From assembly GCF_963678975.1 (NCBI RefSeq), contig NC_089274.1, forward strand, positions 49,546,900 to 49,610,899: a stretch of 64,000 nucleotides of DNA, given 5' to 3'. Source of the stretch: Dysidea avara. Its lineage: Eukaryota > Porifera > Demospongiae > Dictyoceratida > Dysideidae. The position numbers and the translations under genes are program-made. Within the stretch, counting starts at the first letter, position 1. Each line of letters starts with the position of its first letter. Of this stretch, positions 1 to 64,000 are shown one piece after another. The notes under the pieces were generated by a model, which was not told where the DNA came from, ran no database searches, and saw nothing but the letters and a program-made list of their open reading frames with translations.

Positions 1-88
1 TAGAGTAGTGTATTGAGTATCCCCAGTGAGTGTCTTTGTAGAGTAGTGTATTGTGTATCCCCAGTGAGTCTCTTTGTAGAGTAGTGTA
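1..88. repeat. 38-bp tandem repeat, cut by window start
   Basis: Two full units and a partial third of a 38-bp sequence beginning TAGAGTAGTGTATTG and containing TATCCCCAGTGAGT. The units differ at only a few positions. It runs straight into the MITE at 91. The array probably continues upstream of the window. Confidence 0.85.
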
Positions 89-90
89 TA

Positions 91-473
91 TAGTATGTTC
101 ACGTTGAGCTGAATCCTGAAAAACAGCTAAAAATTAAAAGTGGATTTTTTCTCAACAGAGTTAACATTTCTGCCAACCAGATGATTATTGGTAACAGCAA
201 AGGTGTCAACAACAGACACATACGGTTTGGCTCCATTACAAGTTCGGGAAAGGGCTCTAATGGATACTGTACTTATATGGCTTCTCCATAGGAAATGTAT
301 TGTGAAAATTTGATCGGCCATAAATATTATCTCAAACATTTGAACAACAAGATTTTGAAATATTTTTAGTGGGTCAAGCAGTACTACAAATGAGCCAAAT
401 TTCAAGATCGTGTGTAATTGCATCCATGAGTTATTAAATGTTTTTGAGGATTCAGCTCAACGCGAACGTACTA
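91..473. mobile_element. TA-flanked MITE, copy 1
   Basis: Nonautonomous DNA element of 383 bp. The ends TAGTATGTTCACGTTGAGCT and its inverted counterpart ending GAACGTACTA are near-perfect inverted repeats of about 25 bp. TA dinucleotides flank it at 89-90 and 474-475. A second copy, very similar throughout, lies at 36365-36748. TA duplication and size fit a Tc1/mariner-type MITE; the superfamily is inferred from the duplication alone. Its reading frames are not genes. Confidence 0.85.
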
Positions 474-904
474 TAGTTAATTGTAGTTTATAGTTAACAG
501 TTTATAGTATTTTGTATTGCTATTTTACAGTGTACAAGTGTTAGTACAGTAATGATTAAAATAGTCTTGAACAATATTTCACACATTGTAAATACCATGT
601 ACACCTATAAGTCAGACATATACTACTACACGACTTTTTCTCTGACATCATTTGATATCATACACAAAGTTATAATCTAACCATACAGTGAGTGGAGCTT
701 CACACATCATCATTGATTACAAGTACATTTGCTGTTGATAAAATGCTCTAATTGAACAGTCATAAGGAGAAATTGTGTTTTATTTGATGAATTAGATTAA
801 TGATTCTAGCTGACCTAATAGTGCATTTGGAAGACAAAACTTGTACCAAAAATTATTTATGGATCTACAGAAGTTTTTATGTAACATTTTTCTTCCATTT
901 TCAG

Positions 905-3900
905 GAGGTACAGCCAGTGGGTTCTACAGCTCTGAAGATGAGGAGATTACTCCTCGCATGTATCTACTATCTCGTATGAAGCAGACAAATCTTGAGCCAG
1001 TCATGTTACATGTTGGATCACTTGATCAGGGACAAGTGTTCATTTTGGTCACCAACAAATCAATATTTGTGTGGTGTGGAACTAAGGTACCACGACTATA
1101 ACATAGGGTCTCTCCAAACAAGAGTTCATAGTATATATACTGAGGAGAGTATCCTACTCTCATATATCCCTGTAGAAGGGCGTATCATGATCTCATGATG
1201 TAACGACAAGATGTTGTGGTTTGTGACGTACAAGCAGCCATAGCACCATTTCACACTCACGACGCTCAAGATAGCCGTATTCACGAATGGCCTAGCAAGA
1301 AACGCCTACGAAGCGGTCTTAACCCATGAAGGAACAATTGTAGTTCGGTGATAAACGCTTAAAGCTGGAGTTAATTTGGTTGCTAGCGACGTTGTTAGGC
1401 ACACGCTCAATTGATACCATGTTCAACTAATGACATCATTAATTATACAAGAAAAACGGGCGATCTCAGAAGTGCTACGTCATAACTTCATGATACGCCC
1501 TTCTACAGGGGCATATGAGAGTAGGATACTCTCCTTAGTATATATATTATGAACTCTTGCTCCAAATACAAGGCGTATTGTAGTATCATCATAGTAAATT
1601 TGGACTGTGGCACTTCCCAAGACACACTATAAACCAGTTCATTGTACTATTGCTAATGCGTCTTCTTGTAAGTTACTAATAACAACAACATAAAAAGCAT
1701 CAAGCTATTTCCTTCTGATACTAAATTTTTGAAATATTAAAATATGTGGGTAGCTCCATAATTAAATTTAAAGCATTTTTTAATGAGTTGTGAAAATAAA
1801 GTGTCATGGAAATACTTTAATAGTGTTAAGTTACTTGTGATTTTGGATAACTAGTAATTAGATAATTAGGGTGTTGTTCTGACAGCCGTCATATTTTGTG
1901 TTCTGCTGTTTACTGTAGTCATCATTGACTCAGAGATCTAAAGGAAGGTATGTTGCTATGGTGAAGGTGATCGTGTGATACCTTGTATTGCAGGCTGGTG
2001 GCTGAAAAGATTAACAAGAACGACCACAAGAACATGGCAACTGTCCAGCTGTTTAAATATGTGAGTACAACAATAGCTGTGACAAGCAGTGGTAGGAATT
2101 TAGTTCATTAGTTACATTCCAATTTACTTAAGATGCAACCTGTACAGCTTTTGGGAACTGGCTTGACAGGTTATGGTTGTCATGGTGAAAGGATGAAGAT
2201 ATGATGTTATTGTAAATCTTAATCACTCAAAAATTACATATGTGGTGGAACATAATACAGTGGGCGCTCGGTTATCCGAACCCCTTTGTTCTCAGGCAAT
2301 GATAAAAGTGTTCAGATAAGTTAACTGTTTGGAAAACTGAAGTCCATACATTTATATACAGAGCTCTGTTGAAATACTGTAATAGAACGTACACCTATAC
2401 TTAAAATACTCTAATAGAACAGTCGTTTCCAATTTCGGATAAACGAGGGTCAAATAACTGAAGGTCTATTGTATATACTTTGTTACTGAGGTGTCCTGAT
2501 TTCAGGGGTCTAAATGTGTGTACACTAATACAAATGGGATCATGGACAAGTGTCCTGATTGTCAAGGTGTCCTTATTAGTGAGGTGTCCTATTTCAGAGG
2601 TCTAAATGTGTGTACACTAATACAAATGAGACTATGGACAAGTGTCCCTATTAGTAAGGTGTCCTGATTTCAGGAGTTTATAAAAGCGTATACACAAAAT
2701 GGAACCATTGACGAGTAAGTATCCTGAAAGGGCATTAATGTCACCTATTTAGAAAGCTTTTTTTGTTACACATTGTTAACATTTGATACAAGTGTAATTG
2801 ACGTTGCTATGGTTACTTTTTTATTTTGAGTATCATTTCCTACAAGTATTGCAGTTGGTCCATCACACTCTTATAACTTAGCCAAATATGGTACTGCTTG
2901 GTATTGATACTAATATTGGGAACACTTTTTGTCACATTCTTGGATAATGTAATACTTGTGTCTTAGCTAGGAAAGTGTTTCGACGGCTGAAGGAAGGTTT
3001 ATGAGGGTGCACATGCTGCCAATTCCATTAATGAGGTGGTCTTATTAATGAGGTCATGAAGTACACCTTAGCTGGGATGGTCACTAGGTGGTCTTGATAC
3101 ATTTCATTGCACTGTTAACTGTGTCATGTAATGTGTATGTGTTCTATTGCAGGGGCGGACCCAGAGTTTGGAAAGGGGGGGGGGGGGTGCTTTGCTGAAA
3201 AGATGAAGAGCAAAAAAAAAAAAAAAGGTCACAACAATAATGGCTGCCCTTTACCAAATGTATTTACTATGAAATATACAAAAATCCTTATTCAGATCCT
3301 TATTCATAGCTTCATAGTTAAGCTACACTGCCTCATGAACACAGTGACTGCTCTATTAGAGTATCTTGATCTTGTATGCAATTTTTTTGAAAGGGATAAA
3401 GGAAGGGGGGGGGGCACGTGCCCCCTCTGGATCCGCCACTGTATTGTGTTACTGTATGTCCTCCTTCCATATTACATCATTGTTTATTACATCATTGTTT
3501 ATTACATCATTGTTTATTACATCATTGTTTATTACATCATTGTTTATTACATCATAGGGTAATGAGCCAGAAAAATTCTGGGACTTTTTGGGTGGTCCTC
3601 CAGAGCAGCAAATTTGGGTAAGCACTGAGCAGGTGCTGTAGTAGTAGTAGCCACGCCCACTCTTGTATACAGCATGACCAGGGAAGCAAGTCATACTCCT
3701 CTCACCTGAATCAGCAACCAAAGGTGTATCAGGTGACACTGGGTAAAGGATACCTGGAGCTGCCTCAGGGTGAGAATTACGTGGTGTGTGGTCTATGTGT
3801 TAATATGAACACTTGGCACCTACATAATCCAGACACTTAGTTAAGGTCTCAAAGTATCCCTTAGTACATAAACTGACCTGGACACCTTGAAATTAGTTTG

Positions 3901-4462
3901 GTGTCAGTTTCCAGTTACGTCCAGTAGGTAGACATTTTGTATGATTACTCTAGAATTACTTGTTTATAAGAAGTTTTACTAACCTTGCACAGCCTTCCAC
4001 CCAAGAATAGGAAGAAACTGGATAGCTAGTCCACATGTTAGCCATTAACCCTCACAAAGGTTGTGAATATGTTATCGTATTATATTCATTATTATCAGCA
4101 CTTACTCATTAGACAGCATAAAGTCAACAATGTTTGTTGATCACGAGCAGTTCTGTAACTCATTATTGACTCATCTTCACTGTGTACATAAATTAAACTA
4201 TATTTTTGTTTAGTTCAAATTCCCGGTGGGTTGCTAATCAAGGACCTGTTGAATACCAGACATGTCTACATCATCGACTGCTACTCTGAGCTATTTGTTT
4301 GGTGAGTTAACTTGTGATGATTGATTGAGGGTTTTGATTGTTACACAGGGTTGGTAAGAGATCAGAGAGGCTTGTGAGAGCTGCTGCACTACGACTGGCC
4401 CAGGAGTTGTGTGACTTGCTAGAACGACCAGCTGTTGCCACAGTAACCAAAGTCCTTCAAGG
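905..4462 (+). CDS. FLII exons 1-7: gelsolin-like repeats 2 and 3
   Basis: Exon 1 (905-1086) begins in phase after TTTTCAG and encodes GGTASGFY, the repeat 1-2 boundary, then repeat 2 ending FVWCGTK. The 29-nt exon 2 (1919-1947) encodes SSLTQRSKG, and exon 3 gives [10 protein letters not shown]. Exon 4 (3558-3617) encodes the [10 protein letters not shown] loop, exon 5 ends GYLELPQ. Exons 6-7 encode repeat 3 ([19 protein letters not shown], then [20 protein letters not shown]). Introns of 46, 55 and 47 bp alternate with introns of 0.4-1.5 kb that hold transposon copies. The tiny exon 2 was placed by phase and by family alignment. Confidence 0.93.
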
Positions 4463-7400
4463 GTTAGTATGTAGCTTTGTCTTAATATTTTACTAGTTGC
4501 CATCTCGTTATTAATAAAGCACCACACCTTCATATAAGCTAAGTTTTGTTGGTTTCAAATAAAACTGTACCAAGAGAGGAAAAAATCCTATTTCCAAGTG
4601 TCCAGGTGGTTGCTATGGTTTTGAATAGATGTTTCATCGTGCTGGACACTTTGGGACCAGTTAGTTTCAAAAAGAGAGGAGTCCTTTTCTTTAACTGATT
4701 TGGCAAAGAATTTAAAAGATCTTTTTTATTTAGTTTGTGATGAAAAGTTTCTCTCTGAAATGAAGTCAGCTTTGCCACTCAAAAGTGTTGTGCCATATTT
4801 GCCCATGCACTCATAGTTGGTGTTTATAAGGATTCCACAATGGTTTTTATAAGAACTTTGATGAGTACACCAGTGACCATGAATGATGAGTCATTGTTAG
4901 TTGTTAATGACATCACTGGTGGATGACATCACTGGTGGATGACATCACTGGTGGTTGTCACATTAATTTAGCTAATGGATGGAGTGTTTACACTAATGTG
5001 GCTAGAACAGCAAATATATTCTGATGAAGTAAATCAATATGACGTAACAGAGGTGTGGTTACCTGTGCTATATGCTATGGACCAACCAGTGGTGTCCTGG
5101 AGCCCACTGAATGGACAAGAGAGCATGTAACTCCGTAAACAGTGAAATTCAAACCTAGCTGCTGTGTAGTACCGTAAAAGTAACTTTTTATTAATTATAT
5201 CATTAGGACATTATACAGGGGCACAAGCTCAAGTACATTACATTATGTTACCAACACAACAAAGTAAAGTTGTGGAAACTGAAGTTGAATGGCATCACTG
5301 AAGTACAGTAACACAGGCATGGCCTGTCTAGTGGCACAAAATTACTCCAGTGGACTATTCAAAGCTGTTTCTTTGACTTGATGGCCTTCCTATCTTCCTA
5401 TCAGCTTCACACAACAATGGAGTAGCATCCCATTCAGTGTATCTGTTGTGTGTGTGAGAATGAATTTTACCCGTAATGTTAGTACGAGATGCATGCTCCC
5501 TTGTACATAGGATTTGATGTGCTCCTCCTGTCATGGAATAATTTGCTGCACTAGCAAATTGGTTTGCCCATCTTATTCGAACTGTCTCTGTAAATATTTG
5601 TATTTCCCATACCTATGGCTGGTGTAAGGGTTCATGTACTTTTAAGGTTTCCCAGTTAAACTCTTGGGGGTGCATGTGTACACATTACAAGCATACATGG
5701 CGACGACTCTTACACTTTTACAGTTGCTTGTACGTCACAAACCACAACGCCTTGTTGTTACATCATAACTTCACAATACGCCCTTCTACAGGGGTAGGAT
5801 ACTCTCCTTAGTATATAGAGGTGTACCGATATACCGATACATATCGTATCGGTGGCCGATACAGACATTTCTACTATATCGGTGGGAGCCGATATTGCTG
5901 CTAAAAACCGATACGATACACCGATATACAACTAGCAATTTCCAACCTGCCAACTTTTCACACATATTTTTACTACTTAAATTATACACCTTCAATAAAT
6001 ATTTCACAAGCTGCCGTTCCAGTAAATGGTAGCCAATGCTTCGTACTTTGTATTGCACTTTACTGGATTAAAATCCATGCGGTATTTATTGAAATACAGC
6101 AAATCAAAGTTTAAGAAATAAAAATCCCCATAGGGAGCCCATACAAATAATCGCGTTCGTAATTCTAATTGGAAGAATGTGGCACCTGTGATAGCCAAAG
6201 TTTCCGAGTGTTTCCGCGTGAATCTGCTGCTGATGAGGACAAAGAAAGTGGTTCTGGGCAAACCGTATATGCTGATTTTGATTTTGCCATGTGTTTTTTG
6301 ATTGGAGGACGATTGATGTTGGATTACGATGGAAATATGGCCCTTTTAATGGTAAATCGCCATCTAACACTGCTCAGAATTCAGCATTACAATCACCCTG
6401 GGCTTCAAGGCATCCCCCTGCATCGATGCAAGTATAGTTTGAAGGTGAGCAGTTTGTTGTCTTCCGCAGAATTGCAAAATAAGGTTCAAGGTTGAGCATA
6501 ATCTTTTCAAAAGTGGAGACTGGCATGTGATACCAACCTTACATGGCTCCACACTTACCTGATGTTATATTCTGGTGTATTTACTACTGTTTTGGTCCAT
6601 TTTATAGCAGCTTCAGTGATTGTAATTTTGATCAGAAACTATTTATAATTTCTCTTTGTAGTATAGTGATGTCATAGTGTTATATAATAATTATCATCCT
6701 TAGTGCTTACAATGTGACAAATATTATCATCCTTAGTGCTTACAATGTGACAAATAAAGCTGAGCAGTGTCCAAACAAATCTATTTTAAAAATAATGTTG
6801 CTCTTACATTGTGTTATCTGATTGTCATGTTTCCGAAGTACGTGTTAATTGTGACTTGTGATGCCATTTATAAAATATTTTTCTAGTTAGTTATCCTTGA
6901 AAATGCATTAAGTACCTGTGTATACTTAGTATTACCAAGAGTTCATAATATATATACTGAGGAGAGTATCCTACTCTCATCTACCCCTGTAGAAGGGCAT
7001 ATCATGAAGTTATGACGTAGCACTTCTGAGTTCGCCCATTTTTCTTTGTATAATTAATGATGTCATTAGTTGAACATGGTATTGATTGAACGCGTGCCTA
7101 CCAACGTCGCTAGCAACCAAATTAACTCCAGTTCTAAGCGTTTCTCACCTAACTACAATCGTTCCTTCATGGGTTAAGACCGCTTCGTAGGCGTTTCTTA
7201 CTAGGCCATTCGCGAATACGGCTATCCTGAGCGTCACAAGTGTGAAACAGTGCTAATGATTCTTGCACTTTTACGGTTTCATGTACGTCACAAACCGCAA
7301 CATCTTGTCGTTACATCGTAACTTCACGATACGCCTTTCTACAGGGGTATATGAGAGTAGGATACTCTCCTTAGTATATATATTATGAACTCTTGGTATT

Positions 7401-10400
7401 ACACATTACACACAGTTTTATTTTTGAATCACTTGCTTTATTCATGTAATATTCTGAGTGGTCAGTCTACAAAGAAGTGGTCACTTTTGAGAGGTTTTAC
7501 TTAGTTCATATGCTGTTCTTCATATGTGGTGAAAATTTCATGTTTCCTATCTAGATTTATGACACTTTGTATATTGTGTTTGGTGCCATGCAATATACAT
7601 AAAAACAGGAGCTTATGAGCCGCCAAAGGCGGCGAAGGAGCATGAAACTTATGCTGCCTGCCGGGTGCCATCACAATCCAAATTGTTTGCTGATTAGTTT
7701 CCTTATACTAAAATCTTGTTATTGGAAGCCGTATACGGAATTTCGCGTGACGAAATATCAAGGTGCGAGCTCAGCCATAGCGGGCTGTGTTCATTGTCGA
7801 GGAGGCCTAAGTACATGACTGAACTGTCGCCAAAGCGTGTCATGTTTCAACAATGAGGGAACACCAAGGCGTCACAGAAGAAGTACAAGGTGACTGGCAG
7901 TGACCCATGGCGACGGTGAAGTGTACTCCCCTCCAACACTGGTTAGGCGCCCTCTAGCATTCGAACTGGTCTTCACTTCCACCTCAGCTATGGCAGCTGG
8001 AGCATTCTGACGCATGCCAATTACATAATATCCGCGCGTGTCGTATCCAATTTATTTCAAATGATGTGACGTAATTTGGATTGTGATGGCACCGAGTTTC
8101 ATGCTCCTTCGGCAGCTCATAAGCTCCTGATAAAAAGCATTGAAATGCTGTACACAAAAATCATCACACTGTCAACTTCTTTTCCTTATATCTTTTGATA
8201 GGAACCACTGATTGAGGTGGAGTTTGCACTAAAATGACCAACAAAATGCACAATATTTGTCATACCAATGAATGTATGGAATGTTAATTATTTAATTTAG
8301 TTGGAAATCTCTAATTCACCTGAACTATCTTGAGGACACTGTCCAATGATCAAGCCACATTATAATCCCTATTATTTAGCTAACAAGGGTGGGAAACAGT
8401 AGTTATCTTCCTGGTCTAAAAGTAGTACGCTACTCGAAGCCATCTAAGTGCATGGATAATTACTGTTTTGTTACCACAAAACTTACCAATCATACAACAA
8501 ACACTTATAGTGGTGGGCCTGGGGAAACAGCAATAAGATGAACCAAGAGAACAGCGTAAAACAACCAGCCATCTCTACAAGCCATTAAAATGCAGAGTAA
8601 TCCAGACTAATCTTGGCAGGGGCATGTATTAAAATATTTGTGGGTGCCTTATAGTCTGAGCTATCAATAGAGGCCACACCACCATGGGTAACCAAGCATA
8701 GCCAATAATCTTAAGACTGTCTTCAGTAGTTTCTTCAGTAGTTAAAATAAAGTTTTCCTCAAATATAAATAGTTACACTTAGTTATATCGGTATATCGTA
8801 TTGGTATCGATGTTCAGACTCAGTATATCGGTTTATATCGGATCGGTTCAAAATTTCCCTATCGGTACACCTCTAGGTTAAGAAGCTTCCAGATATCTTT
8901 AGTGGTTGGAACATTTAGTTAGCTTTGCTAGTGAATCAAATCCTTGTGTTGTGTTATTCCATTAATATTAAACTTCCTTGAAGTCTTGTGCTATAGGATA
9001 ATTAACGTATCCATTTATGTAGAGCTGAGCAGTTTGTGTTCCGGTGCAAATTTGTTGGCTGGGAAGGTGTCCTGAGAGAGGACTACAGTGTTGTAAAAGG
9101 AGAGAAGAAATCTACGGAGCGGAAGGCACCAAAGGTTAAACACTTTTTCTACATGGTCACCATTACTCATATAATTTTTATAGGTGGATTTGTCTCCATT
9201 GTTCCTACCTAGACAGACTCCAATGTCCAACAGAGAAGCTGTAAGTATAGTGTGTGTGTCGTGTGTAGTGTAGTGTGTTAATTACTCATCTTTTGTTGTA
9301 GGATAACAAAATGGACGAGTTTAATGCCAACTTGAAGTCAGATATGCAGTGCTTTGTACTGGAGGGAAGAAAATTTGTAAGGTTGCCCAAGCGAGAGATC
9401 GGGCACTTCTACAGTGAAGACTGTTACGTGTTTCTATGCCAGTATGAGACAACTCCAGATGATAAAAGTCAGTTTAATGCTGTATATAGTTGGGGAAGTG
9501 AAGATTTGAAGTCTGCAATCAGTCTGTACTATATTTATGTCTGGTAGATTATATATTACAATTGAATAAACCTTCTTTGATTCTTCATAAATTGCTCCCT
9601 ATTTGCTACGTAAATACTTTTGGTGAAATTACTGTATTGTGTTTTAGAAAAAGACCAACTATGCCGGTCTCCACCACGTGGGAAGCTACTCACACTACTT
9701 CACTGCATGCTCCTCTCATACACTACACATATCATGGGCATTACTAATCACTGGACTGGACTACTGGACTGACATATTTTTTTGTTTTTGCACATTATAT
9801 GGTTTTGGATTTATTGAGTTTTGCCAGTTAATGGCTGTTTGGTAGCCTGCAGCCCACTGTTAAACACTGAATACAGGCAGTGAAATGTACAAAAACTGTC
9901 TTTTAATAATTTTGCTAGCTACTGTTCGGTTATGCAGCTATACAGCATGGGGCTCGATACAACACTTACTCCTTACCCTGTAATGCTGCTATGTGACAGC
10001 AAGAGTATATAATAGTATCCAAGAGTATATAATAGTATCCAAGAGTATATAATAGTATCCAAGAGTATATAATAGTAACCAAGAGTATATGATAGTATCC
10101 AAGAGTATATAATAGTAACCAAGAGTATATAATAGTAACCAAGAGTATATGATAGTAACCAAGAGTATATAATAGTATCCAAGAGTATATAATAGTATCC
10201 AAGAGTATATGATAGTAACCAAGAGTATATAATAGTAACCAAGAGTATATAATAGTAACCAAGAGTATATGATAGTATCCAAGAGTATATAATAGTATCC
10301 AAGAGTATCAAATAGGTGTATTACTCCGTGATTAATGATTGCACAGATATTTCAGTAATTGTTCGTTTTCATTGCCATTAAGGGTTGCTGTATTTAGCCC

Positions 10401-13400
10401 AATTTGGCCACTAAACCAAGTGAAAACATGATAGTGTTAAAGGGAATTGGCTAATGTTAAAGTTCTGGCACTGCCAAGTGGATCCCTGAAGGCGTGGCAA
10501 CACATTCGTTTGTGCAACCGTTGTTTTAGTGAGCTGGAGTTATCTTGGGTCCTTACTACACTTTCTTTGTACAATAACTGTTGAATACTTTGTTGAATAA
10601 CACGGAAAACCGGTGAACAAAGACCCGTTACCACGTACGCATTTCATATTACAGTACCATTTCGTGTAAACAAACAATTACTGAAATATCCGTGTTACTT
10701 TAAATAATCATGGGCTAATACACCGTTTGACACTCTTGGTTTCTATTATATACTCTTGGTAACAGCAATAGTTAATCAGCGATCATCTTTCCAGTTTACA
10801 AAGAGCAAACTCAACAAGCAAGCTGTGTAGTCTTTCGTGGCCAGACATCTATTTTAACACAGGGGCTTGACAATTAGAAATTATAAGCGCCAGTGCTGAA
10901 TAAGCTAAGCCCCTATAGAGACCACAAAAGACTACACAGGTTGCTCTAAGGATATCATCGTCAACTGGAAAGATGATTGGTGATTAACTGAAGACAGTTT
11001 TTACAGTTTTTGTACATTTCACTGCCGGTATTCAGTGTTTAATAGTGGGCTGCAGGCTACCAAACAGCCATTAACTGGCGAAACTCAATAAATCCAACCA
11101 TATAATGTGCAAAAACAAAAAAATATATATGCCAGTCCAGTCCACTGAATAGTGACGCCCCACATCACTGTACTGTCATATCATTGTACTGTTATATCAT
11201 TGTACCGTCACTCTTACAGTTGAAGAAGAGGATGATGATGATGATGACGATGATGAGAATGAGACACACACTGTTGTCTACTTCTGGCAGGTATCAGCAT
11301 TGTTCTCCTTGTGTTTGTAGCTTCATTGTTGTTGCTAGGGACGAGATGCTAGCAACATGGGCTGGCTAACATTCACCTTCAGGTAATACCTCCATTTATT
11401 GCCCTCCACCAGTAAATGGATAATGCCTGCTTACAGTTTTCAACAGCAGATTAAGAAGTTGATAGCAGGTCCTGTTTTTGTTAAGCGTGTTCAGCAGGTT
11501 AGTGGATGTAGTATATATTTTGTAGATAAGGGCCACATTATGTGGTACGTTGTACACGGTACTTGTTTACTTGATTACATCCTCTGTGACTGTCTGTATC
11601 ATAGCAACACGATGGATATACATTGTTTGCATGACAAGAAGTGTTACTACATCATACTATGTTCTGGTATTACTTCATGAAAATAGTAATCATTTTTGAT
11701 CATGTCTGTTGTCTTATTTACTTAAAATGGCTTTTGTATACTAAATGATCTGTGTCTGTACTGGATGAAGGGTGTGCACTATTTGGGATGAGTAGTAATA
11801 ACATGTCCTGATAATTGTCTGTAACAAGTAAATATTGAGAACTTGCTACAATTGATAATAAGTGTGTTATAAACAAAATATCGTGTATAGCCACACTACG
11901 CTTTGAAAACAAGTAGATGTTGAACTAAACTCCAGACACCAGTAATACTATACCTGCTATTGAATTTAAACTATAAGGCATTACTTAATTTAGTCAATTT
12001 ACTTCGGTTTTGTATTCTCATGTATTTCATTAATTACCACTACTGCATTGCTATAAGGAAGTGTAACTTGAACAAGCCACAAACAACACCAGATCTGTGT
12101 TCTTTATTGTTTATAGTTTGTCTGTGGTGTTTTCTTAAGAAAATTCTTTTTTGTCTGAATCTACTCTTTGGTTTCGTAAGGGAGATACATGCCCACTTTC
12201 AACTTGAAGGGATATTTCTAGCAGCCCACAAGCAAGGTCTACACTGTCATTTTTAGTCTTTACAACATCTGTACAGCCTATTAGGAAAGCTGTTCACGTC
12301 ATATTCAGAACCCACTTTCACCTTATAATAAAGCTTACCTGTAAGTTTGTGGAGTGCTGCTTTTAACATAAGGCACAAGTGCTGGTGTGGACAGACATAC
12401 ATACATACATACATACATACATACATACATACATACATACATACATACATACATACATACATACATACATGCACACACATTTTTCAGAAAACAACTTCAG
12501 GTAACCAGGCGAGTGCCCATAGCCAGTTGGCCTGTGGGCATGCCTGGTTTGATAAGTGTTAGTAATGAGAATTGTTTGATGTTTGTATTTGTATCATCGT
12601 TGTCATGTACTGTTTGTGATCAAGACTTTATAATATATAATATTATGAACTCTTTTAGTGTGATGCATGTGATGACAAGTGGTAAATCATGCTTAATTTT
12701 GTTCCTTGTCCATAGCAACAAGAGGAATATAGGTTGTTGTCTCATTTTGGAGGGAAGCTGATCATGCACCAGGTGGGTTATTAAAGCACTAGTATGGCTT
12801 CATATCCATATTAGGGAAAGCGTGGTGGCACTGTTGACAGCAGTAAGCCAGAACTGTATCAAATCAGATCCAATAGTAACAAGATCTGCCGCAGGGTGGT
12901 GCAAGTGCCAGCCACACCCACCTCTCTCTGCTCAGCTTTCTGGTAAGTGCACCTTACTTAAGCTATCCATTGAATTGTGTAGTAGTGTTGTTCAATTGTT
13001 GGTTTGTTATGGATTCCCTACAATAGCTATAAAAAGTGACATTTTCTCCCTAAGGCTAACTGTTGCCATTAATGTGGGCGTTCAAAGGCACCGCTCAGGG
13101 TTAAGTCGTATATTTCCCGGGCAATATCATGGGAACATGGTTTGCTCATGGGCTTGATGCCCAACCAGTTCAAAGATACAATACACTTTGACTCGTTATA
13201 TTGAGCAACACGAAGCATTTAATTATGGGTTTGGGTTTACTTTACTCCCTGTTTACTATCTAATATAAACCTTTTCTTTGGTCAATTAAAGGAGCCACAT
13301 GCCTCTTTACGTTTTTTGAATAACTGGTCAGCTTTAGCTAGAGCTGTGAACTAGACAGAATATCATAACCGGTTACTGGGCAAATCATAACTGCGGGTTA

Positions 13401-16400
13401 TCCGGTTAACTGAATTTAACAAAATTTTCTCTAATTGATATACTGAAGTTAGTTTTTAGGATACATGCACCTTAAAATTTATAGTATAGTTCATCTTGTA
13501 GTGGCCTAACATGTCATTATATGTAAAGCTGAATCTTACAACAAGTGTGATATCAGTGTTTAGTGGAGGTTAATTATGCAGTAATTTACTTAGGTTAATT
13601 GAAGCTACCAGCATCCACATGAGCAGGCTATAGAGTAAGGCGTGGTGGAAGCACAACGGCTTGGCACATGCGTGTGCTGATAGAAGATCATTTGTGTAAG
13701 TGCGTTGTGTTGGTGGTGCTTCGTTATGGCTGATGACGCGAACAATCTTGGTGGCACCGTAGTCTCTACCGGCTCCACTCCTACCAGTGGCCAGGTCGTG
13801 GTGACTAGTTCTGCAGTGGTACAGCTGCAAGGTTCTCAGCTCTCTCCGGCGGTGCTGCAGGCCGCCTTTCAGTCTGCCCTCGGAAATTTACTCCAGCAAT
13901 CATCCGGTGGCAGAGGAATAGAGTTGTCCCCAATCGCAGTACCAGTCATCTCGTTGGCAAGTCAAATGCAGTCTACGACTCCTTCCAGCTTGGGTACAGG
14001 GACTGTAGCATCGTCTTCTGGTGAGACCATGGAGTTAGTGTATACATACTTTTATACGTGGGGGCTCCAGGCCATGGTGATTTGGGGCACAAGGGCAGCT
14101 GATCATTGTACTAGTTCTTCTCCTGTGTCCCCTGTTCTTTCAGGGGTCGGGATGAGTGGGTGCTTGCCAGCAGTCATGGCCGCCCTATCAGTATACTGTG
14201 TTGATTGGCGGTTTCTTTTCCCCATGCTGGTACATTGTTAGTGATTTGTGTGTTTGTGTATGTATGCCGGTAGGTTGCTGGGCTCATGTTTAGGCTTTCA
14301 GTGGCAATTGTGGTTCCCTTGAGATAATTCATGGTTTGGGGTTGGTCTTTGGTAACTAGGTGAGCATTGGCAACTGATAACGGAAGTAGTCTGCATGGTT
14401 GTTGCCCGGGAAGGCTTCTAGCACTTGTTGGGTCATGGTAGCTGTAGCATAAGGTAGGAAGGTGACTGACATCTTCACTTGGATCCAGTGCTTTACAACT
14501 TATATCAGTGTGCTGGCACCCCAGCAACCATAGAGAATACCTGAACTGATGGCTTACATGGCCAACATCGTGCGAGTCAGTCAGCACTATGCAGGGCTGG
14601 CCTGGGTTCGATATGATGTGGCGTACCTGTCAGCAGGCAGCAGCAACTGGGAACAACAAATGGTCAGTGGTAAATCCAACTTTGTACACTACATGCTTCA
14701 CGGGAGCTGATAGGACGGGAACTTCCCGTTGCGAGCTGTGTTTCGCGACGTCCCACTCGGACCAGGAGTGTGCTCAATGGGGAGATCCGGATCCTGGGTT
14801 ACCTGACCGGCTCAGAGCAGTGGAGTCAGTGGTGCTATCACTTTCGAATAGGGCTTCCGCATCAGGCCGTCGCCCACCTCCAGTAATTCAACCATCGGGG
14901 GAGATCTACAGGCTTTGGAATAGTGGGATGTGTAAATTCCGCAGTTGCCATCACACTCACCTGTGTGAATTGTGCAGAGGAAAGCACCCAGCTATTGTCT
15001 GTCCCAGGAAAGGAGGCCGGCCAGGTCAGAATGGGCAACCTGGCAATCAAGGGAGGGCATTCCAGGCCCGCCCATACTAGATAGCAAGTGGACCCTGTTG
15101 GACTTTGACTTTAATCTCAGCTATTTGTTGCATTTGCGTATATATGTATATTTTTTTCTTTTGTTATTTCTTTAGGAACCACCTTGTTTGTATGATGCAA
15201 TGATATACAAGAATGACTGTAAACAGTGATGGCTTGGCGGGGTGGTACCTCAATCGGTGCCACTGGGTCGTGCGATGGCCCTTGTATGTGTTCCCAATAG
15301 CATACCTGTATAGTCGGTGGTCATGGTCTTATGGCGGTCGAATGGGACTACACCTGGGGTGGGCGTTGTTGTCCATCCAACAGTAACGTTGTTAGCGGGC
15401 GATGTGGGGGACGATTCCCAGGGGAATGCTGGTTTGTCCATAGATAGTATATTCTACGTACGTGGAATATACCATCTATGGTTTGTCCCGCATTGTGTTC
15501 TGACCATGGTTTCCGCTCTCCCTACTTACAGGTTACTGTTACATGCGGGACCTGCTCCACATTGATTCCAGGAGGGCTCCGTCGCCAGTATTTCTACCAG
15601 CCCAGCTGAGGTTTATTGTCTCTCCTCTTTGGGGGGTTTATGGCTGGCAGGTCACCCGGATGGGCAGCTCCGAAACTACATTGTGAGCAGTGTTCATTAT
15701 GGCTTCCGGATTGGCTTCGACTACCAGCAACCATGTCTTCCCTCATCATCAAACCTGAGATCGGCAGGGGACCACCCGGTTGTGATCAATGAATACCTGA
15801 AAGCTGAGTGTGCTGCAGGCAGGGTACTTGGTCCTTTTAATCCACATGGTTTCCCCCAGGTCCAAACTAGTCCGTTTGGCGTCGTCCCCAAAGGCAGATC
15901 TGGGAACTGGTGTCTAATTCTGGTTCTCACTGTTGTACATCGGACACCACTCAGGCAATACGAAGATTCGGACATGGCTCACTCATAGCGAAAGTGGACA
16001 TTAAGAGTGCCTACAGGAATGTGCCAATCCACCCAGATGATAGGTGGTTGTTGGGAATGAAGTGGAGACAAGTTATATTTATTGATACGGTGCTCCCCTT
16101 TGGCCTTAGGTTGACGCCTTAGATTTTCACAGCTCTCGCAGATGCTGCGGAGTGGGTGGTTAAGCAGCAGGGTATTGAATTCCTGATTCACTACCTGGAT
16201 GATTTCTTGCTAGTTGGCAGGCCAGGAACCACTGAATGCTCTACCGGCTTGCAATGTCTACTGCAATCATTTGACACCTTGGGGTTTCCCATTGCTTTAG
16301 ATAAATTGGAAGGCCCTTCCACATGCCTTACCTTCCTTGGCTTTGAAGTGGAATTGGTAGCAATGGCAGTGTGCCTTCCTTCCCTGAAGCTGATGGAACT

Positions 16401-19400
16401 GAAGCAAGAGGTAGACAGAGTCATTACCCTCTTGCCTAATGATAGGTCATGCACCAAGAAAGACTTTGAGTCTCTCGTTGGGAGATTAGCTCATGCCAGC
16501 CAGGTGGTTCAACCAGGTAAAACTTTTATGAGAAGCTTGTTTGAGCTTCTGGCCAGTCAGCGTCACTGCAAGCCTTGGCACCTTATTCGCCTGAATGTTG
16601 AAGCTCAGGCAGACCTCCTCTGGTGGAGCTCATTCATTGAGTCTTGGAATGACATTTCAATAATCCCAGGTGATGGGGAGGAGGTTTTCAGATCTGGTCT
16701 GATGCCTCTGGCTCGTGGGGTTGTGGTGCTGTATGCAGGGACACCTTGGAATGGCTATAGTTACCATGGTCAGAGGCAGCTACGGCCATAGGGGGATCCC
16801 TCATTCCGGGTGAGAGTATCACCTTTAAGGAACTGCTACCAGTGGTACTGGCTTGCTCCGTTTGGGGCTGTAAGTGGAGGGGCAACAGGGTTGTGTGTCA
16901 CTGCGACAATGCCGGGGCGGTTGTGGCAATCAATTTAGGGTACAGTCGGGTTGCCCCAATCATGCACCTTCTTAGGTGCCTGTTCTTCATCCAGGCCTTC
17001 TTCGAGTTTGAGGTAGAAGCAGTACCTGTTCCTGGGACATTAATGGGTGGGCGGATGCCATCTCACGTAACCATGCCCATTTATTTCTCTCACAGGTGCC
17101 AGGAGCAATTGGCCGCCAGTCTCTGGTTCCTCTGTGGCTGGTAGAACTTGTGCTGGACCTACAGCCTTCATCTGGATGCGACGGTTCAGGAGCTGTTTTC
17201 AGCAGGAGTAGCCAGTAACACGCAGAAGTCATACATGTCTGGCTCCAGGCGGTTTTCGAAATTTTGTAACACATTCACCATTTCCTCAGCATATCCTGTG
17301 AATGAGCAGACATTGTCCTGCTTTGTGGCTCACCTATTCAGCGATGGCCTCACCCCAGGGACAATCAAACACTACCTGGCAGCAGTTCGTCTCACCAAGA
17401 TTTCTCTTGGGTATGGGGACCGACAGATAGGTGGGATGGCTATACTGGAGTACATCATCAAAGGTGCCAAGCGTTCATCAGGGCAACAGCGTAGGTACCA
17501 TTTGCCTATCACTCCTGGGATCCTGGAGCGAGTCAAGAATGTGTGGCTGCATAGCCCCGATACCCGTGATACTGCTATGCTTTGGGCAGCCTTGTGCATG
17601 TGCTTCTTTGGCTTCTTGTGAGTAGGGTAGGCAGTAGTTCCAAGTGATTCAGGCTTTGATGCTATTGTTCACTTAGCCTATGGGGACGTCCAGGTTGACA
17701 ACTGGGTGCAGCCATCCTGTGTGGAAGTATACCTGAAAACTTCCAAGACGGATCCCTTTCGTCATGGTGTGTCGGTTTACCTTGGGCAGACTGACAGGGT
17801 GCTGTGCCCTGTAGCAGCTATTCTGGATTACACAGTCCGTCGGGGATCTGCCCCAGCCCCTTTCTTCACCTTCTCAGATGGCCGTTACCTCACCCGGGTA
17901 AGATTTGTGTCAGCAGTGAAAGCTGCATTGGAGGCAGCAGGTATCTCAGTGTCCCTCTACACTGGTCATAGCTTTAGGATTGGGATAGGCACCACAACGG
18001 CTCATGTGGGGATCCCTGACTCACTAATTCAAGTTCTCGGCTGGTAGGTCAGCTCGGCATACATATGCTACATCCAAACCCCAAGGGACAGGTTATGTGC
18101 TGTGACCAGAACACTGGCTGAGACTGGTTCTACTGGTTGAGACTGGTTCTACTGCTGAGACTGGTTCTACTGGTTGAGACTGGTTCTACTGGTTGAACTG
18201 TGTGTCTTAGAACTTGGTATATACTATTGTTTGCAGTTGTATTGCACACTAGCTAACTCATGTACGTCCTTTTGAATATAGTTGTCGTGTGAGTGTTATA
18301 GATTTTTTTTTTATTGATTTTTTTTCTCCTATGCTTGGGTGAGGGGTGATCTCCCATACTACAGCCCCCTCGCTGTTATCTCACCCAAGCTTGTCCTGGA
18401 GTTATAGCTAGCAAGCCAATAGTGACGCAGCACTAAGCCAACTGCATCGGGTAACAACCACCTATAGATTTTGAATGGTGAATGGATAGCCGGCCACCCA
18501 CAAACCAGGTGGCCCGTTCCCCTTATACAGCCCCACTACTCAGGCCATAACTAAGTAGTAGGCATCTTGGGGGGTGGCTACTTAGTGTATTGAACTCTGC
18601 TGGTCTTCAGTTAAAGAATGAAACAATACATTTTTGAGTAAATATATCAGAGATCGGTTATACGGTTATGAGAAAAAACTGATATCTGAATTTATGAAAA
18701 TAACCAGTCAATTAATCGGTTAACCGGTTAAGTTTCACAGCTCTAGCTTTAGCATCCTATAGTATATGTAAACCTCAGCTCAGATGAAGGTTACATAATG
18801 GCACATTGGCTACCATATCGCATCTTTCTTCATTTGGTACTTGGTGTGCTGAGACTAGCCCACACATGATGACTTTATTGGTTTAGTTGTGGCTTGACTG
18901 TTGCAGTAAATCATTTTGTAGTATCAAAACAAACAGAAAACATATGGTCACTTTCCTTGATAGAAGTTCTGTTTGTTTAGTGTATGTAGGTATGGCTGCT
19001 GTAGTTGTAGTGGCTGCTATAGTTGTAGTGGCTGCTGTAATTGTAATGGCTGCCAAACATTTGTGATTCCAAATAGCAGATCAGCATTGTGTGACTGGTT
19101 TTGTTATGTGCTGTTTAATTGCCACTAGATGTAATATTTGTTTCTTATCATTCTAATTAGCTACGTTCTGAAGGTTCCTTTTGAAGGATCAGGATCAGGG
19201 ATAGTGTATATCTGGATTGGGAGGTATGTGTGTATCTGCATGTTAGCCATATTGTATGACCAAACTACATTATTTGCTGCTACACCATCACTAGCTATAC
19301 TTTTACTCTACAATTTGTTAATTGTTCTTATAGCCAAGCAACTCAGGAGGAGGCCATCAATGCTGAGCAAATGGGTCGTAGCATGTTTGAGGTAGGCTCA

Positions 19401-22400
19401 GTCTACAAATTGTTGAGTTACGTATTTAAATCCTGTAGATGAGCTTCTCAAATCAAACTATCAAAGAAGGAGCAGAACCGGAGAATTTCTTCTGGGTTGC
19501 CTTGGGAAAACGTGAAGAATACGATAAGGTAATGAACAGTAAGTGGGAAAAACATGAATTTGTGGTTAAGAGCAAAAAATTTTCCCTCAAAAGTTACATG
19601 TTAGAGACATGACCTGGTAATGTGTGTTCATGGCCATGGTATATATATATATAGTGGTGAAGAATTGCTGAGCTTTCAAAGAAGTGATCCCTAATTTGCC
19701 ATGGTAGTGATTCAGAGTTTATAGTTAAGACCTTTCATTGGTGGTGATGTCCATTTTTAAAACTAATAATTGTTGAAGCATGACTATAGTGATATCATTC
19801 ACACTTGGTACACCTCAAGAGTGCTACAATCCAAGGGCAAGGATACAGTAATAGGCTAGCGTCGATTATGCTAGCATAATTTTTGGCATAATAGGGGATG
19901 AAAAACATAATTCTGGCATAATGAGGAACATAATGGGCAAATTTTCAGTCACAACGTCAATGGCTAACCTGTTTTGGATGGTGAATGATTCCTGATAATG
20001 AGTAGAAACAAAGCACTACTACAAGTTTACACCTCGTCAAAGTGAGTAGTTTTCATTGTGGGTTTGAGTTTTATAGGATGCATGCAGTCATGTGCCAACT
20101 AGCACCAAGGCATGGCAAAGTGGTTTAGCTGAGCTTCAATGCTATTATATAACACACCTCATTGTCTGATTTTGAATAAAACATGATATGGTTATGATTA
20201 TTGGAAGCTCGATTGGAAAACATACAATAAAAGCTCTGATGATAATAAGGTTAGTATTGAGTCAGATAGCTAGTAAATGTCTGGACATTGAAAATAGTGC
20301 ATGAGGTCTGGAGGTTAATATCAAACGGAAAGTATTTCAAAAAGATGGAGATTCTCTAATTGAACAGTCAAACACTCTAATAGAACAATCATCGCATGCA
20401 ACAGAGGGATTGAGAACCATTTAAGTGTTTGTCCCCAGTAGGCTAAGATGTTCTTGGCATGGTGATGCAAATACAATTTGCATATTATACTGAGCTGTGG
20501 CTGTCCTTTGAATACCAATTGCTACAACTCAGATGATCAGTCAGAAACGATGCTTAATATTTTATTTGCATACAAAACTACAAAAATAAAATGTATGTAG
20601 CTTCTGAGGGACTATACATATGCCCCCAGATCCCTTGCTCTAATATGCCTACAAACTCTGGAGCACATCCCAATTTCAAGCTATTGCTATTATTTGTATA
20701 TTATTGCAGTTGAAGTGACACTTCCCATTTACATTCTATCATATGAAGAACTTCTGTACACAAAGAAAAAACACAAAATAAAAGTATAATGCATTTCTGA
20801 AAAGCATGAAAACAAGCATAATAGGCAGAAAATTGAGAAATGCCACAAAGCATAATAGGCAAATTTTGGAGCATAATAGACTTCAATTTGGCACCTAGTT
20901 TGAACAAATTTAGTGTTGTATGGGTGATACATAAACAAAGGTCACTATTTTTGAGCATAAAATGAACTGTAGAGGATACCAAAGGTCAAATCTGTGATGG
21001 CTCCACATCTCAAAATACACTTCATGGTTGGTAGGTACTATGTGCAAAGTTTCATACTTTCTGTACAAAGTGCGCAATATTTTGCTATGCCGCTCTACTA
21101 CAAGCCTATACCGTAAAGCTGGTAATGTTTGAAGGGTTTTTATTTTCAGATGTTTCAAAGAGGTCCTTCTCTTCAACAAATAAATTCCCACATGTGAAAG
21201 CAACGATCTGACTTTCGGTGATTTGCTTGTGTATTCCTTGAGTTTTAGCTCAGAGACTCCCTCAGTCTTTTCTGCAGTGCACAGGGATAGGATTATTCCA
21301 TCAGTAAGTCAGTTTTTGGTAGTATATTGGCATGTTATCACCAATGCCAAAGTAGGAATTTTCCCACAGACTAGCTGCCATCATTTATACTTCTTGTTTC
21401 CATACTTAGAGCCCTATTTCATTTACAAGTTTTAATTGCACTACTTCATCGTTGTAGCATACACGAATGGTTGTGACTGCTTTATCAATCTCGTTGCTGA
21501 ACATATTAAAGGGCGTGGCCCATTGCTGTGTCTTGCTACAGGTTGCAGCTATGTCATTATGGTGGTAGCCACCCAGGCATGTTCTGATCATTTAAGGATG
21601 TGGTCCTATGCAACAATTTTGTAAGTGCAGCTGCTGCACGTATCTACTGCTGAAGTGCTCCAAATAGTTTTGTGACCTCCTTTAATTTAGGAGGGAACCC
21701 TACTACCGTACTGTTTGATAATGACACTCACTCCCTTTGTGACATATTAAGTCACACAGTTATCCTGGTCTATTTCAAGATTTTCTGTGTTGTTTTCATC
21801 ATGAGATTGTGACTTACTGTCCATCAGTGTCAGAAGGCAGTAATCAGCATCCATAAAATTTGATGACGTGTAACACAACAAGTGGGAACTGTTGACTTAT
21901 GCTAAGCTGCACTGTGTGAGTAGCTAATTTGTTTGCAAGCTTATTAACTGGAACTGGAGTAGCAAAATGTTATTAATTGTCTCCTATGATGTAACACAGC
22001 TTGTGATAACTATTTTAGCTAACTAATTATTGATTTTCCAGACAGCCATTAATGTTATCATGGCATCATAATTTGTAAACAATTTTATCCCATCACATAA
22101 AATTGTTTATACTATGATAATAATGACACAACATTATGTCATTGCTAATATTATGTGTATCATCAACATGTACATGATGATGTGTATACTGTGGTATCCT
22201 TGCCAACCACATATTTACAAGATTCTGGTGACCAACAATAATCTTAATTTATTTATTTTGCCCACAAGTGTATCATGCTATAAGTTGTATCAAATTATTC
22301 TAATGTGGTTATGTGATAAACCACATGTATATACCGTCCAACTACATGATCATGAATATCTCAACATTGTGAAAATGAAATGGTTTGATGTTAGCATGAT

Positions 22401-23006
22401 TTTTATGAAGATAGAAAAATTTACAAGCTTATCACTGTTTATCATTTTGTATTTAGTTACTTATTACTTATTTATAGGAGGCAACCTTCCTGCGCTATAC
22501 CAGGTTGTTTCGTTGCTCCAACAGTAAAGGGTTTTTTTCAGTTGAAGAAGAATGCCAAGACTTCTGCCAGGTGGGCAGCACATTAATTAAGAGTGCATGA
22601 GATAGTTAGCTATGTCATGTGTTCTTGATGTCATGATGATAACTTCTCCAAACTTGTAGGACTCATTGTCTGAAGATGATGTAATGTTGTTGGACACTGG
22701 AAATGAAGTGAGCTAGCTTGCTATTTGTTAGTATAACAATGGAATATTTCTTTTAAAGGTTTTCATTTGGGTTGGCTCAGTTGCTAGTGATGTAGTAAAG
22801 AAACTTAGCTTAAAAAGTGCCCAAGTAAGTTGCTATATGGAGACCACTTCTATGTCACGTACTGCTTACATCATCTCTAGGTGTATATCAAACATTTAGC
22901 TGATCATCCTAATCAACCACCAAGGAAGATACGAGTAGCCAAACATGGTTCTGAGCCACGTGAATTTAAGCGATGTTTTCATGGCTGGTCATCATCATCA
23001 TCATAA
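905..23006 (+). CDS. Flightless-1 homologue, 3' part (22 exons)
   Basis: Actin-binding gelsolin-family protein; flightless-1 proteins have N-terminal leucine-rich repeats plus six gelsolin-like repeats, bind actin, and act in cytoskeletal and transcriptional regulation. Exons read: 905-1086, 1919-1947, 1994-2060, 3558-3617, 3673-3769, 4214-4301, 4349-4462, 9023-9134, 9184-9240, 9302-9467, 11220-11290, 11339-11382, 11437-11497, 12716-12772, 12815-12942, 19161-19223, 19334-19391, 19439-19528, 22478-22570, 22660-22707, 22759-22824, 22881-23006 (TAA 23004-23006). All junctions are GT-AG and all phases join, giving about 624 residues. Landmarks match the animal FLII family from repeat 2 to the C terminus: [92 protein letters not shown]. 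The leucine-rich-repeat half is upstream of the window. The link between exons 5 and 6 is about 15 residues shorter than in vertebrates, so a small exon in 3770-4213 could be missed. No AATAAA was seen just after the stop. Confidence 0.95.
1119..1559. mobile_element. MITE with 7-bp duplications, copy A (FLII intron 1)
   Basis: Element of 441 bp with inverted ends CAAGAGTTCATA / TATGAACTCTTG; the inverted repeat extends about 90 bp inward (ACTGAGGAGAGTATCCTACT, CCTGTAGAAGGGCGTAT). CTCCAAA flanks it at 1112-1118 and 1560-1566, a 7-bp target duplication. Copy B at 6936-7395 is in the opposite orientation, and a broken copy ends at 5815. No coding region is seen. A 7-bp duplication is uncommon; the superfamily is unassigned. 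Confidence 0.9.
2260..2470. mobile_element. Possible short MITE with TATCCGAA-type ends
   Basis: The left part reads GGGCGCTCGGTTATCCGAAC and the right part TTTCGGATAAACGAGGGTC, an imperfect inverted pair. The interior carries the ACTCTAATAGAACAGTC motif seen elsewhere in the window. Boundaries and target duplication are unclear. It lies in the FLII intron 2061-3557. Confidence 0.4.
2489..2680. repeat. About 91-bp tandem duplication
   Basis: Two units and a start of a third share GGTGTCCTGATTTCAGG, TCTAAATGTGTGTACACTAA and ATGGACAAGTGTCC. The same GTGTCCT word is scattered over 2500-2730. It is intronic in FLII, and nothing suggests coding. Confidence 0.75.
3150..3441. mobile_element. CGGATCC-family MITE with 5-bp duplication, copy 1
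   Basis: Element of 292 bp with ends CAGGGGCGGACCCAG and CTGGATCCGCCACTG; homopolymeric G runs lie just inside both ends. TATTG flanks it at 3145-3149 and 3442-3446. Related copies: 45435-45902, 62829-63119 and a fragment at 40515. The interior has the GAGTATCTTGATCTTGTATG and CTGCTCTATTAGAGTATC words shared with the copy at 62829. It lies in a FLII intron about 115 bp before exon 4. Confidence 0.8.
3470..3555. repeat. 15-bp tandem repeat abutting a splice acceptor
   Basis: More than five perfect units of ATTACATCATTGTTT run right up to the AG (3556-3557) of FLII exon 4. The repeat therefore makes up the whole region where the polypyrimidine tract would lie. The acceptor itself reads ACATCATAG. 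Confidence 0.9.
4905..4957. repeat. 17-bp tandem repeat
   Basis: Three units of GACATCACTGGTGGAT in the FLII intron 4463-9022. The remainder of 4463-5700 shows no gene or obvious element. Confidence 0.8.
5710..5815. mobile_element. Truncated copy of the 7-bp-duplication MITE
   Basis: Matches one end of the elements at 1119 and 6936 (ACGTCACAAACC, then ATACGCCCTTCTACAGGGG and ACTCTCCTTAGTATATA) and stops exactly where the element at 5816 begins, so that element or a rearrangement cut it. Confidence 0.75.
6936..7395. mobile_element. MITE with 7-bp duplications, copy B
   Basis: Element of 460 bp with ends CAAGAGTTCATA / TATGAACTCTTG and flanking GTATTAC at 6929-6935 and 7396-7402. The interior (TTCCTTCATGGGTTAAGACC and flanking sequence) is the reverse complement of the interior at 1119-1559. 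It is nested in the hAT-like element 5816-8875, so it is younger than that element. Confidence 0.9.
7606..8129. mobile_element. MITE with CAGGAGCTTATGAGC ends and 7-bp duplication
   Basis: Element of 524 bp with ends CAGGAGCTTATGAGC / GCTCATAAGCTCCTG. The inverted repeat continues inward (GAAGGAGCATGAAAC, then GGTGCCATCACAATCCAAAT). ATAAAAA flanks it at 7599-7605 and 8130-8136. It is a different sequence family from the CAAGAGTTC elements but leaves the same duplication length. Nested in 5816-8875; no gene. Confidence 0.88.
9023..9467 (+). CDS. FLII exons 8-10: linker and start of repeat 4
   Basis: Exon 8 (9023-9134) completes the G codon split at 4462 and encodes [16 protein letters not shown] followed by a lysine-rich linker. 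Exon 9 (9184-9240) encodes [14 protein letters not shown], a hallmark of the linker between the two gelsolin halves. Exon 10 (9302-9467) encodes the start of repeat 4 with [20 protein letters not shown] and [13 protein letters not shown]. The frame stays open to 9545, but the protein family resumes only at exon 11, and GTCAGT at 9468 serves as donor. Introns here are 49 and 61 bp. Confidence 0.94.
9735..11162. mobile_element. 1.4-kb foldback element in FLII intron 10
   Basis: Two arms of about 160 bp (9735-9900 and 10984-11162) are inverted copies: CACTGGACTGGACT, TTTTTGCACATTATATGG and GCCTGCAGCCCACT in the left arm recur in reverse in the right arm. Inner segments (10330-10365 and 10670-10715, ATATTTCAGTAATTGTT) are also inverted, so the element folds as a long hairpin. 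Between them lies a 20-bp satellite. A smaller palindrome (TAGTCT...AGACTA, about 10828-10936) is nested in it. A clear target duplication was not found. Confidence 0.8.
10001..10316. repeat. 20-bp satellite, about 16 units
   Basis: Uninterrupted units AAGAGTATATAATAGTAACC with two variable positions (AATAG/GATAG and AACC/ATCC). One further partial unit is inverted near 10740-10760. It has no spacers, so it is not CRISPR. Long reading frames across it are open only because the unit lacks stops in those frames. Confidence 0.95.
11220..11497 (+). CDS. FLII exons 11-13: acidic loop and end of repeat 4
   Basis: Exon 11 (11220-11290) encodes an acidic stretch of Glu and about eight Asp followed by HTVVYFWQ. 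The acidic insertion inside repeat 4 is a known feature of FLII proteins. Exon 12 (11339-11382) encodes [14 protein letters not shown]. Exon 13 (11437-11497) encodes [20 protein letters not shown]. The introns are 48 and 54 bp. Phases join exactly with exon 10 upstream and exon 14 downstream. Confidence 0.94.
12395..12472. repeat. (ATAC)n microsatellite
   Basis: About 19 copies of a 4-bp unit in the 1.2-kb FLII intron 11498-12715. Nothing else in that intron is recognisable. Confidence 0.95.
12716..12942 (+). CDS. FLII exons 14-15: start of repeat 5
   Basis: Exon 14 (12716-12772) encodes [19 protein letters not shown], the conserved stretch after repeat 4. Exon 15 (12815-12942) encodes [24 protein letters not shown] and ends in a split Cys codon (TG then C at 19161). 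The 42-bp intron between them is the shortest seen in this gene. The next intron (12943-19160) is 6.2 kb because of nested transposons. Confidence 0.94.
13726..15078 (+). pseudogene. DIRS-type retrotransposon Gag, frameshifted
   Basis: The frame starts [17 protein letters not shown] and continues as a Gln/Ser/Leu-rich N terminus to about 14030. After roughly 500 bp without recognisable coding, the family resemblance resumes at 14541 ([20 protein letters not shown]), shifts frame near 14625, and goes on as [13 protein letters not shown] and a CX2CX4HX4C zinc knuckle ([14 protein letters not shown]). A second Cys/His cluster follows near 14930-15010 ([15 protein letters not shown], then HPAIVC). 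These features fit the nucleic-acid-binding Gag of DIRS-like elements. The 14030-14540 stretch could be an intron or an insertion. Confidence 0.75.
15440..15479. mobile_element. 40-bp palindromic insertion with 9-bp duplication
   Basis: A near-perfect palindrome (ATAGATAGTATATTCTACGT and its inverse) is flanked by GGTTTGTCC at 15431-15439 and 15480-15488. It sits inside the DIRS element, between Gag and reverse transcriptase. This is the structure of a minimal foldback insertion. Confidence 0.75.
15640..17110 (+). pseudogene. DIRS-type reverse transcriptase and RNase H, decayed
   Basis: Reverse-transcriptase landmarks in order: [27 protein letters not shown], then after a frameshift/deletion near 15950 [28 protein letters not shown] followed by an in-frame TAG at 16120, [11 protein letters not shown] (catalytic YLDD) and LTFLGFEVE. 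The RNase H part follows: [15 protein letters not shown], then [15 protein letters not shown] and [14 protein letters not shown]. At least one deletion, two frameshifts and several stops make it nonfunctional. RT plus RNase H followed by a tyrosine recombinase is the DIRS order. Confidence 0.88.
17148..18110 (+). pseudogene. DIRS-type tyrosine recombinase, decayed
   Basis: Integrase-like recombinase that would insert the element's DNA without target duplication. N-terminal part: [18 protein letters not shown] and [19 protein letters not shown]; the core continues [14 protein letters not shown], where a TGA replaces the Arg codon expected in the family's catalytic F-L-R motif. The second half ([16 protein letters not shown]) carries the H-x-x-R pair in YTGHSFRIG and, after a TAG, the Tyr region [11 protein letters not shown]. 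Thus the R-H-R-Y catalytic set is recognisable but interrupted by stops. Confidence 0.88.
18118..18197. repeat. 18-bp tandem repeat after the recombinase
   Basis: About four and a half units of GAGACTGGTTCTACTGGTT with small length variation. It lies at the 3' end of the DIRS element; 18200-18590 beyond it has a hairpin (GCTTGGGTGAG ... CTCACCCAAGC, about 18334-18391) and no gene. Confidence 0.85.
19161..19528 (+). CDS. FLII exons 16-18: rest of repeat 5
   Basis: Exon 16 (19161-19223) encodes [20 protein letters not shown]. Exon 17 (19334-19391) encodes the helix [19 protein letters not shown]. Exon 18 (19439-19528) encodes [20 protein letters not shown] and then GKREEYDK. All three sit in the order and phase expected for FLII repeat 5 and the linker to repeat 6. 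Splicing over the 6.2 kb transposon-filled intron restores the Cys codon split between 12942 and 19161. Confidence 0.94.
19855..20900. repeat. GCATAATAGG-word clusters in FLII intron 18
   Basis: Two clusters (19855-19945 and 20805-20890) are rich in GGCATAAT/GCATAATAGG words, with GGGCAAATTTT and GGCAAATTTTGG in each. They may be the two ends of a decayed element; a further fragment is at 27455-27490. No coding sequence was recognised in 19529-22477. Confidence 0.4.
22478..23006 (+). CDS. FLII exons 19-22: repeat 6 and C terminus
   Basis: Exon 19 (22478-22570) encodes [20 protein letters not shown] and ends CQDFCQ. Exon 20 (22660-22707) encodes [16 protein letters not shown], exon 21 (22759-22824) [20 protein letters not shown], and exon 22 (22881-23006) [19 protein letters not shown] and the KRCFHGW end. 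The protein finishes with five Ser codons (TCA repeat) and TAA, instead of the short hydrophobic tail of vertebrate FLII. The intron before exon 19 is 2.9 kb. Confidence 0.94.
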
Positions 23007-23420
23007 CACCAATCCTGTATATTAATCCTGTACACTGCATGCGTATTATAACAAGTGATCAACATGTCTGTTTATTAGTGTGAACAGTTGCCTTGTAAAA
23101 GGAATGCACACAAGTGCTTAAACTATAACTAATGATTGTGTCTACATGCATTTGGTGGTATTCATGTGAATTTAGTTAGTTTCCTTGCATGCAGCTACAC
23201 TGACAGTGTTCTGTAAGAAGTGATCAATGAAGGGTGTGGTATGAGATATCTAATGACTATATTTTATAGTTATAACACACTTACAAGGAATATGATAAAA
23301 ATACACACTCACATATAATTTTGTCATATCCCGAGTAATTGTATTATAACTGTTATATTGTAGATGAAACAATTATAGATAGTAAGTTGTAGTGAAACAG
23401 CACCTGTTAAGTAAACATCC

Positions 23421-23710
23421 TTGATGACATCCTTCATGGATCAAACGCTTTAGATTCTTTAGCGGTGCCATGCCCATCTACTTGTGATTGGTGAAGGAGA
23501 CAAGAGTTCATCAAAAATCCTTTTTCAGTGCTTAGGTGAATGGTTCTAGGCACTTGTCAGTATTAGAGACTTGCAAATCCTTGATGGATCAGACATTTTA
23601 GACTCTAGCAGTGCCACGCCCATCTACTCGCAATTATTGAAGGAGACAGAGCTCATTGAAAATTGCTCAGGTTAATAATTGTTGGTTGATTTAGGCTTTT
23701 GTTATTAGAG
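23421..23710. repeat. About 146-bp direct tandem duplication
   Basis: Two consecutive units share ATCCTTGATGGATCA-like starts, TTTAGACTCTAGCAGTGCCA and GCCCATCTACT, at roughly 80-85% identity by eye, so this is an old duplication. Confidence 0.8.
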
Positions 23711-23959
23711 ACTTGTTTACTGTTTAGATAAGGATTTCGCAGAATGTGTGAAGTTACACCATATATGGTAAGCGTAGCCACAAAGCATAGTATATCAGTT
23801 ATATACCACAGCGTCACATGTGTGATATATATACCGGTATACTACCTACAATAGTGTCATGGTATCAGACAGGTATAGATTGCCATGTAAATTATCCCAT
23901 ATGGCAAACAGCTTATCAATTTGCTATATGATAGCTTGCTTTAGTACTACATTATATTA

Positions 23960-24268
23960 GACCACTCCAGTTGGTATACTGGTTTCTGGTCCCCCGCCCA
24001 CATCAAAAATCTTTAGATTAGTCATTACTGCTATTATTATGATTTTGCTGCTTATTACACATGTGCAGCATACTCTACACATGTGCAGCATACTCTACAC
24101 ATGTGCAGCATACTCTGCTTAATGTCTATCTTGCTTATATTGGCACATGTTGCATTGCTTTCTGGTAGTGATTTTAACAGTATGATAACATAATGACAAA
24201 TTCTCCCGCCCACATGCCCCCTTCAAAGTGAACAGGACCAGAAACTGGTATAGCAATTGGAGTGGCCT
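23960..24268. mobile_element. MITE with 33-bp inverted repeats
   Basis: The ends GACCACTCCAGTTGGTATAC and CTGGTTTCTGGTCC are mirrored at 24230-24268 (GGACCAGAAACTGGTATAGC ... GGAGTGGCC). The interior includes CCCGCCCACAT on both sides and three 20-bp tandem units ACACATGTGCAGCATACTCT (24057-24116). Confidence 0.8.
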
Positions 24269-25009
24269 TATAATGTTTCAGTTGTTTGCTAATGACAAGA
24301 GCTAATTTATATGCGATTTGTATTCTACATGTGTTCAATAATATCATGCTGCACAGTTCACTCAAGGATGAGGAATCATATGCACTGTTAAAAACACTTT
24401 GTTCCTGTGGGTGTGTAGCTATTACAGTAAGTGTTCACTCCCTTACAACCAAGAGCTTTTATTATTTACTCTTGTTATGACTAATTGAATGATAACTCAA
24501 TACACTGGACATACATAATGATGAGATTATAGCATAAATAAACTGGTATACTCTTGCTAATAGTATCCATTGCTCAGATTGTCTGTGTTAGCTGTTAGAT
24601 AATGGCCTAACCATGGAACACCACATTCTGAACACAGCTCACCATCATTCTAGTTTTGTTGCCTATTATATAAAAGTGAACTGAATCATTGCATGAGGAG
24701 TGATTGTGATTTGAGACAGTATGTCCTAACACCTGATAACTGCATACAAAACTAACCTGCAGGACACCTTGTATGGTGTCCTCATTTTCAAATGTCCTGA
24801 TTAACAGCAGGTTTAGTGAAGACTTACAACTCAGCTAATTGGTCTGGGTGTGGCTTAATGTGCTTGGTAGGGGATGATATTGTAATGCTGGGCTCAAACT
24901 AGTTAAAGAGCTATATAGAATGTGTCCAAAAAACATTACTAATGTTATTGCTAACATTAGGCACTGAATTGTTGAGCAGAAGTTCGTGTGAAAACAATAA
25001 TGGAACGAC

Positions 25010-27154
25010 TAGAACATACGTAGGAGATACTTGGTTTGTTCCCTTATCGAGGATCGCCTTGGAATTGAGAATATGTCATACCAGCTATGAGGTTGGCTAG
25101 AGACGAGAAAGACAGAAATGACAGTATTTTATCTGAATAATTATGTGTTGGAGTTGATAGAAGCTAACTCAGGTTGTGATTGTGATCGTAGAGTCCGTGA
25201 GTTTGTGAGGAATGCTCTGCACAGCACACACCAACCAGTGGCTGTTTTAGGCACTGGTTGTTCTATAGCTCTACCATCCCCATTGTATCCATTGCTGGAA
25301 GAGATGATATTCACCTTCCACAATTGTCCTATGGAGCAACCTTACTGTTTGTGTCACTCACTACTTCATTTCCCTATTTCAATCGAACAGTACCAACTGA
25401 TGTATCTACTTCTGAAGAAATAATCAGTTAAGAAGTTTAAATGGAAATGTTATGTCATACATAAGTGGTACATCTAATCAAATATTGAGTGAATATGCGA
25501 TCACTACTCTACGTGTTGGTAGCTAAGTCATATTCCAGACTCCAAGGAAGTGTACTTCAGTGGTACCAACCATGATACTAGCTTTGAAGATCAAAGTACA
25601 TTTAGAGAAGAGCTTCATTGTGCTGGCATGTGAGTAGGTATGATGTACACTGGGGTCAATGGAATGGTTGATGAAATGATGTGTTATTTGTATCATCACA
25701 AACTGACTTATCCATATTTCATCTGGATACTTTCTAACAATGCCGGGAATTGGTGACTGCAACAGATGACTGCTGTTGAGGAAATACAACTAGCCACACA
25801 TGAAATTATTCATTTTGGTTATCCACTAGCAATGATGATGATGTGTTGGGTGTTACTAATAAAACATTTAAACAATGAATACTATCAATCCTATATTGAA
25901 GAATCTCAAAATATATATGCTACTGAGAGAGACAATTACAGCTCATCACTACTGACTACAATTGCGTACGACACAATGTGGACATTGGGTCTGGTATTGC
26001 ACAGTGCTAAGGAAAATTATCCCTATTCAATTCCAGTTTAGCTGATTTCTCATTAGGAAATGACAGCATTTCTGGAGAAATATTAGAAGAGCTAATTAGC
26101 TAAGATTAATTTTGCAGGTGCTTTTGGGAAAATCTCATTTGATGAAGCAGACAAATGTCTCCTTACTATAACAATCCATCAAGTACAAAATGGAACACTT
26201 AGGTCTTTAATCTCCTTCAAGTAATAGCTCAGTGTTGGGTGAACTAGTTCTTAATGAGAATAAGTTATTGTGGTCTATAGACAATCCACCACCAGATGTG
26301 TTCACAACAGGCATACTATTGGCTCAAAATTGGGCTGGTGGTGTATTAATGTTGGTGTTTTTAATAGTAGGATTTGTGTGGAATAATTTCTCCATATTAA
26401 TCAACTTGAACATTTTTATATACCATCAAAGCATCAAGCCCTCAACTCAATTACATGATATTTGCTGGTAATAACTTACTACTGTTAAGTGGAGTACTAC
26501 TTGCAATTAGAGCAATAGTAGAACATGACATGGTGACATTCTCTAGTCTATGCCTGATAACACAATGGCTGTTTGATCTTGGACTGTTACTAGTTCTCAA
26601 TACAACATTATTGAAGAGTTGGAGGATTTACCGAATATTTCACTCTTTCAGACAAAAGCCTGGAAAGTTGATTACAGACAATGCTTTTATCATTGCCTCC
26701 ATTAGTTGGATATTAATCAACACAACTTATCACATTGTGTTTGCACTTGTTAATAAGAGTAACATTGTGAAGGAAAAGTTACTGCCTGTAGAAGAAAATG
26801 AACTTAGTAGTAGTATATTGTCTATCATCTGATCTGATTGGATTATTCTATATTCCACATATTGTGATGGCTGTCACTTTGTGCTTGTTGGCCTTCTTGA
26901 TTCGTCAAGTCCACCACAAACAATTTAATGATGCTAAAAACGTTGCATTGTTTTTCTACACAACTATACCAATAGCTACAATCTGTTTAACTTTATCAGC
27001 TTTGCTTTCTCCAGTAAATGATATTTACAACCTGGCAACAGTGTCATTAATACTGGACTGTACTGCTGTTTGCTGTGTTGTCTTCATGTGTCAGTTGACT
27101 CTGTTTGTACCAAAAATGTTACCACTTTTTAGACATTTGTACTGCCACAGATAG
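25010..27154 (+). pseudogene. GABA-B-like receptor pseudogene
   Basis: Broken intronless copy of the receptor at 42590-44869, in opposite orientation. It begins near GGAACGACTAGAACATACG, matching the segment just after the signal peptide; no start codon or signal peptide is seen. The ligand-binding half (25010-26420) is riddled with frameshifts, deletions and stops, with recognisable blocks YVLELIEANSGCD, NYSSSLL and WTLGLVLH. From about 26425 the seven-helix half is almost identical to the intact gene (MIFAGNNLLLLSGVLLAIRA, then SWRIYRIFHSFRQKPGKLIT), with one 8-nt deletion near 26809 that shifts the frame before VVYCLSSDLIGLFYIPHIVM. It ends FRHLYCHR and TAG at 27152-27154. The intact gene has a longer tail. 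Confidence 0.92.
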
Positions 27155-28521
27155 CATGAATTCACATGTCACACTAAATTCACTAAATTTTAAGAACAGA
27201 TTAAATATGTCATGGTTGGCCACTTTGCCTCAAAGATTAATTGCATTAATTAGCAATTATTATGTAATCCATTAGTACTCAAAAATTGTTATGGATTAGT
27301 GAGAATGTTGGCCCACATATGGAAAAAGTTGTTACTGGTGCAACTGTGACAAGCCATGTGAGATTATGGAGGTATTCAGAATAATAGAAGGGTTGGATTA
27401 GAGAGGTTTCACTGTATTTTAGTCTAGACAGGTCAAGGTCATTGAACATCTGCTTAAAAGCATAATAGATTGAGCATAAAAGGCTGGCACCTAACCCAGC
27501 CACATTTAGGACACAATTTTTTGACTTTAATAAGCATACAGGTACTTGCTTTCCTATAGATGGTAACGTATGGGAAAACTTTCATGAATGGCACTACAGT
27601 ATGGTGACACTCTATAGTATGGTGACACTCTATAGTATGGTGAATGGTGACAGTCTACAGTATGGTGACAGTCTATAGTACTTGCAGCATATTCCAAATG
27701 TTGTCACTGCTGCTGCTTGCACCTTGCAAATGCTGCTGTAGCATAGTAATATTCACCTGCAATCTAGCTGTGTTGATGTGTTCCACTAGCAAACTATATA
27801 GTTGGTGTTCCACTAGCAAACTAGCTGATGTTCCACTTGCAAACTGGCTGATATTTCAGAATTGAATTAAGGTTAGCTATGATGCTATACATAGCTATGG
27901 TGAATGTAGCTTTGTTATAGCATAGTACTTAGTGCTAGCCTGTAGTATCACCGGCCTGCCTGCAAACTGATGACAAACATTTTTCAGACAGTCGAAACCA
28001 TTGCAACTCCCTATGTCTGCCATTGATATCCATCTGCGTTCCAGACATCCAGTCTGAGCCATTTGGTCTCCTGTATACTAGCAACTGCCATGTTAACTCC
28101 TTAACCAAAAAATCCAATTTCCTAACAGCATAGTGAGTGAGGGCCTATGGTAGGTAGATGGGAAACTTTGGGATTTGGTCTCACCCTGCAGATTCTTTTA
28201 TCATCTTCAGCACTCTCCATTTGTACCTCTCCATTTGTACCTCTCCATTAGGGTGCAAATAACAAATGAGATGGACCCAGAACAGCACCCTGAAAAGCCA
28301 TACTCATGCAAAAAATATACAACACAATTAACATCAAGTTGCAAGTTTGAGCAAATAAACCACCTTAAAGTTGTTCCTGTGGAAGAACTTTTCTTTGGAA
28401 GGGCAATTTCACCAGGTATTTACGCATTTTCAAGGCAATGTTCCCTGACAACCTAGACCCACTAGTCATTTATCCAGGGTTTGTCCTGAGGATACTGCAA
28501 TTATTTTCGTATGGCTACAGG

Positions 28522-28565
<44 letters not shown>

Positions 28566-28880
28566 CGTGTGTGCATGCGTGCGTGTGTGCGATGATTCAT
28601 CAATGTAGTTTGCCGTGAGGCAGAAGGACATCACTTTATGGTGTATGGTGGTCTGCTGGTTCAGGTTTACGTACATGTGTGTGTATGTGTGTGTGTGTGC
28701 AATGCATGCATGGGAATCATATAATTTGCATATCAGCACTTGGCTCTTGGGCAGCACCGTATATTGCTGGTGAACACTGACAGCCATGGTTTGAACATGT
28801 GGAGTAGATCAGTTTGAAAAGTGGAGGGTCTCAGGCTTCCACAATCCAGATGCTGTCTGTCACAAAACAGTGACTTAATT
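27155..28880. other. Intergenic, simple repeats
   Basis: No gene recognised. It contains 18-bp tandem units TATGGTGACACTCTATAG (27597-27681), repeated TTCCACTAGCAAACTAGCTG words (27780-27850), and GT-rich stretches at 28521-28590 and 28675-28700 that border the LINE. Confidence 0.6.
28521..28590. repeat. (GT)n microsatellite
   Basis: About 20 GT dinucleotides followed by GCGTGCGT variants. It lies on the 3' side of the minus-strand LINE and may be that element's simple-repeat tail. Confidence 0.95.
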
Positions 28881-31800
28881 AATGTCTTGCTAGATATCCA
28901 GAATGCTCCACATGTACAAGTAAAAATATAGGTTAGAGAGGGCCTGTTAGTAGCACAAACCTCCCCAACATCAACAGATAAACAGATCTGTACACAAATT
29001 GTTGTGCCCATCTTTTGCAATCTTCCTCAATCCCAAGTGTCCTTAAATCATCCATCACTGCCAGATCTCTCCATTGTTTCTTAGGGCCATGTCTTGAGCG
29101 GGTTTTAATCAGCTCAGCAAAAAATAGCTGCTTAGATATCCTATAATTGTCCATCTGTGCCAAATGCCTTAACCATGTACCGGCTACATTGATATCCCCC
29201 AATAATATCAGCCGTGTGCTCATTCATTCCAAACTGACTAGCTAGCTCCTTAAATGTTATTCTTTCCTTCCATTGCCTTGTTCTTGACACACCCAAAATT
29301 ACTCGATACAGTGATTGTGAAAGCCTTCTAAACATCTAATGCTATAGGGCTCTTCACCATCCATGCTTCTGATCCATACAATAAAGTAGACACCACCACA
29401 GCATGATACATACCTCTCTTAGTCTGCACATTAAGAGCCCGGTTATCAAAGATGGAGGATCACAAACATCCAAATGCTCAAGTATCCTTGCCCAACTTAC
29501 TTATCTCATTGACAACCTCACCATCATTTCTGATGTTACTTCCAAGATAAGTAAAATTGTCCACTGCAGCTATAACACCATCCTCCAACTCTATTCTCTT
29601 CAGGGCACCCCATTCTAAACTAACAGTAGCTAAGTCCCCATCCTCCTGCTGTTATTACAAAGGTCACAGCTATTTTTCCACCGCTTGTTAAGTGACTGCA
29701 TACAATGCTACATCATCAGCAAACATAGACTCTGTATGATCCATTTTCCCGAGCCTTGCTTTGGCTGTTCGGTCTCCCACCAGCTTTCTTCCTATCTTAT
29801 ACCTCACAGTAACCTAGCTCAACCCCCAGACAGTGATTCTTCCAACTGCTGAAAAATACAACTTGACCAAAACTGGTGCCATGTTACACCCTTGTCTCTA
29901 ATATTAATATCACCAGTGGTGCCATCACTCTCACCACAGCAGTCATGCCATTATGACACGACCTGATCAGTGACAACATCACTGCATGGAGGAACACTTC
30001 TGCAATACCTGCCACAAGGTCTCTCTAGATACTGAATCGTATGCCTTGCAGAGGTCAACAAAGAGCGTAAATAGAGTCATTGTGTTCTTTGCTCTTCTCA
30101 AATAGCTTCCTAGCTGTAAAAATTATATCTACACACACCCTTCCCTTATGGAAGCCATACTGAAACTCATGAAGGACCTTCTTGGTGATCAACTGAAGCC
30201 TATCTGTCCAAACAACTTCCCAACCACATCTAATAAATTGATTCCTCTGCAGTTATCACAATTCCTAAAATCCTTTTTCTTAGGTATCTTCCAGTCCTGA
30301 ACCACACATCCCACCTTCCATGTGCACACCTCCCTCATTAACATGCATAATTCTGGGTCTCCACAAAGTATCGATTCAGGTAAGATACCAGTCCTCCCTC
30401 CAGCCTTCCCCTATTTTATTTTCTCCATAGCAGCTACCAGTTCATTAGAGGTAGAAGACATTCTCAAAGACATTGCATCGTTTCCCATGACAGCATTAAT
30501 TCCTGATCACACTTCAGGTCCTGTAATTAAGTTACCATTTGGCTTCCAAAGTCTGACTGAGCAGGCCAGCAACCTTTTAATGCAATCAGTTTCCCATCTT
30601 GATTATGCTCAGCATCACTAATCACCCCACAGCCCTTTTCACCAACCCCTGGCATAATTGGAACTCACACATCAGAAAACTCTGCAACTGCAAATACCTT
30701 TGACAAACTCTAGCCTTGTCATCCAGTAGAGGATCAGAATTAGTATATCAGTAGCATCAATAAGTTAATCTGGCTGCTTCTTTCTAACATGTCCAACAGC
30801 TGCATCAGCAAATGCCTTGTACACTATTTTAAATGCCTGCCACTGTAAAGAAGGCTTTTAATTTACATTTCCGATTAATGTCTATGAAACTTCTACTCTT
30901 CCTAAAGCCACACTGTGATTCTGGTTGTACATCTTCAGCCAACTTCTGTAATCTTTCTTGTATAACTCCAGTTCCCAACTATACATCTAACAAACAAACA
31001 CCTCTCCAGTTGTCATGGTTAGTAATGTCACCCTTAGTAGGAATAGGAATCAATATAGCATCCCGCCGGTCATTTGGGATGTACATGACCCTCTCTCCAC
31101 ACATCATGTACTAGCTCAAGCAATCTGTTTAAAAATTCACACTGACTACTCAACATCTCTGGTAGTATACTTGATTCACCATTAGCCTTTCCATTACTGA
31201 TGCTAGAGTTCCTCCGTTTCAGTTCTGTGGCTCACTTCACTGACCTAGTTCATCGACAGAAAACTCGCTTTGAATATGATCTTGGTGAAGTTCCTCCTCC
31301 ATCTCCCTTGCTGCTCTTCATTGGAAGAACACACATTTCCCTTCACCATACTGGGACCATACCTTTTCTACCCCATTGAATATCTCTAATACACCTCCAT
31401 AATACTTTACCATTGTGTCTCGGCTTCTTTACCCTTACTCAAAAGTCAAAAACCATTCCTCCTTATGGCTCTTCATGCATCACTACAAGCAACAACAAAC
31501 TTATGCTTATCTCTCTTCTCACTTATGCTCAGCCACAAACTATACAATTTGTTCTTTTCTCAATTAATGGTCTGATCTTTGTAATCCCAAAATCAATTAG
31601 GCTGTCTTCTGAATATCATAAATCTGCTCTAGTCACTTCATGTAATGAACCTCTCAAAGTACTTCAATTTTCTTGAATGGTACCACCATCATCATTCCAT
31701 TCTGTCCCTAACAACTCACTGTCATCTACTGTCACCAAATATCTGCCTTAACTGTCAACTCTCCTTGTTCATCTACACTTTCACCTCAAAGACTTGCACT

Positions 31801-32510
31801 TTTTCATATTAACTTTTGATTGAGATCTTCTAAAACCGTTTGACACCTCTTACTACTAACTACAAATTCTTCCCTCAATAATCTGTGATCATTGTTAGCT
31901 CCACACATCACAGACACATCTAAACATCTCCTTTTTATGACCACATAATCAGTATACAATGACACTTTTGTGATTTAGGATGCCAAGTTTGCTTGCATAT
32001 GTCCTTCTTCTGAAACCAGGTATTACACACTGTAGTCTCATTTGTAGCCAGAAAAGACAATTTCTCCTCTCTACTTGCAGCAAATGTAGGTGCATAACAA
32101 GAAAACATATGCAGCTTTCTATATACTACAGTCTAGTGCAACTGCTAGATCCCCATGCACGCTTTCCATTGACTACCTCCAGCCCTCCAGGCTTTTACTA
32201 CTGGTCATCTCAGAACTATATAGAGCTGAGGCACCTTTTCCGGCCTCTATGATGAGTCCCCCTGATGTAGGCACAGCCCTTAGGGATGATAAAACAACAC
32301 TGTCTCCCATGCGCCATATATATTTCAGCCCCAAACCACTTGGTCTCTTGTAGTCTCGCTAAATCAATATGATACTTCTTTAACTCCTCTATAATTGGTT
32401 GATCTTTCTTTCATCAGCAGTAACAAATTCAGCACTCTGCTTAGCAGTTTCAATCGAACCCTCTACATGTAACAATGCATGTTCTAACATTCCAAGATGC
32501 AAAATAATAA
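28880..32510 (-). mobile_element. Decayed APE-type LINE, probably two joined copies
   Basis: Read on the minus strand. Near 32500 an apurinic-endonuclease-type start is visible (ASWNVRT), then near 32370-32330 HIDLARLQETKWFG. Reverse-transcriptase segments follow: IPIPTKGDITNHDNWRG near 31050-30990; a second copy of the same motif, IPKKKDFRNCDNCRGINLLD, near 30285-30225; then YALFVDLCKAYDSVSRETLW near 30075-30015, FADDVALYAV near 29730-29700, and the C-terminal KKQWRDLAVMDDLRTLGI near 29085-29030. Many stops and frameshifts show it is dead. The repeated RT motif means that at least two LINE copies are fused or nested. Clade not assigned. Confidence 0.82.
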
Positions 32511-32782
32511 TGCAAAAATGATGTTTTAGATTCAGAATCTCTAACTGCATTAAATGATGGCTCACCCTGAGAGGGGTGCAACACCTCTGCAGGGGAGCAG
32601 TCTTGGTATAATGAGAGTGATTCCATCAGTCGGCACCCTGTACTCAAAACTCCAAGACTGTAAATCAGTTTTAGCCAGTTCACACTAAAACTGTGTATGA
32701 ACTGCCCAGGGGTCACCGCAGTGAAAATGTAGCCTTTATATAGACTGACCCCCACAGTCAACAGTTGCTATAGTGTATGCAT

Positions 32783-32793
32783 GCACGCACACA

Positions 32794-32865
<72 letters not shown>

Positions 32866-32881
32866 TGCACACACACACACA
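32783..32881. repeat. (ACGC)n microsatellite
   Basis: About 20 units of a 4-bp repeat ending in a CA run, just upstream of the LINE 5' side. The region 32882-33380 beyond it has no recognised gene; AATAAATAAATAAATTATTATT at 33290-33315 could be a retroposon tail. Confidence 0.95.
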
Positions 32882-33442
32882 CTACAATAAACAGCATGCA
32901 GTAACATATCCATGCTATGCATGAAGTGAAATAAAATAACACTTATAAAAATAATTGAAAGATAAACTAATTAGACACCTCATCTAGCTTGCACTGTATA
33001 TACATCATTTATAAGGTATGTACACATGTGGGGCTACGACATTGCTGTTTGGTGTTAATGTTGTTTCTATATATATAACTTTATCTCTCACACCGCACAG
33101 AATGCATGCAGGTCAAAGAAGTGACCATCTGTCCAATCTCGTATTGTAGCACTAGCAACTGTTATTAACACCATGTAATGCTCCAGTTGAGCTCAATACC
33201 CAGTATAATTACTTCAAATACTTTTACTAAAGCAAGAATATTTGATCATCAAGAGTATGACATCACCACCTGTACAGGCCTAACTGGTAAAGAATAAATA
33301 AATAAATTATTATTATTATAGTCTCATGCATAACTTGCATGTCAACACTGTTCTTTAAGCTAATAAAGCATTTCAGATACTTTACCAGTACACATCATAT
33401 AAAGCTGTATTGGAATTTATTAATTCGCTTATTGCAGCAAAT

Positions 33443-33655
33443 TTAGCTACCAGCTGTGCCGATCGTAGCATCAAATACTGAGTAATAATTAAAGAAGCCT
33501 GTTTCATTAGTGAAATTTTCCTGAAACAGTACCACAACTTCTGGATCACCTGTATCATTGAAAGGCAATTTACTATTGCAGGCATAATATTTAACCTGAG
33601 AGATGTAGGCTAAAGATTTGAAGAACTTAACGTTTATCAATACTCCATGATCCAT
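33443..33655 (-). other. Possible exon of unknown gene
   Basis: A minus-strand frame with protein-like composition, including KYYACNSKLPFNDTGDPEVV and two N-glycosylation-type sites (NFT, NET) before FFNYYSVFDATIGTAG. No family is recognised and no clear splice sites define it. It could be a real exon or chance. Confidence 0.2.
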
Positions 33656-33828
33656 GCATGCTATAGCATCTTAGCATGTATATAGGTAATACAGTATGTT
33701 GAGTGTAATAACTGTCCTGGGAGATAGCTATATTTGAAATTGCATGTGTATTTCAAAATGTTAGAGTACCTGTACCAGTATTTGTATTAAATACTTTGCA
33801 ATGTAGCTAACTGACCCTTAGAATCAGC

Positions 33829-33896
33829 TAGTCTGGCGCGGCCGCCCCTTCGATTAGAGATTAATCTCTAATTGAAGGGGGGGCCGTGCCAGACTA
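33829..33896. mobile_element. 68-bp foldback insertion with 9-bp duplication
   Basis: Two 34-bp arms meet without a spacer (TAGTCTGGCGCGGCCGCCCC, ending GATTAGAGATT, and its inverse ending GCCAGACTA) with three mismatches. AGAATCAGC flanks it exactly at 33820-33828 and 33897-33905. Same TAGTCT...AGACTA end type as elements near 10828 and 62265. A 9-bp duplication resembles Mutator-like elements; the assignment is inference. Confidence 0.85.
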
Positions 33897-34345
33897 AGAA
33901 TCAGCAGCCTGTCGCTTTCAAGAAACTGCATTACTACCTACATGAATATATACATGATATAGCTTGAGTTACTTAACTCTTATAGCTTCATGGGAAGTGA
34001 TAGAAGGTAAACACATATACCCACGAAGCTGCAAGTGTTAAGCAAGGGGTAATCACTTCTATACTTCCGGTTGAAACACTTGCGACCGGGATCAAAACTT
34101 TTGATCGTTAAAAAACCTTCTTGATGTCTTGATTGCTTTCTAAATCTTGCCTTGATCCTTTGATTTCCGCTCCACACTTTCTTGATCCTTGATGTTAACC
34201 ACAAATTAAGCCACGACCAGCGTCACCAGCCTGCAATTTAGTCGCTGTGTGACAGTGGACCATCCTGACGTTCTGCTTTACCCGTCTGAAGAACTAGTGT
34301 GTTTTATTGCAACTATACGTTTATCCTGGATTACGCAGATTTGAA

Positions 34346-34960
34346 TAGTAAGGCTGCATGCTCTTGTAGATTTAGTTCAAGAAGCTGCGATGCCAATTCA
34401 GTCCTCGTACCGTGGCGCGTTCTACCTCTTGGCCTGGACATTTAGGAAAGAAAGCTGCAATTGCAGTGACTGAGATTTTAAAGATAGGCGGTATTACAAC
34501 TAGCAAAAGGTCAGGCTTACTTGTGTATCTCAGTATACCTATAATAATCCTATATAGCTAGCTATATAGGCTATACAGTTAATTGACATGCATCATATTC
34601 TATATACTGACTTGAATCAGTCGTTAGAATATCATAGCTACACTTGTTGACTTTGCTGTTTACTGAGTGTAGCTAATTATATTGGCCGAGTTGTATACCT
34701 GTACAGTTTTGCTCATGAACACTGTAGCAGAGCAATTGCACGTGTGCCATGCATGTATATGTTCCCTTTATAGTATTTGTATAGGGTCAGAATACTCCAT
34801 GTGCCCTTCAGCTGATGATAGTGTAAGCTACAGATACCATGCTATGGATGTCACAGTTATACTGTTGAAGGTCCGCAAGATCGCCTTGGTGATATATGTG
34901 AAATTTTAAACAAGTGTGACATTATCTATGAAGCTATAGAGTTATTAATTTCATTGTAGT
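34346..34960 (+). other. Exon-like segments, unknown gene
   Basis: Three stretches look like coding sequence. First, after TAGATTTAG at 34376, LRCQFSPRTVARSTSWPGHL and KKAAIAVTEILKIGGITTSK run up to GTCAGG near 34510. Second, GQNTPCALQLMI ends at a GTAAGC donor (34823). Third, from 34857, YTVEGPQDRLGDICEILNKC. The second and third join in phase but across only 34 bp, shorter than the other introns seen. No family is recognised. Confidence 0.22.
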
Positions 34961-35868
34961 TGTAGCAATTTTACCTATAATTTACAATTGGGGATGATAA
35001 TTTCATTATACTAATGCCATACACACTGACAAGTATACACTGACAAGTATATAATCACCTGCAGTGCCTGGAGTTAAGACACGTTCGGATGTGATTGTAG
35101 TAACACCAATAATAGATTGCTTATACCAATATTACATAAAAGCGTATAATTCAGAACTGTGCATGCACACTTACTATAAGGGGATAATGGTATACAGGTT
35201 GAATTGTTTATCACCAAGAATTTCAATAATATTATTATTCTGCAGATAAAGAAAACGTTAAAAGCAGGAGGGAGACCATTTAAACAACACGAGCACAAGG
35301 TGTACATTTGCTAATATAGCATAATTATTTCACCTGCTCAGATGCCAGAGATGCATATTACTATGTTTTGGATAGCAAGGTAGATCAACTCTCGACTATG
35401 GTTATTTAAAGGGTACTAGGATGGTATTGTCATGACAAATGCCTATTAATGCAGCGAAATGCATTCAGGCTACTTATCTGTTTCAATTGTATAGCTATAA
35501 AGTAATTGCCTATAAGTAGACACATGATAATTTTGTCCGGGTTATTTTGTGAACAGTTTTGCACTGTATATAGCTAATACCTTTCTCCCTATGGTGACCT
35601 CATGCTGTACGTACAACACAAAGTTTCAACTATGAAAAGAAAGTGAATGAACTACTGCCTTATAATGTTTATCTGTGAGTGTCCTGACTTTACAATTTTT
35701 TCAAGACATGCAAATTTGAAAAAATTGAGCACTTATCATGTTCTTTTCTGTCAAAGTATTTAGCTGGGTACATAGTGGCTGCACATGCACAATACATTTC
35801 TGATAAATAATTAGCTATTGCACCCTAGGAAACAATGTGTGAAGGTGCTGTGCATCACTGTTTGTATT

Positions 35869-36860
35869 AGCTTCATAAATTGTTGTGGTTTTGTTTCTCC
35901 TGCTTTTAGGAGGTTTCTCTCCGAGGTTCTCTCATGAATTTGATTGCTCTACTTTGATATTCAAAGTGCAGAAGTACATATAGACTAAATTTTATAGTTA
36001 GCTGTACTGCATACTTTATATGTAATGTGGTTCAGTTAGGTGGTTAATCAGCTTCATAAGTTGTTGTGGGTTTGTTCCTCCTGCTTTTAGGAGGTTTCCC
36101 TCCTGAGGTTTCTCTCATGAATTTGATTGATCTACACTTGTTATTTAAAGAGTGGAAGTATAGACTTTTTCTAGCTAGCTGCACTGCAAACACAACTTTA
36201 GGTAACTTTATATGTAATGTAATTCAGTTAGGTGGTTAATCAGCTTCATAAGTTGTTGTGGTTTTGTTCCTCCTGGGTTTCCCTCCTGCTTTTAGGAGGT
36301 TTCTCTCATGAATTTGATTGATCTACACTTGTTATTTAAAGAGTGGAAGTATAGACCTTTTCTATAGTATGTTCACGTTGAGCTGAATCCTGAAAAACAG
36401 CTAAAAGTTAAAAGTGGATTTTTTCTCAACATAGTTAACATTTCAGCCAACCAGATGATTATTGGTAACAGCAAAGGTGTCAACAACAGACATGTACAGT
36501 TTGGCTCCATTACAAGTTCGGGAAACAGCTGTAATGGACACTGTACTTATATGGCTTCCCCATAGGAAATGTATTGTGAAAATTTTGATTGGCCGTAAAT
36601 ATTATGTCAAACATTTGAACAAAAAGATTTCAAAATATTTTTAGCGGATCAAGCAGTACTACAAATGAGCCAAATTTCAAGATCATGTGTAATTGCATCC
36701 ATGAGTTATTAAATGCTTTTGAGGATTCAGCTCAACGTGAACGTACTATAGCTAGCTGCACTGCAAACACAACTTGTAGTTCAGTTAGGTGGTTTATCAG
36801 ATTCATAAGTTGTCGTGGTTTTGTTCCTCCTACTTTTAGGGGGCTTCTTATCTGTTGTAA
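35869..36860. repeat. About 185-bp tandem repeat, four units, one split by a MITE
   Basis: Units start near 35869, 36050, 36243 and 36799 with AGCTTCATAAGTTGTTGTGG and carry CCTCCTGCTTTTAGGAGG (a small hairpin), TCTCATGAATTTGATTG and AGCTAGCTGCACTGCAAACA. The third unit is interrupted by the MITE at 36365-36748, and the intact second unit shows the empty site. Similar GGTTTCCCTCC words recur at 38125-38200. Confidence 0.85.
36365..36748. mobile_element. TA-flanked MITE, copy 2
   Basis: 384-bp copy of the element at 91-473, same orientation, with inverted ends TAGTATGTTCACGTTGAGCT / GAACGTACTA. Comparison with the neighbouring tandem unit (TTTTTCTAGCTAGCTGC) shows the uninserted site and confirms that only a TA was duplicated. 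Confidence 0.92.
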
Positions 36861-37249
36861 AATCTGTTCTGGTAAATCTTGCAGAATGATGTTGAAATCT
36901 GTCAAAATCAGTGAAACCAAGCAAAATCATTCAATCTGTACACCCCTCGCTTACATAGTTATGCATTCTAAATGAAAATTAATCATTGAGTGTATGCCTG
37001 CAACATGTATAGTCTTGTCAAATTAGAAGGTAATACGCATAGGATCCTGACTGTCTTTTAGCAATTTTTTTTAAAACAAGGAACTAGTCATTTCTGTATA
37101 TCTCTGAGCCCATCATAAACATAGTTTTGTCCATTCCACCTTATCAGTATGTAAAGTGGTTTCCTTGATAAAATAATGGTGTGTCCAGCCAGCTGGTATA
37201 TGTTTTGTTGTAGAGAGTTGACATCAAAAGGCAACAGCCAACCAAATTT

Positions 37250-37553
37250 TTAATAAAAACATGATTTCTGAAGAAATAAATTGATCCAGATTGTTGATCC
37301 AGATTGTTGATCCAGATTCAATATCTTCTGAGCTATATTAAGTGCTGCTGGTGCAGCCAGGGGAGGAATACATTGAAATTTCGCACCACAGTATCCAAAC
37401 GGAATCGCATCTCCAGGATAAGGAAAATGTTGCTGTAATTGCTGTTCAAATGTGTAATGTGTGGTACTCAGGTAGTTTGCTGTTCTCAGCAGCTTCCATG
37501 AAGGAAGTCAATGCTTCTTGTAGGTCTCCATTACTTTCAATAGTGATATATGA
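37250..37553 (-). other. Exon-like segment, PB1 second half (candidate)
   Basis: On the minus strand, after an acceptor TATACAG at 37554, the frame reads SYITIESNGDLQEALTSFME and ends LPEYHTLHI. This resembles the acidic OPCA stretch, helix and last strand of PB1 domains, which mediate pairing of signalling scaffolds. A second frame follows directly (FEQQLQQHFPYPGDAIPFGY, then CGAKFQCIPPLAAPAALNIA) to about 37262, needing a frameshift or an unrecognised intron. It may pair with 38917-39219. Family membership is by eye only. Confidence 0.35.
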
Positions 37554-38916
37554 CTGTATAGGTAAACATTTATTTCACTTGAGGTAAAGAGCAATGGCCA
37601 TGCTGTTAAAATTCAGGAATATATTTCATTTAGCTTACACCAATCACTGTTACTACTTATACCTACACAAAATTGATGAAGTATACTACATGAGCAAGAA
37701 TGTGGCTGGTACTTCATTCCCTATCAACTCTACTAGTCAGGCACCTTGAAGGCAACACAGAACTAAAAATGCAGAAAATCTTTGATTAAAGTGCCTCAAG
37801 GGGTGAGCTAGCTTCATGTTTTGAGGATTTCCACATCATATATATTGAAAAGTACTGGCATTGATACCAGCACTCATTGATACGATATTGCAGTGAGCTA
37901 CTTTGTAATTATTCGGGTGCTTAAATTGACATGAGAATGTGCTGCATGATACAGTTATCATTATATATGTATATTCATGTTTTCCTCCTAAGATTCCCCA
38001 CCATTTATATATATATATATACCTACATTAATATTGTGTAAGGTTTTGGGCACTGGACAACTCATGATCATGAAAGAAAGCACTCACGCAAACAATTACT
38101 GGGATTTAATTATATTCATGTTATGTCTAAGGTTTCCCTCCTAGTTTTAGAAGGTTTCTCTCCTGGTTTTAGAAGGTTTCCCTCCATCCTGGTTTCAAAA
38201 GGGTATAGCTATAGCCTGCATGTACTGAGTTTATAGCTAAATAGACAAAGATGTTGTTGCTGCTTTGTATTTATTTGGGCCCAGAACGAATCATAAAATG
38301 AATTCATTCAGCATGCATATATGCACCATGCAGCACATAATATATATAACAACTGGTACAATTATATTAATGTTTTTTCTTAGGAGTTCTCCTCCTATAA
38401 GTGATCTGCTAAATCTGCCAGGTATAGAGTATAATCGCAAAATCCTTTGAAGTGAAAAATCAACACCTATAGAAAGATTTTGAAATCTGCATGTGCACCT
38501 ATAGCTACAATGCTAAGCTTGTGACCCCTTGGCTAGGGAATAGACCAAGGCTCAGCATAAACAGCTCATGTATCTATATGAATAACTGTACACTAGGTTT
38601 TAGCTATGCACCTCACAATAGAGCAATTAGCTAACAGCTATATAGCAAATTCAGTGCAATACCAAGAGTTAATAATAGTGCATGGTTACTGAAAACTGAA
38701 AGGCTCTTGAAAGCGATGGTTGCTTAACTGGAGCTGAGTAGACCTTCGATAACTACTCTCGGATAGCTACGTACATCGTGAACCTAAAGCCGACAGTGAC
38801 TGATTAAATGACTGTATGGCACAACCAAACAAGCAAAATGGCTATTCGTTTACAGCTAGCTGTCTAAGCTAGCCAATTTTCATGCTGACTGCATGTGTCT
38901 GTATGATTAGCTATGC

Positions 38917-39219
38917 TTATCTTCTCAGGCCTGCTAGATCGTCTACGTACCACAGATTCAATTTGAGGCCCCTCCGAGATATGTTTGGGAACAACTGCAC
39001 CAATTCAGTTTCCACTACTCCACGAGTATAGCTACTGTGTAATGTTGGAAGAGTTAAATCTCCAAAGTTTATGAACGCATCCGTTTGTTTAGGTGCAGCA
39101 AAACTATCACCCTTTCCATATAGCCACGGGTATAGGGTACAGGGTATAGGATAATCGCATATATAATAGCTACTGAGCTGATCTCGTGAGACAAGTTCCC
39201 ACGTACAGGGTACAAGCAT
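38917..39219 (-). other. Exon-like segment, PB1 first half (candidate)
   Basis: Minus-strand frame; the protein-like part starts around 39105 (GDSFAAPKQTDAFINFGDLT) and continues VVETELVQLFPNISRRGLKL and NLWYVDDLAG. A basic-to-hydrophobic strand followed by W-Y-V-D-D resembles the first half of a type I PB1 domain. The only GT close to the expected exon end is in TAC-GTAGAC; a donor after LAG would be noncanonical. So the gene may be broken or the model wrong. The upstream 38 residues are probably not coding. Confidence 0.35.
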
Positions 39220-39524
39220 AGCAGCTTATAGTTAGTGTGAGCACAAGATTTTACTTATCTATATAGTGACTAGTGTTAGTCATAAACGATACTGTCTAGT
39301 TAATAAAGATATATGATTCCTAGCTTCCAATTATGTACTGAATTCCTCAAGGCTGCGCCTTGATCGTCATTTCAATTATAAGGTCTTGATCTCTTGACAT
39401 CCGTTGATTTGTCTTCTTGATCCCTTGATAGCAACAAAATTCTGGCTTTGATCCTTTGATTGCATTTTGATCCCGGTCGCAAGTGTTTCTACCGGAAGTA
39501 TAGGAGTGACTACCCCTTGTTAAG

Positions 39525-42500
39525 TAACTTAAACCAATAGACACATTCCTGTCATAGCAACAGTCTTCCGCCATTTTGAATGGGGCCACTGACAATAATT
39601 GTGATTGCGCTACGTTGAAATACGATGATGAAAACAACTCGAAAAAAGTGGTATTATTGAACAACAGGCTATGGAAGCCTTCAAGGTTACAAATTAATGT
39701 TTCTGGTTAGCCGCAGGTGGTTATCAGGGTTGAACAGGTGCGAAGCGTTGACAACAGTAATTGCCTTGTTTGCCAGTACAAGGATAGCATTTTGTCTAGT
39801 AGTCATTACTGCTGTGTTAGTGAAAGTGATAGCAATAGCGGCTGGCCATCCAGACACTGGTAAACAACGTAATAGTTAAGGTGTCATGATGTACCAATGC
39901 ACAAAATGTGACATTTTAGGTGTTCACCACCAGGTCGGGTCAACCTAGTCTCGCGTGGCCAGACCGCTTTTTCTCCGTTACGGTGCTTATCGATTAGAGA
40001 TTATAAGCCCCTACTCCTTTTTCGGAGTAGGCGCTTTTTCGGATAATCTCTAATAATTTCAAATACCGCATATGTCACTTGCAAATTAATTTTAGTGCTG
40101 CCAAACACTAGGTCACATACCTAACAACAACTGCAACAAATATACCATCACTGGACCATCTACACTTTACAGGCTACATATAGTACCTTTAAACTTCAAA
40201 AAATATCTATTTTCAATGTTGTCTTACACGTACAAGGCCATGTGTGGGTTATGCATGGTGTTTATAAGAACTTGTTTCAAGTCACACGGCCTGTAACATA
40301 GCTACATTGGTGTGTCTTCATGACCATAAAAATGACATAAAAGCTACATTGTTTACATTGACATAAATTATATTGACATAAATACAACTTCCCACATCAT
40401 ATTAATGCATTATTTGATCACGATAAAAGTGTGAAGCAGCTAGTTGTTACCAAACAACAACTCCAATGGTATTGTGAGATCTGTGTAGCTAGGTGGAACC
40501 CTTATACACCAGGTCAGTGGCGGATCCAGGGGGGTTTCATTGGTTTCCACGGAAACCCCCTTTGAAAAATGATTGCGTAACAATTAAATGTTTTAATTAT
40601 CGCGGCGTGCGTCTCGATCGAGATACTGTAATTAGAGCAGTCACAGTAGCTACTAAAGTAGTGTGTAGGAAGTTTTTAATATATTTTATGTACTATTACT
40701 AGGCTGTGACCTTGTGTTCAACTGTAAGGTAGAATCTATTAGTGCTCAGAATATCTTGGACTAAATACAAAATATAATTTATGGCAACATAAAAAAATTA
40801 TAAGGAAAAGTCTGCGTTGCCAGTAAATAATATCCCCTGCTCTAATGTCTAAGCATAAAAAGAACTTTAGTACTTTTAGAACAACATATGGAATTTCAAT
40901 AAGGTCAAGTTGGAACAACAAGAGATCATTACATTTCAGCTCAGGCATTAGATCTGCATGTATGGCTCTTTCTTTGCCAAACTTTATGAGTCTCTTTCAC
41001 CTCAATTGTGGGCACTGCATGTCTGTCATAATGATAGCATGATGTAGTCCAATCAGTTGATGTCATCTGAAGTCACATGTTTTGAGTACAAGGATGATCA
41101 TCGCATTCCCAGAGTCAAAAGTTATAATGGCCAGTCAGCTGATGTTATTTGTCATTGGCTTGCTAGTTGCCAGTACTTTACGTCAGGCTTCACTAGTCAG
41201 CAGTTAACACCAATAAAAGCACTGAGTTCACATGGGTCATTTGTGATCCAAGGGAATTGTATAACAACATATCCTAACATGTAAATATACTGATATGTTG
41301 AAAATCAGCAGTTTGTTGTAACTTCCAGGCATGCAAGCAAAAGTATTTACAAGGATTTCGCCTTCTACAACAAATATTGTGTAACCAGAGTTGGGGTAAT
41401 AGTAGCTAAATGTTTATAGCATGTTCCATCCCTAGTAACTAATTATAACTGTCCAAAAGGAATATTAATTGCCATAGTTACATAGTGATAGTATGAGATA
41501 GTTGTACAGTGACAATAAAATGACCACTTCGTATATTAGCTAACATTTGGGAAAGTTTATGTATAATACACCAGCACCAGCTGGTATCCTTGGTGAGGAA
41601 TAGCACCCAAGCAGAATAATAGTTAATGAGCCACAACTAGTAATACTTTGAAGTAACAACCCCAACTTTGTGTACTGATATAGTCGATATACACTTGACT
41701 AGGCCACGCTGCATGGGTGATGGTACAACACATTTTTAAAGCAAATGATGCTATTAGCATGCTTAGTGTTCAGAATATCAAAGAAGGTTTCTATAACCCT
41801 CCCCCATTTTCCTTGTTACAAAAGTAACATCCTTTTATAGCAAGCAGTGAGCAGTCTATACAAAGTGCATATAGAAGTGTGAATACTTTGATGACTGTCT
41901 ACGATGTTATGACTGTCTATGATGTGTCAAATGTAGTGTAACACCAACACATCATTATAATTAGTGTAACATGGTAACTCACACATCATTATTGCCATTC
42001 TAAGAGTCCAGCAGTACACTGGAAATTCCGTCACTAGTGCAATAACATAATTAAGGCATTCCTTACAATAACATCAACTTAATTATACTGCATGCACCAT
42101 GCAGAGTTGTAATCTATAGCCCTAAATAAATGAGAGAATTAACACAATACAGAAACTCTATAATGATTTGTCTAATTCAAAGGGAATTGCTCTGCAGTAT
42201 ACTCCATATGTACATGAAGATTGTTTAATTCATTACAATTCCAGTGTAGCTAAATGTCTGATGGAATCCCTGTACTTAAACAGAATCATTTGTAGAGGTT
42301 CTGTATTGTGTTAGATTACTCCTCTATTCAACATAGGGTTTGTAATCACTACAGCCAACGGTCCTCGCCCTTATGAATGCCAAAACCAACACTTGTGTCA
42401 CTGTTAGTTCACTAAGCAAACTAATGGACAGAGAATTACACCCTCAACATAACAGATAATATTACACACAATAGTCACTCTAGCAAACTAATGGCCTACT

Positions 42501-42589
42501 GGTTTGCAGGTACATGAACGTGTGCATGTAGCCACTGTAGCTACTTCACAACTGTAACAGTCCAGATTGCAGTACAAGTCAAGTAACAA
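39525..42589. other. Intergenic, repeat fragments
   Basis: No gene is recognised. It includes a foldback fragment (39952-40060: TAGTCTCGCGTGGCCAGACC, then a hairpin ATTAGAGATTAT ... ATAATCTCTAAT with CTACTCC/GGAGTAG inside) and a CGGATCC-family end at 40515. The last 1.3 kb is the 3' flank of the receptor gene; no clear polyadenylation signal is seen. Confidence 0.5.
40515..40700. mobile_element. CGGATCC-family MITE, end fragment
   Basis: Begins CAGTGGCGGATCCAGG and holds the GATCGAGATACTGTAATTAG word that corresponds to GATCGAGATACTCTAATAGA in the copy at 62829. The other end was not found. Confidence 0.55.
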
Positions 42590-44869
42590 TTAATTTAATA
42601 ATAAACTTTGAGAGTACAATTGTCTAAAAAGTGGTAACATTTTTGGTACAAACAGAGTCAACTGACACATGAAGACAACACAGCAAACAGCAGTACAGTC
42701 CAGTATTAATGACACTGTTGCCAGGTTGTAAATACCATTTACTGGAGAAAGCAAAGCTGATAAAGTTAAACAGATTGTAGCTATTGGTATAGTTGTGTAG
42801 AAAAACAATCCAACGTTTTTAGCATCATTAAATTGTTTGTGGTGGACTTGACGAATCAAGAAGGCCAACAAGCACAAAGTGACAGCCATCACAATATGTG
42901 GAATATAGAATAATCCAATCAGATCAGATGGTAGACAATATACTACTACCTTTTGACTAAGTTCATCGTCTTCTACAGGCAGTAACTTTTCCTTTACAAT
43001 GTTAGTCTTATTAACAAGTGCAAACACAATGTGATAAGTTGTGTTGATTAATATCCAACTAATGGAGGCAATGATAAAAGCATTGTCTGTAATCAACTTT
43101 CCAGGCTTTTGTCTAAAAGAGTGAAATATCCGGTAAATCCTCCAACTCTTCAATAATGTTGTATTGAGAACTAGTAACAGTCCAAGATCAAACAGCCATT
43201 GTGTTATCTGGCATAGAGTAGAGAATGTCACCATATCGTGTTCTACTATTGCTCTAATTGCAAGTAGTACTCCACTTAACAGTAGTAAATTATTACCAGC
43301 AAATATCATGTAATTGAGTTGAGGGCTTGATGCTTTGATTGTGTAGAACTGTTGATAACGGAAGTTGACCAGCATTGAGAAACTGTTCCACACAAATCCT
43401 ACTACTAAAAATAGCAACATCAGTATACCAGCCCATGTCTGAGCTAACATCGTTTCTGTAGGGAACTCATCTGGGGGAGGATCATCAAGCGACCACAACA
43501 ACATTGTTTTATAAACAGACAAATTTCCCTGCTCTGAACCATTGATTGGAGGATGATACAGACCAATTGTATTAAGGACTCCAGATCTTTGGGGCTGAAT
43601 AAATTTTATAGTGAGTTGTCTTTTATGTGCCTCATCAAACAAGACTTGTCCAGAAGCACCTGCGAAAGAAACATCACCTAATCCTTCTACTATTGTTCCA
43701 GAAATAGCTGAATTTCCTAATGTGAAGTTACTAGCGAAACTTAAATTAAATTGGGACAGTCTTTCTTCAGCTTTGTGCAGTGCCAGACCCAATGTCCACA
43801 TGGAATCATAACCAAGTGTGGCCCAATCATTCAGCAGTGACGAGCTATAATTGTCTTTTTTCTCCTCAGCATATTTTATTGATTCATTAACATAGGACTC
43901 ATAGTATTGATCAAATGTTTTGCCAGTGACACTGATGGTATTGTCAGAGGTAGTCAGTTTGTAGCCCAGACAAATACTTCCTTCTATTGCTTGTTGAAAT
44001 TCATCATTACCTTTGCAATATTCACCTACTGATCTGTTGAACAAGACACATACATCATAGAGTATCCATATGATATGAGGGTATACAAGCTTTTGACGGT
44101 AAAGGTAACACATCAAATCACGACCTACTTCCCTACCAGCTGCCAGTATACCAATTCTCATACCAGATGAACGGATATCATTTAGATCAATGAATTGGAC
44201 ATCTCCGGGCTGTCCAATACTACCAGTGAACACCTCTTCTGCACCATCAATGCGGTACTGGATACCAGCTCGTAGGGTAGACACAGAATGTTCTATCCAA
44301 GTTTCGTCAAATCCAACTCTGAGTAGACCATAACGTTTCCAGTTGAATGTATCAAGCAAGGAAATTATTGCTTCAGAAGTAGTTCCATCGCTATACACTG
44401 CTCGATAGAAGTAAGGATATGAGCTGGTGAGCGATAAAAAAGGTGAGGTTGCTCCGTAGGACACTTGCGGAAGGCGAACATCGTCTCTTCCAGCAATGGA
44501 GGCAATAGCAATTGTAGAACTAGAACAAGCTGCTCCTAGAATGGCCACTGGTTTGTGTGCACTGTGCAGAGCATAACTCACAAACTCGCGGACTCCACGA
44601 TCACGATCACAACCTGAGTTAGCTTCTATCAACTCCAACACATATCCAGGTAAAATACTGTCATTTCTGTTTATTTCGTCTATAGCCAACCTCGCAGCTG
44701 GTATGACATATTCTCCGTTCCAAGGTGACTCTCGATCAGGGAACAAACCAAGTATTTGTAATGGAGTAACTCCATTAGTCCTTATTTCTCGTTCATCAGC
44801 ACTGGTACACTGCGCAAGCACAGTAGCAACCATGACTAATTTACCAACTAGACGGTTTAGTAGACTCAT
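42590..44869 (-). CDS. GABA-B-like family C GPCR, intact, single exon
   Basis: 759-residue seven-helix receptor of the GABA-B branch of family C; such receptors bind small amino-acid-like ligands in a periplasmic-binding-like domain and signal through G proteins at the plasma membrane. Residues 1-24 look like a signal peptide; the ligand-binding domain runs about 33-430 (LQILGLFPDRESPWNGEYVI, LELIEANSGCDRDRGVREFV, AILGAACSSSTIAIASIAGR). No Cys-rich domain follows, as in GABA-B receptors. Seven helices lie about 478-740 (first AGILMLLFLVVGFVWNSFSM, loop SWRIYRIFHSFRQKPGKLIT, last ending LFVPKMLPLF, the family C x-PK motif). The tail is only about 17 residues, without the coiled coil or ER-retention region of vertebrate GABA-B1/B2. 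The ATG at 44869 precedes the hydrophobic stretch directly. There are no introns, unlike FLII in the same window. The ligand is unknown. Confidence 0.94.
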   Translation of the reverse strand: MSLLNRLVGKLVMVATVLAQCTSADEREIRTNGVTPLQILGLFPDRESPWNGEYVIPAARLAIDEINRNDSILPGYVLELIEANSGCDRDRGVREFVSYALHSAHKPVAILGAACSSSTIAIASIAGRDDVRLPQVSYGATSPFLSLTSSYPYFYRAVYSDGTTSEAIISLLDTFNWKRYGLLRVGFDETWIEHSVSTLRAGIQYRIDGAEEVFTGSIGQPGDVQFIDLNDIRSSGMRIGILAAGREVGRDLMCYLYRQKLVYPHIIWILYDVCVLFNRSVGEYCKGNDEFQQAIEGSICLGYKLTTSDNTISVTGKTFDQYYESYVNESIKYAEEKKDNYSSSLLNDWATLGYDSMWTLGLALHKAEERLSQFNLSFASNFTLGNSAISGTIVEGLGDVSFAGASGQVLFDEAHKRQLTIKFIQPQRSGVLNTIGLYHPPINGSEQGNLSVYKTMLLWSLDDPPPDEFPTETMLAQTWAGILMLLFLVVGFVWNSFSMLVNFRYQQFYTIKASSPQLNYMIFAGNNLLLLSGVLLAIRAIVEHDMVTFSTLCQITQWLFDLGLLLVLNTTLLKSWRIYRIFHSFRQKPGKLITDNAFIIASISWILINTTYHIVFALVNKTNIVKEKLLPVEDDELSQKVVVYCLPSDLIGLFYIPHIVMAVTLCLLAFLIRQVHHKQFNDAKNVGLFFYTTIPIATICLTLSALLSPVNGIYNLATVSLILDCTAVCCVVFMCQLTLFVPKMLPLFRQLYSQSLLLN

Positions 44870-45032
44870 TGTGTTGCTGAACTGAACAATGTTTGGGCGT
44901 TCTAACAGGGTTTTAATTATTGCAATATTTTTTCCGGTATGTGCATAGATGATAACAATATACTTTACACGGATTGGAAACCGAAGAAATGCAAAAAGCG
45001 CGAGCCGTCAGCATTGCAATAATCAAAACATT
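44870..45032. promoter_or_regulatory. 5' flank of receptor gene
   Basis: Only about 163 bp separate the receptor start from the element at 45033, so the proximal promoter must lie here or inside that element. No TATA box or other motif is convincing. Confidence 0.3.
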
Positions 45033-46247
45033 AAGGTAAGTGCGGGTAATTCCGGACAGCGGCTAATTCCGGACACTTATGTCGTTCTCAACAATGGTAG
45101 AATCCCTGGGCCTATAATTTGGTATGCTAATGTATAGTGTACTATGACCTATCTACAAACCAAATTGAAGCGAATCCGTTATTCCATTGCGAAGTTTGAC
45201 ACGAATTTGTAGCGTAATCACGAGTATTTTTGTTCAAAAACTTTGAAAATGTTTATCTAACCAGACAGCCCAAGTTCATATTTTCAATTTTCAAAGATGT
45301 ATGGTAATTGCATACTAAAAATCATAATAATCTATGTAGCACAGGTTGAGTGGCAGTCAATTTTTCAGCAGCTGTTCTATTGAAATACAAAGAAAATATT
45401 CGCGAATTGCATAAACTTTTTAAAATATGCACTGCAGTGGCGAATCTTTAAATTTAGCTATGTGCAAGTCTAAATACATAAACATTGTTGTACTGACAAT
45501 TTGTAATATCAAACAACTATAATACCAGTGTATTTCAGTAGCATGCAGCTGCACTTAACTAACACCATTTATAGCTATTAAACCCTCAGCAACACTTCAT
45601 TTTTCATCTCCCACTGCAGTAAAAACAATCGAGATACTCTAATAGAGCAGTCAAGTAACTACTCTAATAGAGCAATCAAAGCTACAGCTTATAGTCACCA
45701 TTTTTGCCCTATAGCTAGTTAGCTATAGTATTTACAGTTTAAAGCATTGGATTTCTTGTAGCTAATCGCTAACTAAAAGTAGCCTAAAATCCAATCTCAG
45801 AGCTTCTAAAATCTCAATTTTTCTGGAGAAGTGTCATTAGATGCCTTATTCAGCTACACCAACTTTCAGAAACCCCTTTTAAAAATCCTAGATCCGCCAC
45901 TGCACTGCTGCTTCCTCCCAAAGGGTATGAACTTTCTACTTGATTTATAAGCTACAGATGAGTGGTACTTTAGTCTCTATACTTTTAAAGAGGATTGGTA
46001 ACCTATAGAAGGCGCTACTTGTTTGTTATTCAAAGTGTCCGGAATTAGCCGCATGTTGTATTTTTACACGTTGTTAAATTTCCTCTCATAACTCCTCAGC
46101 AGTTAATTGTATCGAAACGAAATTTGTACTGCAGATGCACCATAAGATAGGCTTTAAAACGATTCCTAGAGTTTGTGCTAACTCGTTGTGAGTTCAGTGT
46201 TAGAGTGATTTTATCAAAGAGTGTCCGGAATTACCCTCATTTACCTT
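45033..46247. mobile_element. 1.2-kb element with GGGTAATTCCGGACA ends
   Basis: The left end AAGGTAAGTGCGGGTAATTC-CGGACA and the right end TGTCCGGAATTACCCTCATT-TACCTT are inverted with about three differences in 26. TTCCGGACACTT and GTGTCCGGAATTAGCC are extra subterminal copies (45065 and 46037). It contains a nested CGGATCC-family MITE at 45435-45902. No coding region; the target duplication is uncertain. Confidence 0.7.
45435..45902. mobile_element. CGGATCC-family MITE with 5-bp duplication, copy 2
   Basis: 468 bp with ends CAGTGGCGAATCT and AGATCCGCCACTG; CACTG flanks it at 45430-45434 and 45903-45907. The interior has ATCGAGATACTCTAATAGAG. Nested in the element 45033-46247. Confidence 0.8.
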
Positions 46248-46320
46248 ACCTTTGATCAGTATGGCTTCAACTGGCCAAAGGAGAACGAAGAGAATTGGCA
46301 GATAAGCCTTCTAGAAGCGA

Positions 46321-46369
46321 ACATGAACAGGAGTTCTCACTATGCCATAGTGAGAAATCCTGTTCATGT
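46321..46369. repeat. 49-bp palindrome
   Basis: Arms ACATGAACAGGAGTTCTCAC and its near-exact inverse GTGAGAAATCCTGTTCATGT around CTATGCCATA. No flanking duplication was seen. Confidence 0.75.
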
Positions 46370-46908
46370 CTATGGTAAGAGTTGTACTGTTGTTTTACTA
46401 GTTTTTTATTATTTATTTTCAATTTTTCCAAAGAAGGGTTCCACAAAAGGCTAGTAAGCCTGTACTAGGTGGTCCCCAACACAGAACATACATACATATA
46501 CACATACAGAGCATACATACATACGCAGAACATACATAGCTACATATACACAATCAAAACAAATTACAAATAAGAAATGATATAGCTATTTACAAAACAG
46601 AAAATGTTTAAGCCTATGCTTAAAACTACCTGCAGTGTATGATCGTCTAAGTTTCAAGAGCGAATCTCGTAGAATGTCACACCCTTGAGGTTTGGGGCTC
46701 TGTGAGCACGATATAGAAGCGTTCTTTATCCGTGTAAATGCTGCTGATTGAAAGCTAAGACATTAGCGGATCTACTCATGTAAGTCAAAAAGCTGTGGTT
46801 CCTCCGCATTGTGGTGAAATGACAACAACCATTTCAAAACATTTGTCAACTTTTAGGATCCCTCCTTAGCTATAGTGTCTCATCCCATAATGTTTGAACA
46901 TAAATAAT

Positions 46909-47655
46909 ATACCCCCTGGATTGGAAACTGCGCCGTGCGCCCATAGACTTTGTACAAGAACCAGTGTCCTTAGGCTGGTTTCGCGTCTCAAAAAATTTAA
47001 TCCTTTTACAGCAGAACGGTGGCATGAACGACTTTATTTTGTAACGAGAATGACTTGAGGTGTTGTTATGATAATTGGCCTGGTTAGTTGGACCACTTCA
47101 CGTCACTTGGTCAGAAGGCTTACAATGGCAGATTACATGCTTTTTTGGAAGCACATTCTTGGCTAAACTAAGTGCTGTAGGTAGAAAAAGAAAGTATCAC
47201 AAGGTTAACTATGCTATAAAGAATTGCTTCGGCTAAATAATATGCCTTCCCATAACTTCTTTGGTAGGTTTTTGAGATGGTATTTTTTGGCAAAATTGGA
47301 AGTACATTCTCTCTATGATTCTAAATAGCATTGCTACACAATTTATACTATGAAGTCATCAAATAATGCTCCATGGTATGGTCTGAGTGCGAAAGGCGTA
47401 GCGTACAGGGTTTCGGTGTTTTCCTTGAATGTGTCCAAACCAGCTGATCTTTGTGTTCAGTTTCGCTTCTACCGTTCGCACAATAAAGAGCCAATTTGCC
47501 TCGAAACTTGCTGTTGGCTTCCAAAACATCTTGAGAAAGAACCTTTTACCAGTGGTGAGTCTTGCTTCGCCCAGAGAAACTTGTCTTGTTATTGAAGGGG
47601 GTGCGAAACCAGCCTGTAACCAGGGGCGCTTACTAGTTTCCAATCCAGGGGGGTA
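46909..47655. mobile_element. 0.75-kb element with TACCCCCTGGATTGGAAACT ends
   Basis: The right end is the inverse, AGTTTCCAATCCAGGGGGG-TA. It sits immediately before the reverse-transcriptase frame at 47662 and may have inserted into that retroelement. Overlapping frames on both strands inside it resemble nothing known. Upstream, 46470-46560 is an ACAT/ACATAC-rich low-complexity stretch. Confidence 0.6.
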
Positions 47656-47661
47656 CATTAT

Positions 47662-49089
47662 CTATGGTTTGAAGCATTGGATGGGCCTGTGATTCGTGCG
47701 GCAGGTCTTCGCACCTCAGGATCTGCAGGCCCTTCTGGTGTAGATGCATGTGGTTGGAGACGTTTGTGTACTTCTTTTAAGTCTGCCTCTGATAAACTAT
47801 GTTGTTCCATTGCTATCTTAGCTTGTTGGCTGTGCACATCTTTTGTTGATCCTGCCTCTTGTGTCTGTAGACTTATAGCTTTGAATAAAATTCCTGGGGT
47901 CCATCCTATTGGTGTAGGAGAGGTAGTAAGACGCATCATTGCCAAGGCTGTTCTGTCAATTATTGGACCTGATATTCAACAGGCTACTGGTTCTCTACAA
48001 TTTGTGCTGGCCAATCTTCTGGAGTTGAGGCTGCAATCCATTGTATGAGAACTGTTTTCAGTGATAAGAATTCCGAAGGTTTTTTACTTGTGGATGCCAG
48101 CAATGCTTTCAATTCACTTAATAGGGCAGTATCTCTGCAAAACACCCAATACACTTGTCCTGCCTTTTCAACCATCCTTATCAACACATCGTTTTCCAGC
48201 ACCACTACATGTCGATGGTGATGTAATTTATTCCAATGAGGGTACCACTCAGGGAGATCCTCTGGCTATGCCTTTCTACGCCTTGTCCACCATACCCCTA
48301 CTTCATAAATTGCCAAATAATGTTATTCATGCTTGGTATGCAGATGATGCTAGTACTTGTGGACAAATTTCACATTTGCGTTTGTGGTGGAACCATCACT
48401 TGGACCACCTTTTGGCTACTTCCCTAGTGCCTCCAAGACTTGGCTTGTTGTCAAGAACAGTACTTGAAACATGCTCAAATGCTGTTTGCTAATACTTGTG
48501 TCAATATAACCACAGATGAGAGGCCTCACCTTGGAGCGGCAATTGGTTCTTCTAATTACATCACTCAGTATGTTTCCAGTAAAATTTCAACTTGGGTTCA
48601 AGAGTTACATCTGCTATCATCGTTTGCTATTACCCAACCCCATGCAGCTTACTCTGCCTTTACACATGGACTAATCAGCAAATGGTTATTCATTGCTCGT
48701 ACTATTCCTGATGTAGATGATCTTTTTCCACCACTTGAGGAATGTATTCGACACACCTTCATTCCTTCGGTAACTGGTCATTCACCTCCTGGTGATTTAG
48801 AGAGATTTGTTGGCTCTCCCCACTCAAATTGGTGGCATGGGTATTATCAACCCCATCAAAATGTGTGCATTTGAGTTTTCTGCCTCCAATAAACTTACCA
48901 AGCCTTTACAATCCCTTCTATAATCTCAGACTGGTACCTTCTCCAATGATATTCGAGGTGAACAATTTTCCATCAAAAAAGAAATTTATCGCTTGAAATT
49001 CTCTGCAACTTCTTCCAGCAAAGCAAGTTTATTAGAAGAAGTCAGTTCCAGTTGAAGAAATCTATTGAATTGGCCTCTGAAAAGGAGCT
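47662..49089 (+). pseudogene. Non-LTR-type reverse transcriptase, frameshifted
   Basis: Segments in order: AGPSGVDACGWRRLCTSF, NKIPGVHPIGVGEVVRRI, then in other frames GQSSGVEAAIHCMRTVFSDK, FLLVDASNAFNSLNR (a catalytic Asp region), EGTTQGDPLAMPFYALSTIP, AWYADDAS (the catalytic ADD), and LGAAIGSSNYITQYVSSK. Each is a standard reverse-transcriptase block, but they lie in three frames with stops. The N terminus is missing at the junction with the element ending at 47655. The intact C-terminal part follows from 49090. Confidence 0.8.
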
Positions 49090-49815
49090 TTGAACTGGCT
49101 AACTGTTCTGCCATTGCAGGAACACAATTTCAGCTTACACAAAACCACTTTTCATGATGCAGTTGCTCTTAGATATGGCTGGGATCCAGCCAGGCTCCCT
49201 CAACATTGTGCCTGTGGCACAATGTTTTCTGTTGAACATTCCTTTACATGCCCCAAGGGTGGCTTTCCATCAATTTGTCATAATGAGATTCGGGATTTGA
49301 CAGCTAGTTTACTTACAGAGGTCTGTCATGAGGTTGAAGTGGAGCCCCATTTACAACCAGTCACTGGTGAGCAGTTTATTTTAGCTTCTTCAAACACCAA
49401 AGATGGAGCTCGTCTTGACATTTCAGCAAATGGTTTTTGGGATGGTCACTGTGAGAAAACCTACATTGACGTAAAAGTTTGCAATCCTCACGCTCCAAGT
49501 AATCAAACCACCAATGCCAAGAGCATTTACAGAAAACATGAATTGAGTAAGAAACGTTTTTATGAGGCTCGTATCCATGAAGTTGAACACAGCTCCTTTA
49601 CTCCTTTAATTTTCTCAGCCACTGGAGGAATGGTTAATGAAGCAACAGTTTTTTACAGGCGTCTTGCCTCCCTGCTATCTGACAAGTGGGACACAAATTA
49701 TGCAGCTGTAATGTGGGTGTGGTGCTGCCTGTCCTTCTCACTTCTGAGGTCTGCAATCAGATGTTTAAGGGATCTAGATCCTCAAAGCGAAAGGGCCATT
49801 TTGGTCATTTGTTAG
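49090..49815 (+). CDS. Retroelement C-terminal domain (zinc site plus nuclease-like)
   Basis: An open frame of 241 residues downstream of the decayed reverse transcriptase. It has a Cys/His cluster CACGTMFSVEHSFTC followed by GGFPSICHNEIRDLTASLLT, then GARLDISANGFW and YIDVKVCNPH. The spaced E, D and D-x-K pattern (EVEPHL ... RLDIS ... IDVKV) is what a PD-(D/E)XK endonuclease shows, and the Cys/His cluster before it fits the layout of restriction-like-endonuclease non-LTR retrotransposons. The HX3C spacing is one residue shorter than the usual motif. It ends SLLRSAIRCLRDLD. It is probably part of one polyprotein, not a separate gene. Confidence 0.65.
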   Translation: MNWLTVLPLQEHNFSLHKTTFHDAVALRYGWDPARLPQHCACGTMFSVEHSFTCPKGGFPSICHNEIRDLTASLLTEVCHEVEVEPHLQPVTGEQFILASSNTKDGARLDISANGFWDGHCEKTYIDVKVCNPHAPSNQTTNAKSIYRKHELSKKRFYEARIHEVEHSSFTPLIFSATGGMVNEATVFYRRLASLLSDKWDTNYAAVMWVWCCLSFSLLRSAIRCLRDLDPQSERAILVIC

Positions 49816-52800
49816 GAACAGCACCAATTAGGTTGAGACTAAATTGCCAGCTGTCTAAATGGTGACTGTCATATAGTGTTTGCTCTTGTTTTTCTCTTTG
49901 TATTTGTATTCATTCATTTGTATAAATAGTTTTCACGTACTTTTACCGTACATTATAAAAATCCGTAACATAAAATATACGCGAAAATGACACCGTCTAT
50001 TAAACACGGCGCCATAACTTCCGCATACTTTAATTTACGGAGATCTGATATGGCTCATCAGAATCCTTGATCAATGGCGAATCGAGTGGTATATAGGAGT
50101 TTGTGAAGTGACCACGAGAAAAGGCAGGATAGAACCTTGCATCGCCAAATTACGCATTCAGATATGTAATAAAACAGCAGGAAAACCTGTTTTTTTTTCG
50201 TATGTTTTATAATGTAACCCGGTATAATGATTGGTTAGACACTTACTTTGGGTGGATTCTTAATCAGCAAATTTTGACACGTAAAATGATACCAAATTTT
50301 AGTGAATTTGGTTGAGGTAACAGGTTGCTTTTCGGGGGTTTTCCCACCCGAGTAATTAAATTCTCCAATATAAAATGCATGGGGGCGCATATTATGTTGT
50401 AATCAATAGTAAATAAATGTTACTATGGTAATGCTAGCGCATTACTTGGGGCGGAATCGTGTAGAGCAATTCAAGGGCTTTAATGTTTTGTATAATGTCC
50501 TCCTGTAAAGATTATGGATGCTAATGCTTGCATTTTTTGTATTTAGTACAAAATGCACGTATTTACATAGGGCAAGTAATGATGGCTGTCAACAAGGTTT
50601 TTCAACCAACCGGTTTGACTAAGCTAAGACTACCAAAATGACATGGAGTTGATTTTTAACTGTTATGATACATAATTCATAAGAACTAATAGCAAAACTT
50701 GATGCTATGTAAAAATTTATTTTGACCACTTCGGTTTACAATTCCCAATAGCTAGCAAGTTTTGATATGACAACAACAAAAAAAGACAATGTGAACCTGA
50801 CTATGAGGTAAGCATTTTTGTAGTACCATACAGTTTGGAGTTCACAGACATTTTTAGAGACATTGTTAGCTTGCTTTCTGATGTATTTCAAGTAATTCAT
50901 ACATATACAAATAAATTATTATATATTATATATTATAATGTGCAGAACCTTAAAAAGAGTGTGTGGCACAAATGAGAATGCCTTTAAGAGCTATTTTCCT
51001 GTACTGGTGTAGTGAAATTTTCAATTATTTGAAGCACATGCAAATATTTCATTTTAGCTATAACTACAAGTTTTGCAATGAATATTATTTCCACTCTATA
51101 AATGACAGGAGAGGTAATAGAAAAGTTAGGCTTAGCAGTAAAAGCATTTTCAGCATAAACCCAAGGGATTCCATCACACTGAGAGGTGTGTCAGTATACT
51201 GAAGGTGTCTCCGGCTTCTGCTGTCACCTCTACCTAAGTCTTCCTTCACTGATGCACCTGATATTGAGTCTTTAGAAAGGTTGCACTACATATAGAGTGA
51301 AGCAATGTGTTGCCATCCCTTAAGGTAAGATGTGTATGCAAGTACTTTGTTTCCTGCAGGGTGGATTGTGGATTGAAACAATCCAAAATATACAATTGAG
51401 GAATTTCCAGTTGAGTTATATTTTGAGGAAGTTTTAGCTAAGATGATCGTGGATTGTAAGTTAGCTATATACAAAAGATAACATGGTGATACATAGCTAA
51501 CATTAGAAGACAAACTGTACTGGAGTTGCTCCTGCAGAAACATTTCCTTTCAATATAGTTACAAGACTTGCATTTTTATTTTTATAACAATGTATTGCTG
51601 TAATCACAAAGTAATAGCAATTGATGTTACATATCTTATACATATGCTATCGTACAAGTCTCTATATGAAATTAAAGGTTTTTAGTGCTGCGTGCTCATT
51701 GTGGTTGATTTCAACCCAAAGCTTGCATATGCAAATCATGAATTGGTATAAGTATATATAGCTACTTGGACTATTTCTTTAGCAACCATCTCTCACCAAT
51801 TTCAAGTATCTACATTGTCAACAATAACTTTTTAATGATCTGATCTCTTTCCAGCTGCTGGGTTGCTATTAAGTAGCACGTTTGGACATTCTCTAACTTA
51901 CAGTGTGAAACTGGTGCTTCAAGTTTGTGAATCTGTTGATTGATGTTAATTATCTTCATTTCCAATCCCAGGTAAGGTATATATTAGTGTCACGGTGATT
52001 ATCATACAATAGGGGATTCCACGAATTTACTAGAAGTCACATACGCTAAAAATCGAAGGGTTTCGTTAGCTATGTACAGACATCCTACGGATCACGTGAT
52101 AGTGTCAACTAACTCTGTAAATAGCTTTAAGATTTTATTTGATAATTATCACCTCTAATGATTATTTTCTTTTTGTACATGAGCAGGACTCATAGGCTTA
52201 TATTATGCCTTTTTTTCCCCTATAATAACGTGATTACTATTTTAACCACAATATGACGTTATACCGGAAACTTTATGTGTAAAAATTGCGTATACTTGTG
52301 CCACGTGCACGAAACCATTCATGCTTCTTTTTTTTTTCCCGGGGTGCCTGCACCCCTTGCCACCACCCCCAGCACCAGATGGTAAAAATGCTGGACAAAA
52401 CGACTGTAAACTCAAAAAATCAATGAGATGGCAACACTTGGCCTTCCGAAATAGCTAGGTCAAGTGCTCCAATAGTCACAGGGCTGCCACGGTGTGACTT
52501 TGCTCCACGCAAACAGGTCACTGCTGACCTGACCTGAACCATTCATGCTCCATGGAGTGACTGAGTCAGTGGTGTTGCTAGGACTGCTGTAACTACTTAG
52601 CCTTCCCAACTCAGATGTAAACATGTGTCTGTAACTGGTGATTAATGACGAAGATCATCGAGGTGAGATTTCACATACAGTACCTGAATCAGTGCACCAA
52701 TCAGAGCACCAGTCACTACTTAATACAAGTTTAATCGAAGGTTAAACAGTGTTAACTTGAAGGTGGCCATAGCAACATTAGTCCATGGGACTAAGGTTAA

Positions 52801-54432
52801 GCACTATGCAGGCAAGGTGTCTGTAAACAACTAACAATAGGGTTAGCTTGATCACTGCATTGTGGTATGCGTTAGAAGGTATCAACAACAGGTTTGAGGT
52901 AGTACCATATGTAGCAGCCTGCCTGTTCTAGATCATTCTATGCTATAGACAGCAGTGGCAGCTAAAAAGCAGCAGTATCACCAATTGTTTGCAGTGCTGG
53001 AAAAGTTTTATTGAGTTGATATTAATCTCCATCAGTATCATATACTCCTCTACAGAATGTATTTCTTATGCCATCTTCCATGAAATGCATGCAGTGTCTA
53101 GGTGAATTACCCATCTGCTGGCTCCCCATGCTGGATCTCCTTGGCTTATGCGAGACAACAAGCACGTGGCTGTGGCGTGCCAAGTCTTGTAACTATCTAT
53201 AAGACCTTAATAGTACCCTACAGGCTACCTACCTGCATTAGTGTACATACATGACCGTCAGCTGCGGAGCTGAACAAACTGCTGTAGTTGTGACTGAGAC
53301 ATAAGATATACTTGCTGCCACAATAGCATCTAAATGGCAAGCTGAAAGTATGCCTACCACAGCCACATTTGATGTCATCCTGGGATGGATGGTCTTGTTG
53401 TAGCTCAGTGGAGATTGAAGTTCCTGTACTACACCCTGTAGCTTTAATATCAACTCAATAAAACTCTTCCACCAAGCTTTAATATCAACTCGATAACACT
53501 CACTTCCTGATTAATTTGTTGCATGATATGGGTGTACCTTACAGGGATGCTGTACATAGAGGTGTACCTTCCCAGCGATCAGGGGTACACCTAGACTCAT
53601 GGTAAACACAGCTTATGTTTGTTCTCAAGTTGCAGAACATCTTACTTTTAAAAGACAAGGCAGTAAACGAATACTTTTTACCACTCTACCAAGAGTTTCC
53701 TAGATTAATTAGCCTGAGGTGAAATAGTACACACTCTTGAACTGTGGGATTTATAGAATTTTGTTTTAAATTGCTGCGAGATACATTTCACAGGTACACA
53801 TGCATTTAAGTATTTTTGGAGTTTTTCATTGTTTGCGAAACATAGTTCAGTGTTGGGTCAATTCGCTCAATAATCACAAAATGAGAGCAGTGATTTATAG
53901 ATATGAAACACAAATAGTTGGCTTAGAATGCTAAGAATTATCAAAAGTTTTATCAGAAATTAAAGCATAAAGTATGTACATAACCACACCCAAATGATAC
54001 CTCTTAGAATTAGAAGTGTTTTTTACCCTTGACCAGAGCGATTTTTAATGGGACAAACTCATTATTAGTCAATATTTGTTGTGAACACCTCATGCACTAC
54101 TGTGTTTGCCCTTCGGGGCTCAACTAGTAAAGAATATTACTGACCAGATGTACAACTTACAAACTTGCTGTATGGTGGGGGTGTATCTGGCGACTTGCTG
54201 TATGGTAGGAGTAACTATATTGGCTTGCCGTATAGTAAGGATGAATCTTCCAGCTTGTTGTAGATTCAACCTTTTGGTCACAGTCAACCAACCTTTTGGC
54301 CACAGCTAAAGCTCCATTTTATTTAGTCCCCTGTCTATTGTACATAGCTAACATTTGCAAAGTTGGGATTTTACTACTTTGCAAGTAATTGTACCCACTG
54401 TGATTTTAAGGTCATCTCCTAGCTATGCATTT
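49816..54432. other. Intergenic, no recognised gene
   Basis: About 4.6 kb without a supported gene. It contains a short duplication AGCTTTAATATCAACTC (53440-53505), a G/C-rich palindromic patch CCCGGGGTGCCTGCACCCC near 52339-52357, and TTGCTGTATGG repeats near 54165-54240. Frames here are short and protein-unlike. Confidence 0.5.
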
Positions 54433-57324
54433 GGGTCATTCCATACCAAATCAACAAAAAAAAAACCCGGACCCCTTTCAATTTTCATGAAATTTGGCAC
54501 AAACGTGGCCCCTTTCAAGAAACTTTCTCACACCAAAATCTGGCTCATTTCATAGGTCTCCCTTTAAGTTATGACCACTCAAAGTTTCTGCTGAAAATTT
54601 TATTTTGCTTACATGTCTTCAATAAAATGACCATAACTTTGCTTGTGATTGATGTAGAAACATCTGGTTTAGATTTTTGAAATGCTTATTAAATTCACTT
54701 TCAGTTGATATATAATGTTTTATAATTGCTCAAAGGAAAAAGTCGAACCACAAAAATGTAGCTTTTTTCTTTGATCTTAATTTTCAAAAATATATATTCT
54801 TTGATTAAATTTATTTTTGGTTTACATGTTGCTTTAACACCCATCATTCACCACTGTGAGTTTAAAGTTGGGACCAATAGTAGATCATGAGTTATAAGTG
54901 TTAATGTGTAGCCTTGTAATCACTGCTGTTTGTATGGTATTTTTTGGTGTAATTTCCAATACCAATTGCAAGTTACCTTATATTGGTATGTCAAAAATCA
55001 TTTTATGCATTAAAATAGTTAGGGTTTGTATTGACAAGGGCTCACTACACTGAAACCATACTAACAGAGCCACTTTTAAAGCTAAGAAAGTTGGAGCAAT
55101 AATAAGGCTGCCTAATAAAAGAATCACTGATTATGTTATTGCTGTAAGTTCAGTGTCCTATAAAATAGAGGTGGTCTTATTATAGAGGTAGCTATATTTA
55201 TAAAGGATTTACTGTATAACTAATGATATTCCAATGTATTCTTTCAATTTTACTTACTGTACAATAATATTCGGCCACAGATTATGATGATAGTTTCCAA
55301 TCTTATACGCATGTATAATGGATGCAAACGACAGTTATTCATACATATGTACATGTAAAGTGGAATCGAAATGTCATGTCTTAGTGATATCCAAAGCTTC
55401 GTGGTCTTAATACCTAGATAGCTGCTTCGTATAGTTGCATTAGAGTAGAAATATTCTATTTTAAGCTGGCCTTTATAAAATGGTGGCATTTAAGGTAGCT
55501 GCTAAGATATGTTACACTGTATATCACTCTGAATCATACTCTGAAAGTGAATGCCTACTACTGCATGGCCACTTTAAAGGCCACCTTTATATGTTTGAAC
55601 CTATAAATAATGCCTTTGCTGGAAAAATGTACACTTCTAAAACCACAATGCATTGTCTTACTCGTCAAATTAAAAATTTGATGGAATAGAGTGGAAAGTG
55701 GCCACCTGTATAGAAAGGCCACCACTCCAATAAGGCCAATTTTAAATTGTTACTGTACACTTATGCAAATGTATTAAGCAGCTACCTGCACATTAAGGCC
55801 CATAAATTTTGGCCCTAAGGTAACTGGCTTAAACTCCATACATCAACTGTATCATGATAAAAATAGCAATGTAGCTCATAATTTGATTCTGTAATTGAGA
55901 ATCATAGAGTCATAGAAATGTTCCATAGAAATTACATTGTAGAAAGGTTCACTACAGCAATTGCACACTGATACATATCTATAGCTTTAAGTGAAATACA
56001 TCAACAATCGATTAAAGAAAGGGTCAAGGCAACTAACTTCAAAGTTAAATCAGAGTGTTATAGTAAACGTTAAGACTGAAACTGGTGTATATTGCATGAC
56101 AGTCTCTACAATCATTCACATGGAAACTTGATACATTGATATCAGTACACAATTGAATTTTTGAAGGTATAAGTTGAAAAGACTGTTAATACTACATCAG
56201 TCGTTCATTACTACTTGTTAGAAAAGCTCTAGTAGATTACAATATTGAAACATTCATGCCTGTGTGACTGCAGCTACATAACATTGTTTTATTTGTAAGT
56301 GTTTCAAATTACAGTGGAACTTGTCTTAGCAGCCACCTGTAATGAAAGGCCACCTTTCTATAAAGGGCCAACTTTAAATTGTTCAAGTAAGAGATTTGTG
56401 CACATCAAACTATATAAATAGCCACCTACATTATTAAGGCCAAAAAAAATTGGCCTTACTGGCTTAGACAGTTTCCACTATAGCTACATTTGTGTATCAA
56501 AATACGTACTTGCATATCAACAATCAGCATTAAATGCTAACAGTAGCAGTAGCAGTTACTGTAGCTAGTGAAAATGTCATCAAGTTCAATATTTCACTAC
56601 TATACAATAGACTTGGTGTCATAATCAGAAACAATATATACAAGCTTGATAAGGGGTAAATTACTTGAGTATATGTATTTAATTACAAGCTTTTACTGGG
56701 TTTTCTTACAAAACATAAACAAATTAACTTTACTTACAAACCAACAATGTATAAAATAATTGTGACGTACTATTATATAAAGTTACTTGCAATTGGTATT
56801 GCATCTTAGCGTATTTGAACCATACAAACAGCAGTGATTACAAGGCTACACATTAACACTTATAACTCATGATTTACTATTGGTCCCAACTTTAAACTCA
56901 CAGTGATGAATGGTAGGTATTAGAGCAACATGTAAACCAAAAATAAATTTAATTAAAGAATATATATTTTAGAAAATTAAGATCAAAGGAAAAGGCTACA
57001 TTTTTGTGGTTTGACCTTTTCCTTTGAGCAATTATAACACATTATATATCACCTGAAAGAGAATTTAATAAGCATTTCAAAACTCTAAACCAGATGTTTC
57101 TACGTCAATCACAAGCAAAGTTATGGCCATTTTATTGAAGACATGTAAGCAATATAAAATTTTCAGCAGAAACTTTAAGTGGTCATAACTTAAAGGGAGG
57201 CCTATGAAATGAGCCAAATTTTGGTGTGAGAAAGTTTCTTGAAATGGTCCATTTTTGTGCCAAATTTCACGAAAATCAAAAAGGGGTCCGGATTTTTTTT
57301 TGTTGATTTGGTATGGAATGACCC
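54433..57324. mobile_element. 2.9-kb element with roughly 500-bp inverted repeats
   Basis: The left arm (54433-54940) begins GGGTCATTCCATACCAAATC; the right arm (56820-57324) is its inverse. They stay alignable through TGAAATTTGGCACAAACG, ACATGTCTTCAATAAAATGA and GAGTTTAAAGTTGGGACCAA. ATTT flanks the element at 54429-54432 and 57325-57328, a possible 4-bp duplication. The middle has direct repeats of a GCCACCT/AAGGCC sequence (55690-55830 and 56325-56465) and no convincing transposase. Confidence 0.8.
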
Positions 57325-58151
57325 ATTTACAATTAGCTAGCTATGAGACACATATAAAAAATTTAATAATTTAGTTAACTACACAAACCAATAGACTGGT
57401 TTAGATAGTAAAGAGTCTGACCATCATGTTTGCAATACGATTAATACAACAATCACTGACAATAGATGCAGTAATTAATTAGAACCATACACACATGCTC
57501 AATCTTTACAATCATGAAAGTATTATGTGTCATGTGATACAGTAATTATAAAGCTAGTCATTATATACAGTAATAATAATAATAATAATAAAGAGTTAAT
57601 TACATGTTCATATCGTCACTTAGCAGTCAGCTTATTGTCAGGATGTAAGTTTAAAAGGTAAACAAGGGATTGAGAAATTCCAAAAAAAGTTAGTGACTAC
57701 TCTATTAGGATATTTAATCTGCAAACACAACACCTTTGGTAGCTTTATAATAGAGCACAAGAATTGATGATACATGCAATTTTCCCCTTCTGTATTTGAT
57801 ATACTGATAAGATGTGCTTTGGTAGCACCCAAATGTGCAAAATTTCAACAGCTCCAGTCAAAAATAGTACCTCTCAGTGCTACCATAACACTTTTAACTG
57901 TGTTGACATAGTATGTGTCTGACACTTGAATCAGTTCATGAGCCTGAGAGACACCAAACATACAGATTTGTATGGACAATCAGTGTGTCCCATTGCCGAT
58001 CCTTTTGCTTATTCCAGTGTCTCTCACATCACAGAAAGTGCATGCACGTTCAAGGGAACCTTTCTGAAGTTAGATGGTATCATACATCGTAACCCCTGAC
58101 ATGGTACCTGTTACTTTGCAATTGAAAATTCTGATTTCCATGAGAAAATAC

Positions 58152-58204
58152 ATTTCAGTAAGTGGTAAGTTCCTGTACTACAGGAACTTACCACTTACTG
58201 AAAT
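58152..58204. repeat. Perfect 26-bp inverted repeat, 1-nt spacer
   Basis: ATTTCAGTAAGTGGTAAGTT-CCTGTA, one C, then the exact inverse. No target duplication is visible beside it. Confidence 0.9.
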
Positions 58205-58327
58205 TATACATGCAATAAGTCCCTTAAAATTCAAAACACAAGCAAATTAAGAATTGTCTTGTGGCTAGTTTTATTACATTCAATTAATGTTTAGGCATAG
58301 TTTTCCATCAGCTGCAAAACATTATAG

Positions 58328-58445
58328 GCAGCTATGCTATATTAGCAGCTATGCTATATTAGCAGCTATGCTATATTAGCAGCTATGCTATATTAGCAGC
58401 TATGCTATATTAGCAGCTATGCTATATTAGCAGCTATGCTATATT
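58328..58445. repeat. 17-bp tandem repeat, seven units
   Basis: Nearly perfect units of GCAGCTATGCTATATTA. Confidence 0.95.
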
Positions 58446-60489
58446 CTTCAGTATAAACATACAATATATGAGCTTGTTCAAAAGTTGTGTGTGCATGTGT
58501 ATATCCTCTTATGGAGGCTGCACAATATTTAAATAAATTAGCCTTATGATCTTTGTAATTCCATTCACAAATAACTACACTGTAGCTTTTCAAAGCTTGC
58601 CATGTAGAAAGCTCAAACAAGGGCAAAGCTAAACACACATACCACACAAACAGCTACACAATCTCTATAGCAAACCTCATATCCTTGTATTTTATAGAGA
58701 TCCTACAACCTATCTGTGGTCCAATAAAGCTTTTACCATACATTTGGTGTGAGCCATATAAACGTACAATCTAGTAGCTTCTCTCTCAAACTTATACACA
58801 TACATGTCCGCTCTTCACACTTTCACTGTCTTGAGTAATTTCCTGTCATGACTTCTTTATCTCAACAAACTCAGATTGAACACTTACGGGGTATGGCTCA
58901 AGCTGAAAATATTGTAAGCAATTCTTTTATTTGATGTTCTAATTAGTGTGAAAAATAACTGGCTATTACAGTGTTTGTGTATTATTTACTACCATAAATA
59001 GTACCATCATTGCTTTTGCTTTTGCAAAGAAATATCCACAACTTGGTTATTGACCATGTCATGTTTTATTGTGGCCGATATTCTGAAGAAGATTAAACAC
59101 CACATAGATACTTTGATTGGCACATGTGCTTAAAATTAGGTTGTCTGAAACAATTTCCTTTGGAACAGCTATTTTTGCACTCATAACTGCAGCATATAGC
59201 TGGTCTATTGTTCCATGTATGGAATGCTGTGTATAATAGGTAGAACACAGCTGAAAACAAAGAAAGCCAGCACGTTGTTTGCCAGTAGGACACGGGTTGC
59301 AACATTTCAATATCCCTGGCACCTGATGTGTAGAGTCATGAATTATGTTACAATAAAGTTCATGAACAAGTATAAGGACTGAAGTAGCAATTAAATGTGT
59401 TTTAGTTTGACAGTATACAACCTCCCTTGTCTGCTTTCTATTTCTGTAATTCCTAAAATTCCATTTTAAAATGTTTATTGTGAAGTAGTTGATGTCATTA
59501 GGAGTTTACATATCATTGGCCGACCTGTATGTATGGTAATAATAATAATAATAATTATAAGGGGACACATATGTACCATCAAGGTTGAGACGATGATATT
59601 TCTTATAAGCCTCCATGGCAACTTTCTTATTAATGAACACCACCTTAGCTTCTTCTGGGGACATCCTGACATTCTCAAGTTCACCAACAGCTTGACACAA
59701 TTGCTAATAAAGCACACAGGTAATTTCACACCTAAGCACACACACAGAGTAACTCACACTACATACACAAGGAAGGTTGATTACATGTCACAGCCCCCAT
59801 GACATGTTGAAAAGCCAAACATGCTTGTGAATGCAATTTACAAAAGCTAACTGTGGTTCATTAGTTGTACAATTTACATTACTAATGGAGTAATGATTAA
59901 TAATGTCAGGAAGATGGTATCAATGTTCTCCCAACAGCACATTAGGAAAAGGATTTAAATAACACGCTCAAATTTCTCCAATTTCTTTCTACTATAGCAC
60001 ATTTAAATCACTTCCAAAAATCTGCGATATCTATCAGTGCCGTTGGATTTTATATAGAAAATGTATGGGGAATTTGCTACACAGTAGGCCATTCTGACAT
60101 GCCTAAACTTTCTGTGAATTGGGTCTCTTCTAGTATTATTGTACTGGCAGGGAGCTTCTCTACAAGTATCATTACATCCAAAAATTACCACACAAAAAGT
60201 ATATTGAAAATTATAGTTTTCATAATAACATGTTTTGCCATAATAGTGAATAGTCAAATATGTTCAAAATTTTGCCGAAATGCTTTCAGAAAATTTTTCA
60301 CCTATTTAGCTCTATAGTGTTCCCATTGTATTAGCATTATACTAAAAACATTCCTTACAATAATCTTTGAAACTTTAAATCAATGATTGCACTATTAGAG
60401 TATTTCATTAGCTACAAAGTGACTGTTCTATTAGAGAGTATCTATGTACAATGCATTCGAGTGCTCTGCTCTATTAGGGAGTATCAATC

Positions 60490-61060
60490 TATTTAAGCTC
60501 CATAGTTTGAAATATTCACCCTAGAATTATGCCAGCATAGCACTCCAACCTATTGTTCCGCATATTAAATGCAGGCCTATTTCTGAATGTGGTGGTTAAC
60601 ATAAGGTTTGTGATGTTCCTTTCACTGATGATACCCAAGACACAATAAACACATTGCTGGTGAAACCTGTCTAGCTTAGTAACCAGCTCCTGGGTGGGGA
60701 CCCAGGTTTCAGCACTATATAACAACACTCCCAACACTACAGATCAATATACCACCTCTTGGTCTCCAATGTCAAATCTGATGCAGAATCACAGAGACTA
60801 CTAAAAGCTCTAGATGCTTGTGTAAACCTACAGCTAACTTCATCAACTACCCCAACCATGTGCCTCAACCAATGATCCCAAATACTTTAACTCAACAACT
60901 TCCACTGCGCCTCCATCCAGTACCATTGGGACCAAGTTATCATATCTCAGCAGCCAGCAGCTTCGTCTTAGGGACACTTAGGGTAAGACCAAGTTCACCA
61001 GCTACTTCATCAAACATTCTAGCAGTCATCCTCTCTACAAGAGCACACCAGAGCAGCAGC
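60490..61060 (-). pseudogene. LINE reverse-transcriptase C-terminal fragment
   Basis: Minus strand: MFDEVAGELGLTLSVPKTKL near 61015-60955, then NLVPMVLDGGAVEVVEL, YLGSLVEAHG, and LGVLLYSAETWVPTQELVTK near 60735-60680, LDRFHQQCVYCVLGI. These are the segments downstream of the catalytic ADD in LINE-type reverse transcriptases. Frameshifts and a short deletion are present. Confidence 0.78.
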
Positions 61061-61180
61061 ATCTGCAAAAAAAACAAAAAACAAACACCGACATTACAAA
61101 AGAGCTAGGTCTCCCAGTCCTCTCCCCAACCAGCTTCCCACTTCACTTCCACACCTACTGCTTGACACCAACTAGCCATC

Positions 61181-61181
<1 letters not shown>

Positions 61182-61251
<70 letters not shown>
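61182..61251. repeat. (CA)n microsatellite
   Basis: About 34 CA dinucleotides between two retroelement fragments. Confidence 0.97.
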
Positions 61252-61255
<4 letters not shown>

Positions 61256-61339
61256 ACAGTACATGCACTACTACACACAACCACCACCACCACCTATCAT
61301 ACCACCCTTCCTCTTATCAGATCTATCAGATCATGGCTA

Positions 61340-61900
61340 CACTTTACACCTTTCGTGATGCCCTTTGTCTTTGTTATGGTTGGCACTGCCTTTAAGTTGA
61401 ATTTCCTTCAATTAGACATAATGAATATGTGATATCACAGCAGCATTGTTGTCAGAGGTTTGTCACAATGTTCGCATTGAACCACCTTTACAGCCTTTAT
61501 CAGGAGAGCAGTTCCACTACAGAACTGCTAATGTTGAAGATGGTGCCTGCCTTGATGTGAGTGCTGAGAGTTATTGGGTACAAGATAGGAGAATGGTATT
61601 GTTTGATATAAAAGTTTTTAGCCCTTTGGTCTCCTCTTATGCCTCCACACCTTTAGCTCAATGCTTTCGCTGAGCTGAACTTGACAAAAAGCGTATGTAT
61701 GATGAGCGGATTCGTGAAGTAGAGAAGGGTACCTCCTCTCCATTGTGTTCTCTTGTTCAGTTGTGGTTGGATGGGACCAGCAGCAACTGCCATTTACAAA
61801 CGGCTTGCTACCCTTATTTCTGAAAAATGTAGTCATCCCTACAAGCAGACACTTTTTTGGATCAGGTGTAAACTGTCTTATTCCTTGCTTCAATTCTGCT
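61340..61900 (+). pseudogene. Second copy of the retroelement C-terminal domain
   Basis: Frameshifted relative of 49090-49815: FRDALCLCYGWHCL, then EVCHNVRIEPPLQPLSGEQF, GACLDVSAESYW and FDIKVFSPLVSS correspond block for block, and a TGA follows the Cys-Phe-Arg near 61673. The Cys/His cluster is deleted. Only this 3' piece is present. Confidence 0.82.
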
Positions 61901-62264
61901 AGTTATAACGTGTTTACGTGGGTCAAGGTCTCACCATCATAGACATCAGAATTTGCATGATCCAGCAATTGACTGGAATCTGCAATAGCTAATTATGTAG
62001 CTAGAGTATTTCTTTTCGTGTGTATTATTAATAAGTCAGTAGCTATATGGATACTGCTATCATATGTACGCACACACGGCACATCAGTACAACATCATCC
62101 TTCCTGACGGTGCTGTTGAGGTTAGAGATCATCAAACAAGTACCATTGTACTGTGTGGGATCCTTGTATTTCCTGCCATCTTTAATATTGGTGTATATAT
62201 AGCGTCAGTTTATAGGGGTAACGCCTTACTGTTGATTTCAGTTCCGTATTCCGTGCATGCCGGG

Positions 62265-62349
62265 TAGTCTCACGTAGCCAGACCGCTTTTTTTTCTTTTG
62301 TGTGGACGGCCACACAAAAGTAAAAATGCGGTCTGGCTACGCGAGACTA
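62265..62349. mobile_element. 85-bp foldback element
   Basis: Arms TAGTCTCACGTAGCCAGACC and GGTCTGGCTACGCGAGACTA, with an inner hairpin CTTTTGTGTGG ... CCACACAAAAG. Ends as in the elements at 33829 and 39952. No 9-bp duplication is seen here. Confidence 0.8.
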
Positions 62350-62437
62350 ATTGAATTATGTGGCGGTTTACCAGCCACAAGAAGCCAATTAAGCTTTAAG
62401 GATTGGCCAAGCCCCTCGGGCTAAACGCTGTCCCTAG

Positions 62438-62502
62438 AGTCACGGCACCGTTACTGGAGCTAAAGTCACGGCACCGTTACTGGAGCTAAAGTCACGGCGC
62501 AG
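62438..62502. repeat. 26-bp tandem repeat
   Basis: Two and a half perfect units of AGTCACGGCACCGTTACTGG-AGCTAA. Confidence 0.92.
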
Positions 62503-62673
62503 TCACCCAGAATCCACACACTAGTTGTATGAAAGTAAGTTTTTGTTGAGTTTGAGGCGAGCTAGGGTTGGCACGAGTCTATAGCATTCCCCGAGTATTC
62601 GACTTTACAGGCTTTAGGGGACGCTTATTGTAGTTAGGGTTCAGGTTTGGTTTCTTCTTTGCTGGTGTTATTT

Positions 62674-62775
62674 ATATCTAATCCAAAACAGCCAAGCTGT
62701 AAAAAAGTGCGGTCCCCAAAGGCCAGGGTGAAAAAAGATGTGAAATCCAAGGTGGCTGCGAAGAAATGGCTGTGA
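62674..62775 (+). pseudogene. Lysine-rich frame, plus-strand copy
   Basis: Partner of the frame at 63534-63653: PKQPSCKKV, ARVKKDVKSKVAAKKWL and stop. It lacks the Met start and has VRSPK where the other copy has SAAPKK. Probably a fragment. Confidence 0.35.
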
Positions 62776-62828
62776 TAGGTTATTAAATGGCAGTGGCGGA
62801 GGAAGTAGTTGATATGAAAGGCACCGCT

Positions 62829-63119
62829 GAATGGCGGATCCAGGATGGGGCATTTGGGGCAAATGCCCCCCCCTTCAAGAAATTGCATACAAGATCGAGA
62901 TACTCTAATAGAGCAGTCAATTACTCTAATAAAGCAGTCACAGTGTTCATGTGGCAGTGCAGCTTACTTATGAAGCTATAAATAGGATTTTACATACGTG
63001 ATATAATATATTTGGTAAAGGATAACTAGCTATTATTGTTATGACCTTTTTTTTTTGCTCTTCAACTTTTTCAGCAAGGTGCCCCCCCCCCCTCTTTCCA
63101 GACTCTGGATCCGCCCCTG
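62829..63119. mobile_element. CGGATCC-family MITE, copy 3
   Basis: The ends are GAATGGCGGATCCAG and CTGGATCCGCCCCTG, with G/C homopolymers inside, GATCGAGATACTCTAATAGA and TGGTAAAGGATAACTAGC. It is reverse-oriented relative to the copy at 3150. No clean duplication. Confidence 0.7.
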
Positions 63120-63407
63120 CCTGAACTGAGGCACTACACTGTCTCTGGTTTGGTAAGATGAGACAAAAAAAAGTCACAACCAGCTGACAATAGCTACCCA
63201 CCTCGCCAGTTACGAATTTATACTGTCAAGTTAAACTGCATAAAAATCCTTACATAGCTCGCTACACACTGCTCTAATACTGTGACTGCTTTATTAAGTG
63301 ACTGCTCTATTAGAGTATCTTGATCACGGTTTTCAGCCCCGCCCCATGCAAGAAGGATAATTTGTGTGATATCATTCTCCCCCTAGCTCCCCTTTCCGCT
63401 GCCTATG

Positions 63408-63531
63408 GTTATTGGCAAATTTTTAATTACGACAATTCAGGTAAATTTGTGTTGCCTCCTCCAAGTTTCACTAGGATTCAGCACCGAATTCACCTGAATT
63501 GTCGTAATTAAAAATTTTGCCATTAACCTAC
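63408..63531. repeat. Long hairpin, 35-bp arms
   Basis: GGTTATTGGCAAATTTTTAA-TTACGACAATTCAGGT recurs inverted at 63493-63531 with two differences around a 49-nt loop. Confidence 0.85.
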
Positions 63532-63533
63532 CA

Positions 63534-63653
63534 TCACAGCCATTTCTTGGCCGCCACCTTAGATTTCACATCTTTTTTCACCCTTGCCTTTTTGGGGGCC
63601 GCACTCTTTTTACAGCTTGGCTGTTTTGGTTTAGATATCACTTCTTTTTGCAT
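63534..63653 (-). CDS. 39-residue lysine-rich reading frame (uncertain)
   Basis: Minus strand, ATG at 63653 to TGA at 63534. The product is one-third lysine (13 of 39), with SCKKSAAPKKARVKKDVKSK and AAKKWL; composition resembles basic tails of linker histones. A related inverted copy lies at 62674-62775, with conserved frame length after KARVKK. A hairpin AAAGCCAG ... CTGGCTTT lies about 11 bp before the ATG (63664-63687). It could be a small gene, a gene-tail fragment, or chance within a repeat. Confidence 0.3.
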   Translation of the reverse strand: MQKEVISKPKQPSCKKSAAPKKARVKKDVKSKVAAKKWL

Positions 63654-63660
63654 TGCAAGC

Positions 63661-64000
63661 CACTAAAGCCAGCCATAAACTGGCTTTGGTGCTTCCTTTT
63701 AACTTTTTTTTTCTTTACTGCAGGAATTGTGGAACAGAAGCAATTGTGTGTATAGATTTTGTCTCATTAAATATTTGTGTATTAATTTTAATACTGAATG
63801 ATTATCATATACTGTAAATAAGGTGACTTCTTCTATTATCACATACTGTAGGTAATAAGGTGACTTCTTATATATAACTTATCTGTAGCTGAAACTATCA
63901 TTGTTGCTGAACTCTTTTCAGGGTGACTTGTTTCTAGCTGAACTCCCATGGTGATTTGTTTCCAGAACATATTTCTATAGGGTGACTGATTTGTTTGTAG
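63661..64000. other. Window end, short repeats
   Basis: After the small hairpin, GGTGACTTCTT and TATCACATACTGTA words repeat (63780-63870) and GGTGACTTGTTTCTAGCTGA-like words repeat (63920-63990). No gene. Confidence 0.5.

Follow-up and report, generated by a model that had tools for sequence, protein, structure and literature searches.

The receptor gene and its broken inverted copy

The window, which here means the whole 64-kb stretch of DNA that was analysed, comes from the sponge Dysidea avara (contig NC_089274.1, positions 49,546,900 to 49,610,899 of the forward strand), and positions are counted from its first base. It holds an intact receptor gene and a broken copy of this gene in inverted orientation. 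The copy was divided into three blocks (A, B, and C) by divergence from the gene, and the features are as follows.

42590..44869, minus strand: intact single-ORF gene for a GABA-B-like class C receptor, likely donor (Pfam and PDB matches)
25027..27143, plus strand: broken inverted copy of the gene at 42590, gene bases 115-2257 (blastn, alignment, flank search)
25027..25242, plus strand: block A, intermediate divergence, possible older conversion tract (alignment, BIC blocks)
25243..26424, plus strand: block B, decayed and apparently unconverted ligand-binding part (alignment, BIC blocks)
26425..27142, plus strand: block C, putative recent conversion tract, most of the seven-transmembrane part (alignments, Pfam domain limits)
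42614..43339, minus strand: part of the intact gene that corresponds to block C, gene bases 1531-2256 (alignment; overlaps inverted-repeat arms I1 and I2)

The intact gene consists of a single ORF with 759 codons and a stop, encoding a protein of 759 amino acids. Two Pfam domains were found above the Pfam cut-off, ANF_receptor at residues 57-422 (9.4e-38) and 7tm_3 at residues 480-743 (4e-26). The top matches in a PDB search were GABA-B receptor subunits (8.3e-49). By these matches, the gene is predicted to encode a GABA-B-like class C receptor with a ligand-binding and a class C seven-transmembrane domain. Searches for relatives covered microbial and viral collections, and they say little on animal relatives; in these collections there were no confirmed relatives of the whole protein (six pattern matches in microbial genome contigs and four in viral contigs) or of its transmembrane part (24 pattern matches in microbial genome contigs).

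Significant homology of the broken copy by blastn and alignment spans 25027-27143, so the originally predicted span of 25010-27154 was too wide. The predicted inverted orientation and spacing of about 15 kb were right, and the nearest arms are separated by 15,455 bases. Sequences flanking the gene (2 kb upstream with the first 150 bases, and the last 51 bases with 2 kb downstream) were searched against 22000-29500. The only significant matches were the known ends (36 and 28 bases); six further flank matches had E values of 0.013 to 0.57, and no significant homology extended past either end of the copy. The length of the duplication is not readable from this result, as noncoding flanks are hard to recognise at block B rates of divergence. 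The end of homology close to both limits of the ORF raised the question of a retrocopy origin. Inspection by eye showed no long poly-A run after 27143. As the intact gene itself consists of a single ORF, a retrocopy and a DNA duplicate cannot be told apart, and the conversion finding does not need an answer to this question.

Other features were observed in the window. An ORF at 16156-16791 (plus strand) has a weak match to RVT_1 (5.7e-4), and an ORF at 17148-17621 (plus strand) has a weak match to Phage_int_SAM_4, a phage-integrase-type N-terminal domain (6.6e-5), both below the Pfam cut-off. The region 16156-17621 is possibly the remains of a tyrosine-recombinase retrotransposon. Tandem arrays are located at 10000-10308 (20-base unit, 15.4 copies, 95% matches) and at 35869-36364 (direct repeats of a roughly 192-base unit, 2.7 copies, 80% matches). 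Four-base units make up two further arrays, at 28526-28589 and 32779-32882 (consensus TGTG and GCAC), which form an inverted-repeat pair at 81-87%.

The change in divergence at 26425

Global alignment of the broken copy (plus strand) with the reverse complement of 42590-44869 gave 2,035 aligned columns from 25027-27142. The best change point is window position 26425 (gene base 1531), with a log-likelihood gain of 109, while none of 500 shuffles of 30-base blocks reached this gain (largest 36). A sharp boundary near 26425 had been predicted, and the change point was exactly 26425 in all eight alignments; five of these came from different pairwise scoring schemes and three from MAFFT modes, and they are not independent in that the MAFFT runs were identical. 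Divergence is 24.6% to the left of this base (324/1317) and 2.1% to the right (15/719). Uniform divergence along the copy was therefore not found, as the break is beyond chance. The earlier figure of about 3 differences in 200 over 26940-27140 is exact (differing codons start at 26945, 27020, and 27134). The figure of one base in five for the ligand-binding half was sound as an approximation to the actual 24.6%, but it does not describe a uniform half, which has parts diverged by 10.4% and 27.3%.

By BIC, three blocks fit best (1621.4, compared to 1638.2 for two, 1632.7 for four, and 1640.9 for five). Block A has 22 substitutions in 212 positions (10.4%) and one indel. The split between A and B within the left part has a gain of 16.0, which none of 500 shuffles of 15-base blocks reached (largest 10.0). 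Its boundary is soft, at 25243 in three of the eight alignments and at 25343 in the other five. Block B has 302 substitutions in 1105 positions (27.3%) and 41 indels, 32 of them frame-breaking; these indel counts vary with gap costs across the eight alignments, from 18 to 64 in total and from 12 to 54 frame-breaking.

Block C has 15 substitutions in 718 positions and a single indel in every alignment, an 8-base deletion after 26806. Its 3' limit is the end of recognisable homology, near the stop codon. Nine of the 15 substitutions are replacements, and six are synonymous. BIC did not support a finer split of this block. The first half (26425-26780) has six synonymous and three replacement differences, and the second half (26781-27142) has none and six (Fisher p=0.03, post hoc); the first half becomes 7:3 if the neighbouring difference at 26424, which lies outside the block, is counted. 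The two halves perhaps reflect two events or two templates.

A misjoin in the assembly also gives a sharp boundary, and block C could then be an artefact filled from reads of the intact gene or its other allele. The window is without any N, however, and register is kept across the 26425 junction, except for two indels, of 7 and 2 bases, immediately ahead of the junction. Block C also is not identical to the gene, and its nine replacements among 15 substitutions and its 8-base frameshift are unlike an allele of a working receptor. An assembly artefact is therefore improbable.

Silent sites, decay of the copy, and direction of the probable conversion

Transmembrane parts are usually under more constraint than ligand-binding parts. 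Selection on a protein, antisense, or RNA function could thus slow change in the transmembrane half with no conversion involved. Silent sites contradict this explanation. Among the fourfold-degenerate sites of the intact gene, 2/99 differ in block C and 61/173 in block B (p=5e-12), while 2/29 differ in block A (A compared to B, p=0.002). Nei-Gojobori dS is 0.04 over gene bases 1528-2256, 0.13 over 115-270, and 0.57 to 0.70 in three pieces of 271-1527. The fourfold contrast between C and B indicates that protein constraint is not the cause of the divergence mosaic. Block C of the broken copy also carries a frameshift, and the rate jumps at one base, so selection is a highly implausible explanation. 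The original prediction argued that one age cannot yield both divergences, and this was borne out by the fourfold counts in adjacent blocks of one copy. The gene conversion between inverted paralogues that it proposed is supported, and it is the best account of the mosaic.

Indels per aligned base differ between block B (41/1105) and block C (1/719) by a ratio of 27 (95% CI 4.5-1079). Frame-breaking indels number 32 in B and one in C (12 and one in the least-gapped alignment). Six in-register stops are present in the broken copy, one in block A, five in block B, and none in block C. Relative to block B (41:302), indels per substitution are no different in block C (1:15, p=0.71) or block A (1:22, p=0.50), as a shorter period of decay in block C would predict. 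When one lineage is neutral and the other constrained, the ratio of distances at codon positions 1+2 to position 3 is reckoned at 0.5-0.6, and the ratio of JC distances in block B is 0.58. Together, this ratio and the indels and stops of block B indicate that the copy is long dead. The indel contrast between B and C further indicates that block C acquired its present form from an intact template, at a time when the copy had long been broken.

Block A may be an earlier conversion tract that has partly decayed since. It has fewer frame-breaking indels than block B, a marginal difference (p=0.049). Compared to block C, fourfold sites show no significant difference (2/29 vs 2/99, p=0.22), which counts against block A as a separate, older tract, and only codon positions 1+2 differ (15/142 vs 7/479 sites, p=5e-6).

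Direction of conversion, which the original prediction left open, can be argued in this case from the recipient's own state and without an outgroup, which makes it a clean natural case. The most likely direction, judging from the indels and from three sites in one remote protein, is from an intact template into the dead copy. Nine amino acid differences in block C were compared with GABA-B receptor subunit 2 (7c7q_B). Three are informative, and all three match the intact gene; by eye, T551 and G687 are well aligned with this single remote protein, and D635 is in a poorly aligned loop. Five of the remaining six match neither copy, and residue 750 is outside the 7c7q_B alignment. These residue matches lend weak support to the direction. 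Were the direction reversed, the working gene would have been overwritten by the pseudogene, or by the pseudogene's 3' half at a time when that half was intact, and no close outgroup fixes the polarity. However, the copy is full of frame-breaking indels in block B and the 3' half of the intact gene is open, so the donor half would need to have escaped decay; the informative residues also agree with the intact gene. We give this reversed history very little credence.

A replacement would leave no second 3' half behind. When the intact protein was searched against the 64-kb window (tblastn, to E=10), no second remnant of the transmembrane half was found. The sole extra match (17 residues, 10924-10974, E=4.1) is attributable to chance. 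This search did find block B, so it should also have revealed a remnant decayed to the same degree. The window shows no sign of an old, displaced 3' half, which favours replacement over insertion.

The proposed history therefore begins with an old duplication, in inverted orientation, of a GABA-B-like receptor gene. The duplicate would have been dead for most of its life, gathering substitutions and frame-breaking indels. Later, homologous repair on an intact template would have overwritten the 3' part of the duplicate (26425-27142), with break repair or template switching as possible routes; the simplest candidate for the template is the gene about 15.4 kb away. Block A would probably be an earlier tract, partly decayed. 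Divergence since the block C event is about 4-6% of that of block B. Close linkage is reported to favour conversion (PMC3924832; PMC2720389). From the observed mosaic and boundary and the silent-site and indel contrasts, we infer the process, its direction, and its donor: gene conversion of an already dead copy by an intact template, most simply the neighbour gene at 42590, is the probable explanation. Conversion is a well-known process, and the present case is clear but ordinary.

Probable donor of the putative tract and relation to other paralogues

An identity of about 92% has been proposed for efficient homologous recombination or conversion (PMC3966225). Block B suggests that the copies were about 73% alike before the event, if block C had decayed in the same way. 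This is well under the proposed value, so a single event from 73% is less likely than earlier conversions or a third, closer copy. It seems more likely either that earlier conversions, of which block A is possibly one, kept the copy convertible or that such a third copy took part.

The donor could therefore be a third receptor paralogue that shares a recent origin with the gene at 42590, acting by the same process. Receptors of this kind can occur in large numbers and in clusters; the demosponge Ephydatia muelleri is reported to have >120 metabotropic GABA receptors, with over 50 in one cluster (PMC7385117). A third paralogue would also ease the identity problem, and the six synonymous to three replacement differences at 26425-26780 resemble divergence between working genes (binomial p=0.006, post hoc), although the whole tract (6/15 synonymous) gives p=0.10. 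On the other hand, tblastn found no such paralogue in the 64-kb window, a difference of 2.1% appears low for another family member, and the neighbour at 42590 suffices as donor. A third-paralogue donor is unlikely, yet the size of the family in E. muelleri means that it should be taken seriously, and it deserves more weight than an assembly artefact. A closer paralogue elsewhere would change the donor and not conversion itself.

Exchange between paralogues has been described in other systems. In human CD177/CD177P1 (PMC4882059), as here, a block of one paralogue is replaced by the homologous block of the other. In that system, exon 7 of the gene comes from the pseudogene and expression is lost, whereas here the intact copy appears to overwrite a dead one, which is probably harmless. 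BMP8A/BMP8B (PMC2720389) likewise form an inverted pair of paralogues on a single chromosome and share blocks of very high identity. Both of those are reported to be genes; they lie about 235 kb apart and have exchanged sequence over a long time, while the present pair has one dead copy and a spacing of about 15.4 kb. The metabotropic GABA receptors of E. muelleri are GABA-B-like, as is the receptor here, and many of them are clustered (PMC7385117). Among the matches listed for literature on gene conversion in sponge paralogs, no title or abstract opening concerned conversion in sponge receptors, which is no proof of absence.

Dating this pseudogene by its 3' half, or placing it in a receptor tree by that half, would give a wrong answer. 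A broader and rather doubtful idea is that conversion acts by domain, with the transmembrane half repeatedly homogenised among copies, including dead ones, and the ligand-binding half free to diverge. If this is true, each receptor would combine a signalling half that stays fixed with a sensing half that is free to evolve. Should this family prove to be the large GABA-B-like family of sponges, the present locus would justify looking for domain-wise conversion in the clusters of that family.
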